Source of the DNA: an uncultured Bacteroidales bacterium
GTDB taxonomy: Bacteria > Bacteroidota > Bacteroidia > Bacteroidales > Paludibacteraceae
Direction: 5' to 3'
DNA length: 54,145 bases
Assembly: GCA_900318245.1 (NCBI GenBank)
Contig: ONJT01000014.1
Coordinates: 1 to 54,145, forward strand
A program made the position numbers and the translations under genes. Shown here piece by piece: positions 1-54,145 of this stretch. How positions within the stretch are numbered: the first letter of the stretch is position 1; each line of letters opens with the position of its first letter. The notes below the pieces were generated by a model. It saw only the letters and a list, made by a program, of their open reading frames with translations. It ran no database searches and was not told where the DNA came from.

Positions 1-82
1 CATCCGACGGAACAACGTCCTTCGATGCAAAGGCAAATGCACTCATCAGCGCAGCTGCCAAAAAAGCATAAAATTTCTTCAT
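1..82 (-). CDS. Secreted protein of unknown function (N-terminus only)
   Basis: The gene starts with ATG at 82 and runs off the left edge, so only 27 residues are visible. They form a textbook Sec signal peptide: two lysines after Met, a hydrophobic Ala/Phe/Leu/Met core and a likely cleavage after Ala-Phe-Ala, followed by the mature start SKDVVPSD. A promoter at 330-361 and a leader of about 240 nt with a long hairpin lie upstream. The mature domain is outside the window, so no function can be given. Bacteroidales surface proteins often begin this way (family impression, not proof). Confidence 0.75.
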   Translation of the reverse strand, partial: MKKFYAFLAAALMSAFAFASKDVVPSD

Positions 83-135
83 AATTAAAAAATTTTAAAG
101 TTAATAAGCATACAAAACGCGAACGACTCTTATCC

Positions 136-247
136 CTTTCCGAGGCTGTAGGAAATGCCTATATAGCAGATAAGTTTCGCTCGCGCAAGCACGAGCGTTT
201 CCAACTTATTCTGGCTATATATCTGAAACTTCCTACATTTCGGAAAG
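136..247 (-). promoter_or_regulatory. Long imperfect hairpin in the 5' leader of the secreted-protein gene
   Basis: Five paired blocks nest on one axis: 136-143 with 240-247, 147-153 with 231-237, 160-167 with 214-221, 170-174 with 205-209, and 178-183 with 192-197, closing on an 8-nt loop at 184-191. It lies between the promoter at 330-361 and the start codon at 82, so it should be transcribed as a 112-nt stem with internal bulges. It could be a cis-regulatory leader, a small RNA or a dispersed palindromic repeat. I do not recognise a named riboswitch in it. Confidence 0.55.
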
Positions 248-329
248 CCAAATAAATCGCAAACGCGAAAATTCTAATATGTCACCCCATTTAACGTCTA
301 AGATCTGACGGCAAATCAATTTTGCGGTG

Positions 330-361
330 CAAAATTACAAAGATTTTTTGATATATGCAAA
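330..361 (-). promoter_or_regulatory. Bacteroidetes-type promoter for the gene starting at 82
   Basis: On the minus strand TTTG (358-361) is followed by exactly 20 nt and TAATTTTG (330-337), matching the primary sigma-factor consensus TTTG-N19-21-TAnnTTTG. Transcription would begin near 323-326 and leave a leader of about 240 nt. Confidence 0.7.
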
Positions 362-382
362 TAAATGTGAGAGATTTTTCAA

Positions 383-435
383 ATTATCGCTAACGGGCGG
401 AGCTTATTCGCATGAATAAGGGCGTTAGCGATAAT
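383..435 (-). terminator. Hairpin downstream of ung, likely end of the long por-ung operon
   Basis: A perfect 13-bp inverted repeat (383-395 with 423-435) encloses a second perfect 7-bp stem (403-409 with 414-420, loop GCAT). A third small hairpin, 442-448 with 458-464, lies between it and the ung stop codon. The tract after the stem on the minus strand is only moderately T-rich, so a termination role is inferred from position, 72 bp after ung and just before the next promoter. Together with 136-247 and the promoter at 330-361 it fills the 424-bp gap between the first two genes; I see no gene there. Confidence 0.5.
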
Positions 436-506
436 AATCATTGTCCGCACGCAGAGGGCGGACAGCGAAGGGGTAAACCGCCTATCCCCGAGCCCCCAAA
501 GAACAA

Positions 507-1169
507 TTACCAGTTAATTGGTTGTAAACCGTGATTAATCAAATAGTTGTTTGCTGCGCTAAAGTGGCCGCATCCGTCGAAGCCACGATAGACGGAGAGG
601 GGCGAGGGGTGCGAAGTCTGAAGGACAAGGTTCTTGCGGCGGTCGATGAATTGACCTTTGCGCTGAGCATAAGACCCCCAGAGCATATAAACGACATGTT
701 CGCGTTCGCGGTTAAGTGCGGCGATCGCTGCGTCTGTGAGTTCTTCCCATCCTTTGCCCTGATGACTTCCGGCCTTGTGGGCCTCCACCGTCAGCGTGGC
801 ATTCAGCAGCAGCACGCCTTGTGCCGCCCAGCGACGAAGGTCTCCACTCTGAGGGATAGGCGTGCCCAAATCGCGGTGAATTTCTTTGTAGATATTCATC
901 AGTGAAGGAGGAATCTGTACCCCTTCCGGCACCGAAAAACTGAGTCCCATCGCCTGATTCTCCTCGTGATACGGGTCTTGGCCGATAATGACCACGCGTA
1001 CTTTGTCGAACGGACAGGAGTCAAAGGCATTAAAAATAAGACCTGCCGGAGGAAAGCACCGACGGGTCTTATATTGTTGGCGCACATATTGAGTGAGGAG
1101 TTCGAAATAGGGTTTGTCAAACTCCGTCTGCAACACGCGCTGCCAAGATGGATCTATTCGTACCTGCAT
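507..1169 (-). CDS. ung: Uracil-DNA glycosylase (family 1)
   Basis: Removes uracil from DNA as the first step of base-excision repair in the cytoplasm. The protein of 220 residues has the normal length and the two family signatures: GQDPYHE near residues 63-69, containing the catalytic Asp, and HPSPLSVYRGF near the C-terminus, the DNA-intercalating loop with the catalytic His. I start it at ATG 1169, which overlaps the queA stop as TGATG; an in-frame TTG one codon upstream is less likely. It is the last gene of the minus-strand run that begins at 10923 and is followed by a strong hairpin at 383-435. Function is secure; cotranscription with the upstream genes is inferred from the overlaps. Confidence 0.96.
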   Translation of the reverse strand: MQVRIDPSWQRVLQTEFDKPYFELLTQYVRQQYKTRRCFPPAGLIFNAFDSCPFDKVRVVIIGQDPYHEENQAMGLSFSVPEGVQIPPSLMNIYKEIHRDLGTPIPQSGDLRRWAAQGVLLLNATLTVEAHKAGSHQGKGWEELTDAAIAALNREREHVVYMLWGSYAQRKGQFIDRRKNLVLQTSHPSPLSVYRGFDGCGHFSAANNYLINHGLQPINW

Positions 1170-2272
1170 CAATCGACGATTAACATTGCATCACCATAGT
1201 CTCCAAAACGATAGCCTTCTTTGATAGCCTCTTCGTAGGCGTGCATGGTCTCTTCGAAGCCTCCGAAAGCAGCAACCATCAACAACTGGCTCGACTGCGG
1301 CATGTAGAAGTTCACGAAGAAACTGTTGGCCACCATGAATCGGTAAGGCGGGAAGATAAACTTATTCGTCCATCCGTCGTAAGCCTTGAGTGCGCCGTTC
1401 GTTCCGGCTACGTGCTCCATAGCGCGCATTACCTCCGTGCCGACGGCACATACGCGGTGCATCTCTTCGTGCGCTTTGTTGACCGCGTTCGTCATTTTCT
1501 CCGGCAGGATGATTTGCTCAGACTCCATCTTGTTCTTCGTCAAGTCCTCTACGTCGATATCTTTGAAGATACCCAGCGACACATGGCTGGTCATGAAGGT
1601 CGTCTCGATACCGCGGATCTCCATGCGTTTGAGGAGCTGTTTGGAGAAATGCAGACCGGATGCCGGCGCCGCTACTGCGCCTATCTTATCCGCAAAGATC
1701 GTCTGATAGCGCTCGGTATCCATCTCGCGCACCGGTTGGTCGTGGAAAGACTCTTCGTAGGCCGCCTGCGTCGCTGCGTCCATCGGACGACGGATATACT
1801 TCGGCAGCGGAGCACTTCCCAAAGCGTACAGACGCGGCACAAACTCCTCGTTGTCATAGTCTGTGAGGAAACGGAAGGTACGGCCGCGACTCGTGGTATT
1901 ATCTATCACCTCGGCGACTATCGAAGGATCGTCATCGAAAGTCAGTTTGTTACCAATACGGATCTTACGCGCCGGATCAACGAGTACGTCCCAGTAACGC
2001 GACTTATGATTCAGTTCACGCAACAGAAAAACCTCAATTAAGGCGTTGGTCTTCTCCTTGTGCGCATACAGCCGCGCCGGGAACACCTTGCTATCGTTCA
2101 TCACGAAGAGGTCTCCTTCCTCAAAATAATCCACTAAGTCGGAGACTTTCTTATGCTCAATCTCTCCGGTCTTGCGGTGCAGCACCATCATCCGGGCCTC
2201 ATCGCGATAAGAGGCAGGATACTGAGCAATCAATTCTTCAGGCAGTTTAAACTTAAACTGGCTGAGTTTCAT
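1169..2272 (-). CDS. queA: S-adenosylmethionine:tRNA ribosyltransferase-isomerase
   Basis: QueA transfers and isomerises the ribosyl group of S-adenosylmethionine onto 7-aminomethyl-7-deazaguanine in tRNA, giving epoxyqueuosine at the wobble position. The full-length protein of 367 residues shows the family N-terminus KLSQFKFKLPEELIAQYPA, the segment GDLFVMNDSKVFPARL and the region HVSLGIF. An in-frame ATG exists at 2290, but the start at 2272 matches the family N-terminus and sits one base after the truB stop (TGA-T-ATG), so I chose it. The neighbour truB is also a tRNA-modification gene. The other queuosine genes are not in the window. Confidence 0.95.
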   Translation of the reverse strand: MKLSQFKFKLPEELIAQYPASYRDEARMMVLHRKTGEIEHKKVSDLVDYFEEGDLFVMNDSKVFPARLYAHKEKTNALIEVFLLRELNHKSRYWDVLVDPARKIRIGNKLTFDDDPSIVAEVIDNTTSRGRTFRFLTDYDNEEFVPRLYALGSAPLPKYIRRPMDAATQAAYEESFHDQPVREMDTERYQTIFADKIGAVAAPASGLHFSKQLLKRMEIRGIETTFMTSHVSLGIFKDIDVEDLTKNKMESEQIILPEKMTNAVNKAHEEMHRVCAVGTEVMRAMEHVAGTNGALKAYDGWTNKFIFPPYRFMVANSFFVNFYMPQSSQLLMVAAFGGFEETMHAYEEAIKEGYRFGDYGDAMLIVD

Positions 2273-2273
2273 A

Positions 2274-2984
2274 TCATTGGTCTTGTACATACTCGTAGTT
2301 TTTTAAGTCTTCTAAAAAGTTCTCTATCGTATAGCAATCTTCCACCCGGGTGTTTCCTACGCGCGTTCGGCGCAAAGCTATCAGGTGCGCACCGGAGTGC
2401 AAGCGTTCGCCGATGTCGCGGGCTAACGCACGGATATACGTGCCCTTCGAGCATACAACGCGTATCGTCAGTTGCATGGTTGATTCATCAAATGCCAGCA
2501 CCTCTATCTCGTCTATCACCAGCAGCTTGGGCTTGAGCTCCACTTCTTCACCTTTGCGCGCAAACTCATAGGCGCGCTTCCCGTTGATCTGGACGGCGGA
2601 GAAGATCGGCGGCACTTGCCATTGTTCTCCTAGGAACTGCGGGATCGTTTGGTCTATCAACTCGCGGGTGATGTGCTCCGTCGGATAAGTCGCATCAATC
2701 GCTTTTTCCAAATCGTAACTCGGCGTAGTAGCACCCAGTTGCAGCGTAGCGATATATTCCTTCACGTCATACTGCAGTTGGTCAATCAGTTTGGTCTTCT
2801 TGCCCGTGCAGATAATCACTACGCCAGTGGCCAGAGGATCCAAAGTGCCGGTATGACCCACTTTCAGTTTCTTCCGGCCTAACTTTTGGCATAGGTTCCA
2901 TCGCACCTTCGCCACCAGATCGAATGAGGTCCAATGCAGCGGCTTATCAAACGCCAGAACTTCGCCTTCTTCAAAATTCCACAT
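2274..2984 (-). CDS. truB: tRNA pseudouridine(55) synthase TruB
   Basis: Converts U55 in the T-loop of tRNAs to pseudouridine. The 236-residue protein has the catalytic motif GHTGTLDPLATG with the nucleophile Asp49, and the later CSKGTYIRALARDIG segment typical of the family. It is on the short side because it lacks the extra C-terminal PUA domain found in some bacteria, which is normal for Bacteroidetes. It follows uppP with a single-base gap (TGA-T-ATG) and is followed by queA with the same junction, so the three are almost certainly cotranscribed and translationally coupled. Confidence 0.96.
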   Translation of the reverse strand: MWNFEEGEVLAFDKPLHWTSFDLVAKVRWNLCQKLGRKKLKVGHTGTLDPLATGVVIICTGKKTKLIDQLQYDVKEYIATLQLGATTPSYDLEKAIDATYPTEHITRELIDQTIPQFLGEQWQVPPIFSAVQINGKRAYEFARKGEEVELKPKLLVIDEIEVLAFDESTMQLTIRVVCSKGTYIRALARDIGERLHSGAHLIALRRTRVGNTRVEDCYTIENFLEDLKNYEYVQDQ

Positions 2985-2985
2985 A

Positions 2986-3792
2986 TCAGCAAACGGTAGC
3001 GATGATGGCTACCGAGCCTACGATAGCGCAGTAAAGAGCGAACCAAACCAAGCGCTGACGGCGGACGATCTCTATCATAAAGCGGCATGCAAAACAACCG
3101 GTAGCAAACGCGGCTACAAAACCCACAAGAGCCGGTATGAGGCCTAAATCGCTGACGCTTTCGCCTTGTAGCAGTTTCAGTATATCCAGGAACGCTTCGC
3201 CCAAGATAGGAATGAGCACCATCAGGAAGGAGAACTGCGCCACAGTCTCTTTTTTCACGCCGCAGAGCAGACCCGTTGCAATGGTTGTTCCCGAACGGCT
3301 CAGGCCAGGCAATACGGCGCAAGCCTGCGCGATACCAATGATAATGGCATCTTTATAACCCACTTCGTGACCACTATTCTGACGCTTCTTCTGTAGCCAC
3401 TCGCTCAACGCCAGCAAAGCCGCCGTGATAAGCAAACAGATACCGACTAACAGCAGACCATTGCCAAAGAACGACTCGACTTGGTCCTTAAAGAACATCC
3501 CGACGATGAAGACCGGTATCATCGATACGAGAATCTTCGCCACATAGTCCTTCTCAGCGTTCCACTGCAAGGTAGTAAACGTACCGCGGAAGAGTTGCGC
3601 CACCTGGCTCCAGAGCACCACGAGCGTCGAGAGCACAGTAGCAACATGCACGATAATGGCAAAAGTCAGGTTCTCATCGCCCGACGTGCCAAGTAACACG
3701 TGCCCTATCTCTAAATGGCCGGAAGACGAAACGGGCAGGAACTCCGTAAGTCCCTGCACGATACCCAGTATAAGTGCTTGGATCCAACTCAT
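2986..3792 (-). CDS. uppP: Undecaprenyl-diphosphatase (BacA/UppP)
   Basis: An integral inner-membrane enzyme that dephosphorylates undecaprenyl diphosphate to recycle the lipid carrier of peptidoglycan and surface-polysaccharide synthesis; it also gives bacitracin tolerance. The 268 residues contain motif 1 [13 protein letters not shown] (Glu17, His26) and motif 2 PGLSRSGTT with its catalytic-site Arg, and about eight hydrophobic segments. The start overlaps the stop of the DUF3098 gene by ATGA (3789-3792). The neighbours porK-N, ftsX and DUF3098 make this part of the operon an envelope cluster. Confidence 0.96.
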
Positions 3793-4004
3793 TTCTTACC
3801 GCGGAATAAGATGGCAAAAATCATACTCACAAAACCGAATAAAGCAATCATCGGTCCCACCGTAATGCGGCGGACAGAGAAGATATCCGGGTTATATGCT
3901 TCCTCTCCGGAGGGTGCTCCGACCATCAGGCAAAAACCTACCACGATGATCACAAACGATACCGCTATCAGGATGAGGTTGAGTTTGGGCAATGTATGTT
4001 TCAT
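3789..4004 (-). CDS. DUF3098 small membrane protein
   Basis: A 71-residue protein with two transmembrane segments (about residues 8-28 and 48-66) separated by a short loop containing [15 protein letters not shown], which is characteristic of the DUF3098 family seen in Bacteroidetes. It is probably an inner-membrane protein. The family has no proven function. Genes of this family commonly sit between ftsX and uppP, as here, so a role in division or envelope assembly is a reasonable guess only. Confidence 0.85.
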
Positions 4005-4005
4005 A

Positions 4006-4026
4006 AAATATCAAATATCAAATCTC
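4006..4026. repeat. Three 7-bp tandem units at the ftsX end
   Basis: AAATATC occurs twice followed by AAATCTC, spanning the last codons of ftsX and the short spacer before the DUF3098 gene. Similar 7-bp arrays occur at 18568-18604, 28010-28044 and 44705-44732. Confidence 0.6.
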
Positions 4027-4878
4027 GTACAACGAGTTATTATCCATGCGAATGTAGCGACCGGTAGCAATCAGGGACGCGAAGAGCGTGATGAGCAATC
4101 CGCTTACCAGCACAACGGCCGACACTAATGCGATGTTCTGCCACGTCAACGGGAAGAGCAACACACCCAAGCGGTTCTCTACATAATAGACGACTCCGCT
4201 CAGTACAGCAAGTGCGGCGATGCCCGAGAAGAATCCCATCAGCATATTACGCAATACGAACGGACGACGGGTCACCCACGAAGTAGCGCCCACAAGCGTC
4301 ATCGTGTTGATTAGGAAGCGCTTTGCGTATATCTGCAGACGAATAGTGTTCACGATGAGCACCATCGAGATCAACAACAGCGCCAGGGCTACACCCAACA
4401 AGATTAACGAGAAATCATGGATATTACTGCTCATCAGGTCCGCCAGATCACGCGGATAAATCACTTCCGACACGTACGGAAGAGCTTTCAATTGTTCCGC
4501 CAAGACCGTCAGACTGTCCGGTGCACTATATACCTCCGTCGGATGAATCTCATAGCTAGCTGAGAGGGGGTTGTATCCCAAGAAAGCACTGGGGTCTTCG
4601 CCTAACGAGGCGATATGCTCTTGCAACGCCTCCTCACTCGACACATAATGGTAACTGCTGCAGCGGTCGCTATAGTCTAAGATCCTTTCTAACCGGGCAC
4701 ACTGGACACTATCCGCATCCTGCGTCAGCACTGCCGTAAGGGTGATGTTCTCGCGCATGCGCGTAACAAGCGCTCCTGCAGAAAGCAGGAGCACACATTC
4801 CAAGCCAATAAGGCACAACACCAGCGAAACGCTGACGGCGGAAGTTAGATAGGAATTCCGAAAACGATGTTTCCGCAT
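4018..4878 (-). CDS. ftsX: Cell-division protein FtsX
   Basis: A permease-like inner-membrane protein that with the ATPase FtsE links the divisome to activation of peptidoglycan hydrolases. The 286 residues show the FtsX layout: a short basic N-terminus, one membrane segment (about 13-36), a periplasmic domain to about residue 165 with an alternating charged/polar pattern, then three more membrane segments. The start overlaps the porN stop by one base (TAATG). No ftsE is present in the window, which is usual for Bacteroidetes, where ftsE and ftsX are often separated. Placement directly after the por genes suggests shared transcription with the secretion machine. Confidence 0.93.
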   Translation of the reverse strand: MRKHRFRNSYLTSAVSVSLVLCLIGLECVLLLSAGALVTRMRENITLTAVLTQDADSVQCARLERILDYSDRCSSYHYVSSEEALQEHIASLGEDPSAFLGYNPLSASYEIHPTEVYSAPDSLTVLAEQLKALPYVSEVIYPRDLADLMSSNIHDFSLILLGVALALLLISMVLIVNTIRLQIYAKRFLINTMTLVGATSWVTRRPFVLRNMLMGFFSGIAALAVLSGVVYYVENRLGVLLFPLTWQNIALVSAVVLVSGLLITLFASLIATGRYIRMDNNSLYEI

Positions 4879-5825
4879 TAATACTCCCAGAGGTCTTGTT
4901 CAAAATTGAGCAACTCGGTAGCAATACGCTCCTGCTCTTTCTTCACTTCCTCTGCCGTGCCCGCATAATCCGGAATCCAGCGGTTATACATGTTACCCTC
5001 ACCGACGATGTACGACGTGAAGAGACGTTTCTGGAAGAACTCGTCAAACGTCACGCGCTTTACCTCGTTGCGGTTAGGAATAGCATACTGCATTGCCAGA
5101 TACGGACGCAGCTGATCAAACGAGATCCAGAACATGATCGACTCACGGAGCGAAGCCATGATATTCGAATTGTCACGCGTCGAGATCTTATCTGCCTGCA
5201 GCGGAGCGATAGCCATAATCTTCGTATGCAGACGCGAGGTGTGCTTGTCGAAGAATACCACTTCCTGAATCAAGTACTTCAACTGGTTCTTCACCAATTG
5301 CTCGAACGGATAGAAGTGGAACGACAACTCATCTGCGATGCTGTCGTAGTGAACCAACATAGCATCCGAAGTCGCGATATCGAAGTGCGAAGGATCATCC
5401 GAGTAGTCAGCCAGAGGATCATCGGCCATAAACAACGTCGGAAGGATACTGCGCGATACCGGGTCCTGGTGCAGATCCGGCTTGATGGTCTCCATGTTCT
5501 TCTCATAGATAGGAAGACCGTCCACTACTGCATCCGTAATGACTTTGAAGAGGTTACGATAGTCTGCATCATCAGACTTGGTCGGGAAGTAGAGCTGGTA
5601 GTTCTGCTTGTAGCGCATATCGATGATACGATATACGTAACGCGCCCAGATCACGTCGTCGATACGGTGGTCCACCATTACGATCGTGTCATGCGCTTGA
5701 GAGAACTCCTCCGTTTGGATGCGCGCACTACCTACCTCGTCGAAGAACGAGACTACTTTATGCTGTGCTTGAGCCGTTACGACACCCAGCAACATGCATG
5801 CGATAATACTGATTTTCTTTATCAT
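4878..5825 (-). CDS. porN: Type IX secretion protein PorN/GldN
   Basis: A periplasmic component that pairs with the lipoprotein PorK to form the ring of the type IX secretion system under the outer membrane. The 315-residue protein has a signal peptide (MIKKISIIACMLLGVVTAQA, cleavage before QHK) and conserved family segments such as VDHRIDDVIWARYVYRIIDMR and a late FDEFFQKR. The gene lies directly after porM, in the order porP-K-L-M-N known from Porphyromonas gingivalis and matching gldK-L-M-N of gliding Flavobacteria. Gliding cannot be inferred, since most Bacteroidales use the system for secretion only. Confidence 0.95.
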   Translation of the reverse strand: MIKKISIIACMLLGVVTAQAQHKVVSFFDEVGSARIQTEEFSQAHDTIVMVDHRIDDVIWARYVYRIIDMRYKQNYQLYFPTKSDDADYRNLFKVITDAVVDGLPIYEKNMETIKPDLHQDPVSRSILPTLFMADDPLADYSDDPSHFDIATSDAMLVHYDSIADELSFHFYPFEQLVKNQLKYLIQEVVFFDKHTSRLHTKIMAIAPLQADKISTRDNSNIMASLRESIMFWISFDQLRPYLAMQYAIPNRNEVKRVTFDEFFQKRLFTSYIVGEGNMYNRWIPDYAGTAEEVKKEQERIATELLNFEQDLWEY

Positions 5826-5837
5826 ATCTGTTTGGTA

Positions 5838-7406
5838 TTAATTCAGTGATAGAGGAATAGGCGACAGACGGGTCTCCTTACCATCCGGACCTTGTGCACG
5901 GATATCGGTGATAACCACGATAGCACCCATCTTCAGTTTACCCAGACGATCTAACTGGTCGCGCGTAAACTTGTTGCCGCGGGACTCCGTCAGTATACCG
6001 TTGATGTTCACCTTAAAGCTCGTGATACGATACGGCAAGTCCAACAATCCGTCCGGTCCGTAGGAAGCGATCACCGTAGCAGAACTGTTCAACAGCGCAC
6101 CACGGGAGATATTTCCATCGGAGTACTCTTTTTCGCCGGACTTAAAGTAAGCACCCGGTTTCGGCAGCGCCTTTACACGGTACTCCTTGCTTCCCATCGG
6201 TTGCATACGACCATCCAACTCTGCGCTTACAGAGATCGTTACGCTCTTCGCACCGTCACCCGGCTTGATAATCCACAGACCACCTTGCTGTTTTACCTGC
6301 GCACCGTTGACAGAGATCTTCACTTTGTCGTTCGACACACCCGGTACAGAGATCGAGAACTTGTTCTCATATCCGCGATACATGATGTTGAGGTCAGTAT
6401 TCGAGATCGTCACAGCCGGTTCGCCTACGCTATACTCACTCGAGAACGGCAGATTCTCCATCTCACCGGTCGAGGGGTTCTGGTAAGCAATCCAACCGGA
6501 GTATTTCTTCAATCCTATACCCGAAGCTGCTACTTCGTAGAGACCCTGGTCATTGATACGCTGACCCTCGATATAATACTCAGGACGTTGCGTTGAGTCG
6601 ATAGCGGCCAAAATAATTTGTGCCGAATACTTACCGCCGCGAATCACGTAGTTCGAGTTCGGTATCACGTACGCGTTCAATTTGTTCACGCGCAGGTCAC
6701 CCGCGTCCGTACGATCCATAAGGTATTGAATCACTTGACTCTCGGTAGCACGTACATCGGTCTGCATCTTGGTCAGAATCGTGATCGATGCGCCTACAGG
6801 CATACCTTCGAAAATAGCTACCTCCCAGTCGCAGGAGTCTTTCTCGTGTGCATTCCAACCGCGCTCGGTAGCGAGGTTCTGAAGGATCGAACCGCGCAAC
6901 TCGGCATCGGCCTCTGCCAAACCGGCAGCATAATCACGATAGTAAGCAACTACCTCTTTGAGGATGGCTCCGTTACCTTGTACGATAGCGTACTGAGCCG
7001 TTACGTCCAGGTTCGAGTTACCCTCGATATGCATCGTCGGGTCGATACCTTGCGCCTTCAACTCCTCTACTTTCTTCTTGCTATCGGCCAATGCTGCGAT
7101 ATGCTCCTTGAAGTCCTGAATATAGTTGAACAACGAGTCGGCACGATGTTGTACCTCTTTGGCTTTATCGAACCATTCTTGCGTCTTCTCCGGGTTGTCT
7201 GCGTTAGCAGCCTGGAAATCCAGATAGAGTTGCGCGTTACGTTTATCCGAAGCAGCGATAGAGGAATGCAGACTATTGTCCACCAATGTAAAACCATTGA
7301 GGATATCCGTACTTACGTTCAACGCCAACATGGCGGTGAGCACCAAGTACATCATACCAATCATTTTTTGTCTCGGGGTTTCCGGACAGTTTTTTGCTCC
7401 ACCCAT
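5838..7406 (-). CDS. porM: Type IX secretion motor protein PorM/GldM
   Basis: With PorL it forms the inner-membrane motor that uses the proton gradient to energise type IX secretion; its long periplasmic part contacts the PorK/PorN ring. The 522 residues begin with the conserved GGAKNCPETPRQKMIGMMYL leader into the single membrane helix (about 15-36), followed by a helical region (to about 230) and beta-rich domains ending in a conserved SPIPLSLN tail. Length is typical of the family. It follows porL by 24 bp. Start assigned at the first Met because the GGAKN(C/A)PETPR motif is the family N-terminus. Confidence 0.96.
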   Translation of the reverse strand: MGGAKNCPETPRQKMIGMMYLVLTAMLALNVSTDILNGFTLVDNSLHSSIAASDKRNAQLYLDFQAANADNPEKTQEWFDKAKEVQHRADSLFNYIQDFKEHIAALADSKKKVEELKAQGIDPTMHIEGNSNLDVTAQYAIVQGNGAILKEVVAYYRDYAAGLAEADAELRGSILQNLATERGWNAHEKDSCDWEVAIFEGMPVGASITILTKMQTDVRATESQVIQYLMDRTDAGDLRVNKLNAYVIPNSNYVIRGGKYSAQIILAAIDSTQRPEYYIEGQRINDQGLYEVAASGIGLKKYSGWIAYQNPSTGEMENLPFSSEYSVGEPAVTISNTDLNIMYRGYENKFSISVPGVSNDKVKISVNGAQVKQQGGLWIIKPGDGAKSVTISVSAELDGRMQPMGSKEYRVKALPKPGAYFKSGEKEYSDGNISRGALLNSSATVIASYGPDGLLDLPYRITSFKVNINGILTESRGNKFTRDQLDRLGKLKMGAIVVITDIRAQGPDGKETRLSPIPLSLN

Positions 7407-7430
7407 TGCTGAAGTGTTTAGAAGTTAAAC

Positions 7431-8369
7431 TTATGCGAGTGCATTGAGCATGTTTCCGTAGATGGCGTTCAGATCAGCTACGTGCTTCTGCAACTGCTTG
7501 GTACCGTTAGCGAATGCCAATTGAGCCTCTGCTGCCTCTTTTGCGGAAGCGGCTGCATTCTTCTGAGCCTCTACCTGTGCATTGACAGCTTGCAGTTGGA
7601 GCTCATATACGGAATTCAGTGAAGCGATGTTCTTACCAACCAACTCAACGCCCTGCTTGTAAGCCTTGGTCTCCTCTGCCACAGCCTTGATATCCTCACC
7701 GATCTGTGCGTACGAGCCGGACAAACCTTCGGTAGCCTTGGTCAGCGAATCGGTCGACAGACCTACTGCGGTGATCTTCGAAGTGTACTCCATCGTAGCA
7801 GCCTCTGCAGCCACCAAGCGATCGTTCAACTTCACGCCCGTAGCAGCCACCTTATTCAACTCACTCAGTTGGGATGCCGTCTTAGCCAGATCAGCGATAC
7901 CGTCCTTCAGTGACTTGAGGTCCTCTTCCTTCAAAGAAGGAACCTTGGCCGAAACAGCCGAAGCAGCAGGAGCGGCTGCGCCGCTTGCGTTCATTCCGGC
8001 AACTGCCGCTGTAGCTTCACCGGCAATACCTGCACCTAACAGCGTAGGACGCGGTTGATGTGACTTCTCCTCGAGCAATTCCGGTTTTGTACCGTACTCC
8101 AACAATTGCGGGAAAACATTCTCCCAGTGGAACTCAGGATGCGGATGCTCCAACGTACCGATGAGGAACAAGAATGCCTCTGTGAACATTCCGACCATCA
8201 GCACCTGACTAGCTCCTGGCCAGTGCAAAATCTTAAACAACGCACCGATAATAACGACCGATGCACCTACGGAATAAACGATGTTAACCACATTCTTACC
8301 TTGGTAAGACTCATACCAGTGGAAGAATCTTGCGCCAAAACCTTGGTTTGAAGCTTTTTCTGTAGCCAT
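7431..8369 (-). CDS. porL: Type IX secretion motor protein PorL/GldL
   Basis: An inner-membrane protein with two helices that forms the proton-driven motor with PorM. The N-terminus carries GFGARFFHWYESYQGKNVVN, then two membrane segments (about 30-50 and 57-74) around the conserved KILHWPGASQVL; a conserved Glu (TEAFLFLIG) lies in the second helix and is the expected proton-coupling residue in the family. The cytoplasmic C-terminal part (about 115-312) is Ala/Gly-rich, then forms a long helical coiled-coil-like region, with a Glu/Lys/Ala-rich tail. The protein is full length. It lies between porK and porM with spacers of 43 and 24 bp. Confidence 0.96.
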   Translation of the reverse strand: MATEKASNQGFGARFFHWYESYQGKNVVNIVYSVGASVVIIGALFKILHWPGASQVLMVGMFTEAFLFLIGTLEHPHPEFHWENVFPQLLEYGTKPELLEEKSHQPRPTLLGAGIAGEATAAVAGMNASGAAAPAASAVSAKVPSLKEEDLKSLKDGIADLAKTASQLSELNKVAATGVKLNDRLVAAEAATMEYTSKITAVGLSTDSLTKATEGLSGSYAQIGEDIKAVAEETKAYKQGVELVGKNIASLNSVYELQLQAVNAQVEAQKNAAASAKEAAEAQLAFANGTKQLQKHVADLNAIYGNMLNALA

Positions 8370-8412
8370 AGTTTGTTATAACTTTATGTTAATGTATATA
8401 TATTTTTCTTTA

Positions 8413-9759
8413 TTATTCACCTATATATGCGCGAACGCAACGGAATCCGATGTACGGACGGCTCTCGTACTGATACTCATACGTACGAACACCGCACTGC
8501 ATGAAATAACTGATATCCTTCCAGCTACCACCCTTAACGACTTTGCGCTTCAAGATGTCCGGATCGGCCTTACGAGCCATATAGCTATAGTCCGGATTCA
8601 AGTCATGGATGTGGATATTCGCGCCACTCTGATAAGCGGAATTGGTCCACTCCGACACGTTGCCGGCCATGTCGAACAGACCGAAGTCATTCGGACGGAA
8701 CTGAGCTACCTTCATAGTCGTCGTACCGGTATCATCGCTGTACGCGCCGCGGTACGGCTTGAAGTTAGCAAAGAAGCAACCCTTACCGTCACGGGCATAG
8801 TTGCCACCCCACGGATACATCGCCATCTTACGACCACCACGCGCAGCATACTCCCACTGAGCCTCCGTCGGCAGACGGTACTCGTTAACCTCGGTAGGCG
8901 AATACATATTGAAGTATTTGGTACGCCAGTTGCAGAACGCATGAGCCTGCTCCCACGTTACACCTACTACAGGATACTCGCCGTAGCCCGGATGCTTGAA
9001 ATACATGTGCAGCAACGGATCGTTATACGAGAACTGGAAGTCACGTGCCCAAACCAAGGTATCGGGATAGATACTGATGATCTTCTCGGTCAACAGGTCT
9101 TTCGGCTCACGCAACGGACGGATAATCGTCGAGTCCTTAATCTCGTTGTTGGCATTTACCCAGAAGGTATCTACACGTGCCGTAGCTCCGGGAGGATAGG
9201 TACTCGTAGCCACATCGAACTTATTACGTTGCGGCAGCGCCTCATCCATATTCACCCAACTATAACGATAGTGCAGATTGTTAGTATTGATTTTACCATC
9301 CGAATAGTACATCGAAGCCAATGCATCGATGACATCCTCCTCCTTACTGTTCCAAGGCACTTTCTTACGCCAGTTGATGCGGAAGTTGGTTTCGTCGAAG
9401 TCCTCATCTTTCGGCTGGATCGCATAATCGGTCATACCTGCCGCAATCAGGCTGGAAAGTGCAATAGAGTCACGCACCCAGTTTACGAACTGGTGATACT
9501 CATTGTTTGTGATCTCTGTCTCGTCCATCCAGAACGCGTCAACCGTCACCATCACGATGTTGTCCGGCTGCTCAAACACAGCGGATTGAGTGTTAGCACC
9601 CATCATGAAGGAACCCTTCTTAATGAATAACATTCCATAAGGATTCGCCTCTTTAAAGGTACCACTCTTGCCAACTCCGACTAATTCGCCGGCCGGCTTG
9701 TTGCAACTCGCCAATGCAATCGCTAACGCGATCAAAGGCAAAATTTTTGTTACTTTCAT
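8413..9759 (-). CDS. porK: Type IX secretion lipoprotein PorK/GldK
   Basis: An outer-membrane lipoprotein that forms the large periplasmic ring with PorN. The 448 residues start with a lipoprotein signal ending in LASC (lipidated Cys19) followed by a formylglycine-generating-enzyme-like fold: GMLFIKKGSFMMG, the DETEITNNEY motif, RLPTEAQWEYAARGG, GLFDMAGNVSEW and a C-terminal GFRCVRAYIGE. These are the FGE/SUMF1-family landmarks, but members of the PorK branch act structurally rather than as enzymes. It follows porP by two bases and is followed by porL. Confidence 0.96.
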   Translation of the reverse strand: MKVTKILPLIALAIALASCNKPAGELVGVGKSGTFKEANPYGMLFIKKGSFMMGANTQSAVFEQPDNIVMVTVDAFWMDETEITNNEYHQFVNWVRDSIALSSLIAAGMTDYAIQPKDEDFDETNFRINWRKKVPWNSKEEDVIDALASMYYSDGKINTNNLHYRYSWVNMDEALPQRNKFDVATSTYPPGATARVDTFWVNANNEIKDSTIIRPLREPKDLLTEKIISIYPDTLVWARDFQFSYNDPLLHMYFKHPGYGEYPVVGVTWEQAHAFCNWRTKYFNMYSPTEVNEYRLPTEAQWEYAARGGRKMAMYPWGGNYARDGKGCFFANFKPYRGAYSDDTGTTTMKVAQFRPNDFGLFDMAGNVSEWTNSAYQSGANIHIHDLNPDYSYMARKADPDILKRKVVKGGSWKDISYFMQCGVRTYEYQYESRPYIGFRCVRAYIGE

Positions 9760-9761
9760 AC

Positions 9762-10712
9762 TTACAAGTATCGAATTGATTTATATTTGTTCGTCCTTTT
9801 CGGCTTCAGGATATCAAATCCGTAGGCCAAGTATATCTCGTGACTTCCATAGCTTTCCAACAGCAATTTGTTGGTCGGCAATTCACAACTGTATCCTAAC
9901 TGCAGGCCGGTAATAATATCCACGCCCAGCAATATATTCACACTTCCGGCGATGCGGTATCCGAGTCCCCAACGGTAGCGGTCTTTGTAATCGCACATCA
10001 GCGTGAGGTTGATATCCCAACTGACAAAGTCGCTCATTACCATCATACTCGGCGTCAACATCCAGTCCCTGTAGTCCTTCAGTCGGAAATGGTATCCTCC
10101 CGAGACGTACATCGTTCCCACCAGAGTCACCGACGTATATTCATCCCATTCAACTGTCGGACGGGTTAAATGGCTGTAACTCGCGCCTACCCACCATGTC
10201 GGAGTGCTGTAGTACAGACCGAATCCCATGTCGAACTTCATTCCCGATTTACTACCCGTCGGCACCGACTGATCCGTCGCATCATGATAATCATCTCCCA
10301 TCTGACTCAGATTAATCGAATCCCCTTTAAAACCAACATTCACAAATCCCAAGTCTATTCCGATACTCAGATATCCGTTTCCCAACTTCTGCCGATACGC
10401 ATATTGAGCATACAGCGATTGAGTCGTAAATAATCCGAATCGGTCGTTAAGGAATCGCACCCCTGCGCCATGCCGCGTCTTTCCTATCACAAACGGCGAA
10501 CAGAAAGTGAACCATGTGCTCATCGGCGCGTTGGCAATGTCAACATACTGCATACGGTGCAGACCTACCACTCTCATCAAATCACCCTCTCCCACCGCTG
10601 CGGGATTATAGGCCGTCGGCATATACATGTATTGTCCCATTTGCGGATCGAACTGCGCGCTCGCAGTTACGAAGGCCAATAGACCAAGCAGCAGACTAAT
10701 ACTCTTCTTCAT
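9762..10712 (-). CDS. porP: Type IX secretion outer-membrane protein PorP/SprF family
   Basis: A beta-barrel outer-membrane protein of the PorP/SprF family, 316 residues from the chosen start at 10712. It has a signal peptide (MKKSISLLLGLLAFVTASA, then QFDPQMGQYMYMPTAYNPAA, the family hallmark) and alternating aromatic-rich strands ending in YLAYGFDILKPKR. Reading upstream to 10814 adds 34 residues with no signal-peptide character that overlap the preceding gene, so they were excluded. The start overlaps the DUF2795 gene by 17 bp, suggesting translational coupling. Being first of the por genes in the operon matches the P. gingivalis order. Confidence 0.93.
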   Translation of the reverse strand: MKKSISLLLGLLAFVTASAQFDPQMGQYMYMPTAYNPAAVGEGDLMRVVGLHRMQYVDIANAPMSTWFTFCSPFVIGKTRHGAGVRFLNDRFGLFTTQSLYAQYAYRQKLGNGYLSIGIDLGFVNVGFKGDSINLSQMGDDYHDATDQSVPTGSKSGMKFDMGFGLYYSTPTWWVGASYSHLTRPTVEWDEYTSVTLVGTMYVSGGYHFRLKDYRDWMLTPSMMVMSDFVSWDINLTLMCDYKDRYRWGLGYRIAGSVNILLGVDIITGLQLGYSCELPTNKLLLESYGSHEIYLAYGFDILKPKRTNKYKSIRYL

Positions 10713-10923
10713 CGAAGAAAAAGTCCTCATCCTGCGTAGGATAATCCGGCCATATATCCAAGATGCTCTCATACTGTTCATCGTCCTCGTCCTCCAGCTC
10801 GTGCAAATTCTCAATTACCTCCGCAGGAGCGCCAATGCGATTGGCATAATCAAGCAATTCTTCCTTTGTTGCCGGCCATGGAGCATCCTCTAATTTCGAA
10901 GCCAATTCAAGCGTCCAATACAT
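10696..10923 (-). CDS. DUF2795 small acidic protein
   Basis: A 75-residue protein starting MYWTLELASKLEDAPWPATK, with a very acidic C-terminus (DEDFFFDEEEY). The first half matches the DUF2795 family, a small helical domain whose N-terminal WPATKEELLDYANRIGAP is typical. No signal peptide or membrane segment, so cytoplasmic. It is the first gene behind the strong promoter at 10957-10988 and overlaps porP by 17 bp. Its function is unknown; its position makes it a candidate for a small regulator or for simple translational coupling to porP (inference). Confidence 0.85.
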   Translation of the reverse strand: MYWTLELASKLEDAPWPATKEELLDYANRIGAPAEVIENLHELEDEDDEQYESILDIWPDYPTQDEDFFFDEEEY

Positions 10924-10956
10924 AGTTTATTTTCAATAATTTTTCAAAATAGCGTG

Positions 10957-10988
10957 CAAAAGTACTCAAAAACTTTGATTCGTGCAAA
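10957..10988 (-). promoter_or_regulatory. Promoter of the type IX secretion operon
   Basis: On the minus strand TTTG (10985-10988), exactly 20 nt, then TACTTTTGCA with the core at 10957-10964. The leader to the DUF2795 start would be about 30 nt. This is the only good match upstream of the twelve-gene run ending with ung. The remaining 11,000-11,060 stretch is AT-rich spacer with T-tracts that may end the pduO transcript. Confidence 0.75.
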
Positions 10989-11062
10989 TAATTTTTATAA
11001 TATTTTACATTTTTTGGTGTTTTTTACACAAAAGCACACTTTTCCGTCAATTTTTCCACATT

Positions 11063-11593
11063 TTAATCCCTTTTCCAAGTCTCTTCCTTCTCATCATTCT
11101 CGTATCCGAGATAGCGCGCAAGGACAAAAAGATAGTCGCTGATACGGTTCATGAGCTGCATCGCTTCATCGGAGCAGCCCAACGCAATCATTTTTCGCTC
11201 CGCACGACGGCAAATAGTACGACATATGTGGCACCGCGCGACGCATTCTGAACCGGCCGGAAGGATGAATGCATGTAGCGTAGGTACTATCGCCTGCATC
11301 TCATCAATCCATACCTCTATCTGCTGTACATCAGCCGAACTCACCCACTCTCCGGGTGCCAAGCTCAAAGCTGCGCCTAAGTTAAACAACCTGTTCTGCA
11401 TCCATGACAGTTGTTCATCCGTTGGCTGAAAACGGATAGCGGAAGTCTTCAATCCTGCGCGCAGCAGTCCAATCCAGCTATTAAGTTCATCTACCGTGCC
11501 GTACGCCTCGATGCGTGCGTCGGCTTTGGAGATACGCTCACCGTTCGCCAGCGAGGTTTCTCCTTTGTCTCCTGTTTTGGTATATATTGCCAT
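11063..11593 (-). CDS. pduO: ATP:cob(I)alamin adenosyltransferase, PduO type
   Basis: Transfers the adenosyl group of ATP to reduced cobalamin to make coenzyme B12. The 176-residue protein has the PduO signatures: IYTKTGDKGETSLANGERIS at the N-terminus for ATP binding and RIEAYGTVDELNSWIG after it, then the later RAERKMIAL and LNRISDYLFVLAR segments (here MNRISDYLFVLARY). It follows a methyltransferase gene by 10 bp, so they are probably cotranscribed. No other B12 gene is nearby; such isolated copies usually serve salvaged cobalamin for methylmalonyl-CoA mutase or ribonucleotide reductase (family knowledge). Confidence 0.94.
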   Translation of the reverse strand: MAIYTKTGDKGETSLANGERISKADARIEAYGTVDELNSWIGLLRAGLKTSAIRFQPTDEQLSWMQNRLFNLGAALSLAPGEWVSSADVQQIEVWIDEMQAIVPTLHAFILPAGSECVARCHICRTICRRAERKMIALGCSDEAMQLMNRISDYLFVLARYLGYENDEKEETWKRD

Positions 11594-11603
11594 ATTGCTA
11601 AAA

Positions 11604-12416
11604 CTAAACTCTTATCCTATAATGTCGTTTCAAATAATGCGTATCCACGAACAGCAGTCCTACGTGGTAAAGGTCCATACTGGTCGTCACACGTGCATCG
11701 TTTTTGAGTTCCTCCCAAGCCTGCTCCATCTGTTCGGAATGGTGAATATCATCCACGGCTATGATGCCTTTCTCGTTCATTCGCGGCAGCAGGTACGTCA
11801 CGTAGCGCATCGTAGCTTCATATGTATGGTTAGCATCCACATATGCCAAGTCAATGTGCTCGCGCGCGCACTTATATAAGGTGGCGTTGATATTGCCTTG
11901 CTGCCATTCTATATTCTCCAATCGCAACGCGCGCCATACACCTTGCGCCACCTTCAGGACCGCTTCGCTTCCTTCGAGCGTCATCACGCGATTTCGGCTG
12001 TCGACACTCGCCAGATAGGCGGTCGTAATGCCCAACGATGTTCCTAACTCCAGTATCTCCAAAGGATGCTTCTCGTGCTGCTCAAGAAAGTTGACCAGTC
12101 GAAAAAGTATCTGTCCGATCTTCGGACTCTCTAAATGCGTCTTGGCGATATCGCATACGCGGCGCTGCACCAGTTTACCTTCCGGTGAACCTGCCGAACC
12201 AAAATCCATCACATCCAAGACGTCCGGACACGCCAGCAGCAACTCGCGTCGGCGCTCTATATCGGTGAAGCAATAGTACGCATTCTCATCGCGTAACACA
12301 AACCGCACCAACTCGAAAAGATACGGTGAATGAATGCTTTCACCGGTCGTATTCCAGGCACATAAATAGTGCTTGAGACACGCAAAAAGACGATGTATAG
12401 TATCTTTTTTGGCCAT
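11604..12416 (-). CDS. Class I SAM-dependent methyltransferase, O-methyltransferase-like
   Basis: A cytoplasmic protein of 270 residues. The first 95 residues are helical, with IHSPYLFELVRFVLRDENAY, a region shared by a Bacteroidetes-specific methyltransferase group. The Rossmann part follows with motif I LEILELGTSLGITTAYLA (about 117-134), motif II VMTLEGS and IDLAYVDANHTYEATMRY, then GIIAVDDIHHSEQMEQAW. This order resembles catechol O-methyltransferase-like enzymes, in which the VDANH and DDIHH acidic/His residues bind metal and substrate. The substrate is unknown. The -7 element of its promoter ends only 8 nt before the start codon, so the mRNA leader is very short. Confidence 0.88.
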   Translation of the reverse strand: MAKKDTIHRLFACLKHYLCAWNTTGESIHSPYLFELVRFVLRDENAYYCFTDIERRRELLLACPDVLDVMDFGSAGSPEGKLVQRRVCDIAKTHLESPKIGQILFRLVNFLEQHEKHPLEILELGTSLGITTAYLASVDSRNRVMTLEGSEAVLKVAQGVWRALRLENIEWQQGNINATLYKCAREHIDLAYVDANHTYEATMRYVTYLLPRMNEKGIIAVDDIHHSEQMEQAWEELKNDARVTTSMDLYHVGLLFVDTHYLKRHYRIRV

Positions 12417-12424
12417 TTAGGGTG

Positions 12425-12456
12425 CAAAAATACTATTTTTTTTGCATATATCCAAA
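12425..12456 (-). promoter_or_regulatory. Promoter of the methyltransferase-pduO pair
   Basis: TTTG (12453-12456), 20 nt, TATTTTTGCA with the core 12425-12432, on the minus strand. The start codon at 12416 is 8 nt beyond, giving a leader of only a few nucleotides. It overlaps the opposite-facing promoter at 12441-12472. Confidence 0.72.
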
Positions 12457-12472
12457 AAAAAATGTAATTTTG
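12441..12472 (+). promoter_or_regulatory. Promoter of the SpmA/SpmB-like gene, apparently leaderless
   Basis: TTTG (12441-12444), 20 nt, TAATTTTG (12465-12472) on the plus strand. Only 4 nt separate the -7 element from the ATG at 12477, so transcription should begin at or next to the start codon. Confidence 0.72.
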
Positions 12473-12476
12473 TCGC

Positions 12477-13709
12477 ATGATTTTGAATTATATCTGGATT
12501 TCGCTCATTTTGCTGGCCGTCCTGATGGGATTGGTGCAAGCTGTCTGCTACGGAAACGTAGATATCTTCTCCGCTATTCTCAACTCCACCTTCGATAGCG
12601 CCAAAACGGGTTTTGAACTCTCCTTGGGTTTGACAGGCGTACTTTCGCTATGGATGGGAATCATGAAGATCGGCGAGAAAGCCGGTGCGGTGAACACCTT
12701 AGGCAGAGCCATCAATCCGTTCTTCAGTCGTATCTTCCCGGAGATACCGAAGGGTCATCCCGTCTATGGTTCGATGCTGATGAACTTCGCGGCAAATATG
12801 CTAGGTCTCGACAATGCCGCAACGCCGATGGGTCTGAAGGCGATGGGTGAGTTGCAGGAACTGAACAAAGACAAGACGAAAGCCTCCAACGCAATGGTGA
12901 TGTTCGTGGTGTTAGGCGCGAGTGGTCTCACTCTCATCCCGACGACCATCATGGCGTACCGCGCCCAACTCGGCGCAGCCAATCCGGCGGATGTCTTCTT
13001 ACCGATACTCATCGCGACGTACGTGGCGACACTCGTGGGACTTATCTGCGTGTGCATCGCGCAGAAGATCAAGATGAAAGATCCGGTGGTGTTGGGTACA
13101 CTCATTGGTTTGACAGCCCTTGTAGGCCTGCTTGTATGGGGTTCAACCCTTCTCTCGCACCATGCTTTAGCCGTTGTCTCTGCCGCTATCGCAGCCATCC
13201 TATTGCTCGGCGTCATCTGCTGGTTTATCATCCAAGCGATGGCAAGGCAGATCAACGTCTACGACGCGTTTATTGATGGCGCCAAAGGCGGGTTCCAGAC
13301 GGCTATCGGTATCATCCCCTACCTCATCGCCATCCTTGTGGCAGTTGGTATGTTCCGTGCAAGCGGTGCGATGGGTCTGCTTGAGCAGGGCATCGCATGG
13401 CTTTTCGCAGCTTGCGGCATCAATCCGGACTTGGCCGGTGCGGTGCCAACGGCATTGATGAAGCCTCTCAGTGGTAGTGGTGCGCGCGGACTGATGTTAG
13501 AGGCGATGACCACGTATGGCGCAGACAGCCTCGTCGGCCGGCTCTGCTGCATCCTGCAAGGCACGACGGACACCACGTTCTATGTGCTCGCTGTCTATTT
13601 CGGGTCGGTAAATATCAAAGATACGGGCCACGCCGTGGTATGCTGCCTGCTCGCTGACCTCGCCGGTGCCATCGCCGCCTTCGCCATCGCTCCTATCTTC
13701 TTCGGATAA
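12477..13709 (+). CDS. SpmA-SpmB fused nucleoside-recognition (Gate) membrane protein
   Basis: A 410-residue polytopic inner-membrane protein. The N-terminal half has the SpmA-like region with GLTGVLSLWMGIMKIGEKAG and NMLGLDNAATPMGLKAM, and the C-terminal half the SpmB-like region with GGFQTAIGIIPYLIAILVAV and MKPLSGSGARGLMLE. In Bacillus the homologues are separate spore-maturation proteins; in Bacteroidetes a fused form is common and not linked to sporulation. The substrate is unproven, with transport of a nucleoside-like or peptidic compound the usual suggestion. It is a single-gene transcript divergent from the methyltransferase, ending before an AT-rich palindrome at 13724. Confidence 0.88.
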   Translation: MILNYIWISLILLAVLMGLVQAVCYGNVDIFSAILNSTFDSAKTGFELSLGLTGVLSLWMGIMKIGEKAGAVNTLGRAINPFFSRIFPEIPKGHPVYGSMLMNFAANMLGLDNAATPMGLKAMGELQELNKDKTKASNAMVMFVVLGASGLTLIPTTIMAYRAQLGAANPADVFLPILIATYVATLVGLICVCIAQKIKMKDPVVLGTLIGLTALVGLLVWGSTLLSHHALAVVSAAIAAILLLGVICWFIIQAMARQINVYDAFIDGAKGGFQTAIGIIPYLIAILVAVGMFRASGAMGLLEQGIAWLFAACGINPDLAGAVPTALMKPLSGSGARGLMLEAMTTYGADSLVGRLCCILQGTTDTTFYVLAVYFGSVNIKDTGHAVVCCLLADLAGAIAAFAIAPIFFG

Positions 13710-13723
13710 AGAGCAACACTCCA

Positions 13724-13748
13724 GTATTATATACGTAGTATATAATAC
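13724..13748. repeat. AT-rich perfect palindrome after the SpmA/SpmB gene
   Basis: An 11-bp perfect inverted repeat (13724-13734 with 13738-13748) around GTA, 15 bp after the stop codon. It lacks GC pairs and a T-tract, so it is not a standard terminator. A similar palindrome at 26116-26136 also precedes an 11-bp tandem array. Confidence 0.65.
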
Positions 13749-13769
13749 CAATGAAATAAAAAGCAAAAA

Positions 13770-13824
13770 TTAGTGCGTGATAAGTACGAGATAAGTGCGT
13801 CATAAGTACGTCGTAAGTACGAGA
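13770..13824. repeat. Five tandem 11-bp repeats upstream of ybeY
   Basis: The units are TTAGTGCGTGA, TAAGTACGAGA, TAAGTGCGTCA, TAAGTACGTCG and TAAGTACGAGA, contiguous and close to one helical turn each. The consensus core is TAAGTRCG. It starts 21 bp after the palindrome at 13724-13748 and ends 47 bp before ybeY. It may be a protein-binding array or a minisatellite. Confidence 0.8.
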
Positions 13825-13871
13825 TTTTCGGGGTTGAGTGCTTATAAATTGCACATGAAGAGTATATATAC

Positions 13872-14288
13872 ATGATTACATTTCATACAGAAGACATAGA
13901 GATGCCGGCGCTCGATGAGCGAAAAGTGGGCAAGTGGATTCGAGCGGTAGCGGCGGACTACGGATTTGCCGTAGGGAATATCCATTATATCTTCTGTTCC
14001 GACGAACGGGAGCTGGCGGTGAACCGCGAGTTCCTGAGACACGACTACTACACGGACGTCATCACCTTCGACTACTCGACTGCGCAGACGCTCAACGGAG
14101 ACATCTTCATCTCGCTGGAAACGGTGCGTTCCAATGCGGAGATGGTTGGCACAAGTTTTGATCATGAGTTAATGAGGATACTCATTCACGGTGTACTGCA
14201 CCTCACCGGTCAAGGCGACAAGACGCCTGAGACGAAGGCGGAGATGACCGCGAAGGAAGAAAAGGCATTAAAAAAACTATCAATATGA
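13872..14288 (+). CDS. ybeY: rRNA maturation RNase YbeY
   Basis: A metal-dependent endoribonuclease in 16S rRNA 3'-end processing and ribosome quality control. The protein of 138 residues shows the family core: YTDVITFDYS and the metal site HGVLHLTGQGDK (His106, His110). The classical third His of HGxLHLxGxDH is Lys117 here (GDK instead of GDH); I recall the same substitution as usual in Bacteroidetes, so I do not read it as a loss of function. The stop overlaps the pectate lyase start as ATGA (14285-14288). Confidence 0.92.
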   Translation: MITFHTEDIEMPALDERKVGKWIRAVAADYGFAVGNIHYIFCSDERELAVNREFLRHDYYTDVITFDYSTAQTLNGDIFISLETVRSNAEMVGTSFDHELMRILIHGVLHLTGQGDKTPETKAEMTAKEEKALKKLSI

Positions 14289-15907
14289 AACGCTTAGGTT
14301 TATTAGCAGCATTTATCTGTATCTACTGGTCGTTAAGCGCAGTGAACTATTGCGCGCCGAGCAGTTGGGGGTATGCAGGTAACGTGACGGGCGGCGGAAA
14401 TGCCACGCCTACATACGTAAGCAACGAGAGCCAGTTAGCTACAGCGCTGGGAAAGAAGAACAGCGTGATCATCATCACAAAGGACATCACCGTGAACAAT
14501 CATATCAGTTCGGACAAGTCCAACCTGACCATCATGGCGCTGCCCGGAAAGAAGTTGATATCCAACCAGCAGAACGCGGACAAGTCAGGTATCTTATACC
14601 TCAAAGGCAATAACATCATCCTTCGCAACCTGACCTTCGAGGGTCCCGGCGCGTACGACTGCGACGGATGGGATAACTTGTGCCTGGACAAAGCGACGAA
14701 TGTATGGGTGGACCACTGCGATTTCCAAGACGGTGTAGATGGCAATTTCGATATCAAAGGCACGGCCGATAATATCACCGTCAGCTGGTGCCGTTTCCGT
14801 TACCTGAAAGAGCCGAAAGCCGGTGGTTCGGGTGGCGCAGACGACCATCGTTTCAGCAACCTGATAGGCTCCGGTTCCAGTGACAAGCCTTCCGATGGAA
14901 CATATAACATCACGTACGCATTCTGTTGGTGGGACGAGGGTTGCAAGCAACGTATGACGCGCTGCCGCAACTGCTTGCTGCATTTTTTGAATTGTTATTG
15001 GAACAGTTCCGTAGCGGACTACTATGTGGGTCCGGAGAACGCCAGTTGCTACTTTGAAGGTTGCACATTTGCCGGCAAAGCGAACACAAAAAAGAACATC
15101 TACAAAGGGTTTAACAGCACGACCAATTATTGTACGTTCGTCCACTGCTCCGGCAACTTACCGGCCAACGTCGGCGTAGTAGATGCGCCGAGTTATGCTT
15201 ACGACCAACTGACCGCGTCTGCAGCAAAGACGGCTGTAACGAATGCGTCTTGCGGGGCAGGAGCGACGTTGACCGTTACCTCCGAGGCAGAAGTAAGTTC
15301 GTCCTGCGACGGCGATGAGCCGGATCCGCAACCCGTGGTGTCCGATTTCTGGAACATCTCTGACGACGACTTCAACGGCTTAGGTGTCATCACTACGGAG
15401 ACCGTAGTACGCGACCTGCATATCGTCGCCACCGCCGACAAAGCTATCACGGTAGATGAGTCTGCACAGACGGTAGGTGAGTATGCGTTTACCCATCGTC
15501 TTAAGTTCGGCGGATCCGGCAATGCCAACTACCGCCATCTATGGTTTGACGTGACGGGCAAGTGCTCGGTAACGGTATGGTTAACCAGCAGTAGCGGCAC
15601 CGGCGATGCGCGCACCCTGAATATCGCCGATGGTTCGTTCGGCAATGTGGTTGGTACGATGTCTGCTCCGGCGGGTTCTATCAACCAAGCGACATATGAG
15701 TACGAGGGCGCAGCTACGCAGCTCTATCTCTATTCCGCCAACAGCGGTATCAATATCTACGGCATTCAGCTATCCTACCCTTCTACGCCGACGGATATCG
15801 ACCATATACAAAAACCAAGCGCAGCACATAAAGTACTGCGCAATGGTCAAGTGGTGGTCGTTCGCGAAAGCAAGACCTACAACCTATTAGGCACGCGTAT
15901 TGATTAA
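14285..15907 (+). CDS. Secreted pectate lyase (PL1 type) with short C-terminal tag
   Basis: Cleaves polygalacturonate by beta-elimination, likely outside the cell or at the surface. The 540 residues comprise a signal peptide (about 1-20), a parallel beta-helix with VWVDHCDFQDGVDGNFDIKG (calcium-site Asp residues) and a later QRMTRCRNCLLHFLNCYWN that corresponds to the PL1 catalytic Arg region (to about residue 330), and a beta-sandwich of about residues 355-500. The last 25 residues contain LRNGQVVVVR and YNLLGTRID, a tag also seen in two other secreted proteins here. Translational coupling to ybeY by ATGA is odd for a secreted polysaccharide enzyme. The stop overlaps that of the convergent nuclease-like gene. 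Confidence 0.9.
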   Translation: MKRLGLLAAFICIYWSLSAVNYCAPSSWGYAGNVTGGGNATPTYVSNESQLATALGKKNSVIIITKDITVNNHISSDKSNLTIMALPGKKLISNQQNADKSGILYLKGNNIILRNLTFEGPGAYDCDGWDNLCLDKATNVWVDHCDFQDGVDGNFDIKGTADNITVSWCRFRYLKEPKAGGSGGADDHRFSNLIGSGSSDKPSDGTYNITYAFCWWDEGCKQRMTRCRNCLLHFLNCYWNSSVADYYVGPENASCYFEGCTFAGKANTKKNIYKGFNSTTNYCTFVHCSGNLPANVGVVDAPSYAYDQLTASAAKTAVTNASCGAGATLTVTSEAEVSSSCDGDEPDPQPVVSDFWNISDDDFNGLGVITTETVVRDLHIVATADKAITVDESAQTVGEYAFTHRLKFGGSGNANYRHLWFDVTGKCSVTVWLTSSSGTGDARTLNIADGSFGNVVGTMSAPAGSINQATYEYEGAATQLYLYSANSGINIYGIQLSYPSTPTDIDHIQKPSAAHKVLRNGQVVVVRESKTYNLLGTRID

Positions 15908-17745
15908 CGCACGCGCTGACCGGTAACGGTATATTCTACTCCGCTGCGGATGATGATGAGTTGTCCATGGCGGATTTCTTTATATGCTGCCGATTCGTCT
16001 GCTACATTCTCAATCGGCTGTGCGCTTGAGCAGGTAGCCTTGATCTTCAGGTTCTTGATTTCCCATGTGGCATAATTCGTAGCAGTACTCATATACTTGA
16101 ATGCAAAGACCGTATTCGAACCTAAGTACTCAACCGGCACATCGATAGAAGCATCGACAAAATTCCAGTCGGTATTGGCTGCATAAGGACTGATAGTCAG
16201 TTGGTACCATGTAGAAGACTCTACGTCGCCTTGGAAATCCGGTGTTACCCAGAGCGTCAACTCTTCAGACGGAGTGCCCGCCCACTTATGCGTATGCTGG
16301 AAGCTGATCGTCGCCGAACTCATCTCACTGAGATTCATTTCGGGCGTTAACATATAATCGGTATAGCCACCTTGCTTCTGAGCTTTGGCATAGCCACCTG
16401 AATTCCAGTACCAGATATTATTCACCGAGGTCAACGGATCCAGACTGCTGGTCAGATAGGTCGCATCGATATCTTCGCAAGGACCTTCTTCCGCAGGCTC
16501 AGTACTCAGGTTTATCTCCACTACATACGGATCATGGTCGGACCATGACTGCCATGAGTTAACGGCGGAGTTGCACTTATAAGCAGAGACGTGCTTCACG
16601 TACGCATTGACGATTTGGTCAGCCATAGAGGCGTTCGCCAAAACGTGATCAATCAGTTCACCGCTGCCGTAACAGTGCGACCAAGCGGACGGGTCGTACT
16701 TGAGCAGTTGCTCCTCATAGCCGGCATTGATAAGCATTGTGATAGGCGTCTCGCCATATTGGCAGTTGAGGTCACCGAGAATTAAGATATCGGGATCGAC
16801 GCTCACCTTTTTAAGTGCGTTAAGCAGGTTCGTGGCGTTGGTCTCACGCATAGATGCCCCTTGGTCGGACGATGAATCTTTGGCCTTGAAGTGGTTCATG
16901 CTGATAACGAGTCTCTCGCCATTTTCTTTCTGCTCAAAGACTTGGAGACGCATGGTATGGGCATAATAGCCGTTCCCGGATACCGCGCTGGCATTGGAGC
17001 CGTAGGTCTTCACACGGTCGGTTCGATAGATAAAGCCGGACTTGATTTGGTTATCCGAGATACCTTCGTACCATGTATAGTCAATACCATCGCTGACCGC
17101 TACATAACGCCCCGCTTCTCCGGCCTGCGTACTCATCGCTTCGGCCAGATGCTGCAATGCGATCGGGGTTGCTTCTACTTCGCAGAACGCATAGATATCC
17201 GCATCGATATCCAACATAGCATTGACGATCTTCTGCGTCTTTTCCTGGAAACCTGCTTCGTCGCTATAACTTGGCCGTGTCGACTGCGTATAGTTATAGT
17301 AATAGTTATTCAAGTTCTGCGCGCATACGCGAAGCGAACCCGTCTCCGGTTCCGGTTGCGATTCCAGCCATGTAGCAGGAGCGTTAGTAGGATACGTTTC
17401 AACCGTACTGTAATACTTCCTCAGTTGAGTAACCACACGCACTTTATCTCCTACCTCTAACTCTCTGTCCGGTCGGCAACGATAACATTGCAGTGCGCCC
17501 AAAGCGGAACTATTGGCGGTGCCACGGGTGTCAGCAATCCAAAAGGTCATGTTGTTATAAGACGTATTGAATTCATTTTTGTCAATGAAATTCACATAAC
17601 CTTCAACGGTATATGTCTCCTCTGTCGGAACATTATTTTCCGTTTGGGCAAGTCCAATAGCAATGGCTTCGGCTACCGTAATGGTCTGCGCAAAGACGCT
17701 TACCGCAAACAAAAGGACAAAACATACAGAAGTGAACTTTTTCAT
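15904..17745 (-). CDS. Secreted endonuclease/exonuclease/phosphatase-family protein with OB and jelly-roll domains
   Basis: A 613-residue secreted protein. Order: signal peptide (1-19, cleavage after FA), an OB-like domain (about 20-110, TVEGYVNFIDKNEF and KVRVVTQLRKYY), an EEP-superfamily catalytic domain (about 130-420) with FCEVE (metal Glu), NHFKAK (His), ILGDLNCQYGETP (Asp/Asn) and WSDHDPYVVEI (general-base His), then a choice-of-anchor-J type jelly roll (about 430-585) and the short C-terminal tag with IRHGQLIIIR and YTVTGQRVR. All EEP active-site residues are present, so a working extracellular nuclease or phosphatase is likely; the substrate cannot be told. It is probably a type IX secretion substrate (inference from the tag and the por operon). 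No clear promoter was seen upstream. Confidence 0.9.
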   Translation of the reverse strand: MKKFTSVCFVLLFAVSVFAQTITVAEAIAIGLAQTENNVPTEETYTVEGYVNFIDKNEFNTSYNNMTFWIADTRGTANSSALGALQCYRCRPDRELEVGDKVRVVTQLRKYYSTVETYPTNAPATWLESQPEPETGSLRVCAQNLNNYYYNYTQSTRPSYSDEAGFQEKTQKIVNAMLDIDADIYAFCEVEATPIALQHLAEAMSTQAGEAGRYVAVSDGIDYTWYEGISDNQIKSGFIYRTDRVKTYGSNASAVSGNGYYAHTMRLQVFEQKENGERLVISMNHFKAKDSSSDQGASMRETNATNLLNALKKVSVDPDILILGDLNCQYGETPITMLINAGYEEQLLKYDPSAWSHCYGSGELIDHVLANASMADQIVNAYVKHVSAYKCNSAVNSWQSWSDHDPYVVEINLSTEPAEEGPCEDIDATYLTSSLDPLTSVNNIWYWNSGGYAKAQKQGGYTDYMLTPEMNLSEMSSATISFQHTHKWAGTPSEELTLWVTPDFQGDVESSTWYQLTISPYAANTDWNFVDASIDVPVEYLGSNTVFAFKYMSTATNYATWEIKNLKIKATCSSAQPIENVADESAAYKEIRHGQLIIIRSGVEYTVTGQRVR

Positions 17746-17772
17746 ACGTATTGAATTTAGAAATTAGTGCAA

Positions 17773-17797
17773 CGAGGGTGGTAATCAGCCACCCTCG
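17773..17797 (-). terminator. Intrinsic terminator of the frd operon
   Basis: A perfect 9-bp GC-rich stem (17773-17781 with 17789-17797) with a 7-nt loop, 9 bp after frdB, followed on the minus strand by a moderately T-rich tract. Confidence 0.8.
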
Positions 17798-17805
17798 TGC
17801 GGGGA

Positions 17806-18561
17806 TTAGTCTTTGAACTTCGCGCAGAGGAACTCGCGGTTGAGGCGAGCGATGTTAGCAAGGCTAACAGATTTCGGGCACTCAGCGGCACATGCACCGG
17901 TGTTGGTACAGTTACCAAATCCGAGTTCGTCCATCTTAGCCACCATCGCTTTCGCGCGAGCCGCAGCCTCGATCTTACCTTGCGGCAGGAGGGCGAGTTG
18001 CGAAACCTTAGCAGCCACGAAGAGCATCGCCGAGCCGTTCTTACAAGCCGCAGCACAAGCGCCGCAACCGATACAAGAAGCTGCGTCCATCGCCTCGTCA
18101 GCTACCGGCTTCGGGATAGGTATGGCGTTCGCGTCAGGTACACCACCGGTGTTGACGGAAACGAAACCGCCGGCCTGCATGATCTTGTCGTACGCACCGC
18201 GATCGACCATGAGGTCTTTGATTACAGGGAACGCACGGCTACGCCACGGTTCTACAGTGATCGTCTCACCGTCTTTGAACTTACGCATGTGGAGCTGGCA
18301 GGTCGTGATAGCGCTGTCAGGTCCGTGCGGGTGACCGTTGACGTACATCGAGCACATACCGCAGATACCCTCGCGGCAGTCGTGATCGTAAGTAACGGGG
18401 TCTTTGTGCTCTGAAACGAGTTGCTCGTTGAGAATATCAATCATCTCCAAGAACGAAGCACCTTGGAAGACGTGCTTCAGGTCATAGGTTTCAAAATGAC
18501 CTTGTGCTTTAGGTCCCGCCTGTCTCCAAACGCGAACCTTAATATCAATGTATTGATCCAT
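17806..18561 (-). CDS. frdB: Fumarate reductase/succinate dehydrogenase iron-sulfur subunit
   Basis: Carries electrons from the membrane quinone site to FAD of FrdA. The 251 residues show the [2Fe-2S] ligands Cys62, Cys67, Cys70 and Cys88 ([10 protein letters not shown]), the [4Fe-4S] motif [11 protein letters not shown] (Cys163-Cys173) and the final cluster residues around [15 protein letters not shown] (Cys218-Cys228). It is typical of B-type complexes with a single cytochrome b subunit. It follows frdA by 38 bp and ends at a clear hairpin terminator. In Bacteroidales this complex mainly reduces fumarate to succinate during anaerobic growth (family knowledge). Confidence 0.97.
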
Positions 18562-18567
18562 AAAACT

Positions 18568-18604
18568 ATTTACGATTTAATCATTTACCATTTGGTCATT
18601 TAGT
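18568..18604. repeat. Degenerate 7/8-bp repeats between frdA and frdB
   Basis: Five successive units beginning ATTT (ATTTACG, ATTTAATC, ATTTACC, ATTTGGTC, ATTTAGT) make up nearly the whole frdA-frdB spacer and reach into the frdA stop codon. The period alternates 7 and 8 bp. Confidence 0.5.
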
Positions 18605-20738
18605 TCTTATAGTTACGGGTCTTACGTTCCGTGAATTCGTAGTCAAGCGGCTCTTTGATGAGTTGCGGCTCTTTGTCCTCACCCATGTATTTCCAACAGC
18701 CGACATACGCGAACTTGTCATCCTGACGGAGAGCCTCACCTTCCGGCGTCTGGTATTCCTCGCGGAAGTGACCACCGCAAGACTCCTCACGATGGAGAGC
18801 ATCTACGGCCATCAGACGACCAATCTCGATGAAGTCAGCCAGACGCAGCGCTTTCTCGAGCTCGTTGTTCAGGCTGTTAGCCTCACCCGGGATATAGACG
18901 TTCGTCCAGAACTCTTTCTTGATGGCATCAATCTTCTTGATACCCTCTTTCAAGCCCTCAGCAGTACGACCCATGCCGACGAAGTCCCACATGATGAGAC
19001 CGAGCTCTTTGTGGATCGAATCCACCGAGCGGTTACCCTTGATGGCCATGAGGCGATCAATCTTGTCCTGTACAGCTTTCTCAGCCTCAGCGAACTCAGG
19101 CAGGTCGGTACTCATGCGCGGTACACCGATCTGGTCGCTCAGGTAGTTCTGGATCGTGTAAGGAAGAACGAAGTATCCGTCAGCCAAACCTTGCATCAAC
19201 GCCGACGCACCAAGACGGTTAGCACCGTGGTCGGAGAAGTTCGCTTCACCGATACAGAACAGACCCTTGACGGTTGTCTGGAGTTCATAGTCCACCCAGA
19301 TACCACCCATTGTGTAGTGAATAGCCGGGAAGATCATCATCGGGTTCTCGTACGGGTTCTCATCGACAATCTTCTCGTACATCTGGAACAGGTTACCGTA
19401 TTTCTGCGCAACCACGTCCTTGCCCAGACGCTGGATAGCATCGCTGAAGTCCAGGAACACAGCGAGACCGGTGTTGTTCACGCCAAAGCCCTTATCGCAA
19501 CGCTCTTTGGCAGCACGCGAAGCTACGTCACGCGGAACGAGGTTACCGAATGCCGGATAACGACGCTCGAGATAGTAGTCACGATCCTCTTCGGGGATAT
19601 CACGACCCTTAATCTCACCTGCTTGCAGGCGCTTTGCATCTTCGAGTTTCTTCGGTACCCAAATACGACCGTCGTTGCGGAGCGACTCCGACATAAGGGT
19701 CAGTTTGGATTGGAAGTCACCATGCTTCGGGATACAGGTCGGGTGGATCTGTGCGTAGCAGGGGTTAGCAAACAACGCACCGTGACGGTACATCTGCATA
19801 GCGGCCGAACCGTTCGAAGCCATCGCATTGGTGGAGAGGAAGAAGGTGTTTCCGTAACCACCCGAACCTACTACGACAGCGTGAGCGAAGAAGCGCTCGA
19901 TGCGACCGGTCACGAGGTTACGCGCGATGATACCGCGAGCACGTTTCTCACCGTTCTCATCCGGGATGAGGACGATATCCAGCATCTCGTAGCGGGTGTA
20001 CATCTTCACCTTGCCCTTACCGATCTGACGACTCAATGCGCTATACGCACCGAGCAATAACTGCTGACCGGTCTGACCCTTTGCGTAGAACGTACGGCTA
20101 ACCTGCGCGCCACCGAACGAACGGTTGTCGAGCAGACCGCCGTATTCACGTGCGAAGGGCACACCCTGTGCGACACACTGGTCGATGATATTATTACTTA
20201 CCTCCGCCAGACGGTATACGTTGGCCTCACGAGCGCGGTAGTCACCACCCTTGATCGTATCGTAGTAGAGACGATAGACGGAGTCACCATCGTTCTGGTA
20301 GTTCTTTGCCGCATTGATACCGCCCTGTGCAGCAATCGAGTGCGCACGACGCGGGCTGTCCTGAATACAGAAGTTGAGCACATTGAATCCCATCTCTGCC
20401 AGCGATGCCGCAGCGGATGCACCGGCCAGACCCGTACCTACTACAATTACGTCCAGACGACGTTTGTTAGCGGGGTTAACGAGTTTCTGATGGTTCTTAT
20501 AGTTCGTCCATTTGAGCTCCAGCGGACCGGCAGGAATCTTCGCCATCTCCGGGGTAATGATCGGAGTGGTAGCTTCTTTCACTGCCTCGGCAGCAGCGGT
20601 TTGAACCTTTGTCGTTACCTCTGCAGCAGCGTCCAAAGCAGCCTCGGCTACTTCTACGGCTTTCTTCGCTACCTTCGTAGCCACTTTCTTAGCTGCCTTA
20701 ACCGCAGCCTCTTTGATCTCTTCTTTCTTTGTTGCCAT
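18600..20738 (-). CDS. frdA: Fumarate reductase/succinate dehydrogenase flavoprotein with extra N-terminal helix
   Basis: The catalytic FAD subunit, interconverting fumarate and succinate. From about residue 69 ([20 protein letters not shown]) it matches Bacteroidetes FrdA: GTGLAGA for FAD (101-107), [13 protein letters not shown] with the FAD-linking His133, and the substrate region [14 protein letters not shown]. The first 66 residues are extra: Ala/Lys/Glu/Val-rich with almost no Gly or aromatic residues, likely a long amphipathic helix. An internal ATG at 20546 would give a standard-length protein but leave a 200-bp gap after frdC, whereas the chosen start is 12 bp after it and the extension is fully open, so I keep it. 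Proteomics would settle the start. Confidence 0.95.
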
Positions 20739-20750
20739 AGTCGTAATTTT

Positions 20751-21440
20751 TTAGAGCATAGCGATACCCATGCCAAGGTAATACAATACAACGATAGCGA
20801 ACGGCAGAACCGCGAGTGTAGCGATGATGCAGCCGATCACTTTGATACGCTTCATCCAAACGAGGTTGTTCCAACCGAGCGTGTGGAGAGCCGACCAAAC
20901 ACCGTGACGCAGATGGAGCCACAGCGCGCAGAGCCAGATGAGGTAGAGCACGCAGTACACTTGTCCCCAGACGGGCTCAGTGAAGAGTGCCTTCACGTAC
21001 GCTGCTCCGTTCTGCGGATCGAAAGCACCGGTCTCAATACCCGTTACTTCCGCGAACTGCATCTTAAACCAGAAGTTGTAGAGGTGCAAGCAGAGGAAAC
21101 CGAGAACGCAGAAACCGAGAACGAGCATGTTCTCCGACTCCCAATCCACGCCTTCTTTCTTACCTGTTACGGCATAACGGTCGTTACCGCGCGCTGCACG
21201 GTTTTGGATCGTCAGGTAGATTGCGTAGCAGAAATGCACCAGCACCAGAAAGGCCAGACCAAGTGTGCCGATGAGGGCATACCAGTTTGCGCCTAACAGG
21301 TGGCAAATCATGTTGTAGGCATCCTCCGAGAAGACCACAGCCAAGTTCATGCAACCGTGGAAAAGCAGGAAGAAGACCAACGCCAGGCCGGTCAAGCTCA
21401 TGACGAACTTACGGCCGATAGATGAATCTTTTAACCACAT
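20751..21440 (-). CDS. frdC: Fumarate reductase/succinate dehydrogenase cytochrome b subunit
   Basis: The 229-residue membrane anchor with five hydrophobic helices. It binds two b hemes and the menaquinone site in B-type complexes. The start MWLKDSSIGRKFVMSLTGLA and the helix residues LLFHGCMNLAV, VHFCYAIYLT, LHLYNFWFKM and LWLHLRHGVWSAL supply the His ligands expected for a diheme subunit. First gene of the frdC-A-B operon; the order cytochrome, flavoprotein, iron-sulfur is standard for Bacteroides. The 43-bp AT-rich gap to trxB contains no clear TAnnTTTG promoter. Confidence 0.95.
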   Translation of the reverse strand: MWLKDSSIGRKFVMSLTGLALVFFLLFHGCMNLAVVFSEDAYNMICHLLGANWYALIGTLGLAFLVLVHFCYAIYLTIQNRAARGNDRYAVTGKKEGVDWESENMLVLGFCVLGFLCLHLYNFWFKMQFAEVTGIETGAFDPQNGAAYVKALFTEPVWGQVYCVLYLIWLCALWLHLRHGVWSALHTLGWNNLVWMKRIKVIGCIIATLAVLPFAIVVLYYLGMGIAML

Positions 21441-21483
21441 AGATTAGATTGTTTGTTAGAATTAATATTGATTTTTGTTTTGT

Positions 21484-22413
21484 TTATAAGCTCTTAATAT
21501 ACTTGTCTGCTTCGATAGCAGCTTTCGCGCCGGAACCTGCTGCTACGATGGCCTGACGGTAATGGGGGTCGGCGCAGTCACCGGCTGCAAAGACACCCGG
21601 CACGTTCGTGCGGGGACTGTCGCCCTCCACAAGAATATACCCCTCTGCATCGCGATGGAGGAAGTCTTTGAAGAGTTCGGTATTGGGATGATGACCGATA
21701 GCGAGGAAGAAGCCGTCGATGTCGATATGACGGAGTTCTTCGTCTGGTTCGCCTTTGCGGTAAACGAGGTCTGCGCCCTGCACTTTGCCTTCGCCCGTCA
21801 GTTGGAGCGTGTTGTGCTCAAAGAGCACCTCAATCTTCGGGTTGTTGAGTACGCGCTGCTGCATGATCTCCGAAGCACGGAGATAGGGTTTGCGGACAAT
21901 CATATAGACTTTCTCGCAAAGACCAGCCAGGTAGTTGGCCTCTTCGCAGGCCGTGTCACCGCCGCCTACAACCGCTACGGTCTTCTTGCGATAGAAGAAA
22001 CCGTCGCATGTAGCACATGCACTCACACCGCGACCGCGATAGGTGCGCTCGGACTCGATGCCGAGGTACTTGGCAGACGCTCCGGTAGCGATGATAACCG
22101 CATCGGCTTCGTATTCGATCTCGTCTTCTACAATCACTTTCTTCGGGGACGTGGAAAAATCCACTTTGGTCACGATGCCGGATACAAACTGCGTTCCGAA
22201 GCGCTCGGCTTGGCGACGCATGTCATCCATCATCGTGAAGGGTTCTACACCATCCGGATAGCCCGGAAAATTCTCCACTTCGGTAGTGGTCGTCAGTTGT
22301 CCGCCGAGTTGGGGACCTTCGATGAGAACAGGTTGTAAGTTAGCACGCGAAGCGTATATAGCGGCCGTATAGCCGGCAGGACCGCTTCCTATTATTAAGC
22401 ATTTTACTCTCAT
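21484..22413 (-). CDS. trxB: Thioredoxin reductase (NADPH)
   Basis: A cytoplasmic flavoenzyme that passes electrons from NADPH to thioredoxin. The protein of 309 residues has the N-terminal FAD motif IIGSGPAGYTAAIYASRA, the redox pair CATC at about residues 134-137, the NADPH motif VVGGGDTACEEA and the C-terminal VFAAGDCAD. The start overlaps the LolA-like gene by ATGA (22410-22413), and that gene overlaps ftsK in the same way, so the three genes form one coupled unit read from upstream of ftsK. Confidence 0.97.
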   Translation of the reverse strand: MRVKCLIIGSGPAGYTAAIYASRANLQPVLIEGPQLGGQLTTTTEVENFPGYPDGVEPFTMMDDMRRQAERFGTQFVSGIVTKVDFSTSPKKVIVEDEIEYEADAVIIATGASAKYLGIESERTYRGRGVSACATCDGFFYRKKTVAVVGGGDTACEEANYLAGLCEKVYMIVRKPYLRASEIMQQRVLNNPKIEVLFEHNTLQLTGEGKVQGADLVYRKGEPDEELRHIDIDGFFLAIGHHPNTELFKDFLHRDAEGYILVEGDSPRTNVPGVFAAGDCADPHYRQAIVAAGSGAKAAIEADKYIKSL

Positions 22414-22973
22414 AATCGCATATCGTTGACATATGTGTCGGCGTCGGCCTTGATCACATATTCAGGTTTTGTATTGATAAATTTGGGTTCTTTCATCTTA
22501 AGCGTCGAGGTCTTATTTCCCTCTTTGATCTCGACAGAAAGGGGCATCAGGTCGCTGGTCCGCACGCGCAACACAAAGCGGTTAATACCAATCGATTGGT
22601 CTTTCGGCGTGAGCGTGATGATCGTCTGCGCACCGTCGGAGGTGGCGCGCTCGGTTACGTTACAAACCGGCACGAGCGCCTTCGCGTATAGAAGCGGATT
22701 CGTCTCGACGAGTTCCTGGTCGGTGGGGTTCGTGAGCGTCAGTTCGTCGGTATCGCCCGAGTACATGTACATCGTCTTGCCGTCATAGGCGGCATCAACG
22801 CTGAACATCGAGAGACGGAAACAGTTGCCGCTCATGGTGATCGTTCCGGGATAGTTCATCGGCGCGTTCACTTCTTCGGCTACCGTGACAGTGAAATCCG
22901 ACTGCAAGGTCTTCGTCTCAAGGTTCGTCAGGAACGAACTCAGGACGGCGAATATCATTAGCATTGTTTTCAT
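22410..22973 (-). CDS. lolA: LolA-like periplasmic lipoprotein carrier
   Basis: A likely carrier of lipoproteins across the periplasm. The 187 residues comprise a short signal peptide (cleavage uncertain, about residue 15-20) and a LolA/LolB-type half-barrel with alternating beta strands, the segment TLQSDFTVTV at the start and MYSGDTDELTLTNPT in the middle. Such proteins sit next to ftsK in many bacteria, including this ATGA-coupled arrangement, which supports the name. The sequence is diverged and LolA-like DUF proteins with other roles exist, so the exact function is moderately supported. Confidence 0.8.
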   Translation of the reverse strand: MKTMLMIFAVLSSFLTNLETKTLQSDFTVTVAEEVNAPMNYPGTITMSGNCFRLSMFSVDAAYDGKTMYMYSGDTDELTLTNPTDQELVETNPLLYAKALVPVCNVTERATSDGAQTIITLTPKDQSIGINRFVLRVRTSDLMPLSVEIKEGNKTSTLKMKEPKFINTKPEYVIKADADTYVNDMRL

Positions 22974-25519
22974 TTCACTCCTAATTCTTCTAATAGTTTA
23001 TCCAGTTGATCGAGGTCGGTGATGAGCACGTCACGTCCCTTTGGTCCTTTGTTTGGTCCTACGATGCCGGCGGCCTCAAGTTGGTCAGACAACTTACCGG
23101 CACGGTTATAACCAATCTCGAACGCACGCTGCAGACGTGAGGTCGAACCTTCTTGCTTCGTTACTACGTAACGGGCCACATCCGCAAACATCGGATCGAG
23201 TCGTTTCATATCTACGCTACCCGGCGCCAACGCATCGCCTTCACCGCCTTCGCCGACATATTCCGGCAACTGATACGGTTCCGTATAACGTTGCTGTTTG
23301 GAGATGTGCTTAACGATCTCGTCCACTTCCGGCGTGTCCACAAAGGCGCATTGTACACGAGTGATGGTCGCATTGCCTGCGTAGAGCGAGTCACCGCGGC
23401 CGATGAGTTGTTCCGCACCCTTGGCATCGAGCACGGTGCGCGAGTCAATGACAGACTGCGTACGGAGCGCTATTCGGGTCGGGATATTCGCTTTGATGAC
23501 ACCCGTCACGATATTGACGGACGGACGCTGCGTAGCGAGGATCATGTGCATACCCACCGCACGGGCTTTCTGCGTGATACGCGCGATAGGCGTCTCCACT
23601 TGTTTGCCTGCCTGCATGATGAAATCGCCGTACTCGTCAATGATGATGACGATATAAGGCAGGTACTGGTGATGCAGACTGTCTGCCACCAACTTGTTGG
23701 GGTTCAGGCGGCGACGAACGAACTTATCGTTATAGTCCTCCAGGTTGCGCACACCGGCATCCATGAGCAGCTTGTAACGGTTCTCCATCTCGATGACGAG
23801 GGAGTTAAGCGTGTTGATGACGCGGTCGCAGTCGGTGATGACGATCTGCTCAGGGTCTGTATCGGGCATCGCCGCGAGATAGTGCTTCAAAAGCGGTTTG
23901 TACGGTGCAAACTCCACCATCTTCGGGTCCACCATGACGAGTTTCAACTCCGCCGGGTGTTTCTTATATAAGAGCGACGTGATGATGGCATTGATAGCTA
24001 CGGACTTACCCGTTCCCGTTGCACCGGCTACGAGCAGGTGCGGGGTCTTCGCGAGGTCGAACATAAAGACCTCATTGGTAATCGTTCGGCCGTACGCTAC
24101 CGGCAACTTCATCTTCGTCTCTTCCTGGAAGCGCTTGCTCGCTATCACAGAGTGCATCGACACCACTTGCGGTTTCTCGTTCGGCACCTCAATACCGATC
24201 GTTCCTTTACCCGGCATCGGCGCGATGATACGGATACCAGTGGCAGAGAGCGACATCATAATATCGTTCTCGAGCGCTTGGATCTTCGCTACGCGAATAC
24301 CGGCCTTCGGCACGATCTCGTAGAGCGTGACGGTCGGTCCGACGGTTGCTTTGATAGAGTCGATCTCGATGCCGTAGTTGCGGAGGGTCGTCACGATGCG
24401 TGCGCCGTTCGCACGCTGTTCCTCTTCGTTGATCACCGGCGCTGCTTCGTTGTCATACACCTTCAGAAGATTGAGCGACGGGAATTTAAAGAACTCGAGG
24501 TCTTTGCGCGGATCGTACGGCCCGAGTTTCTCAAGAATCTTATCGGGGTCTTTGTCATAGAGTTTGTCTTCGATGACATCCTCAATTTTCAAGTCCGGGT
24601 CATCCGTTTTTTCTTCTTCGGCCGGCTCTTCTATGGGCAGCGGTGCGTCGCCCAACGGTTCGTCTTCATCATCCAAAACCGGAAGCGGTTCTTCTACCGG
24701 CGCGGGCTCGGGTTCTTCTTCCGGAATCGGGTCGATGGTAAATGTTACCTCATCGGAAGAATCGGAGTTATCGGATGGCTCGGGTTCTTCGGACACCGGG
24801 ATGTCGAGGGTTATCTCTTCGCCAAGATCCGTAGATTCTTTCGGCTTTCTGGTAAAGAGGTTCTTGCACCACGCGCCAAAGGCTTTGCAGCGGTCGATGA
24901 AGCGCGGGTCAGAGACGATGAGGAAGATGACCATCGAGAAGAAGAGAATCAGCACGATACCGGTGATTTGCACATAGCTTGTCAGCCATTTAGCAGCCCA
25001 AGCACCGAACTGTCCGCCCCAAAGGAAGACGCCAAGATGCACCATCTGTTGGGCAAAGCCAAAGGTAATGGATCCCCAAAGCACGAGGAAGACCGAGCAA
25101 CAGAAAAGTTTGATGGCCGGAATGTCGCGGAACACATGCATGATACGCAAGCCGTAGATGCCGATCATCAGGATTAAGAGCAAACTCGAAAATCCGAAAC
25201 TGCCGTTTATCAGGAAATGCGCCAAATCAGCTCCGGGCAGACCCAACATATTACGTATCGCTTCGCGATTCTCCACGCGGCCTGCGCGGTCGAGCGACAA
25301 AATATCTTGGTCGGAAGCACCGGTAAAAAGAAAACTCACATACGCGAGCAGCGCAAAGATGGAGAACATGAGCAACAGCACTCCGATCACCATCCGCACA
25401 CGACGGTCCGCAAAGAAGGCACGAACCGCCTGCACCCCACTGAGTTTCTCCACTCGGATGGCTCTTTCTTCCGGTTGTTCCGTTAAAATATCCCTTGATT
25501 TAATTGTGTGTCTGGGCAT
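22970..25519 (-). CDS. ftsK: DNA translocase FtsK/SpoIIIE
   Basis: A membrane-anchored ATPase that pumps chromosomal DNA through the closing division septum and directs dimer resolution. The 849-residue protein has an N-terminal membrane domain with four to five segments (about 38-190), an acidic Glu/Pro/Asp linker (about 225-320), the alpha domain and the ATPase with Walker A VAGATGTGKS (about 495-505) and Walker B IVIIIDEYGDF (about 628), then the C-terminal winged-helix gamma domain (GYNRAGKLSDQLEAAGIVGP). The linker is shorter than in E. coli, as usual outside Proteobacteria. First gene of the ftsK-lolA-trxB unit; a -7 element lies at 25540-25547. Confidence 0.96.
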   Translation of the reverse strand: MPRHTIKSRDILTEQPEERAIRVEKLSGVQAVRAFFADRRVRMVIGVLLLMFSIFALLAYVSFLFTGASDQDILSLDRAGRVENREAIRNMLGLPGADLAHFLINGSFGFSSLLLILMIGIYGLRIMHVFRDIPAIKLFCCSVFLVLWGSITFGFAQQMVHLGVFLWGGQFGAWAAKWLTSYVQITGIVLILFFSMVIFLIVSDPRFIDRCKAFGAWCKNLFTRKPKESTDLGEEITLDIPVSEEPEPSDNSDSSDEVTFTIDPIPEEEPEPAPVEEPLPVLDDEDEPLGDAPLPIEEPAEEEKTDDPDLKIEDVIEDKLYDKDPDKILEKLGPYDPRKDLEFFKFPSLNLLKVYDNEAAPVINEEEQRANGARIVTTLRNYGIEIDSIKATVGPTVTLYEIVPKAGIRVAKIQALENDIMMSLSATGIRIIAPMPGKGTIGIEVPNEKPQVVSMHSVIASKRFQEETKMKLPVAYGRTITNEVFMFDLAKTPHLLVAGATGTGKSVAINAIITSLLYKKHPAELKLVMVDPKMVEFAPYKPLLKHYLAAMPDTDPEQIVITDCDRVINTLNSLVIEMENRYKLLMDAGVRNLEDYNDKFVRRRLNPNKLVADSLHHQYLPYIVIIIDEYGDFIMQAGKQVETPIARITQKARAVGMHMILATQRPSVNIVTGVIKANIPTRIALRTQSVIDSRTVLDAKGAEQLIGRGDSLYAGNATITRVQCAFVDTPEVDEIVKHISKQQRYTEPYQLPEYVGEGGEGDALAPGSVDMKRLDPMFADVARYVVTKQEGSTSRLQRAFEIGYNRAGKLSDQLEAAGIVGPNKGPKGRDVLITDLDQLDKLLEELGVK

Positions 25520-25539
25520 AATACGTCAAAATTAGCATG

Positions 25540-25547
25540 CAAAAGTA
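25540..25547 (-). promoter_or_regulatory. Probable -7 element for ftsK
   Basis: TACTTTTG followed by CA on the minus strand, 20 nt before the ftsK start. The -33 match is weak (TTTC at 19 nt spacing), so only the -7 element is reported. Confidence 0.45.
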
Positions 25548-25639
25548 CAAAAAAATATGGAATCTCGAAAGTCAACACCTCAAAGAGGTGGATTTTTTCT
25601 ACAAAAAACGCGTTTTTTTAACAAAAAGTTCGCGCGCAC

Positions 25640-25670
25640 TTGCGTATATGAAATATTATTCGTATCTTTG
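25640..25670 (+). promoter_or_regulatory. Promoter of rseC and possibly the rnf genes
   Basis: TTG (25640-25642), 20 nt, TATCTTTGCA with the core at 25663-25670. The ATG at 25681 is 10 nt beyond, so the leader would be a few nucleotides. Confidence 0.65.
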
Positions 25671-25680
25671 CACGCTTTTT

Positions 25681-26100
25681 ATGTTTATGGATGAACTGAT
25701 TCGACATACAGGTGTAGTGCTAAGCGTGAGCGGCGAGATGGCGCACGTGGAGATTATTCAGACCAGTGCATGTTCGGCATGCAAGGCCAAGTCGATGTGT
25801 ATGTCGGCCGAGAGCCAGCAGAAAGAGATGGACGTGGTGATGTTGGAGAAGTTGCAGCCCGGTGATCAGGTAGAGGTGGAAGTTCGCGAGCGCTTAGCAT
25901 GGAAAGCGGTGTTACTCGCATACATTCTGCCCTTTGTAGTGATGATGGGTATCATCGCCGTGCTGGATTTCACGACCGAATGGAGCGAAGCCGTTGTCGG
26001 CACACTCTCGCTCTGCGGAATAGCGCTGTATTACATCGGGTTGAGTGTGTTTAAGCATCGGCTGCAGACACAGTTTACTTTTACGGCCCGAAAGGTATAA
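25681..26100 (+). CDS. rseC: SoxR-reducing/RseC family protein
   Basis: A 139-residue inner-membrane protein of the RseC family, often found with rnf genes, where it helps keep the redox sensor SoxR reduced or assembles Rnf (family knowledge). It has a cytoplasmic N-terminal part with four Cys in SACSACKAKSMC (likely Fe-S or redox active) followed by two membrane segments (about 77-97 and 105-125). ATG 25681 was chosen; ATG 25687 is equally possible. Reading upstream to 25537 adds 48 residues before the promoter and was rejected. It stands 139 bp upstream of rnfB, consistent with a functional link. Confidence 0.88.
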   Translation: MFMDELIRHTGVVLSVSGEMAHVEIIQTSACSACKAKSMCMSAESQQKEMDVVMLEKLQPGDQVEVEVRERLAWKAVLLAYILPFVVMMGIIAVLDFTTEWSEAVVGTLSLCGIALYYIGLSVFKHRLQTQFTFTARKV

Positions 26101-26115
26101 ATTCAAAATCACGGG

Positions 26116-26136
26116 ATAATATATATAATATATTAT
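26116..26136. repeat. AT-rich perfect palindrome before rnfB
   Basis: ATAATATAT (26116-26124), ATA, then its exact complement (26128-26136). It stands 15 bp after the rseC stop codon and 24 bp before an 11-bp tandem array, the same layout as at 13724-13824. Confidence 0.65.
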
Positions 26137-26160
26137 AGGTATGGGTAGGATACGATATGC

Positions 26161-26204
26161 CCCCGATGCAACCCCGAGATGACCCCGATGTAACCCCGAA
26201 CGAG
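26161..26204. repeat. Four tandem 11-bp repeats upstream of rnfB
   Basis: Contiguous units CCCCGATGCAA, CCCCGAGATGA, CCCCGATGTAA and CCCCGAACGAG share the CCCCGA core. They end 35 bp before the rnfB start. The unit length is the same as at 13770-13824 but the sequence is unrelated. Confidence 0.8.
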
Positions 26205-26239
26205 ATAGCAAACAATAACAACTAAAAATAACAAATAAC

Positions 26240-26662
26240 ATGAATCTGATTCTGATTTCTATGGGAGTTTTGGGTGCGACAGGATTGGTAGCCGCTGTGC
26301 TGCTGTATGTTGTCAGCCAAATCTTCAAAGTGGAAGAAGATCCGCGCATTGACTTGGTGGTAGCTGTGCTGCCGGGAGCCAACTGCGGCGGATGCGGATT
26401 TGCCGGTTGCCGGAACTTCGCGGAAGCGTGTGTGAAGGCAGGCGGTACCGATGGTCTGGCCTGCCCTGTGGGCGGTGAACCGACGATGGAGGATGTGAAG
26501 CGAATCCTGACGCCTTCGGATGCCGAAGAGGCTGCAGCGCCTGCTGCACAAGAGGGCGGAGAGAAGAAGGGCTTCGATCCGGTCATCGCTGCTAAGATTA
26601 AAGCTTTGGCTACGCCCAAGGCATCGTTCCCTAATTCTATTTTAATGGCGCAGAAGTTATGA
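26240..26662 (+). CDS. rnfB: Truncated RnfB: membrane anchor and [4Fe-4S] domain only
   Basis: RnfB normally takes electrons from ferredoxin into the Rnf ion pump and has about 280-330 residues in Bacteroidetes. This protein has 140. It keeps the N-terminal helix (about 4-26), EDPRI and the [4Fe-4S] domain ANCGGCGFAGC with Cys49, Cys52, Cys57 and Cys75 (LACPVGG). The ferredoxin-type domains with two or more CxxCxxCxxxCP clusters are wholly absent and replaced by an acidic Ala/Glu-rich tail and the helical FDPVIAAKIKALATPKASF. The stop overlaps rnfC by ATGA (26659-26662), so this is a compact, intact reading frame and not a decaying remnant. Electron entry must be rearranged, or another protein supplies the missing clusters. 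Confidence 0.88.
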   Translation: MNLILISMGVLGATGLVAAVLLYVVSQIFKVEEDPRIDLVVAVLPGANCGGCGFAGCRNFAEACVKAGGTDGLACPVGGEPTMEDVKRILTPSDAEEAAAPAAQEGGEKKGFDPVIAAKIKALATPKASFPNSILMAQKL

Positions 26663-28011
26663 GAACATTTAAGATAGGCGGAGTTCATCCGCAGGACAAC
26701 AAACAATTCTCTGCTCATCAGCCGATTACAGAGTGCCCGCTGCCTAAGCAGGCGATCATTCCGCTGGTACAACACATCGGTGCGCCGGCACAGGCTGTAG
26801 TAGAAGTTGGAGCAAAAGTGAAAGTAGGCGAACTGCTGGCTAAAGCCGGCGGATTCGTGAGTGCGAACATCTGTTCGCCGGTAAGTGGAACGGTGACGAA
26901 GATCGACCAGGCTACCGATGCATGGGGTGCACCGATGCAGTGCATCTTCATCGACGTAGAAGGTGACGAGTGGTTGCCGGAGATTGATCGCAAACCGGAC
27001 TTGGTTCGTCAGTGTACGTTAGAGCCGAAGGCAATCATCGACAAGATTGCCGCAGCCGGTATCGTTGGTCTGGGTGGTGCTTGCTTCCCGACACACGTGA
27101 AGTTGCTGCCGCCTCCGGGTAAGAAAGCGGAGGTGCTGATTGTCAACGGTGTAGAGTGCGAGCCGTACCTGACCTGCGACCATCAGTTGATGCTTGAGCA
27201 CGGCGAAGAGATCATCATCGGTATTGAGATTTTGAAGAAAGCCCTTGGCGTTCAACGCGCGATCATCGGCATCGAGAACAACAAGAAAGATGCGATTGAG
27301 CACATGCGTACGCTGGCGCAGAGCAAGTTGGGTATCGAGGTGATGCCGCTGAAACTGCGTTACCCGCAGGGCGGTGAGAAACAACTCATCGACGCTTGTA
27401 TCGGTCGTCAGGTTCCGAGTGGTGCGCTGCCTATCGAGGTAGGTGCGGTAGTGGACAACGTCGCTACTATCTTCGCGGTGTACGAGGCTGTTCAGAAGAA
27501 CAAACCGCTCATCAGCCGCGTGATGACCGTGACGGGTAAGCATGTTGCCAAACCGGGTAACTACTCCGTTCGTTTCGGTACGCCGATCGACGAGGTGATT
27601 GAGTTGGCCGGTGGCGTTCCCGCACATACCGGTAAGATTATTGGCGGCGGTCCGATGATGGGTCGCGCGATGGATCATACCGAGGGTATGCCGGCTAACA
27701 AGCGTCTGAGCGGACTGCTCTTCCTCGATGAGAAAGAGAGTGTTCGCGCAGAGGAAGAGAACTGCATCCGCTGCGGTAAGTGCGTACAGGCCTGCCCGAT
27801 GGGTCTGGAGCCGTACTTGCTCCAACGTTTGAGTCAACTCGAGATGTGGGATGAGTGCGAGAAGCACGACGTGATGGATTGTATCGACTGCGGTTGCTGC
27901 GTCTATACCTGTCCTGCTCATCGTCGTCTGCTCGACGGTATCCGTCCTGCGAAAGCAAAAGTGGGCAGTATTTTGCGGGAAAGAGCAGCAGCTGCTCAAG
28001 CCGCAAAATAA
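26659..28011 (+). CDS. rnfC: Electron transport complex subunit RnfC
   Basis: The peripheral subunit of Rnf that binds FMN and NADH. The 450 residues start with the family segment MRTFKIGGVHPQDNK, then the biotinyl-like hammerhead (about 40-100), the NADH/FMN-binding region with GLGGACFPTHVKL and VNGVECEPYLTCDH, and two ferredoxin motifs, CIRCGKCVQACP (about 371-382) and CIDCGCCVYTCP (about 411-422). The standard RnfC length is about 440 residues. Since RnfB is truncated here, the two clusters of RnfC are the only classic ferredoxin-type clusters left in the complex. Confidence 0.96.
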   Translation: MRTFKIGGVHPQDNKQFSAHQPITECPLPKQAIIPLVQHIGAPAQAVVEVGAKVKVGELLAKAGGFVSANICSPVSGTVTKIDQATDAWGAPMQCIFIDVEGDEWLPEIDRKPDLVRQCTLEPKAIIDKIAAAGIVGLGGACFPTHVKLLPPPGKKAEVLIVNGVECEPYLTCDHQLMLEHGEEIIIGIEILKKALGVQRAIIGIENNKKDAIEHMRTLAQSKLGIEVMPLKLRYPQGGEKQLIDACIGRQVPSGALPIEVGAVVDNVATIFAVYEAVQKNKPLISRVMTVTGKHVAKPGNYSVRFGTPIDEVIELAGGVPAHTGKIIGGGPMMGRAMDHTEGMPANKRLSGLLFLDEKESVRAEEENCIRCGKCVQACPMGLEPYLLQRLSQLEMWDECEKHDVMDCIDCGCCVYTCPAHRRLLDGIRPAKAKVGSILRERAAAAQAAK

Positions 28012-28044
28012 TTGGTAATTGGTAATTTGTAATTTGAAATTTAA
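28010..28044 (+). repeat. Five degenerate 7-bp repeats between rnfC and rnfD
   Basis: AATTGGT twice, AATTTGT, AATTTGA, AATTTAA, filling most of the spacer from the last base of the rnfC stop to just before the rnfD start. Confidence 0.6.
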
Positions 28045-28050
28045 AAAGAT

Positions 28051-29037
28051 ATGAGCAATTTCATTACTTCTCCGGCTCCTCACATCCACGGCGGTGACAG
28101 CGTACGCAAGAACATGCTTCTTGTGATTCTCGCGCTGCTTCCTGCTTATGTGGTTTCCGTGATTGAGTTCGGTTGGGGAGCACTGATCACAGCGGCTATC
28201 AGCGTAGCGGCTTGTGTGCTGACCGAGTGGCTTATCGGTCGTTTTGTGCTCAAAGAGAAACGTCAGACCATCGGCGACCTCTCGGCTGTCTTGACGGGTC
28301 TGCTTCTCGCTTTCAACCTGCCATCGAGTATCGACTGGTGGATTGTACTCATCGGTGCGGTTGTCGCTATCGGTGTTGGTAAGATGACCTTCGGCGGTCT
28401 GGGTCAAAACCCCTTCAACCCTGCTTTGGTAGGTCGTGTCTTCCTGTTGATTTCCTTCCCTGCGCAGATGACCACTTGGCCGCTGGCAAAGGGTTTTGAG
28501 ACGAGTTATCTGGATGCAGAGACGGGTGCTACCCCGCTCTATTACCTCAAGCACATGGCGAAAACCGGTGACCTGAGTGTGATGGAGAACTTGCCTGCTC
28601 TGCGTGACGCATTCTTAGGTGCGATGGGCGGTTCGCTCGGTGAGGTATGTGCATTGGCACTGATCCTCGGCGGTCTGTTCCTGATTTGCACACGCGTCAT
28701 CACCTGGCATATTCCGGTAAGTATTATCGCTACCGTAGCTCTCTTCGCGTGGATCGGTACACCGGAAGGCATGGAGGCTCACCAGTATGTAGCATACCAG
28801 TTGCTGAGCGGTGGTCTGATGCTTGGTGCGTTCTTCATGGCTACGGACTACGTGACCAGCCCGATGAGCGCTTGGGGCAAGATCATCTTCGGTATCGGTA
28901 TCGGCTTCATCATGATGGTGATCCGTACCTGGGGTGCTTATCCTGAAGGTATGTCGTTCGCTATCCTGATCATGAACGCGTGCGTTCCATTGTTGAACAA
29001 GATTCGTCCGATGCGCTTCGGCGAGAAGAAAAAATAA
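28051..29037 (+). CDS. rnfD: Electron transport complex subunit RnfD
   Basis: An integral membrane subunit with about nine to ten segments and a covalently bound FMN. The N-terminus is SNFITSPAPHIHGGDSVRKN and the FMN-binding Thr lies in ETGATPLYYL (about residue 164-173), which corresponds to the (S/T)GAT motif. The rest (GGQNPFNPALVGRVFLL-like region, TDYVTSPMSAWGK near the end) is typical. Full length at 328 residues. It stands after a 7-bp repeat spacer and 11 bp before rnfG; the rnfG ribosome-binding site overlaps its stop codon. Confidence 0.95.
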   Translation: MSNFITSPAPHIHGGDSVRKNMLLVILALLPAYVVSVIEFGWGALITAAISVAACVLTEWLIGRFVLKEKRQTIGDLSAVLTGLLLAFNLPSSIDWWIVLIGAVVAIGVGKMTFGGLGQNPFNPALVGRVFLLISFPAQMTTWPLAKGFETSYLDAETGATPLYYLKHMAKTGDLSVMENLPALRDAFLGAMGGSLGEVCALALILGGLFLICTRVITWHIPVSIIATVALFAWIGTPEGMEAHQYVAYQLLSGGLMLGAFFMATDYVTSPMSAWGKIIFGIGIGFIMMVIRTWGAYPEGMSFAILIMNACVPLLNKIRPMRFGEKKK

Positions 29038-29042
29038 GGAGG
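29037..29042 (+). promoter_or_regulatory. Strong Shine-Dalgarno site for rnfG
   Basis: AGGAGG begins at the last base of the rnfD stop codon and ends 6 nt before the ATG at 29049. It decides that start over an upstream in-frame Met at 28980, which lies inside rnfD. It is one of only two such sites seen in the window. Confidence 0.75.
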
Positions 29043-29048
29043 ACAGCT

Positions 29049-29630
29049 ATGGAAAAGTTACAGAGTTCATTTAAGAACATGGCGCTGAGCCTGACCATCA
29101 TCGCGATGGTGGCTGCCGGTGCACTGGCGGGCGTATACATGCTGACGCTCGGTAATATCGAAGCGCAAAAGAAAGCAAAACAAGAGGCTGCTAAATTGGC
29201 GGTGTTGGACGGACATGAAGATGGCGTGGCTATCGAGACGACTGTTGACGGTTTCGGTGGTCCGTTCCGCATCATGGTTGGTTTCGATGCTGACGGAAAC
29301 ATCTTGGGTTACGAGGTGCTTGAGCACCAAGAGACTCCGGGTCTGGGTTCGCATATCGAGCACTGGTTCAAGAACGCAGACAAACCGAATCAGAACATCA
29401 TCGGCCGCAAGGCAGACGGTAAGTTTGCTGTAAGCAAAGACGGCGGTGATATAGATGCTATCACAGCGGCTACGATCTCTTCGCGCGCCTTCCTCAAAGC
29501 CATCAATCAGGCTTATGCGGAGTTCAAGGGCAGTGATGTAGAAGCGCACACCGGTGCCAGCCAACTGCAAGCCACAGAAGTTGAAGAAGTAGTAGAAATC
29601 ATTGAAGAGAAGGAGGTACGTCATGAGTAA
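29049..29630 (+). CDS. rnfG: Electron transport complex subunit RnfG
   Basis: A membrane-anchored FMN-binding subunit of Rnf facing the periplasm. The 193 residues have one N-terminal membrane helix (about 10-32), an FMN_bind domain with VDGFGGPFRIMVGFDADG and DAITAATISSRAF, where the Thr of the (S/T)xAT motif carries FMN in the family, and an acidic C-terminal tail (VEEVVEIIEEKEV) beyond the domain. The start is fixed by the AGGAGG site. The last 8 bp overlap the start of rnfE. The tail is longer than usual for the family, as far as I can tell. Confidence 0.94.
   Translation: MEKLQSSFKNMALSLTIIAMVAAGALAGVYMLTLGNIEAQKKAKQEAAKLAVLDGHEDGVAIETTVDGFGGPFRIMVGFDADGNILGYEVLEHQETPGLGSHIEHWFKNADKPNQNIIGRKADGKFAVSKDGGDIDAITAATISSRAFLKAINQAYAEFKGSDVEAHTGASQLQATEVEEVVEIIEEKEVRHE
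29611..29616 (+). promoter_or_regulatory. Strong Shine-Dalgarno site for rnfE
   Basis: AGGAGG ends 6 nt before the ATG at 29623 and lies within the rnfG tail codons; it selects that start over an in-frame ATG at 29602. Spacing matches the rnfG site exactly. Confidence 0.75.
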
Positions 29631-30210
29631 CGCATTCAAAACATTGACCAACGGTCTTCTGAAAGAGAACCCGACCTTTGTGCTGGTTCTCGGTATGTGT
29701 CCGACGCTGGCAACGACAACCAGCGCTATCAACGGTATGTCCATGGGTCTGGCTACGATGTTCGTGCTCATCTGCTCGAATACCGTGATCTCGCTGCTGA
29801 AGAACCTCATTCCGGACAAAGTTCGTATCCCGGCGTTCATCGTCGTCATCGCTACGTTCGTAACCTTGGTTCAACTGGTGATGCAGGCTTACGTGCCGGC
29901 TATCTATGACGTGCTGGGCCTGTTCATCCCGCTGATCGTAGTGAACTGTATCGTCCTTGGACGTGCAGAAGCTTTCGCAGCGAAGAACAGCGTAGGCCTC
30001 AGCGCCCTTGACGGCATCGGCATGGGTCTGGGCTTCACCTTGGCGCTTACTGTTCTCGGTGCTATCCGTGAGTTACTCGGAACGGGTGCCTGCTTCGGAT
30101 TCCAACTCTTCCCGGACAACTACGGCGCACTGGTATTCGTCCTCGCTCCGGGTGCGTTCATCGCACTGGCATATTTAATGGTCATTATTAACAAAATCCA
30201 GAAAAAATAA
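29623..30210 (+). CDS. rnfE: Electron transport complex subunit RnfE
   Basis: One of two homologous six-helix membrane subunits that form the core of Rnf and share a cluster between them. The 195 residues begin MSNAFKTLTNGLLKENPTFV, with LGMCPTLATTTSAINGMSMG and a later VVNCIVLGRAEAFAA, both with the conserved Cys that holds the membrane [2Fe-2S] cluster together with RnfA. It overlaps rnfG by 8 bp and stands 2 bp before rnfA. Confidence 0.96.
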   Translation: MSNAFKTLTNGLLKENPTFVLVLGMCPTLATTTSAINGMSMGLATMFVLICSNTVISLLKNLIPDKVRIPAFIVVIATFVTLVQLVMQAYVPAIYDVLGLFIPLIVVNCIVLGRAEAFAAKNSVGLSALDGIGMGLGFTLALTVLGAIRELLGTGACFGFQLFPDNYGALVFVLAPGAFIALAYLMVIINKIQKK

Positions 30211-30212
30211 TT

Positions 30213-30806
30213 ATGGTTTACTTTTTAATTTTCATCTCTGCGATATTTGTTAATAATATCGTATTGAGCCAGTTCTTGGGTATCTGCCCGTTCCTGGGAG
30301 TAAGTAAGAAAATCGACACCGCGATGGGTATGAGCGCAGCGGTTATCTTCGTGCTCACGCTCTCTACGGTTGTAACATATTTGTTACAAATGTTGCTGGT
30401 GAAATGGGGCATTGAGTTCCTGCAGACCATTCTTTTCATCCTCATCATCGCGGCTCTCGTGCAGATGATTGAGATCATGCTGAAGAAGGTCAGTCCGGCG
30501 CTCTACCAGGCGCTGGGTGTATTCCTGCCGCTGATTACCACCAACTGCTGTATTCTCGGTGTGGCTATTCTCGTAGCTAACGGTACAGAGAAACTGCCGA
30601 TGGGCGCAGAGCACGGAATGTTGACCGGTACGCTGTTCGCTTTCGCAACGGCGCTGGGCTTCGGTCTCGCACTCATCCTCTTCGCAGGTATCCGCGAGCA
30701 ACTCGCTTTGGCGAAAGTACCCGAGGCGATGAAAGGTACGCCTATCGCCCTTCTGACAGCCGGCCTTCTGGCTATGGCTTTCATGGGCTTCAGCGGCGTA
30801 GTATAA
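30213..30806 (+). CDS. rnfA: Electron transport complex subunit RnfA
   Basis: The second homologous core membrane subunit of Rnf. The 197 residues include VLSQFLGICPFLGVSKK and PLITTNCCILGVAIL, with Cys residues matched by those of RnfE, and six helices. Last gene of the rnfB-C-D-G-E-A run, the standard Bacteroidetes order. The stop is followed 11 bp later by a small GC hairpin at 30818-30831. Confidence 0.96.
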   Translation: MVYFLIFISAIFVNNIVLSQFLGICPFLGVSKKIDTAMGMSAAVIFVLTLSTVVTYLLQMLLVKWGIEFLQTILFILIIAALVQMIEIMLKKVSPALYQALGVFLPLITTNCCILGVAILVANGTEKLPMGAEHGMLTGTLFAFATALGFGLALILFAGIREQLALAKVPEAMKGTPIALLTAGLLAMAFMGFSGVV

Positions 30807-30817
30807 TAAATTAGGTA

Positions 30818-30831
30818 CGCGCACATGCGCG
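30818..30831 (+). terminator. Possible rnf terminator hairpin
   Basis: CGCGC, ACAT, GCGCG followed by an AT-rich tract. The stem is only 5 bp, so it is a weak candidate. Confidence 0.4.
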
Positions 30832-30870
30832 AGATCTTATATTTATATATTTTCCTCGGGATGTAAAACG

Positions 30871-30953
30871 TAGTTTTGCAGACCGAAGAGCGTAGAGCAA
30901 GGCGTAGCACTACCACGAGCGATGTAATCGCGTAGTCGTGCGAGCCTTAGCTC
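30871..30953 (+). promoter_or_regulatory. Putative -7 element and structured segment upstream of tRNA-Ala
   Basis: TAGTTTTGCA (core 30871-30878) fits the -7 consensus, without a clear -33. Between it and the tRNA lies an imperfect hairpin: GAGCAAGGC (30895-30903) with GCCTTAGCTC (30944-30953) as the base, inner pairs CACGA/TCGTG and GCGAT/ATCGC closing on GTA. It fills the 50-60 nt before the tRNA and might be a leader, a processing signal or a repeat. Confidence 0.4.
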
Positions 30954-30959
30954 AAGCGA

Positions 30960-31033
30960 GGGGTATTAGCTCATCTGGCTAGAGCGCAACACTGGCAGTG
31001 TTGAGGTGAGCGGTTCGAGTCCGCTATACTCCA
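30960..31033 (+). tRNA. tRNA-Ala (anticodon GGC)
   Basis: A full cloverleaf can be drawn: acceptor stem GGGGTAT/ATACTCC with the G3-U70 wobble that marks alanine tRNAs, D stem GCTC/GAGC, anticodon stem CAACA/TGTTG with loop CTGGCAG (anticodon GGC), T stem AGCGG/CCGCT with loop TTCGAGT, and discriminator A. The CCA end is not encoded. The 3' part is repeated immediately downstream (31043-31060). Confidence 0.93.
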
Positions 31034-31060
31034 CGAAACATAGAGTCCGCTATACTCCAC
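31017..31060 (+). repeat. Direct repeat of the tRNA-Ala 3' end
   Basis: The 18-bp segment at 31017-31034 (GAGTCCGCTATACTCCAC, the T-arm 3' half plus acceptor 3' strand) recurs exactly at 31043-31060, 26 bp later and 20 bp before the M6 protease start codon. Such a partial copy of a tRNA 3' end resembles an integration scar (att repeat) or a local 26-bp tandem duplication. No integrase gene is present in the window. Confidence 0.75.
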
Positions 31061-31079
31061 AAAAAACAAACAATCTATT

Positions 31080-34000
31080 ATGAATACCGCTAAACACACT
31101 TTAACCTTCTTTCTAAGCGCCATGCTGACCCTATCGGCATGGGCAGTGCCGGCCTATCGCGGGTGGCAGGAACGTACATTAACTGACGGAACATCTGTTC
31201 ATGTCCGCCTTATTGGTGACGAGTTCTACCATTTCTGGGAAACCCAAGACGGAAAAATAGCCATCGAGCAGGAGGATGGAACGTTCGTAATATCAGACAA
31301 ACAATCTCCTACCAGCAAGCAAGTTATTGCACGCCGCAAAGCGGCTGCGCAGCGCAAAGGAGCAGCAAGGGTCCGCAAAAACTATGGTGCTATACAACCG
31401 ACTAAATTATTGGTGCTTCTTGTCAATTTCAGCGACAAGTCGATGAAATCCACTCACAACAATGCCTTCTTTGATAACCTGCTGAATGGTTCGTTCCCAT
31501 CGGTGCAGGACTATTTCAAGCAATCATCCGGAAACACTTATGTGCCGGAGTTTGACGTGTTTGGTCCCTATACATTAGACCAAAACATGGCATATTACGG
31601 AGGCAATGATAGTGACGGAAATGACGAACACCCGGATCAGATGGTCGTAGATGCCTGTGCAAAAGCCTATGCAGACGGTTGTGACTTCAGTAACTACGAC
31701 ACCAATAACGACGGCAAAGTAGATAATATCTATGTCATATATGCCGGTTATGGAGAGGCAGCCGGTGCTCCGGCAAATACTATATGGCCTCATAGTTGGG
31801 AGATATACAGTCAATATGTATCCGGAACTCTCAAATATAACGGGAAGACACTCGGTCACTATGCCTGTAGTGCAGAGTTGTCCGGTAAGTCGGGTTCAAA
31901 CAGCGATGGTGTGGGTACGTTTGCTCACGAGTTCAGTCATGTCATAGGATTGCCGGACTATTACGACACAGACTATGGAACGAACTCAGACAATGGAGTC
32001 ACTCCCGGCGAATGGACGCTGATGGATCAAGGCTCGTACAACGGATCAGGTATGTACCCGCCGTTGTATAGTGTTTATGACAAGTATTTCATGGGATGGA
32101 TGACGCCGAAGTTCCTTGCCAAAGACGAGGTAAAGAATGTAACTCTGACTACAGCTTGGAATGACAATTACCAAATCACCGGCGGTGCTTCACGCGTGGC
32201 ATGCACCAATACCAGTACAGTTTATTATCTTGAGAACCGCCAGAAAAGCGGTTATGACCAGTACCTGCCCGGACACGGCATGGTGGTGTGGAAAGTGACC
32301 TACAACGCTACGCGCTGGAATAGCAATGACCTGAACAATACAGCAGGGACGTTGCGCTATACGATTGTACCGGCAGACGGAAAAACCGAGAACTACGGTG
32401 CCGCAACGGACCCCTTCCCCGGAACGGGAGGCAAGAAAATATACACCCCCGCCACCGGCTGCGCGTTGTCGGACATTACTGAGAGTAGCGGAAACATCAG
32501 TTTCAAGTACAATGGAGGTATAGATTGCCATAATGTGATCACCAATGGCACAGGCTGTACGATTACTCCGAGTGTATCGTGCATTGAAAACAGCAACACA
32601 CTCACGGCTACCATCACTCCGACCGATGCAACGTACGACTTCACCAGCCTGACAGTGACGTGCGGCAGTACAACACTCACAAGCGGCACGCACTATACTT
32701 TGAGCAGTGACAAAAAAACGTTGACCATCAACGCTTCAGCTATTAGCGGCACCGCAAGCAATAACATTACCATCACTGCTGTTTGGACCAAGAACCGGTA
32801 TAGTTATGGCATGTTGGGCGAGAATTGCACAGCGGAACTAAATGGAACCGTTAACAAAAACGCGTCTCTTAATCTAACTATTACTCCAGACGCAGGTTAC
32901 ACGCTTGCCAATGCTGCATGTTGGGATGTTACGATGGGAGGTAACACGCTCACGTATGGTTCTGACTTCACCTATTCAGGCACAACATTCTCAATAACTT
33001 CTGTTACCGGCGATGTAGAGATTCTTGCGTACGGTTTACACCCTGTTACGTGGATGGCAAACGGTAGTGCACATGCTACAAATGTCGCCGTTGACAATAA
33101 GATTACCTTGCCAGCAGATCCTGAGGATTGTTCGGAAAGCAAGAAATTCGTTGGCTGGTGTACTATCAGCGACTATAGCCATGCAACTACAGCACCGACC
33201 TTTGCCAGTACAGGTGACGCCTATTCCGTGGCGACGTATTACGCAGTGTATGCGACACCGGCTCCCAGTAGCGCACCCAAACGCGCAAAGAAGGCGAATG
33301 ATGAATATGAACTATATAGCGGAACTCTCACCGAAGGCGACTATCTGATAGTATATGACGGTAGTGCAATGAATAATACTGTTACGAGTGACAGATTGCA
33401 GTATTCTGCTGTGACTGCCACGAATAACAAAATCTCTAACCCTGACGCATCGATTGTTTGGCATATTGCAGCAAGTGATGATTATTGGACACTCTACAAT
33501 GCAAGTGCATCTAAATACGCAGCAAGTACGGGTGCTAAGAATAAAGCACAATTGCTCGCCGATGGTACCGACAATAAGTCTTTGTGGACGGTTTCTGGTT
33601 CGTCAACATACGAATTTGTAAACAAAGCCAATGCGACAGCAAGCGTAAATGCTAATCTCCGAAAGAATGGCACTTATGGTTTTGCTTGTTATGCTACAAC
33701 TACCGGTGGCGCGATATCTCTCTACAAGAAAGCCGGTGGTTCCAGTGGCGGCGGTAGTTACAAGGACTACACCACTGTTTGTCAAACATGTACGCTCACT
33801 GGTATAACGCTGACCACCACAGGCGCGAAGACGACTTTTGTTACCAACGAGACCTTTACATCCGAAGGCTTGGTCGTTACGGCAAACTACAGCAATTGTT
33901 CGGATAAAACCGTTACTCCCAACACTGTATCCACTCCTGATATGAGTTCGGCGGGCAGCAAGACCGTGACTGTATCCTACACGGAAGGTGGCGAAACGAA

Positions 34001-34256
34001 GACCAATACTTATCAGATCACAGTTGTTGCTCCTAAAACGGTAACATACATGGCTTGCGGTGATGTATTTACTACGCAAGATTATGCTCCGGGCGAAACA
34101 CTTGTATTGCCTACAGAGACACCGGGTGCAAACGACGGTATGACCTTCTACGGTTGGACAGCGACCGAACACCACACCGGTTCATCTGCGCCGGCAATCA
34201 TCTCTGCCGGTTCGGCGGTAAATGCTGATGTAACGTATTATGCCGTATTCCATTAA
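31080..34256 (+). CDS. Secreted M6-family metalloprotease with InlB repeats, no C-terminal sorting domain
   Basis: A 1,058-residue secreted protease. Order: signal peptide (about 1-23), propeptide-like region (to about 110), M6 catalytic domain (about 110-400) with the zinc motif HEFSHVIGLPD (His283, Glu284, His287), then an N-terminal-type InlB module (about 654-726), the basic linker SSAPKRAKK (730-738), a lectin-like module (about 744-892), an Ig-like domain (about 907-985) and a last InlB repeat. The protein stops right at the end of that repeat (TYYAVFH) with no type IX sorting domain, unlike its neighbour. The catalytic residues are intact. It lies downstream of the duplicated tRNA end and 19 bp upstream of the giant nuclease gene, which has the same linker and modules. 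Confidence 0.9.
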   Translation: MNTAKHTLTFFLSAMLTLSAWAVPAYRGWQERTLTDGTSVHVRLIGDEFYHFWETQDGKIAIEQEDGTFVISDKQSPTSKQVIARRKAAAQRKGAARVRKNYGAIQPTKLLVLLVNFSDKSMKSTHNNAFFDNLLNGSFPSVQDYFKQSSGNTYVPEFDVFGPYTLDQNMAYYGGNDSDGNDEHPDQMVVDACAKAYADGCDFSNYDTNNDGKVDNIYVIYAGYGEAAGAPANTIWPHSWEIYSQYVSGTLKYNGKTLGHYACSAELSGKSGSNSDGVGTFAHEFSHVIGLPDYYDTDYGTNSDNGVTPGEWTLMDQGSYNGSGMYPPLYSVYDKYFMGWMTPKFLAKDEVKNVTLTTAWNDNYQITGGASRVACTNTSTVYYLENRQKSGYDQYLPGHGMVVWKVTYNATRWNSNDLNNTAGTLRYTIVPADGKTENYGAATDPFPGTGGKKIYTPATGCALSDITESSGNISFKYNGGIDCHNVITNGTGCTITPSVSCIENSNTLTATITPTDATYDFTSLTVTCGSTTLTSGTHYTLSSDKKTLTINASAISGTASNNITITAVWTKNRYSYGMLGENCTAELNGTVNKNASLNLTITPDAGYTLANAACWDVTMGGNTLTYGSDFTYSGTTFSITSVTGDVEILAYGLHPVTWMANGSAHATNVAVDNKITLPADPEDCSESKKFVGWCTISDYSHATTAPTFASTGDAYSVATYYAVYATPAPSSAPKRAKKANDEYELYSGTLTEGDYLIVYDGSAMNNTVTSDRLQYSAVTATNNKISNPDASIVWHIAASDDYWTLYNASASKYAASTGAKNKAQLLADGTDNKSLWTVSGSSTYEFVNKANATASVNANLRKNGTYGFACYATTTGGAISLYKKAGGSSGGGSYKDYTTVCQTCTLTGITLTTTGAKTTFVTNETFTSEGLVVTANYSNCSDKTVTPNTVSTPDMSSAGSKTVTVSYTEGGETKTNTYQITVVAPKTVTYMACGDVFTTQDYAPGETLVLPTETPGANDGMTFYGWTATEHHTGSSAPAIISAGSAVNADVTYYAVFH

Positions 34257-34275
34257 TCTAAACCTTAAAACACAG

Positions 34276-37200
34276 ATGAAAATGAAAACAACAAAGTACA
34301 TACTGACCATCGCTCTCGCGCTCGTTTGCGCTTGGAGCAGCAGTTTTGCAATAGACCAAACGTACTACAATTCGATCGATGGCAGGAGCGGCACAACCTT
34401 GCGTGATGCTCTGTACACCATTGCGTCAGCTGGTCCAAAAAATATGAATTACGATAAACTTTGGAAAGCCTACAAAACTACTGATGTATATCCTGCCGAT
34501 CATGCTAAAGCCGGTAAAATCTGGGATATGTATGGTGGTTGCACGTTTACCTATAGTTCAGATCAGTGCGGCAATTACGATAACGTGTGCGACTGTTACA
34601 ACCGAGAACATTCCTTGCCTAAGTCTTGGTTTAACGATGTGTCACCTGCTGACTACGACCTTGGACATATCGTTCCTACGGATGGTAAGGTAAATGGTAT
34701 GCGTAGTAACTATATCTTTGGTGAAGTTGGATCCGGCGCTGCAACATGGGGCACGGGTAAATTAGGCAACGCAAAGTCTATCACCGTAGAAAACGTCAAA
34801 GGTTCTTCAACCATTACAACTACTATTACCAGCACAGCGTTTGAACCCGAAGATCAATATAAAGGCGACTTTGCGCGAATGTACATGTATATGGCTGTGC
34901 GTTACAAGCATGGAAACTCTAATGGAGTGGATCTAGCTGCCTCAGGTGACGGGAAAAAGATGTTCAACGCTACCGATGCCAACTATGGTTTGACGGACTA
35001 CTCTATCGCCCTTTTAATGAAATGGCATCGTCAAGATCCTGTTTCGAAGAAGGAGATTGATCGGAACAATGGCATGCAGACTGTACAGGGAAATCGTAAC
35101 CCATTCATTGACTACCCTGACTTAGCCGAATACCTTTGGGGAAACCATGCCGGAGAGACCGTCACGCTTGCTTCAATAGACAACACTTTTGGAGGCGAGG
35201 TATCGTCCTACAGCATTTCTCTCTATCGTAATGGCGAAACTACAATTATAAATAACCTCTCCGGCTCATATACATTGCCGCTCAAGTCTGCGGAGGATGC
35301 CGCTTGCACAAATTGGGCGTTCGATGGTTGGTCAACAACGCAAATCAGCGAGACTAACACAAAGCCTGACTATGTCACCACAACGTCCTCTGCGGGCATC
35401 ATCTATGCCGTTTATGCCAAGGCAACCATTAGTAGCGCGCCAAAACGCGCAAAGAAAGAAGATGTGACAGATGATTTGACACGTGCAACTACCGGGGTGA
35501 CAAATGGATCAACGACCTACTCAAATTGGTCAGGGAAGACAGTAACATCTGATGCTGTTTATGCAGGCAATAGTGCTGGTGGTAACAATGCTATTCAGCT
35601 CCGTTCAAATAATAGTAACTCAGGTATAGTAACTACTGCTTCGGGCGGCAAGGCAAAGAAGGTTACCGTTACATGGCATTCAGAAACGGCTGCAGGAAGA
35701 ACGCTAAATATCTATGGTAAGAATTCTGCTTATTCTGATGCTACAGATTTGTATAGTTCATCACAAGGAACGCTGCTTGGAACTATTGTTAAAGGCACAT
35801 CCACTGAACTTACCATTTCTGGTGATTATGAGTATATCGGCATGCGCTCCAGTAGCGGCGCGATGTACTTGACTTCCGTATCCATCATGTGGTCTTCCGG
35901 AAGCGGAGGTGGTTCTACAACGTACGATAGCGATCCTGATGACTGTCATTGTACAGGCAACCTCGCAACACCAAGCGTTACTGCTACGCCATCCGATGGA
36001 ACTATAACGCTTACGTGGGACAATGATCTTAATGCAACGAATGGTTATACGGTAACTATCAGTAAGGGTGTCGGTTACACCACCGAGTGTGGCGACTCTG
36101 AAATAGGGGCTGTTACCCTTTCTGGTTCTAAGAACACTTGTGTCATTACAGGTCTGGTTAACGGTCTGGAGTACACTACTTCGGTTGTCGCCAATGCGAC
36201 CTCTTCCATCTGCGAGAGCGCTGCCGATGAAGACACCGCTACACCTGTAGGCTGTGAGTCTTGGGCTGACCCGACATTCACTTACTCAACACCGTTGACA
36301 GCAGGTGGTGGAAAAGTTACGCCAACCATTGGTGCGGGCTACGGCACACCTACTTTCATTTCTAGTAACACTTCTGTATTACAAGTTGATGAAGTTGGTA
36401 AGGTGACACCTATCAGCGCCGGTACAGCTACGATAACTGCTCAATGGCCGGGAGACGGCACACACTGCCCGAAGGACGTAGTATCGAATACCATTACCGT
36501 CAAAGGCATAGTTATTCTTACTTTCAATGCGAACTACGAAGGAGCTGACCCTGCAACAGCAACGCAGAACTTCACCTACGGTGAGGCGCAGAGCATGACC
36601 GCGAATAGTTTCTCGCGTACGGGTTACACGTTCCAAGGTTGGTCAAGTTCACCGAGCGGCAGCAAGGAGTATGATGACGGCGCTTCTATCACTATTACCA
36701 CCGCCACTACGCTTTATGCTGTATGGCAGGTGAACAAACACAGCGTTACGTTCAGTCAGCCGGCGAGCGGTGGCACATTTACAGTAAACAGCAGCAGTAG
36801 TTCACCTGTGACGAATGTGGACTTCGGGTCGACGGTAACGATAACTATCACTCCGACCAATTCACACTTTACTGTAAGTACCGTATCCGTCAGCGGAGGC
36901 AGTGGATATGTTGCAGTTAGCGGTTCCGGCAACGCACACACATTCACCATGCCGGATGAGGATGTGACCGTTAGTGTCACGATGACCGAGGAGACGAAAT
37001 ATACCGTTAACTGGTATGTGAACGGCAATCCTACGACCGAGCAGAATTATGCAGGAGAGGAACTTGTCGGTATCGCTAATCCGAGTATCGATTGTAACGG
37101 AAAGGCCTTCCAGGGCTGGACAGCTACAACAAACTATAGCAGCGACGACACCGCTCCGGGAGATCTCTTCACGGATGCTTCTACGAAGACGATGCCTATA

Positions 37201-40200
37201 AACGGGACAAGTTACTATGCAGTGTTTGCTACGGAAACGACCAGCGGTGGAGGTAGTGAAGGTTGGTCGGAAACGGCTATTACATCACTAACGAGTTCGG
37301 ATGTATTTGTGATTGTGGGCACGAATAATAGTGGTTCAAGAGCATTGCCAAATACTGTTGCTAATGCATCACCTTCGGCTTCCAGCGTAACCATTTCTGC
37401 TGGCAAAATCACAGCTACGGTTGGTAATAACTTAAAGTGGAATATATCTGGAAATAATTCAGAGGGCTTTACGTTCTATCCTAATGGAGATAGTGAGCAT
37501 TGGTTAGGGTCAAATACTACAGCAGCCAGCAGCAGTAATACGAACATACGCGTTGGCACAGCAAATCGCAAATTGTGGCTGTTTGATAGCAACGACCAAT
37601 TGGTAACGAATGATTCATATACGGATCGTTATCTCGCTTTGTATAATACTGATGATTTCCGAGGTTATACTTCTGCAAGTACTTCAACAACGACCTTCAA
37701 GTTCTACAAGTATTCCGCTGGCAGCACAACAACGATTAGCGACTACACGACTTCGTGTGCTGCGCCAACAGAAGTAACTGTTACGTTCCATGCAAACTAT
37801 GAAGGGGCAGATCCTGCAACGGCAACGCAGACTATTCCGTATAATACGGCAACCGCTCTGACGGCAAATAGTTTCTCGCAAACAGGATATTCCTTCCAAG
37901 GATGGGCAACGTCACCGAGCGGCAGCAAAGAGTATGATGACGGCGCAAGCGTTACCTTAACCTCCAACACCCATCTCTATGCTGTATGGCAGAAGAACAG
38001 CCACGATGTAATCTTCACTCCTGCTCCGACCGGCGCTACAGTTACGATAAATGGACAGAGCACCAGTCCGCAGAGCGTGGAATATGGAGAGACGGTTACT
38101 ATCGTCATTACTCCGGATGCTACATATGACCTCAGCAGCGTGACAGCTTCCGGCGTTTCGTTGAGCGGTGAAGGTAACACACGTACGTTCACTATGCCTG
38201 ACGCCGATGTGACTGTCACGGTGATCATGACGCCGAAGCCGACTTATACCATCCGGTTCTACAACGGCGAGAGCCTTATCGGTTCTGCTCAAACCGTTGT
38301 GTCCGGCAATTTGCCTTCCGTACCGTCTAATCCGGAGGCTTGCGAGGGTTATACGTTTGTGGGTTGGTGGACGACGGCTCTGCCTGCAAGCAACACCGAA
38401 TCGCATATTTGGATAAGTGACTTCACGGCTACAGGAGATCAGGATTACCATGCCGTATATCGTCATAATGAAGGAGGCAGCGGAAGTGGGACAGAAAGTG
38501 TTACTTTCAGCGACATATACACCTCAAACACCGTCGTGGAAGATATATCTATTGCGATAGGAACACACACATCCGTAACCTTCACAAAAGGTGGTAGTGA
38601 CACTCAATTCTACACCAACGGAAATGCTATCCGCTGGTATGGAGGAGGTTCATGCGTGGTGGCTTCAGATGCGGGCAACATCACCGGTATAACCTTCACA
38701 TTCGGTTCTAGTGACGGAAGCAATGAGATTGAAGCAGAGGGATATGTAGAACCGACTTGGACGGGAGAAGCATCTTCGGTAACATTTACCCAAAGCGGAA
38801 CATCAGGGAACCGCCGTATAGCAGGTATTTCTGTTACCGTTGACGGTGGTGGTACCGCCCATTACACCTCTGTATTTAGTTGCTCCGGACATACCATTAC
38901 GGTAGCGGAAGTGGAGCATGGTTCCGGCGTTTCCGACAAGTCGCGTTGCGATGAAGGAGGTACAGTGACCATCACGCTGACAGCCGATGAGGGCTATGAG
39001 TGCGGCGGTATTACAACCTCGCCGGTTGTTTCCACGACTGAAACTTCCGAATGCACGTATACCTTCTCGATGCCGGATGCAGATATTACCGTAACGCCGG
39101 TATTTACGCCCAAGACTCCGCGTACGTTTACCTTCGAAAAGGGAACGGGTATTTGCGCAACGAGTACGCTCACCGAGGCGGTATGGAATGGAGGCGTGAC
39201 ACTGCCGACAGCAACAGCAAACTCGGGTTGTGATCCAGAGTATGTATTTGCTGGCTGGGCTACGGCTGCTACAGCAGAGACAGAAGTACGTCCGACGCTG
39301 TATGCCGCAGGTACATTGTATAACGGAGAAGAGACCACACTCTATGCCGTTTATTCGCAGACGACAGGCGGTAGTGCTTCCGGATTCACACTCAGTTATA
39401 CCCATAATGACGTGACCTATTATGTAGCGGCTCGCACGGGTTCGAACACCTACATGGATGCTTCAACAGATGCGGCAGACGCGGCACGCTTTAGCATTGT
39501 CACCTCGAATGACAAGAAATATCTCTGCTGGCATGGAGAGAATGATACGTATGTGCATAACTCCGCAGACAATACCACATTGAAGTTTACTACCGACTTG
39601 GCAAGTGCGAGTGAATGGACGGTAACGGAAGAAGGAACATCTATTACACTTCGCAATTCATCAAGCGGGCGCTACTTCATGTTCAACACCAACCAGAAAG
39701 ACCGATTCTCTTCTTATGCGTCAGAAGGGGCGCTCACCAAAGGCGATGCCGGAACGACGGTATATAACACCAACCCGAGTTGTATTTGCTACTCTGTCAA
39801 TATTACCTATAACGCGAACGGCGGTACGCTGGCAGAGGGTTGCGGCAATGTAGTCGACGGTGAATGCGAACGCGATTGGAAACTTTGCGATGCACCGACG
39901 CGCGAGGGTTATCTGTTTACCAACTGGAAAGACCAGAACGGCACCTTATACAACGCTGGGGCGACGGTTCAAGACTTGAGACTCTCGCTTACCCTGACCG
40001 CGCAATGGATAGTAGCTCCTTATACGGTACTGTTTGATGCCGGTACGGGTACTTGTGTAGCATCGCTAACCGAGCCGAGTCGTGGCGACGGAATTACGTT
40101 GCCGAAGGCTGAACCGTCGGCTGCTTGTGCGGAAGATTGGACCTTCATCGGATGGAGCGAGACTGCATTAGTCGGAGAGACAAACACGACTGCAAGCATC

Positions 40201-43200
40201 ATCGGCGTAGCAGGAACTCCTTATATACCGACCGCGAACAATGTGACGCTGTATGCCGTATATAGTTCGTTGGATGAAGGCGGAGCGACCGATGACTACA
40301 CGTGCGAAAATGCATCTACGCCTGAGGAGGGCGACTATGCAATATTAGTTGCTAAAAGCGATGACAGCTTCGGATTGCTTACCTACGGAACTACCTCAAG
40401 CTGTCGTCTTGCCTATACAGAGGCTTATAATTCATTGCAAACGACTATTTCGAGTCCTGCTGCTACACAGATTTGGCACCTCTCTTACGATGTGGACGGA
40501 TATGCGTACTTGTACAATGCGAATGCGGGGGCATACCTCGCAGCCAGCGGTACTAATATTACCTATAATGCCAATGCGGGTTCAGCCTTCGTGCTAACGA
40601 GAGATCCGGGGGACTATGGAGACTATAAGTTCCTGAATAATACGGCTTCGGGATCCACGAACTACTATTTAGGAGCCAATAAAGACTACGATTTCATCCG
40701 TTATTATACCTCTCAGACACTTGCTGCATTGAACAGCATCACGCTCTATAAAGGTTCTACGGGTACACGCTATTATGCTACCAGTCCGGTATGTACAGCT
40801 TGTGAAGATCCGGAATGGTCATTCGACTTAGGCACAAACGTAGTCAAGACCAAGGGTAGCGCACCGTTTATCAACACGGTCAGCAAAGTGCACGAGTCAA
40901 GCGGTACAGTTACCTACTCCAGCACAAACGAGGCGGTGGCTACGGTAGATGCCGCAGGTGAAGTAACGATTGTCGGAACAGGTATTACCACTATTACGCT
41001 GCGTCTGACAAAAGCAATGCCGTACTGCGCCGCTGTGCTACAATACGAATTGGAGGTTAAAGAACCGAGCATTGATATCGTGGGCGTCACGGAAGACGGC
41101 AAGATTACTATAGAGCACGATTTGGAAGGAACCATCACTATTGACTTGAGCGAAGGAAATACCGTTTCTACCGGAACGGCAGCCAATGACCTGTTCTTCT
41201 CCAAGTACTTCGAGGCAGCCTCTAACATGAAGTTGTTCGCTATTTTCAACGGAACCGGCCATGATATGGATCTCACAAATATCCGTGTGCGTTGTAACTG
41301 TACAACAGATGGAAAATGGCCGACAAAGACAGGTGATTTGGGATATGTAGAACTACGTACCATCAGCAAACTGCGCGAACAATATCCGAAACTGAAGATT
41401 CCTTCCGGCACGGAATTAATCTTCTGGTCGAACAACAAAGGATCTACATCATCTACAGCCGCCCGCAATACCGAATTGCGCGAATGTATCACTTTCACCA
41501 TTGGCGAGATGGAATACCATTATTCGGATATGGAGGCGATGGAGATTCCTAACTGGTTCTGTTTGGGCGATTACACTACCTTCCAAACACCGGATGCTGA
41601 TGGTAACAACCAGTTCGTCTTCAACGGCGATGACTCCATGATTATGGAGCGCTATAATCCGGCTACCGGACAATGGGAGGCGATTGATCTCTTCGGCGCC
41701 GGCACATCGGCAGATCCAGCAGATACGGACGGTTTGGTAGAAAAAATTGAAACCAAATATATAATTAACGGTGTTTCGCAAGAGTTAAACGATGGCACAG
41801 GCTTCCATGAATTATGTACGGATAGTATCATTCCGTTCTCTACCAACCGTTATATGCTTGTTCGCAAGAACACCGTTTTAGACGGTATGCATGCCGTAGC
41901 GTCCAACACCACTTCCTTCGCTACCCTTTGCGAGGAATGGAACGGAACACCGGTCGGAGGTTCTGCTGATGGTTATTGCCGCTCCGGTCATGTATTCTCT
42001 GACATCGCAGAATATGACTACGCAGAGAATTACATCGACTGGACTGGTATTAATGACGATGCGTACACCGTAACTGAAAATGCAGACGGTACGGTTTCCG
42101 TTTACTTCAAGACTCCGCTGGATTTGGATGCACGCGCGTGCTCGCTCCTTAAGATTGAAGTACACGACAAGGATGATGACACCAAGATTCTTGCCACTAC
42201 GGAACATAAGATTCCTATTGTGGTAAAGGCTGGCACGCACATGACGACAGACGACCTGTTCAAGAATCAGGGTGAGAAGTGCGCGACTTGCGACGTGGCT
42301 ATTTTGGGCAGCGCAACACTGACCAAGGCAACAGACGGTGCAACCAACGATATGCCGGAGGTACGTGACATCTACGTCTATGGCGGTGGTCAGTTGATTA
42401 TTCCGTCAGGCACGCACTATAGAGCACACGACTTGATTATGCGCATGGAAATGGCGGCTGACAAAGTAAATGTAGCTGTTCCGAACATACAAGCTGTCGG
42501 TTCACTGAGCAACCAGTACGGCGGCGCTATTCGTCAGCAAGTACGTGTTGGCACCAACCGCTTCTACCAATTCGCTGTTCCGTATCCAGTGCGTCTAGAG
42601 GATGTAACGTTCGGCGACGGCAGACCGGCTATCTATGGCGAAGACTTCATGATTCGCTACTACGACGGTGAGTCTCGTGCGCAGAACTTAGGTACCGCAT
42701 CCAACTGGAAGAACTTCGAAGGCACGGAACTGCAACCGGGTGTCGGCTATACCTTAGCCGTAGCCAAGAAAGCAGGCCACGAACAACGCGAGTTGATCTT
42801 CCCTATGGCGGACGCTTCGCTGGCAGAAGGCGAACCTGCCACCAAAACAACGGCTATCCATGCGTGGGGAGACAATACGATTCGCGCTAACCACCGCGGA
42901 TGGAACTTCCTCTCTAACCCGTATCTGACCACCTATGGTCAAAACCACCTCGATGAGGATGCCGGCGGCGTACTTACGACAGGAAGGTTGGTTGAAGATC
43001 CGGAGCATCCGGGATGGTGGGTCAATGATGCAGGCACTATTCCGTACGTAACGCTCATCAATGGAACGCGTACAGACTACACCCAAGAGCGGGTGGCTCT
43101 GCAGGATCTACCTCCGTTCACGACGTTCTTCATCCAGGCGGGTGACGATACGCATAACTCCGGAGAAGAGTCCACGTTGACCTTCAACCGCGATCACCGA

Positions 43201-43905
43201 GCGACTTCTGCCCCGGCTTATATGCGTGCCGAGCAGAAAGCACCGGTTACACATTTCGGCGTATTGCTGAACGGCAATAACGCTACGGATAACTGCGGTA
43301 TGGCGATTGGCGAAGACTACTCGGCTGCGTATGACATGCAGGCAGACTTGAGTAAAGAGTTCGGTTCGGCATACTCGCTCAAACTCTATACGCTGCAAGA
43401 AGATGCGATGCGCATGGCCTTCCTGGCTACCCATCCGGACAGTTTGAACAAGCCTGTACCGGTAGGCGTACGCATGCCGGCGAATGCGGAGTACACGTTC
43501 TCCATTGACCGACGCTACCACCTCGGCGCATTCGCTCACATCTACCTGACGGATAATGTAACCGGTCAACACACAGACTTGTTGGAGGACACCTATTCGT
43601 TTGCAGGCACACGCAGTCAGAACGATGCTCGCTTCAGTCTGTTTGTCGTAGTGAAGAAAGACACACCGACCGGCACAGACAACCTGCTCAACGGTATTTA
43701 TGCTGTCGGCAGAGAGGGATCCGTCATGCTCACCGGACTACCGGAAACGGCAGATATCTATATCTACGACATGAACGGTCGGCTTGTACTGAACCGACAT
43801 TCGCATGGAGCGACATCCGTGACGTACCACATGCCTATCGGTGTTTACCAGATACGTATTCACTCCGAGGGAGCCAATGCCCTCTTGCGTACTATTGTTC
43901 ATTAA
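34276..43905 (+). CDS. Giant secreted endonuclease I protein with InlB repeats and T9SS C-terminal domain
   Basis: A 3,209-residue surface protein. Signal peptide 1-25. Endonuclease I (EndA/NucM-type) domain about 28-290 with NREHSLPKSWF (His112) and DLGHIVPTDGKVNGMRSNY (His131), the catalytic landmarks, so a working nonspecific nuclease is likely. Then an InlB module, linker SSAPKRAKK (386-394), two related InlB/divergent-InlB blocks starting near 748 and 1170 that share NYEGADPATATQ, more InlB modules (about 1615, 1845, 1916), lectin-like modules (about 994-1155, 1699-1835, 2005-2175), an Ig-like BIG2 domain (about 2175-2260), a lamin-tail-like domain (about 2261-2409), unknown beta-rich domains and a classical type A T9SS C-terminal domain (about 3136-3209; IYDMNGRLVL, GVYQIRI). 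ATG 34276 (or 34282) chosen; starting at 34240 would overlap the protease gene and lose the signal peptide. Confidence 0.92.
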   Translation: MKMKTTKYILTIALALVCAWSSSFAIDQTYYNSIDGRSGTTLRDALYTIASAGPKNMNYDKLWKAYKTTDVYPADHAKAGKIWDMYGGCTFTYSSDQCGNYDNVCDCYNREHSLPKSWFNDVSPADYDLGHIVPTDGKVNGMRSNYIFGEVGSGAATWGTGKLGNAKSITVENVKGSSTITTTITSTAFEPEDQYKGDFARMYMYMAVRYKHGNSNGVDLAASGDGKKMFNATDANYGLTDYSIALLMKWHRQDPVSKKEIDRNNGMQTVQGNRNPFIDYPDLAEYLWGNHAGETVTLASIDNTFGGEVSSYSISLYRNGETTIINNLSGSYTLPLKSAEDAACTNWAFDGWSTTQISETNTKPDYVTTTSSAGIIYAVYAKATISSAPKRAKKEDVTDDLTRATTGVTNGSTTYSNWSGKTVTSDAVYAGNSAGGNNAIQLRSNNSNSGIVTTASGGKAKKVTVTWHSETAAGRTLNIYGKNSAYSDATDLYSSSQGTLLGTIVKGTSTELTISGDYEYIGMRSSSGAMYLTSVSIMWSSGSGGGSTTYDSDPDDCHCTGNLATPSVTATPSDGTITLTWDNDLNATNGYTVTISKGVGYTTECGDSEIGAVTLSGSKNTCVITGLVNGLEYTTSVVANATSSICESAADEDTATPVGCESWADPTFTYSTPLTAGGGKVTPTIGAGYGTPTFISSNTSVLQVDEVGKVTPISAGTATITAQWPGDGTHCPKDVVSNTITVKGIVILTFNANYEGADPATATQNFTYGEAQSMTANSFSRTGYTFQGWSSSPSGSKEYDDGASITITTATTLYAVWQVNKHSVTFSQPASGGTFTVNSSSSSPVTNVDFGSTVTITITPTNSHFTVSTVSVSGGSGYVAVSGSGNAHTFTMPDEDVTVSVTMTEETKYTVNWYVNGNPTTEQNYAGEELVGIANPSIDCNGKAFQGWTATTNYSSDDTAPGDLFTDASTKTMPINGTSYYAVFATETTSGGGSEGWSETAITSLTSSDVFVIVGTNNSGSRALPNTVANASPSASSVTISAGKITATVGNNLKWNISGNNSEGFTFYPNGDSEHWLGSNTTAASSSNTNIRVGTANRKLWLFDSNDQLVTNDSYTDRYLALYNTDDFRGYTSASTSTTTFKFYKYSAGSTTTISDYTTSCAAPTEVTVTFHANYEGADPATATQTIPYNTATALTANSFSQTGYSFQGWATSPSGSKEYDDGASVTLTSNTHLYAVWQKNSHDVIFTPAPTGATVTINGQSTSPQSVEYGETVTIVITPDATYDLSSVTASGVSLSGEGNTRTFTMPDADVTVTVIMTPKPTYTIRFYNGESLIGSAQTVVSGNLPSVPSNPEACEGYTFVGWWTTALPASNTESHIWISDFTATGDQDYHAVYRHNEGGSGSGTESVTFSDIYTSNTVVEDISIAIGTHTSVTFTKGGSDTQFYTNGNAIRWYGGGSCVVASDAGNITGITFTFGSSDGSNEIEAEGYVEPTWTGEASSVTFTQSGTSGNRRIAGISVTVDGGGTAHYTSVFSCSGHTITVAEVEHGSGVSDKSRCDEGGTVTITLTADEGYECGGITTSPVVSTTETSECTYTFSMPDADITVTPVFTPKTPRTFTFEKGTGICATSTLTEAVWNGGVTLPTATANSGCDPEYVFAGWATAATAETEVRPTLYAAGTLYNGEETTLYAVYSQTTGGSASGFTLSYTHNDVTYYVAARTGSNTYMDASTDAADAARFSIVTSNDKKYLCWHGENDTYVHNSADNTTLKFTTDLASASEWTVTEEGTSITLRNSSSGRYFMFNTNQKDRFSSYASEGALTKGDAGTTVYNTNPSCICYSVNITYNANGGTLAEGCGNVVDGECERDWKLCDAPTREGYLFTNWKDQNGTLYNAGATVQDLRLSLTLTAQWIVAPYTVLFDAGTGTCVASLTEPSRGDGITLPKAEPSAACAEDWTFIGWSETALVGETNTTASIIGVAGTPYIPTANNVTLYAVYSSLDEGGATDDYTCENASTPEEGDYAILVAKSDDSFGLLTYGTTSSCRLAYTEAYNSLQTTISSPAATQIWHLSYDVDGYAYLYNANAGAYLAASGTNITYNANAGSAFVLTRDPGDYGDYKFLNNTASGSTNYYLGANKDYDFIRYYTSQTLAALNSITLYKGSTGTRYYATSPVCTACEDPEWSFDLGTNVVKTKGSAPFINTVSKVHESSGTVTYSSTNEAVATVDAAGEVTIVGTGITTITLRLTKAMPYCAAVLQYELEVKEPSIDIVGVTEDGKITIEHDLEGTITIDLSEGNTVSTGTAANDLFFSKYFEAASNMKLFAIFNGTGHDMDLTNIRVRCNCTTDGKWPTKTGDLGYVELRTISKLREQYPKLKIPSGTELIFWSNNKGSTSSTAARNTELRECITFTIGEMEYHYSDMEAMEIPNWFCLGDYTTFQTPDADGNNQFVFNGDDSMIMERYNPATGQWEAIDLFGAGTSADPADTDGLVEKIETKYIINGVSQELNDGTGFHELCTDSIIPFSTNRYMLVRKNTVLDGMHAVASNTTSFATLCEEWNGTPVGGSADGYCRSGHVFSDIAEYDYAENYIDWTGINDDAYTVTENADGTVSVYFKTPLDLDARACSLLKIEVHDKDDDTKILATTEHKIPIVVKAGTHMTTDDLFKNQGEKCATCDVAILGSATLTKATDGATNDMPEVRDIYVYGGGQLIIPSGTHYRAHDLIMRMEMAADKVNVAVPNIQAVGSLSNQYGGAIRQQVRVGTNRFYQFAVPYPVRLEDVTFGDGRPAIYGEDFMIRYYDGESRAQNLGTASNWKNFEGTELQPGVGYTLAVAKKAGHEQRELIFPMADASLAEGEPATKTTAIHAWGDNTIRANHRGWNFLSNPYLTTYGQNHLDEDAGGVLTTGRLVEDPEHPGWWVNDAGTIPYVTLINGTRTDYTQERVALQDLPPFTTFFIQAGDDTHNSGEESTLTFNRDHRATSAPAYMRAEQKAPVTHFGVLLNGNNATDNCGMAIGEDYSAAYDMQADLSKEFGSAYSLKLYTLQEDAMRMAFLATHPDSLNKPVPVGVRMPANAEYTFSIDRRYHLGAFAHIYLTDNVTGQHTDLLEDTYSFAGTRSQNDARFSLFVVVKKDTPTGTDNLLNGIYAVGREGSVMLTGLPETADIYIYDMNGRLVLNRHSHGATSVTYHMPIGVYQIRIHSEGANALLRTIVH

Positions 43906-43926
43906 CCTCTAAATGCACGTAAACAT

Positions 43927-44652
43927 ATGAATCCAATCCTTTATATAAGAAGCGCGTTCGAGGTTTATAATGAACGTCAAAAAGTTCGTAAACTGAGGGT
44001 ATTCCTCTTCGTCGGAATATTACTTATTGCGTGGGGTGCGGTCGTTATTATTGTGCTTAAGACGCCCAAGATGGAGCAGCATGTACATGTCTCGGCTCCG
44101 GCTGTCATACCCTCTTCTAACCATGCGCCTTCCGGTGTCAGTGGTATCGTGGCGCCTACGATGCGTCCCACTTCGCTGACGCGGCGTCAGATAACGATAC
44201 AAACTCCGCAACCGAGTTCGTACTCAACCCATCAAGGCACTGGCGGTTTTTCCATGACTATCCATACCACATCCTCTGCGGAGCCTATGTTCATCGGAGG
44301 CGGTAGTGGCGGTTATACAGGAAGTAATTACAACCACAGTAACCCTACTCGCGCGATAGCGCAAAATACGGTGTCCACCTCTATGATGATTATCACTCCG
44401 GTACAACGACTGGAAAAGCATAATTTGTCCGTAGACAACACGCTTCAAAACATGCAACAAGTGATTGAGGACAACGGTCCGAATGCTGTTGCCGCACGCA
44501 TGAAGAAAGACGGTTGGGACGACTATGGGCAGGATGATGAACCATTCCTGGATCAGCAGCCTATCGGAGATGTGACGTGGGGATTGATGCTGCTGCTTAC
44601 CATCGGTTGGTGCGTACGAGTCCACCGAAAAAGGCAACAAGCATGTAGATAG
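43927..44652 (+). CDS. Unknown two-membrane-segment protein with Ser/Thr/Pro-rich middle
   Basis: I recognise no family. The 241 residues have a basic N-terminal part, a strong membrane segment (about 24-45), a long Ser/Thr/Pro/Gly-rich linker, a short acidic helix (about 180-205) and a C-terminal segment PIGDVTWGLMLLLTIGWCV followed by RVHRKRQQACR. The tail, Pro-x-Gly-Asp then a hydrophobic stretch then Arg/Lys, resembles a C-terminal anchoring or sorting tail. It lies 21 bp after the giant nuclease and is likely cotranscribed. The last 56 bp overlap the convergent glycosyltransferase fusion. It could be an accessory factor for the surface proteins (inference only). Confidence 0.75.
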   Translation: MNPILYIRSAFEVYNERQKVRKLRVFLFVGILLIAWGAVVIIVLKTPKMEQHVHVSAPAVIPSSNHAPSGVSGIVAPTMRPTSLTRRQITIQTPQPSSYSTHQGTGGFSMTIHTTSSAEPMFIGGGSGGYTGSNYNHSNPTRAIAQNTVSTSMMIITPVQRLEKHNLSVDNTLQNMQQVIEDNGPNAVAARMKKDGWDDYGQDDEPFLDQQPIGDVTWGLMLLLTIGWCVRVHRKRQQACR

Positions 44653-46261
44653 GATATAGTATTTCGAGCAAAAGAGCCACGTACCACGGAGTGCGTGGCT
44701 TTTTGGTGTACGGTGTATGGTGTACGGTGTAGGTTTTCTCTCGCGCACGAATTAGGCGATACTCTATCGGAAATTTGATGAGGATGATCGGGAAGAAGAG
44801 TATCTGGGCGATATTGGCCGCTACGACGATGGCTCCGTACCGACGGATGTCTTTATCCGTATAGTGCGGTGCTTTGCCTGCCCAGCGCATACGCTGACGG
44901 AAGAAAGCGCGCCAGGAAGTGAGGGGACGAACGATGGCCGTGTAGTCAGGAGTGTCAATCACGCGGACTTGGTATCCGCGACGCTTGGCAGCTTCGAGCA
45001 GGAACATATCATCGCCCGAAGGAATCTCCGGATGGATATCGGCTTCGCAGGCGAGCCATACCTCGCGACGAACGATGAGGTTCGCACCGGAGCACATGAT
45101 GGCTTGATTTCGCTTGGCGGTACGCATCGTCAACTCCTGAATCGCTGCATATTCGGCTATCTGAAGGCGTTCCAAGAGCGAAGGCGCTGCGTTTTCGCTT
45201 TCCATCTTCAGCGGCAGAATAAGCAGGTCGCCCTCTAAGGCCACTACCTTTGCGCAAGCAGGCGGCAAAACGATATCATCATCGTGCAGCCAGACATATT
45301 CGGAAGTAGCGGCATGGATGAGTTTGGAAAGGGCATGCTTCTTGCCTAAGTTATCGTCATTGACACCTTTGATGGGCGTGATATGTTGGGGCGCAAAATT
45401 CGGATAACTCTTCGCGATACAGGCTTGCTCTTCGATAGACACCGGATAGTCCGCGCATAGGAGAGCCATGGCCATGCGGTGGTCGTTATTTACTTCATGT
45501 AAACGGACTGACCGCAGACGATTGGATTCCTTGAACCGCAGCCGGGAAGTTCCGGTAGCCTGAAAGTTCAGCTTTAAGCGTTCGCAGGTCAATGCTATCG
45601 CCGGGTAAAGATCGGGAATGTTCTCAAAATCGATCGCTACCACTTGGTCTCTGACAGGGACGGACGATTTGGATATCTTCACTCCTTCCGGCAAGTAGGA
45701 CGTGATCACTCCGAAATAGTGATTATATAATTGCGCCACCATCTTATCGCCTTGGAGACTATTTCGCTTAAGGCTCTCCAGCAACAACTCGCCGCCATGA
45801 ATAGCGATGTATTCGTACCAGAAGGCCGCAGAACTCCAATCGCGTTCTAACTCCACGTTCGGATAAGCCTCAGCGATTTTACGCGACATCGTAATGTAGG
45901 GGCTTTCGTTTTTTTCTACGGGGATGTCTTCACCGTGAAGAATAAGGGCAGACTGGGTTTGCGAAGTTGGTTTTCCGTCTCGCTCCATGAGGCGCGGGTC
46001 GCCGGTGAGGGTGATCGGTTCGCCGGGATAGCATTTCGCGATATGAACTTGCAAGAAGCGCAAGGCGGTTCCGCAGTTTTTTAGGTAGAGAGTCAGCGGT
46101 TCGCCTTTCTTATGTTGCTGCAGCGCCTCTAAGGCCTCATGGAGGACTATCACATCATCCGGCATACCCGAAGAGACCCGCATAAGCGGATCTCCATGGA
46201 TAGCTTGCAGCAACAGGACTCTGTTCGCTATAGATTTCGATATAGGAAGTTTAATTGACAT
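44597..46261 (-). CDS. Fusion of a compact EPSP synthase (AroA) and a truncated family 2 glycosyltransferase
   Basis: The 554-residue protein joins two enzymes. Residues 1-288 are AroA-like: SKS with Lys9, Asn62-Gly64 of NCGTALRFL, Arg94, Ser100-Gln101, Ser120 of SPYI, Asp217 of IPD, Lys244/Glu245/Arg248 of FKESNR, NDHRMAM with Arg262, and Lys284 of AKSYP. All substrate residues remain, but two internal segments (about 35 residues after Arg94 and about 40 before NDHR) are missing; ordinary AroA has about 410-430. Residues 304-554 are the later part of a processive-type GT2: GKKHALSKLI, WLHDDDIVLP, SGDDMFLLEAAKRRGY, QRMRWAGK and two membrane segments; the N-terminal nucleotide-binding half is missing. 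It overlaps DPP III by 11 bp. A genuine fusion, or an old deletion, is more likely than two working genes; an assembly error should be excluded. Confidence 0.82.
   Translation of the reverse strand: MSIKLPISKSIANRVLLLQAIHGDPLMRVSSGMPDDVIVLHEALEALQQHKKGEPLTLYLKNCGTALRFLQVHIAKCYPGEPITLTGDPRLMERDGKPTSQTQSALILHGEDIPVEKNESPYITMSRKIAEAYPNVELERDWSSAAFWYEYIAIHGGELLLESLKRNSLQGDKMVAQLYNHYFGVITSYLPEGVKISKSSVPVRDQVVAIDFENIPDLYPAIALTCERLKLNFQATGTSRLRFKESNRLRSVRLHEVNNDHRMAMALLCADYPVSIEEQACIAKSYPNFAPQHITPIKGVNDDNLGKKHALSKLIHAATSEYVWLHDDDIVLPPACAKVVALEGDLLILPLKMESENAAPSLLERLQIAEYAAIQELTMRTAKRNQAIMCSGANLIVRREVWLACEADIHPEIPSGDDMFLLEAAKRRGYQVRVIDTPDYTAIVRPLTSWRAFFRQRMRWAGKAPHYTDKDIRRYGAIVVAANIAQILFFPIILIKFPIEYRLIRAREKTYTVHHTPYTKKPRTPWYVALLLEILYPIYMLVAFFGGLVRTNRW
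44675..44704 (+). terminator. Terminator of the surface-protein operon, inside the opposite gene
   Basis: AGCCACG (44675-44681), a 12-nt loop, CGTGGCT (44694-44700) and TTTT on the plus strand, preceded by a run of A. It ends the transcript of the gene at 43927-44652 and lies within codons of the convergent AroA-GT2 gene. Confidence 0.75.
44705..44732. repeat. Four 7-bp tandem repeats within the glycosyltransferase gene
   Basis: GGTGTAC, GGTGTAT, GGTGTAC, GGTGTAG, directly next to the terminator, encoding a TYTVHHTPYT spacer between two membrane segments on the minus strand. Because 7 is not a multiple of 3, gain or loss of one unit would shift the frame and alter the last membrane segment. 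Confidence 0.8.
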
Positions 46262-48254
46262 CCGGTAGCGGACTATAGTCGCGGCTGTAACGAAGGTGTT
46301 GGTCGATATAGCCTTCCGTGAAGTCGAGTTTCACATCGGTGATGGCTCCTTGTTTGTCGCGCGTCACCTTATAGACAGGATTGACAAAACCTTTGTACGG
46401 CGCGAGATGAAGTTCGGCATAGCGCTCTAAGATCTCCTTATGCAATGCCGGACCGACTTTCACCGCATAGGTCTCGACCATATTCTTCGCAGCAGCATAG
46501 TCTCCTTCGGAGGTGATGCGCTGAATCTCCGCGAGCAGTTCGCCGAAGAGTCGGCGTACGCCTTCGTAGTCGTTGATCTGCAGGTAGTGCTTACCGTCGC
46601 GCTCGATGATCTCCAACTCGCCGTCTGCATGGTCATACACCCACTTGGCAATCAACTGGCGATCACGCATATGCGCTTCCTCGATATCCTTGCCCGGCTC
46701 GATACGCACGAGTTGGGTCATCAGGCCGTTCATCAGTTGCTGGTAATAGCCGGCTTTATAGGCTTCCTCATTCGGGAGCAGACCCAGTTCTACGAGTTTC
46801 GGATCGGCGAGATAATAGAGTCCAAAGAGGTCTGCGCGGGCTTCTTCGATGGTCGAAGCATGCTCTTTGAGTGCATCTTTGGTCACACCCGGCATCAGCT
46901 TGCCCGAACCGTGTCCGACACACTCGTGGAGGTCGGTATGCAGGTCGCCGCACAGCGCGCCGTATTTCGAGTAGATCTCGCGTATCTCATCGTCGATCAT
47001 GAATTCCTCATTGAAACCGTTGCCTTTCGCCGCCTCGTTGTAAGCGTGCATCAGGTTGTCAATCGTGACGGACTTGGAACCGTAGGTCTTACGGATCCAG
47101 TTAGCGTTCGGCAGGTTGATACCGATCGGCGTAGCAGGATAGCAATCGCCGGCAAGGATAGCGGCCGTGATGACTTTGGCACTCACACCTTTCACTTCCT
47201 CTTTCTTGAATTTCTTCGCGGTAGGCGAGTTGTCTTCGAACCACTGCGCGTTGTCCGAGATGAGTTGTGCGCGCTTGGTAGCTACGAGGTCCTTGAAGTT
47301 AACCATTGACTCCCAGGTACCGGTGATACCGAGCGGGTCGGAATAGGTCTCGGTGAAACCGTTGACGAAGTCCACGCGGCTGTCGAGGTCCTTGACCCAA
47401 GCGATGCAGTATTCGTTGAAGAGTTGCAGATCGCCCGTCTCGTTGAAAGCAATGAGTTTGTTGATGACTTCGCGCTGCTGGTCGTTCTCGGCATATCGGA
47501 GTGCTTCGCGCAGCCAGTACACCACTTTCTCCAGCGCTTCGCCGTAGAGTCCGCCTACCTTATAGACGCGCTCTTCAACCTTACCTTCGGCGTTCTTGAC
47601 GAGTTGGGAGTTGAGGCCTATCCACAGCGGTTCAGGGCTGTTGTCCTTATGCGCGTCATACCACGCCTCCGCCTCTTTCTGCGTCATTCCTTCGCCGTAG
47701 TAGTTTCCTGCCGAATTAGCCACGAGGTCCACGCCGTTCTGCGCAGTGGTACGCTTGGGCATGACAGCGGGATCGAACATAACGGGTAGGATCGCTGCGT
47801 CATACTGCACGCCGGCATCGGCGCAAGCTGTCTCGAACCATTTCTGACTGAACTCCGGCAGGAACTTGTCTTCGCTGTAGTGGTGGTGAATACCATTGGA
47901 GAACCACACGCGTTTGAGATAGCGCTCGAAGGCTGCGAACTCTTCGTTGTCCGTATCGTACGGATAGTTGAGGTACAGCGCCTCGCACGCACGACGAATA
48001 CGCAGGTTGTAACGACCGTTCTGGTCAAAGAGGATATCGCGTCCCCATAACGCCGCCTCGGAAAGGCAGTACACCAACTGCTTCTGTTGCAGCGTCAAGG
48101 CATCGAACTCCGGCACATCGTATCGGAGGATCTCCAGGTCATAAAACTTATCCACGTTGTATTGAAAAGGAGTTTCTTGTTTACGGCACGCCGTAAACAT
48201 AAGCAACAAAGTCACAAAGGACAAAGTCACAAAGTTAAACAATTTCTTTTCCAT
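46251..48254 (-). CDS. Dipeptidyl peptidase III (M49) lipoprotein
   Basis: A zinc exopeptidase that removes dipeptides from N-termini of peptides. The 667 residues carry a lipoprotein signal ending FTAC (lipidated Cys about 22), so it is probably on the outer membrane or in the periplasm. The zinc motif HECVGH (His443, Glu444, His448) and the second motif EEARAD (470-475) are both intact, and the length matches bacterial DPP III. The signal region contains a 15-bp in-frame tandem duplication (48204-48238). A promoter with TTTG-N20-TATCTTTG is at 48278-48309. It overlaps the AroA-GT2 gene by 11 bp. Confidence 0.94.
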   Translation of the reverse strand: MEKKLFNFVTLSFVTLLLMFTACRKQETPFQYNVDKFYDLEILRYDVPEFDALTLQQKQLVYCLSEAALWGRDILFDQNGRYNLRIRRACEALYLNYPYDTDNEEFAAFERYLKRVWFSNGIHHHYSEDKFLPEFSQKWFETACADAGVQYDAAILPVMFDPAVMPKRTTAQNGVDLVANSAGNYYGEGMTQKEAEAWYDAHKDNSPEPLWIGLNSQLVKNAEGKVEERVYKVGGLYGEALEKVVYWLREALRYAENDQQREVINKLIAFNETGDLQLFNEYCIAWVKDLDSRVDFVNGFTETYSDPLGITGTWESMVNFKDLVATKRAQLISDNAQWFEDNSPTAKKFKKEEVKGVSAKVITAAILAGDCYPATPIGINLPNANWIRKTYGSKSVTIDNLMHAYNEAAKGNGFNEEFMIDDEIREIYSKYGALCGDLHTDLHECVGHGSGKLMPGVTKDALKEHASTIEEARADLFGLYYLADPKLVELGLLPNEEAYKAGYYQQLMNGLMTQLVRIEPGKDIEEAHMRDRQLIAKWVYDHADGELEIIERDGKHYLQINDYEGVRRLFGELLAEIQRITSEGDYAAAKNMVETYAVKVGPALHKEILERYAELHLAPYKGFVNPVYKVTRDKQGAITDVKLDFTEGYIDQHLRYSRDYSPLPDVN

Positions 48255-48277
48255 CTAATCTTTATTCAAATAGGCTG

Positions 48278-48309
48278 CAAAGATACGACTTTTTTCTGAA
48301 AAATGCAAA
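48278..48309 (-). promoter_or_regulatory. Promoter of the DPP III gene
   Basis: TTTG (48306-48309), 20 nt, TATCTTTGCA with the core at 48278-48285, 23 nt before the start codon. Confidence 0.75.
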
Positions 48310-48318
48310 TAAAAACAG

Positions 48319-48344
48319 AAAAATCGCCCGTTAGAGCGATTTTT
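48319..48344 (-). terminator. Intrinsic terminator after the small lipoprotein gene
   Basis: AAAAATCGC (48319-48327), an 8-nt loop and GCGATTTTT (48336-48344): a 9-bp stem ending in T-tracts on both strands. It closes the LamG/lipoprotein transcript just upstream of the DPP III promoter. Confidence 0.85.
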
Positions 48345-48384
48345 CCTTTATTTGCGTTGCTACTTATACTATCCTTACTACTTC

Positions 48385-48849
48385 TCAACGGCTTAGTTTC
48401 CATTGAGGAGTGAAGGGTTTGGCAACCGTTCCCAGGAACGAATCATTGCGATAGACAAAGGCCTTCTCCGCTTCAAACAGGTTGGAGAAATGCGCAGAGT
48501 AGTAACGCAGCGTGACCTCGCCCTCCTGCATAGAGAGGTAGAGAAAGAAGAGCCCTTTTTTATATTCGGCTACACCCACACATTCCTCTCCTACGAAAGC
48601 AGCGAGCATATCAGATTCACCTACCACCTTGTCATCGACGGCTTGCCCTTCAAGAGATGTGACTTGGACGACCACGGTCATAGAAGACAACATATCCAAA
48701 CTATCGGAAACCAGCCAAGTAGGACGCGGTTTGTTCCCCTGAAGCGTTAGGGGATCATTATTCTCCTTCTTGCAACCCACTGCCAAAAGCAGCATGGTGC
48801 AAAGGAGTATAAGCTTACAATTTCTTACCTGTAACATCATATTTTTCAT
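48385..48849 (-). CDS. Small lipoprotein sharing a domain with the adjacent LamG protein
   Basis: A 154-residue predicted lipoprotein (signal ending AVGC, lipidated Cys about 26). The mature part is one beta-rich domain with the pattern MTVVVQV, DMLAAFVGEECVGVA, FLYLSM and VTLRYYSA, ending in FLGTVAKPFTPQWKLSR. A diverged copy of the same pattern lies near the C-terminus of the neighbouring LamG protein (VCAQVKLN, NECVGM, VFLTVYGED, IRFRLWRA). The start overlaps the LamG gene end by up to 35 bp (other Met codons at 48840 and 48837 are possible), so the two are coupled. Function unknown; it may be a surface partner of the LamG protein. Confidence 0.8.
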   Translation of the reverse strand: MKNMMLQVRNCKLILLCTMLLLAVGCKKENNDPLTLQGNKPRPTWLVSDSLDMLSSMTVVVQVTSLEGQAVDDKVVGESDMLAAFVGEECVGVAEYKKGLFFLYLSMQEGEVTLRYYSAHFSNLFEAEKAFVYRNDSFLGTVAKPFTPQWKLSR

Positions 48850-51800
48850 TGTTTCGGATGATTACTACATGGTTATTTTCAATGATCTTATACACGCGGC
48901 TCGGATTCTCGGGAACGAGAATGACGGGTTCCAGAAGCGATCCGTGATGTGCATCAGGAGCATAATGAACAGAAGATGGATTATTGAAGATGGTCAATGG
49001 GGTGCCATTCTCTGTTTCAAAGCGAACCGGTGAGCCGCTCATATCGGACTGGATTGTAATGAAATAGAGAGAGTCGATTGGTTCAGACACTCCTGCCAAC
49101 TCATCCCCTACATATACGCGGATAGGTGAGGGTTGCGTGCTGACAGCCGACCGCTCTATCTTCGCAATCATGGTCATGTTAGTCGCAGCCTTGGGGTTCG
49201 AGAACAGGGTTGATTGTGCATCTTCCTGCTTGCTCATCTTCTTGGGTGCCGGCGTCGTAGTCTGGTGGTAGAACGGTATTACAACCGAGCCCAATCCCAG
49301 ACGTCGGAAGAGGTATCCTTCTCCCGGCCGGAGAGCAATGAGGTTTCCTTCCCATCTCTTATCCTCGGAGAAGACGGCAAAGCGGTCATGCGCCTTGATG
49401 ATGTCGCCCGGTTGCGCTTTCTGGAAATAACTTGCGAGCGCTTCGGAGATCGGTGTGGTACGGTTGAAGAGGCAAGGCAGCATACTCCATTGTCCGTCTC
49501 CCCTGACCTTCACATGCATCGAGTCTTCCGGCAGCAAGTCACCGGCTATACGCATTCGGTTTTCATGCTGGCTATAGACCATATAGATTTGCGAATAATG
49601 CAGTTTATCCAGCGTACCCATAAATTCCGCAGAGGTCTCGTCATAGGTGCCAAACTTGCGGGTATTGGGGTTCTTGATGATGTCGCCTTCTATCCATGAA
49701 TCATTGGCTGTCATGCAGGTGGACAGCAAGCCGCCGGACGCCGTGAGATCCATATTGACGGATATCCAGTTCCATCCCTGCTCCAGATCAATCATCTGTA
49801 CTTCGCTGCCGAAGGTGGTCAGGATGAGAGGATCGGTGTCGCCGCAGTTATAGACGAATCCGTGGGCAAAGATCACATTGCGGTTGGTTGACAAGTCATA
49901 GACCCTGCCGGTAGAAGCTCTCCATAAGCGGAACCGTATCGGCTTGCGGTTCATCGCATCCTCACCGTAAACAGTCAGGAAGACTTTGGCCTTATGGGTA
50001 TTCTCGTTGAAGGAGACATGATCCATGCCGACACACTCATTCTGATAGAAGGCATAGACGATATCATTGGGATCGGTATCGTACTCGGTATCATTGAGTT
50101 TGACTTGCGCACAAACGGACATATTGAGCGGATATTTATGCTCATCTACAGCTTCGTAAGGCGGCAATGCTTCTATGGTTAACTCAACCTTCATCGGTTC
50201 GGATAATCCGTTCTCGTCCGTCACGTAAACGATATCTTCGTAGATACCCGGAGCGATATCGGTATTCGCGGTGAAGATGAGGTATAGTTCCTCGGTGGGG
50301 TTGATCGAACCATATGCAGCGTTAACAGTGAGCCAATCGGGCAAGGACTCGATGGTGTACTGGTGGCGTTTACCGGAGTGGTTAAGCACGCGAGTGATAT
50401 ACTCAACCCCGTCTGTCTCCTCGCCGTAGATGGCGTACATCTTGATGGTTCGCTCTTCCCATTTGAGTGCGTTCTTGTCCACGAACGCCGTCCATGTGAC
50501 AGGTGAGGTCATCGGGTTGCCGTTGATATCCTCCACGTCACGCACGGTCACAAAGATGGTCTGCTTGTTGATCTCGCGGTCCAGCATATTGAGGTTGATG
50601 AGCAACTCGTCATGGTTGAACGACCAATCAAAATTCATCTTGGTCAGTTTACCCATATCCTGTACCGGCGCATAATGCGATTTGTCGGGACTGAGCGTAC
50701 TGATATCCTCCAGAACGAGCGGTACTTTCTTATCCACTACCGTACCATCGGAGGTGCGATAGACGCGCTGGTCGTTGATGGAGAAGATCTGCTCGTAGAT
50801 ACCGTTGGCATTCTCTTTCATCTCGTTGAACGGCAGGTATGCCACTAATCCCATCTCGTCGCCCGACAACGAATTGGTACCGAACGACTCTAACAGCGAT
50901 TTAGGCAGTGCTTGCTCGAAGATGGCAAACTCATCGATATTACCTTCGAAATTCTTACCGCCCAGATACATAGCACCTGATATAGCGCCGAATTTGGTAG
51001 CGGGGAAGGTCTCTTTGAGTTGGTCATCGATATACACGGCTACGTTGTTATAGGTGCGGTTGATAGCGATCGCAAAATGATGCCATTCATTATCGTCGCA
51101 TACGCCTGCTAACGGCCAGTATGCGCTATCCGACATGAGCATAAGTCCGCCGTTGGAGACGAGGATCTCAAGACCGTGTTTGGAGTCTGTTCTGCCGGCA
51201 GAGAAGAGCGGACCTCTGGATCCCGCCTTGAACCAGAACATCAGCGTCGCATCCTGTTTGGCGGAGCGGCTCATGAGGTTACCCTCCAGCATGACCGGTT
51301 GATTCTTATCCAAATGGAGGGATATGCCGCTTTGATGATCCCAAGTGGCGCCATGCGTATAGAGGGTTGCACCGGTAGCTTTGTCGAAAACGACGTCGCC
51401 TACTCCTTCGTTCATCGGGTAATAGGCAATCAGCTCTTTCTCGTATCCGGTCAGCCGTCGCATGTGAGTCTGCGCCACCTCGTCCGAAGAGAGTGCCTTT
51501 GTCCAGAGACGAACCTCCATCATGTTACCTTCAAACCGCGGAGCGAAGCGCAGCGGTGCATCACCGCCCTGCAGTTTGGCGTTGGGGCTAACCGTACAGA
51601 AATTCGGATCCGTGATGTCCCGCGTTCCTACATAGAACCGTGCCTTGTGCGTCGTATGGTCGTACGCTACCACGATGCGCGTGAAGGTCGTCAACGGCTC
51701 CGGGATCGGTTGGGACATAAGAACACCCAGCAGGTTCACCATCATGTAGATACGGTTACCCGCCAAGGAGATTGACAAAGAGGTGTTATTGGCGGTGTAG

Positions 51801-54145
51801 AAAAACAGCATGTTCGATCGATCCGGGTTATTGGGTCGAACCATCATATCGATGGTAAACGACTTCTCGAACAAAGAGCGCAGCACTTTCGTTTCGGCAT
51901 ACGAGTTCTCCGTACCGTCAAAATGCAACGATGCACCTCTGACGATACCTGACTCATTGGTGTAGCCCATGATCTGGAAGTTGTTGTCCTCATCGAGGTA
52001 GTTTCCTGCGATCGGTTCATTGAAGCGCAGCTTGAGGTTATCTCCTACCCCGAGTATCGCGTTAGCGGGTTCGGGTTCACCGAAGACGCGTGGCGGGCGG
52101 GTGTCCTTGATACCCGTCAATACAGGCGAAGACTTGGTTACGAAACCCGATCCGTGACGGCAGAAGGATACTGCACGGAGATCGTACTGCTGCTCCATCG
52201 GATCCCGCTCACCGTAGAAGCGGAAATTCTCTATTCGTCCGCCCTCGATCATCGCTTTGGATCCCGAAGCCTGTTGATAGAGACTATCCTCCGCATAATA
52301 GGAACATAGGTTCACCCATGCGTCATTGGACTGGGTCGTTAGTTTGTATTGCAGTTCGATATGGTCAAAACCGTCGTAGTTCACATCAAAGCCATCGATA
52401 GATACCGGCATGTAATAGCCGTTCTCGTCACGCGGCGATAAGGTGTTCATGATCCATTTATCCGATGGAGAGGATATCCTTACATCACAGCTAACAGGCA
52501 TGTAATGGACGGAGAAGCACACTTTCTGATAGGTGATCGTAGGAGTACATTCCGATTGCAGGATAAGACAAATGTCTTCATAATCATAATCATCTCCGGC
52601 ACGTACCTCGATGGTCTTGATGATCGGCGTATTGCCTTGGAAGCGGAACTCGCGTCCATCGGATAGAGGTACACCATCGATACTTATCTTGGCGCCCTTG
52701 GTATTGGTGGCATCATCCATCTTGAGGGTCATGAACACAGCCGGACCGCTGGCAAGCCCCACGACCTCATCGGCTTCGTTCCACATCGTGAGCTTGAACT
52801 TAGCGGCTTGATCATGCGGCACATTGCTGATCTCATGACGGTTAATAACCATTTGCGGATTCTCTATCTTCTGAGTGGCAGCACTAAGCGGTGTACCCGG
52901 ATTGTAGAAATAGGTCGAGTCCGCCGCCTCCCAAGGACACCTGGTAGCGCCACCTAAAGTGGAGTACATCAGTGAGCCAAAGAGGTATTTGTTCTTATTA
53001 TCACTATTGAAGTCGTGTGCCTCATAACGCGTCTCTTTCGATTGCGCATTGAAATCATCCGTCAGCGATTTATACACATTGAACGTCAGATGCTCCAACG
53101 GATTGAGGGACAGTACGTAGCCGGTGGTCTTGCTCGAGCCAACGCTCTCACCATTCTCCGGCAGGAGGTTAAATCCGGTCTCTAAGATAAACTTGCAGTC
53201 CAGATCGAATTTCACACCACCCACCTCCGCTCGTACGTACTGCGAAGGAGAGGCACCTTTGTCGGCGGCATTCAGGTGTTTTATCAGTAATTGAAATCCT
53301 TTAGACCCTTTGAACAAATCCTTCAGACGCGCTATAGCCAAAGGACCAAAGCCGTCTCCAAAAAAGCCACTCGAGCTCGTTACTCCTTCACCTGTCTGGT
53401 GATTCCACGGCCAAGCGAAATAAGCAGAACGGGTATCTACATACGAATACGACTCGGAGTATGTCTGCGTCAGACCGCCGTTGATAGAATGGGTGGCAAG
53501 CGGTGTTTTGGTCATCGCTAACACTTTCTCCGCCTCGTTGGTAGCAAGAACTCCGATCCAATTATCCACGGCTTTGTTGTCCAACTGTACTTGGTCGAAG
53601 ATCATCCAGTTCTGCCCGTCCGGCGTGATGATCTCGTAGTATCCTTCTTCACCGAATCCGAGGGAGTCCGGATGCACCTTACTCCAATAAACCGGCCGGT
53701 CTTTGGCTATAGCTTGGGTCACCGCTTCCTCTCGGGTGCCGGTCAACAGAAGACTGTTACGATGGTAGAGCAGATCCGGAATGATTGTACCGACTATATA
53801 CTGATGGGTATAAGCGAAGGAGGATTGGATAAATTTCTTGATCAGCACATCCTCGGTTCGCATCAGATACCAGGGTTTGCCGTTGGCGTCCACACCCTGC
53901 TGAACAATGCGGTAACTCTTGTTGTCGATTTTCGCTTTTATCTGCTCGAAAGAGATTGAGTCCACGATGCGGAAAGCGTCGGCTTTGGAGGTCATCACAC
54001 CGTTGGTCACACCGATATAGACATCCCCGTTGGTGCCAACCTGGAAAGGACCGGAACCGGTCTGAATACGCTCGGAGGTCTTAAACTCGTAGTCCGCTTG
54101 ATTATATCCATACCATTGTACCGTAAGCGGGAAATTCCAATCGGT
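48815..54145 (-). CDS. Giant secreted LamG-domain protein with short C-terminal tag (N-terminus outside window)
   Basis: The reading frame is open to the right edge, so the start lies beyond the window; 1,776 residues are visible. Visible parts in order: an Ig-like/beta-sandwich region, then two LamG (concanavalin-like) domains in the middle containing SFTIDMMVRPNNPDRSNMLF and, in the second, EWHHFAIAINRTYNNVAVYI and NIDEFAIFEQAL, Ig-like domains (ITRVLNHSGKRHQYTIESLP), the beta domain also found in the adjacent lipoprotein, and a C-terminal tag with IENNHVVIIR and YDVTGKKL. The domain make-up resembles large Bacteroidetes surface proteins that bind carbohydrate or host material. Secretion through the Por system is inferred. 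Confidence 0.88.
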   Translation of the reverse strand, partial: TDWNFPLTVQWYGYNQADYEFKTSERIQTGSGPFQVGTNGDVYIGVTNGVMTSKADAFRIVDSISFEQIKAKIDNKSYRIVQQGVDANGKPWYLMRTEDVLIKKFIQSSFAYTHQYIVGTIIPDLLYHRNSLLLTGTREEAVTQAIAKDRPVYWSKVHPDSLGFGEEGYYEIITPDGQNWMIFDQVQLDNKAVDNWIGVLATNEAEKVLAMTKTPLATHSINGGLTQTYSESYSYVDTRSAYFAWPWNHQTGEGVTSSSGFFGDGFGPLAIARLKDLFKGSKGFQLLIKHLNAADKGASPSQYVRAEVGGVKFDLDCKFILETGFNLLPENGESVGSSKTTGYVLSLNPLEHLTFNVYKSLTDDFNAQSKETRYEAHDFNSDNKNKYLFGSLMYSTLGGATRCPWEAADSTYFYNPGTPLSAATQKIENPQMVINRHEISNVPHDQAAKFKLTMWNEADEVVGLASGPAVFMTLKMDDATNTKGAKISIDGVPLSDGREFRFQGNTPIIKTIEVRAGDDYDYEDICLILQSECTPTITYQKVCFSVHYMPVSCDVRISSPSDKWIMNTLSPRDENGYYMPVSIDGFDVNYDGFDHIELQYKLTTQSNDAWVNLCSYYAEDSLYQQASGSKAMIEGGRIENFRFYGERDPMEQQYDLRAVSFCRHGSGFVTKSSPVLTGIKDTRPPRVFGEPEPANAILGVGDNLKLRFNEPIAGNYLDEDNNFQIMGYTNESGIVRGASLHFDGTENSYAETKVLRSLFEKSFTIDMMVRPNNPDRSNMLFFYTANNTSLSISLAGNRIYMMVNLLGVLMSQPIPEPLTTFTRIVVAYDHTTHKARFYVGTRDITDPNFCTVSPNAKLQGGDAPLRFAPRFEGNMMEVRLWTKALSSDEVAQTHMRRLTGYEKELIAYYPMNEGVGDVVFDKATGATLYTHGATWDHQSGISLHLDKNQPVMLEGNLMSRSAKQDATLMFWFKAGSRGPLFSAGRTDSKHGLEILVSNGGLMLMSDSAYWPLAGVCDDNEWHHFAIAINRTYNNVAVYIDDQLKETFPATKFGAISGAMYLGGKNFEGNIDEFAIFEQALPKSLLESFGTNSLSGDEMGLVAYLPFNEMKENANGIYEQIFSINDQRVYRTSDGTVVDKKVPLVLEDISTLSPDKSHYAPVQDMGKLTKMNFDWSFNHDELLINLNMLDREINKQTIFVTVRDVEDINGNPMTSPVTWTAFVDKNALKWEERTIKMYAIYGEETDGVEYITRVLNHSGKRHQYTIESLPDWLTVNAAYGSINPTEELYLIFTANTDIAPGIYEDIVYVTDENGLSEPMKVELTIEALPPYEAVDEHKYPLNMSVCAQVKLNDTEYDTDPNDIVYAFYQNECVGMDHVSFNENTHKAKVFLTVYGEDAMNRKPIRFRLWRASTGRVYDLSTNRNVIFAHGFVYNCGDTDPLILTTFGSEVQMIDLEQGWNWISVNMDLTASGGLLSTCMTANDSWIEGDIIKNPNTRKFGTYDETSAEFMGTLDKLHYSQIYMVYSQHENRMRIAGDLLPEDSMHVKVRGDGQWSMLPCLFNRTTPISEALASYFQKAQPGDIIKAHDRFAVFSEDKRWEGNLIALRPGEGYLFRRLGLGSVVIPFYHQTTTPAPKKMSKQEDAQSTLFSNPKAATNMTMIAKIERSAVSTQPSPIRVYVGDELAGVSEPIDSLYFITIQSDMSGSPVRFETENGTPLTIFNNPSSVHYAPDAHHGSLLEPVILVPENPSRVYKIIENNHVVIIRNNEKYDVTGKKL

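Follow-up and report, generated by a model that had tools for sequence, protein, structure and literature searches.

A conserved fusion of a miniature, probably working EPSP synthase and a trimmed membrane glycosyltransferase, with a stepwise history among its relatives

EPSP synthase (AroA), the enzyme that glyphosate targets, is a textbook member of the pathway to aromatic amino acids. The stretch of DNA analysed here (the window, 54,145 nucleotides from an uncultured gut Bacteroidales bacterium) carries a gene in which a miniature AroA is joined to a miniaturised membrane glycosyltransferase of the GT2 type. The fusion is real and conserved, and its relatives preserve an unusually clear stepwise history of known enzymes. 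From its sequence, length, conserved residues and relatives, we consider it likely that the AroA half, the only EPSP synthase found in its genome, is a working enzyme. The relatives probably form a natural series in which EPSP synthase becomes progressively smaller and still works at ~290 residues, the GT2 domain is trimmed in parallel, and fusion occurs repeatedly.

Results

The fused gene and its two halves

The gene is one open reading frame of 554 codons with an ATG at 46261 and a stop codon at 44597-44599. The original prediction gave its interval correctly without a strand, which is minus. The N-terminal part matches PF00275 (EPSP_synthase, 82.6 bits vs a cut-off of 22.8) and the C-terminal part matches PF13641 (Glyco_tranf_2_3, 53 bits vs 27), both above the Pfam cut-offs, and the latter match begins at profile position 57 of 230. 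Based on the structural model and the alignments, the join is placed between residues 292 and 293 (window 45386/45385), in line with the in-frame junction predicted at about 45350-45400. The main features are as follows.

44597-46261, minus strand: fused aroA-GT2 gene, 554 codons and stop
45386-46261, minus strand: compact EPSP synthase domain, residues 1-292 (PF00275, AlphaFold2 model, Foldseek)
44600-45385, minus strand: trimmed GT2 domain, residues 293-554, with C-terminal helices that are probably membrane helices (PF13641, model)
46251-48254, minus strand: peptidase M49 gene immediately 5' of the fusion, with which it shares 11 bases (Pfam)

Of the 83 genus loci with aroA (same-contig duplicates included), 78 have an M49 gene just 5' of aroA in the same orientation, an arrangement seen in none of the 37 loci from other Bacteroidota. 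One of the five genus loci that lack it, L058, has no more than 38 bases of sequence on that side. AroA is likewise chained to another enzyme in AroA-cytidylate kinase (NF008816), prephenate dehydrogenase-AroA (NF011381) and eukaryotic AROM (6hqv), and in the first of these the partner also lies outside the pathway. Judged by names and lengths, these known fusions have no GT2 partner, and their AroA part is not miniature (662 and 733 model positions). No title describing an AroA fusion or a reduced EPSP synthase was found in open-licence PMC, which does not show absence from print. A role as a defence protein was rejected, as PADLOC returned 0 families.

Stepwise shortening of the AroA half

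The AroA half has ~292 residues compared with 427 in E. coli AroA, which agrees with the compact enzyme originally predicted. Segments are indeed lost, but not just the two that had been proposed: more than two stretches are shortened, five of them clearly. We aligned E. coli AroA (L137) with 37 frames from other Bacteroidota (drawn from 38 loci, as L096 is without a full frame), 27 from the rest of the genus, and 36 from the clade of the window. The number of residues between conserved anchors (E. coli positions) is given below for E. coli and the window, followed by the medians for other Bacteroidota, the rest of the genus, and the window clade.

22-94: E. coli 71, window 52; medians 44, 53, 52
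124-170: E. coli 45, window 5; medians 46, 47, 5
171-200: E. coli 28, window 20; medians 28, 19, 20
200-242: E. coli 41, window 18; medians 39, 21, 20.5
274-313 (kept): E. coli 38, window 43; medians 42, 41, 44.5
344-384: E. coli 39, window 11; medians 40, 19, 11
386-411: E. coli 24, window 21

By median, the genus has three stretches that fall short of their counterparts in other Bacteroidota. Lengths of up to 47 residues (200-242) and 78 residues (344-384) do occur in individual rows, in part because of inserts. The stretch 124-170 is 5 residues long in all 36 rows of the window clade and in 0 of 27 rows of the rest of the genus, and this compact clade has an SH-aLRT value of 100. In a separate clade (L029, L035, L072, and L075), a different stretch, 274-313, is reduced to 23-32 residues. 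As we read the series, full-length AroA of other Bacteroidota would have given way to the shorter form of the genus, from which one more piece was lost in the window clade and a different one in the L029 clade. The stretches concerned lie in the window as follows.

45965-45982, minus strand: shortened stretch, residues 94-99; ~40 residues (E. coli 125-168) absent in the alignment
45836-45898, minus strand: shortened stretch, residues 122-142; E. coli 200-242, 41 vs 18 in the alignment
45482-45520, minus strand: shortened stretch, residues 248-260; E. coli 344-384, 39 vs 11 in the alignment
45629-45751, minus strand: kept helix-hairpin piece, residues 171-211; E. coli 274-313, modelled as a helix (H171-183) and a hairpin (E185-190, E193-198)

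In E. coli AroA, these stretches share a pattern of helix, GxxI/V, and hairpin when the alignment is read by eye. EPSP synthase consists of repeated folding units, and several of the stretches lost from the AroA half were set against the unit topology given in an excerpt of PMC8983318. It looks as if several units have each lost the same outer helix-hairpin piece, and these pieces may have been shed one after another. Such graded, apparently surviving reductions amount to a natural deletion scan of dispensable outer parts of the folding units, and they make the size of the smallest working EPSP synthase a directly testable question.

An order-wide search with the AroA half gave matches in 138 of 149 genomes. 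The AroA frames listed for other genera of the order are 397-593 aa long, apart from pieces of 106, 137, 252, and 362 aa, and the sole other genus of the family in this sample (G101) has an AroA of 400 aa. The reduction is thus confined to one genus in the order-wide sample, a few pieces apart. General protein shrinkage was rejected as an explanation, as nine other proteins of the window match their Pfam models nearly full length, except for one TruB_C_2 match that covers 44 of 66 positions. The aroC of the same genome (L141:254-1159, G000:C15) is also short, with 290 residues over 323 Pfam positions, and this second shikimate enzyme may be shrinking too.

Repeated changes of the fused state among relatives

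In the named collection, at least 577 loci were confirmed, of which 80 were kept. The named records are metagenome-assembled genomes (MAGs) titled Bacteroidales or Paludibacteraceae, one of them (L076) Candidatus Colicola caccequi, and among the matches listed the stated sources are mostly ruminants and other herbivores. After removal of same-contig duplicates, the tree contains 63 rows, 62 of them with an assigned layout; L073, whose frames are broken, carries no state. L016 (same layout and frame length as L076) and the GT-only or cut loci L031, L081, L085, L093, L094, and L096 were left off the tree. The fused state of L039, L068, and L072 was taken from one-frame BLAST matches, and L068 is cut by a contig end.

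The two halves are fused in 37 of the 62 rows, separate neighbours in 16, and apart or without a GT found in 9. A single origin was rejected, as a tree with all fused rows in one clade is excluded with p-AU 4e-41 (60 rows). At least 8 changes of the fused state are required on the tree, and starred branches force 4 of them. The tree is a quick, unrooted reconstruction (of its 60 inner branches, 21 are starred and 22 fall under 80), so that gains and losses of the fusion cannot be told apart. Where the genes are separate neighbours, they mostly overlap: in 15 of 17 loci (L027 and L077 are one contig), the aroA stop codon ends 4-37 nt beyond the nearest plausible GT start. The exceptions are L025, with the GT start 15 nt after the aroA stop, and L069, with the start 61 nt before it; L069 is possibly a broken fusion.

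Overlaps of this size mean that loss of a stop codon can explain a fusion that is gained or lost repeatedly. We suggest that the fusion would arise from overlapping neighbour genes, either by stop loss in a shared frame or by a change of frame, and that the step would be reversible. The switching fusion then offers a clear case of overlapping genes that merge into one protein and part again. In L073 (4001-5671) and L069 (3992-5649), AroA and GT lie in different frames, three of them in L073, owing to either sequencing error or recent breakage. Separate genes in relatives had been named as a sign of assembly collapse in the window. Such genes exist, but they are not the full-length pair envisaged: within the genus, AroA is already short, the GT is mostly truncated, and fused forms are interspersed with separate ones on the tree.

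Selection could have acted on the tethering itself, with aromatic synthesis tied to the membrane or linked to sugar transfer, and we regard such a joint function as unlikely. It would fit a pair that is either joined or adjacent in 53 of the 62 rows with an assigned layout, and fused in 28 of 36 rows of the compact clade, with a KSYP-to-GKK linker that is as short as 18 residues. It fits less well with the repeated changes of the fused state and with genomes in which AroA and GT lie apart (G001, G007, G014, and G023). In addition, G002 and G004 (90% and 96% complete) have a compact AroA and no GT match, so AroA is kept there without its partner, and we know of no substrate common to AroA and GT2. 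Tolerated tethering or coupled expression is more likely than a joint reaction.

A GT2 domain with most of its nucleotide-binding half removed

The GT half of the window has 262 residues, compared with 385 aa in L143, a full-length GT from another family of the order. Its landmarks are as follows.

45338-45385, minus strand: GT N-terminal remnant, residues 293-308, with the first strand, NDDN and GKK (model, alignments)
45275-45283, minus strand: DxD motif, D327-D329, both Asp constant in 55 of 55 rows
45008-45016, minus strand: GDD motif, G416-D418, constant in 55 of 55 rows
44882-44896, minus strand: QxxRW motif, Q456-W460, with Q, R, and W constant in 55 of 55 rows

The N-terminal half of the domain is truncated as predicted, with a profile match that starts late and only 7 residues between the first strand and GKK. 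The domain does not begin at GKKHAL, as had been proposed; a strand (HITPIKG) and NDDN precede it. Relatives show graded lengths for the same distance: 57 residues in L040, 50 in L036, 35 in L035, 22-25 in L023, L032, L037, and L038, and 7 in 25 of 38 loci. Five of the 38 loci were not parsed; the window, L090, and L021 were read as 7 by eye, and the value of 2 for L029 is doubtful, with the wrong strand probably picked. In 53 of 55 rows, GKK is preceded by an Asp at a distance of four residues; the exceptions are the long forms L036 and L040.

A Foldseek search with the fused model found hyaluronan synthases and BcsA (E 1.9e-5 to 5.1e-4). Like these and other PF13641 GT2 proteins, the window protein has DxD, GDD, and QxxRW in order, followed by C-terminal helices; unlike membrane GT2 synthases, its nucleotide-binding half consists of one strand and NDDN. 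We take the three motifs to be the catalytic motifs of membrane GT2 synthases. The trimmed domain may still bind a nucleotide sugar and be active, in which case it would transfer sugar at the membrane through these motifs with most of the nucleotide-binding half gone. For the nucleotide-binding half of the GT-A fold, the series poses a question equal to that of the smallest EPSP synthase.

The extent of the trimming, from 57 residues in L040 to 7, could also mean that the GT half does not act as a transferase and is nothing more than a membrane anchor for AroA. We think this improbable, in view of the complete conservation of the three motifs and of GT dN/dS values of 0.07-0.34 in the 6 pairs, out of 9, that allowed a computation (window-L090, 0.19; the remaining three pairs are saturated at synonymous sites, and saturation affects several pairs overall). 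Trimmed GTs are also kept as stand-alone genes in relatives.

Substrate site, fold and predicted activity of the AroA half

We examined 20 substrate-site positions; those outside the 12 cited below we presume to belong to the EPSP synthase substrate site. The original prediction that every placeable substrate contact is kept holds for 17 of the 20, which are identical to the E. coli residues, but not for S169 (Thr), S197 (Glu), and N336 (Arg). Across 100 other AroA rows, 14 of the 20 are constant (K22, S23, R27, R124, Q171, Y200, D313, K340, E341, R344, D384, H385, R386, and K411), and G96 is kept in 99 of 100. All of these 14 except D384 and K411 are the 12 named in an excerpt of the docking paper PMC10305266. 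The three changes are shared by relatives: Thr replaces S169 in all 36 compact rows, either Glu or Asp replaces S197, and Arg replaces N336 in 31 of the 36. At N336, 36 of the 37 rows from other Bacteroidota have Thr or Ser.

AlphaFold2 models residues 1-292 with a pLDDT of 93.4 and a pTM of 0.89 (24 rows), and the whole chain with 90.4 and 0.70 (42 rows), although AlphaFold2 may favour a known fold. The nine best Foldseek rows for residues 1-292 are all EPSP synthases (TM 0.76-0.79 by query length, rmsd 4.9-5.9 Å), eight of them described with a ligand and one (7tm4) apo. Open or unliganded EPSP synthases have TM values of 0.49 (1eps), 0.54 (7pxy), and 0.65 (2bjb). The AroA half thus resembles E. 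coli AroA (PF00275, TIGR01356, PDB 1g6s) in its substrate site and modelled fold (TM 0.76 to 1g6s), and it differs from it in length, in its five shortened stretches, in its fusion to GT2, and in its score of 94.0 against TIGR01356, below the aroA equivalog cut-off of 287.25, which is an annotation threshold. The genus members L040 and L024 also fall under this cut-off (157.9 and 171.5). We therefore class the protein as descended from and probably working like AroA, rather than as a typical AroA. TIGR01072 (MurA) is absent from the 5 NCBIfam families that match the fusion at E up to 10.

A PF00275 search of the draft genome (91.9% complete) found no second aroA. The only other PF00275 gene, C21:17924-19177, is murA (TIGR01072, 410.4 bits vs 392.7), and a second aroA is thus rejected as far as a genome of this completeness allows. 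aroB, aroK, aroE, aroQ, and aroC are present in one copy each, and aroC is found in 59 of 61 genus genomes. In 61 genus genomes, the PF00275 places among the matches listed are MurA-like and AroA-like, some of them pieces at contig ends.

These observations suggest that the AroA half is probably still an EPSP synthase, which would convert shikimate 3-phosphate and phosphoenolpyruvate to EPSP in the usual cleft. The original prediction left a choice between a working shikimate enzyme with an unusual membrane anchor and an inactive hybrid with another aroA elsewhere. The first option is supported, with the activity predicted; the second is not supported, given the genome search and the five retained pathway genes. 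It is very unlikely in our judgement that the AroA half has ceased to be an active EPSP synthase and now either acts as a scaffold for the GT or is decaying. Such a loss would agree with the absence of well over 100 residues compared with E. coli, the missed equivalog cut-off, and the three changed positions, but the constancy of the active-site positions, the low AroA dN/dS (0.09-0.27 over 10 pairs; window-L090, 0.16), the lack of any other aroA found, and the compact AroA kept alone in G002 and G004 all argue for a working enzyme.

Conservation of the join in separate genomes

The fusion protein was searched in 61 genomes (its own, 36 of the genus and 24 of the order), 59 of which gave some match. 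Seven other species of the genus match it over essentially the whole length with 72-77% identity, and other genomes match it in at least two pieces, often in one frame. L090, a MAG from goat reticulum, has the same fused frame with 96% identity to the window. With relatives that match over nearly the whole length and dN/dS well below 1 in both halves, the fusion is not a chance product. Every genus sequence in this analysis is a draft assembly, but the identical join recurs in many independently binned MAGs and graded intermediates exist among relatives, so that misassembly, a chimeric contig or the suspected assembly collapse has a negligible chance of explaining it.

Repeats and other genes in the window

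One dispersed repeat lies inside the fused gene.

44706-44731, plus strand: copy of the repeat, translated in frame within KTYTVHHTPYTKK (genome search)

This repeat is found at 10 places in its genome with up to 3 mismatches, compared with 0 for the backwards control. In other species, other repeat-like peptides (such as ITNHQSQITN, SARSDCRWPSVEQ, and CQPEGRSV) occur at several sites in both domains, and in-frame repeats were seen in the AroA and GT frames of L011-L014, L019, L021, L022, L034, and L041. Elsewhere in the window, there are two very long open reading frames of 3221 and 1731 aa (34240-43905 and 48815-54010), the first of which appears by eye to be a repetitive secreted protein. 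The gliding-motility genes GldN and GldM are located at 4878-7406 (Pfam).
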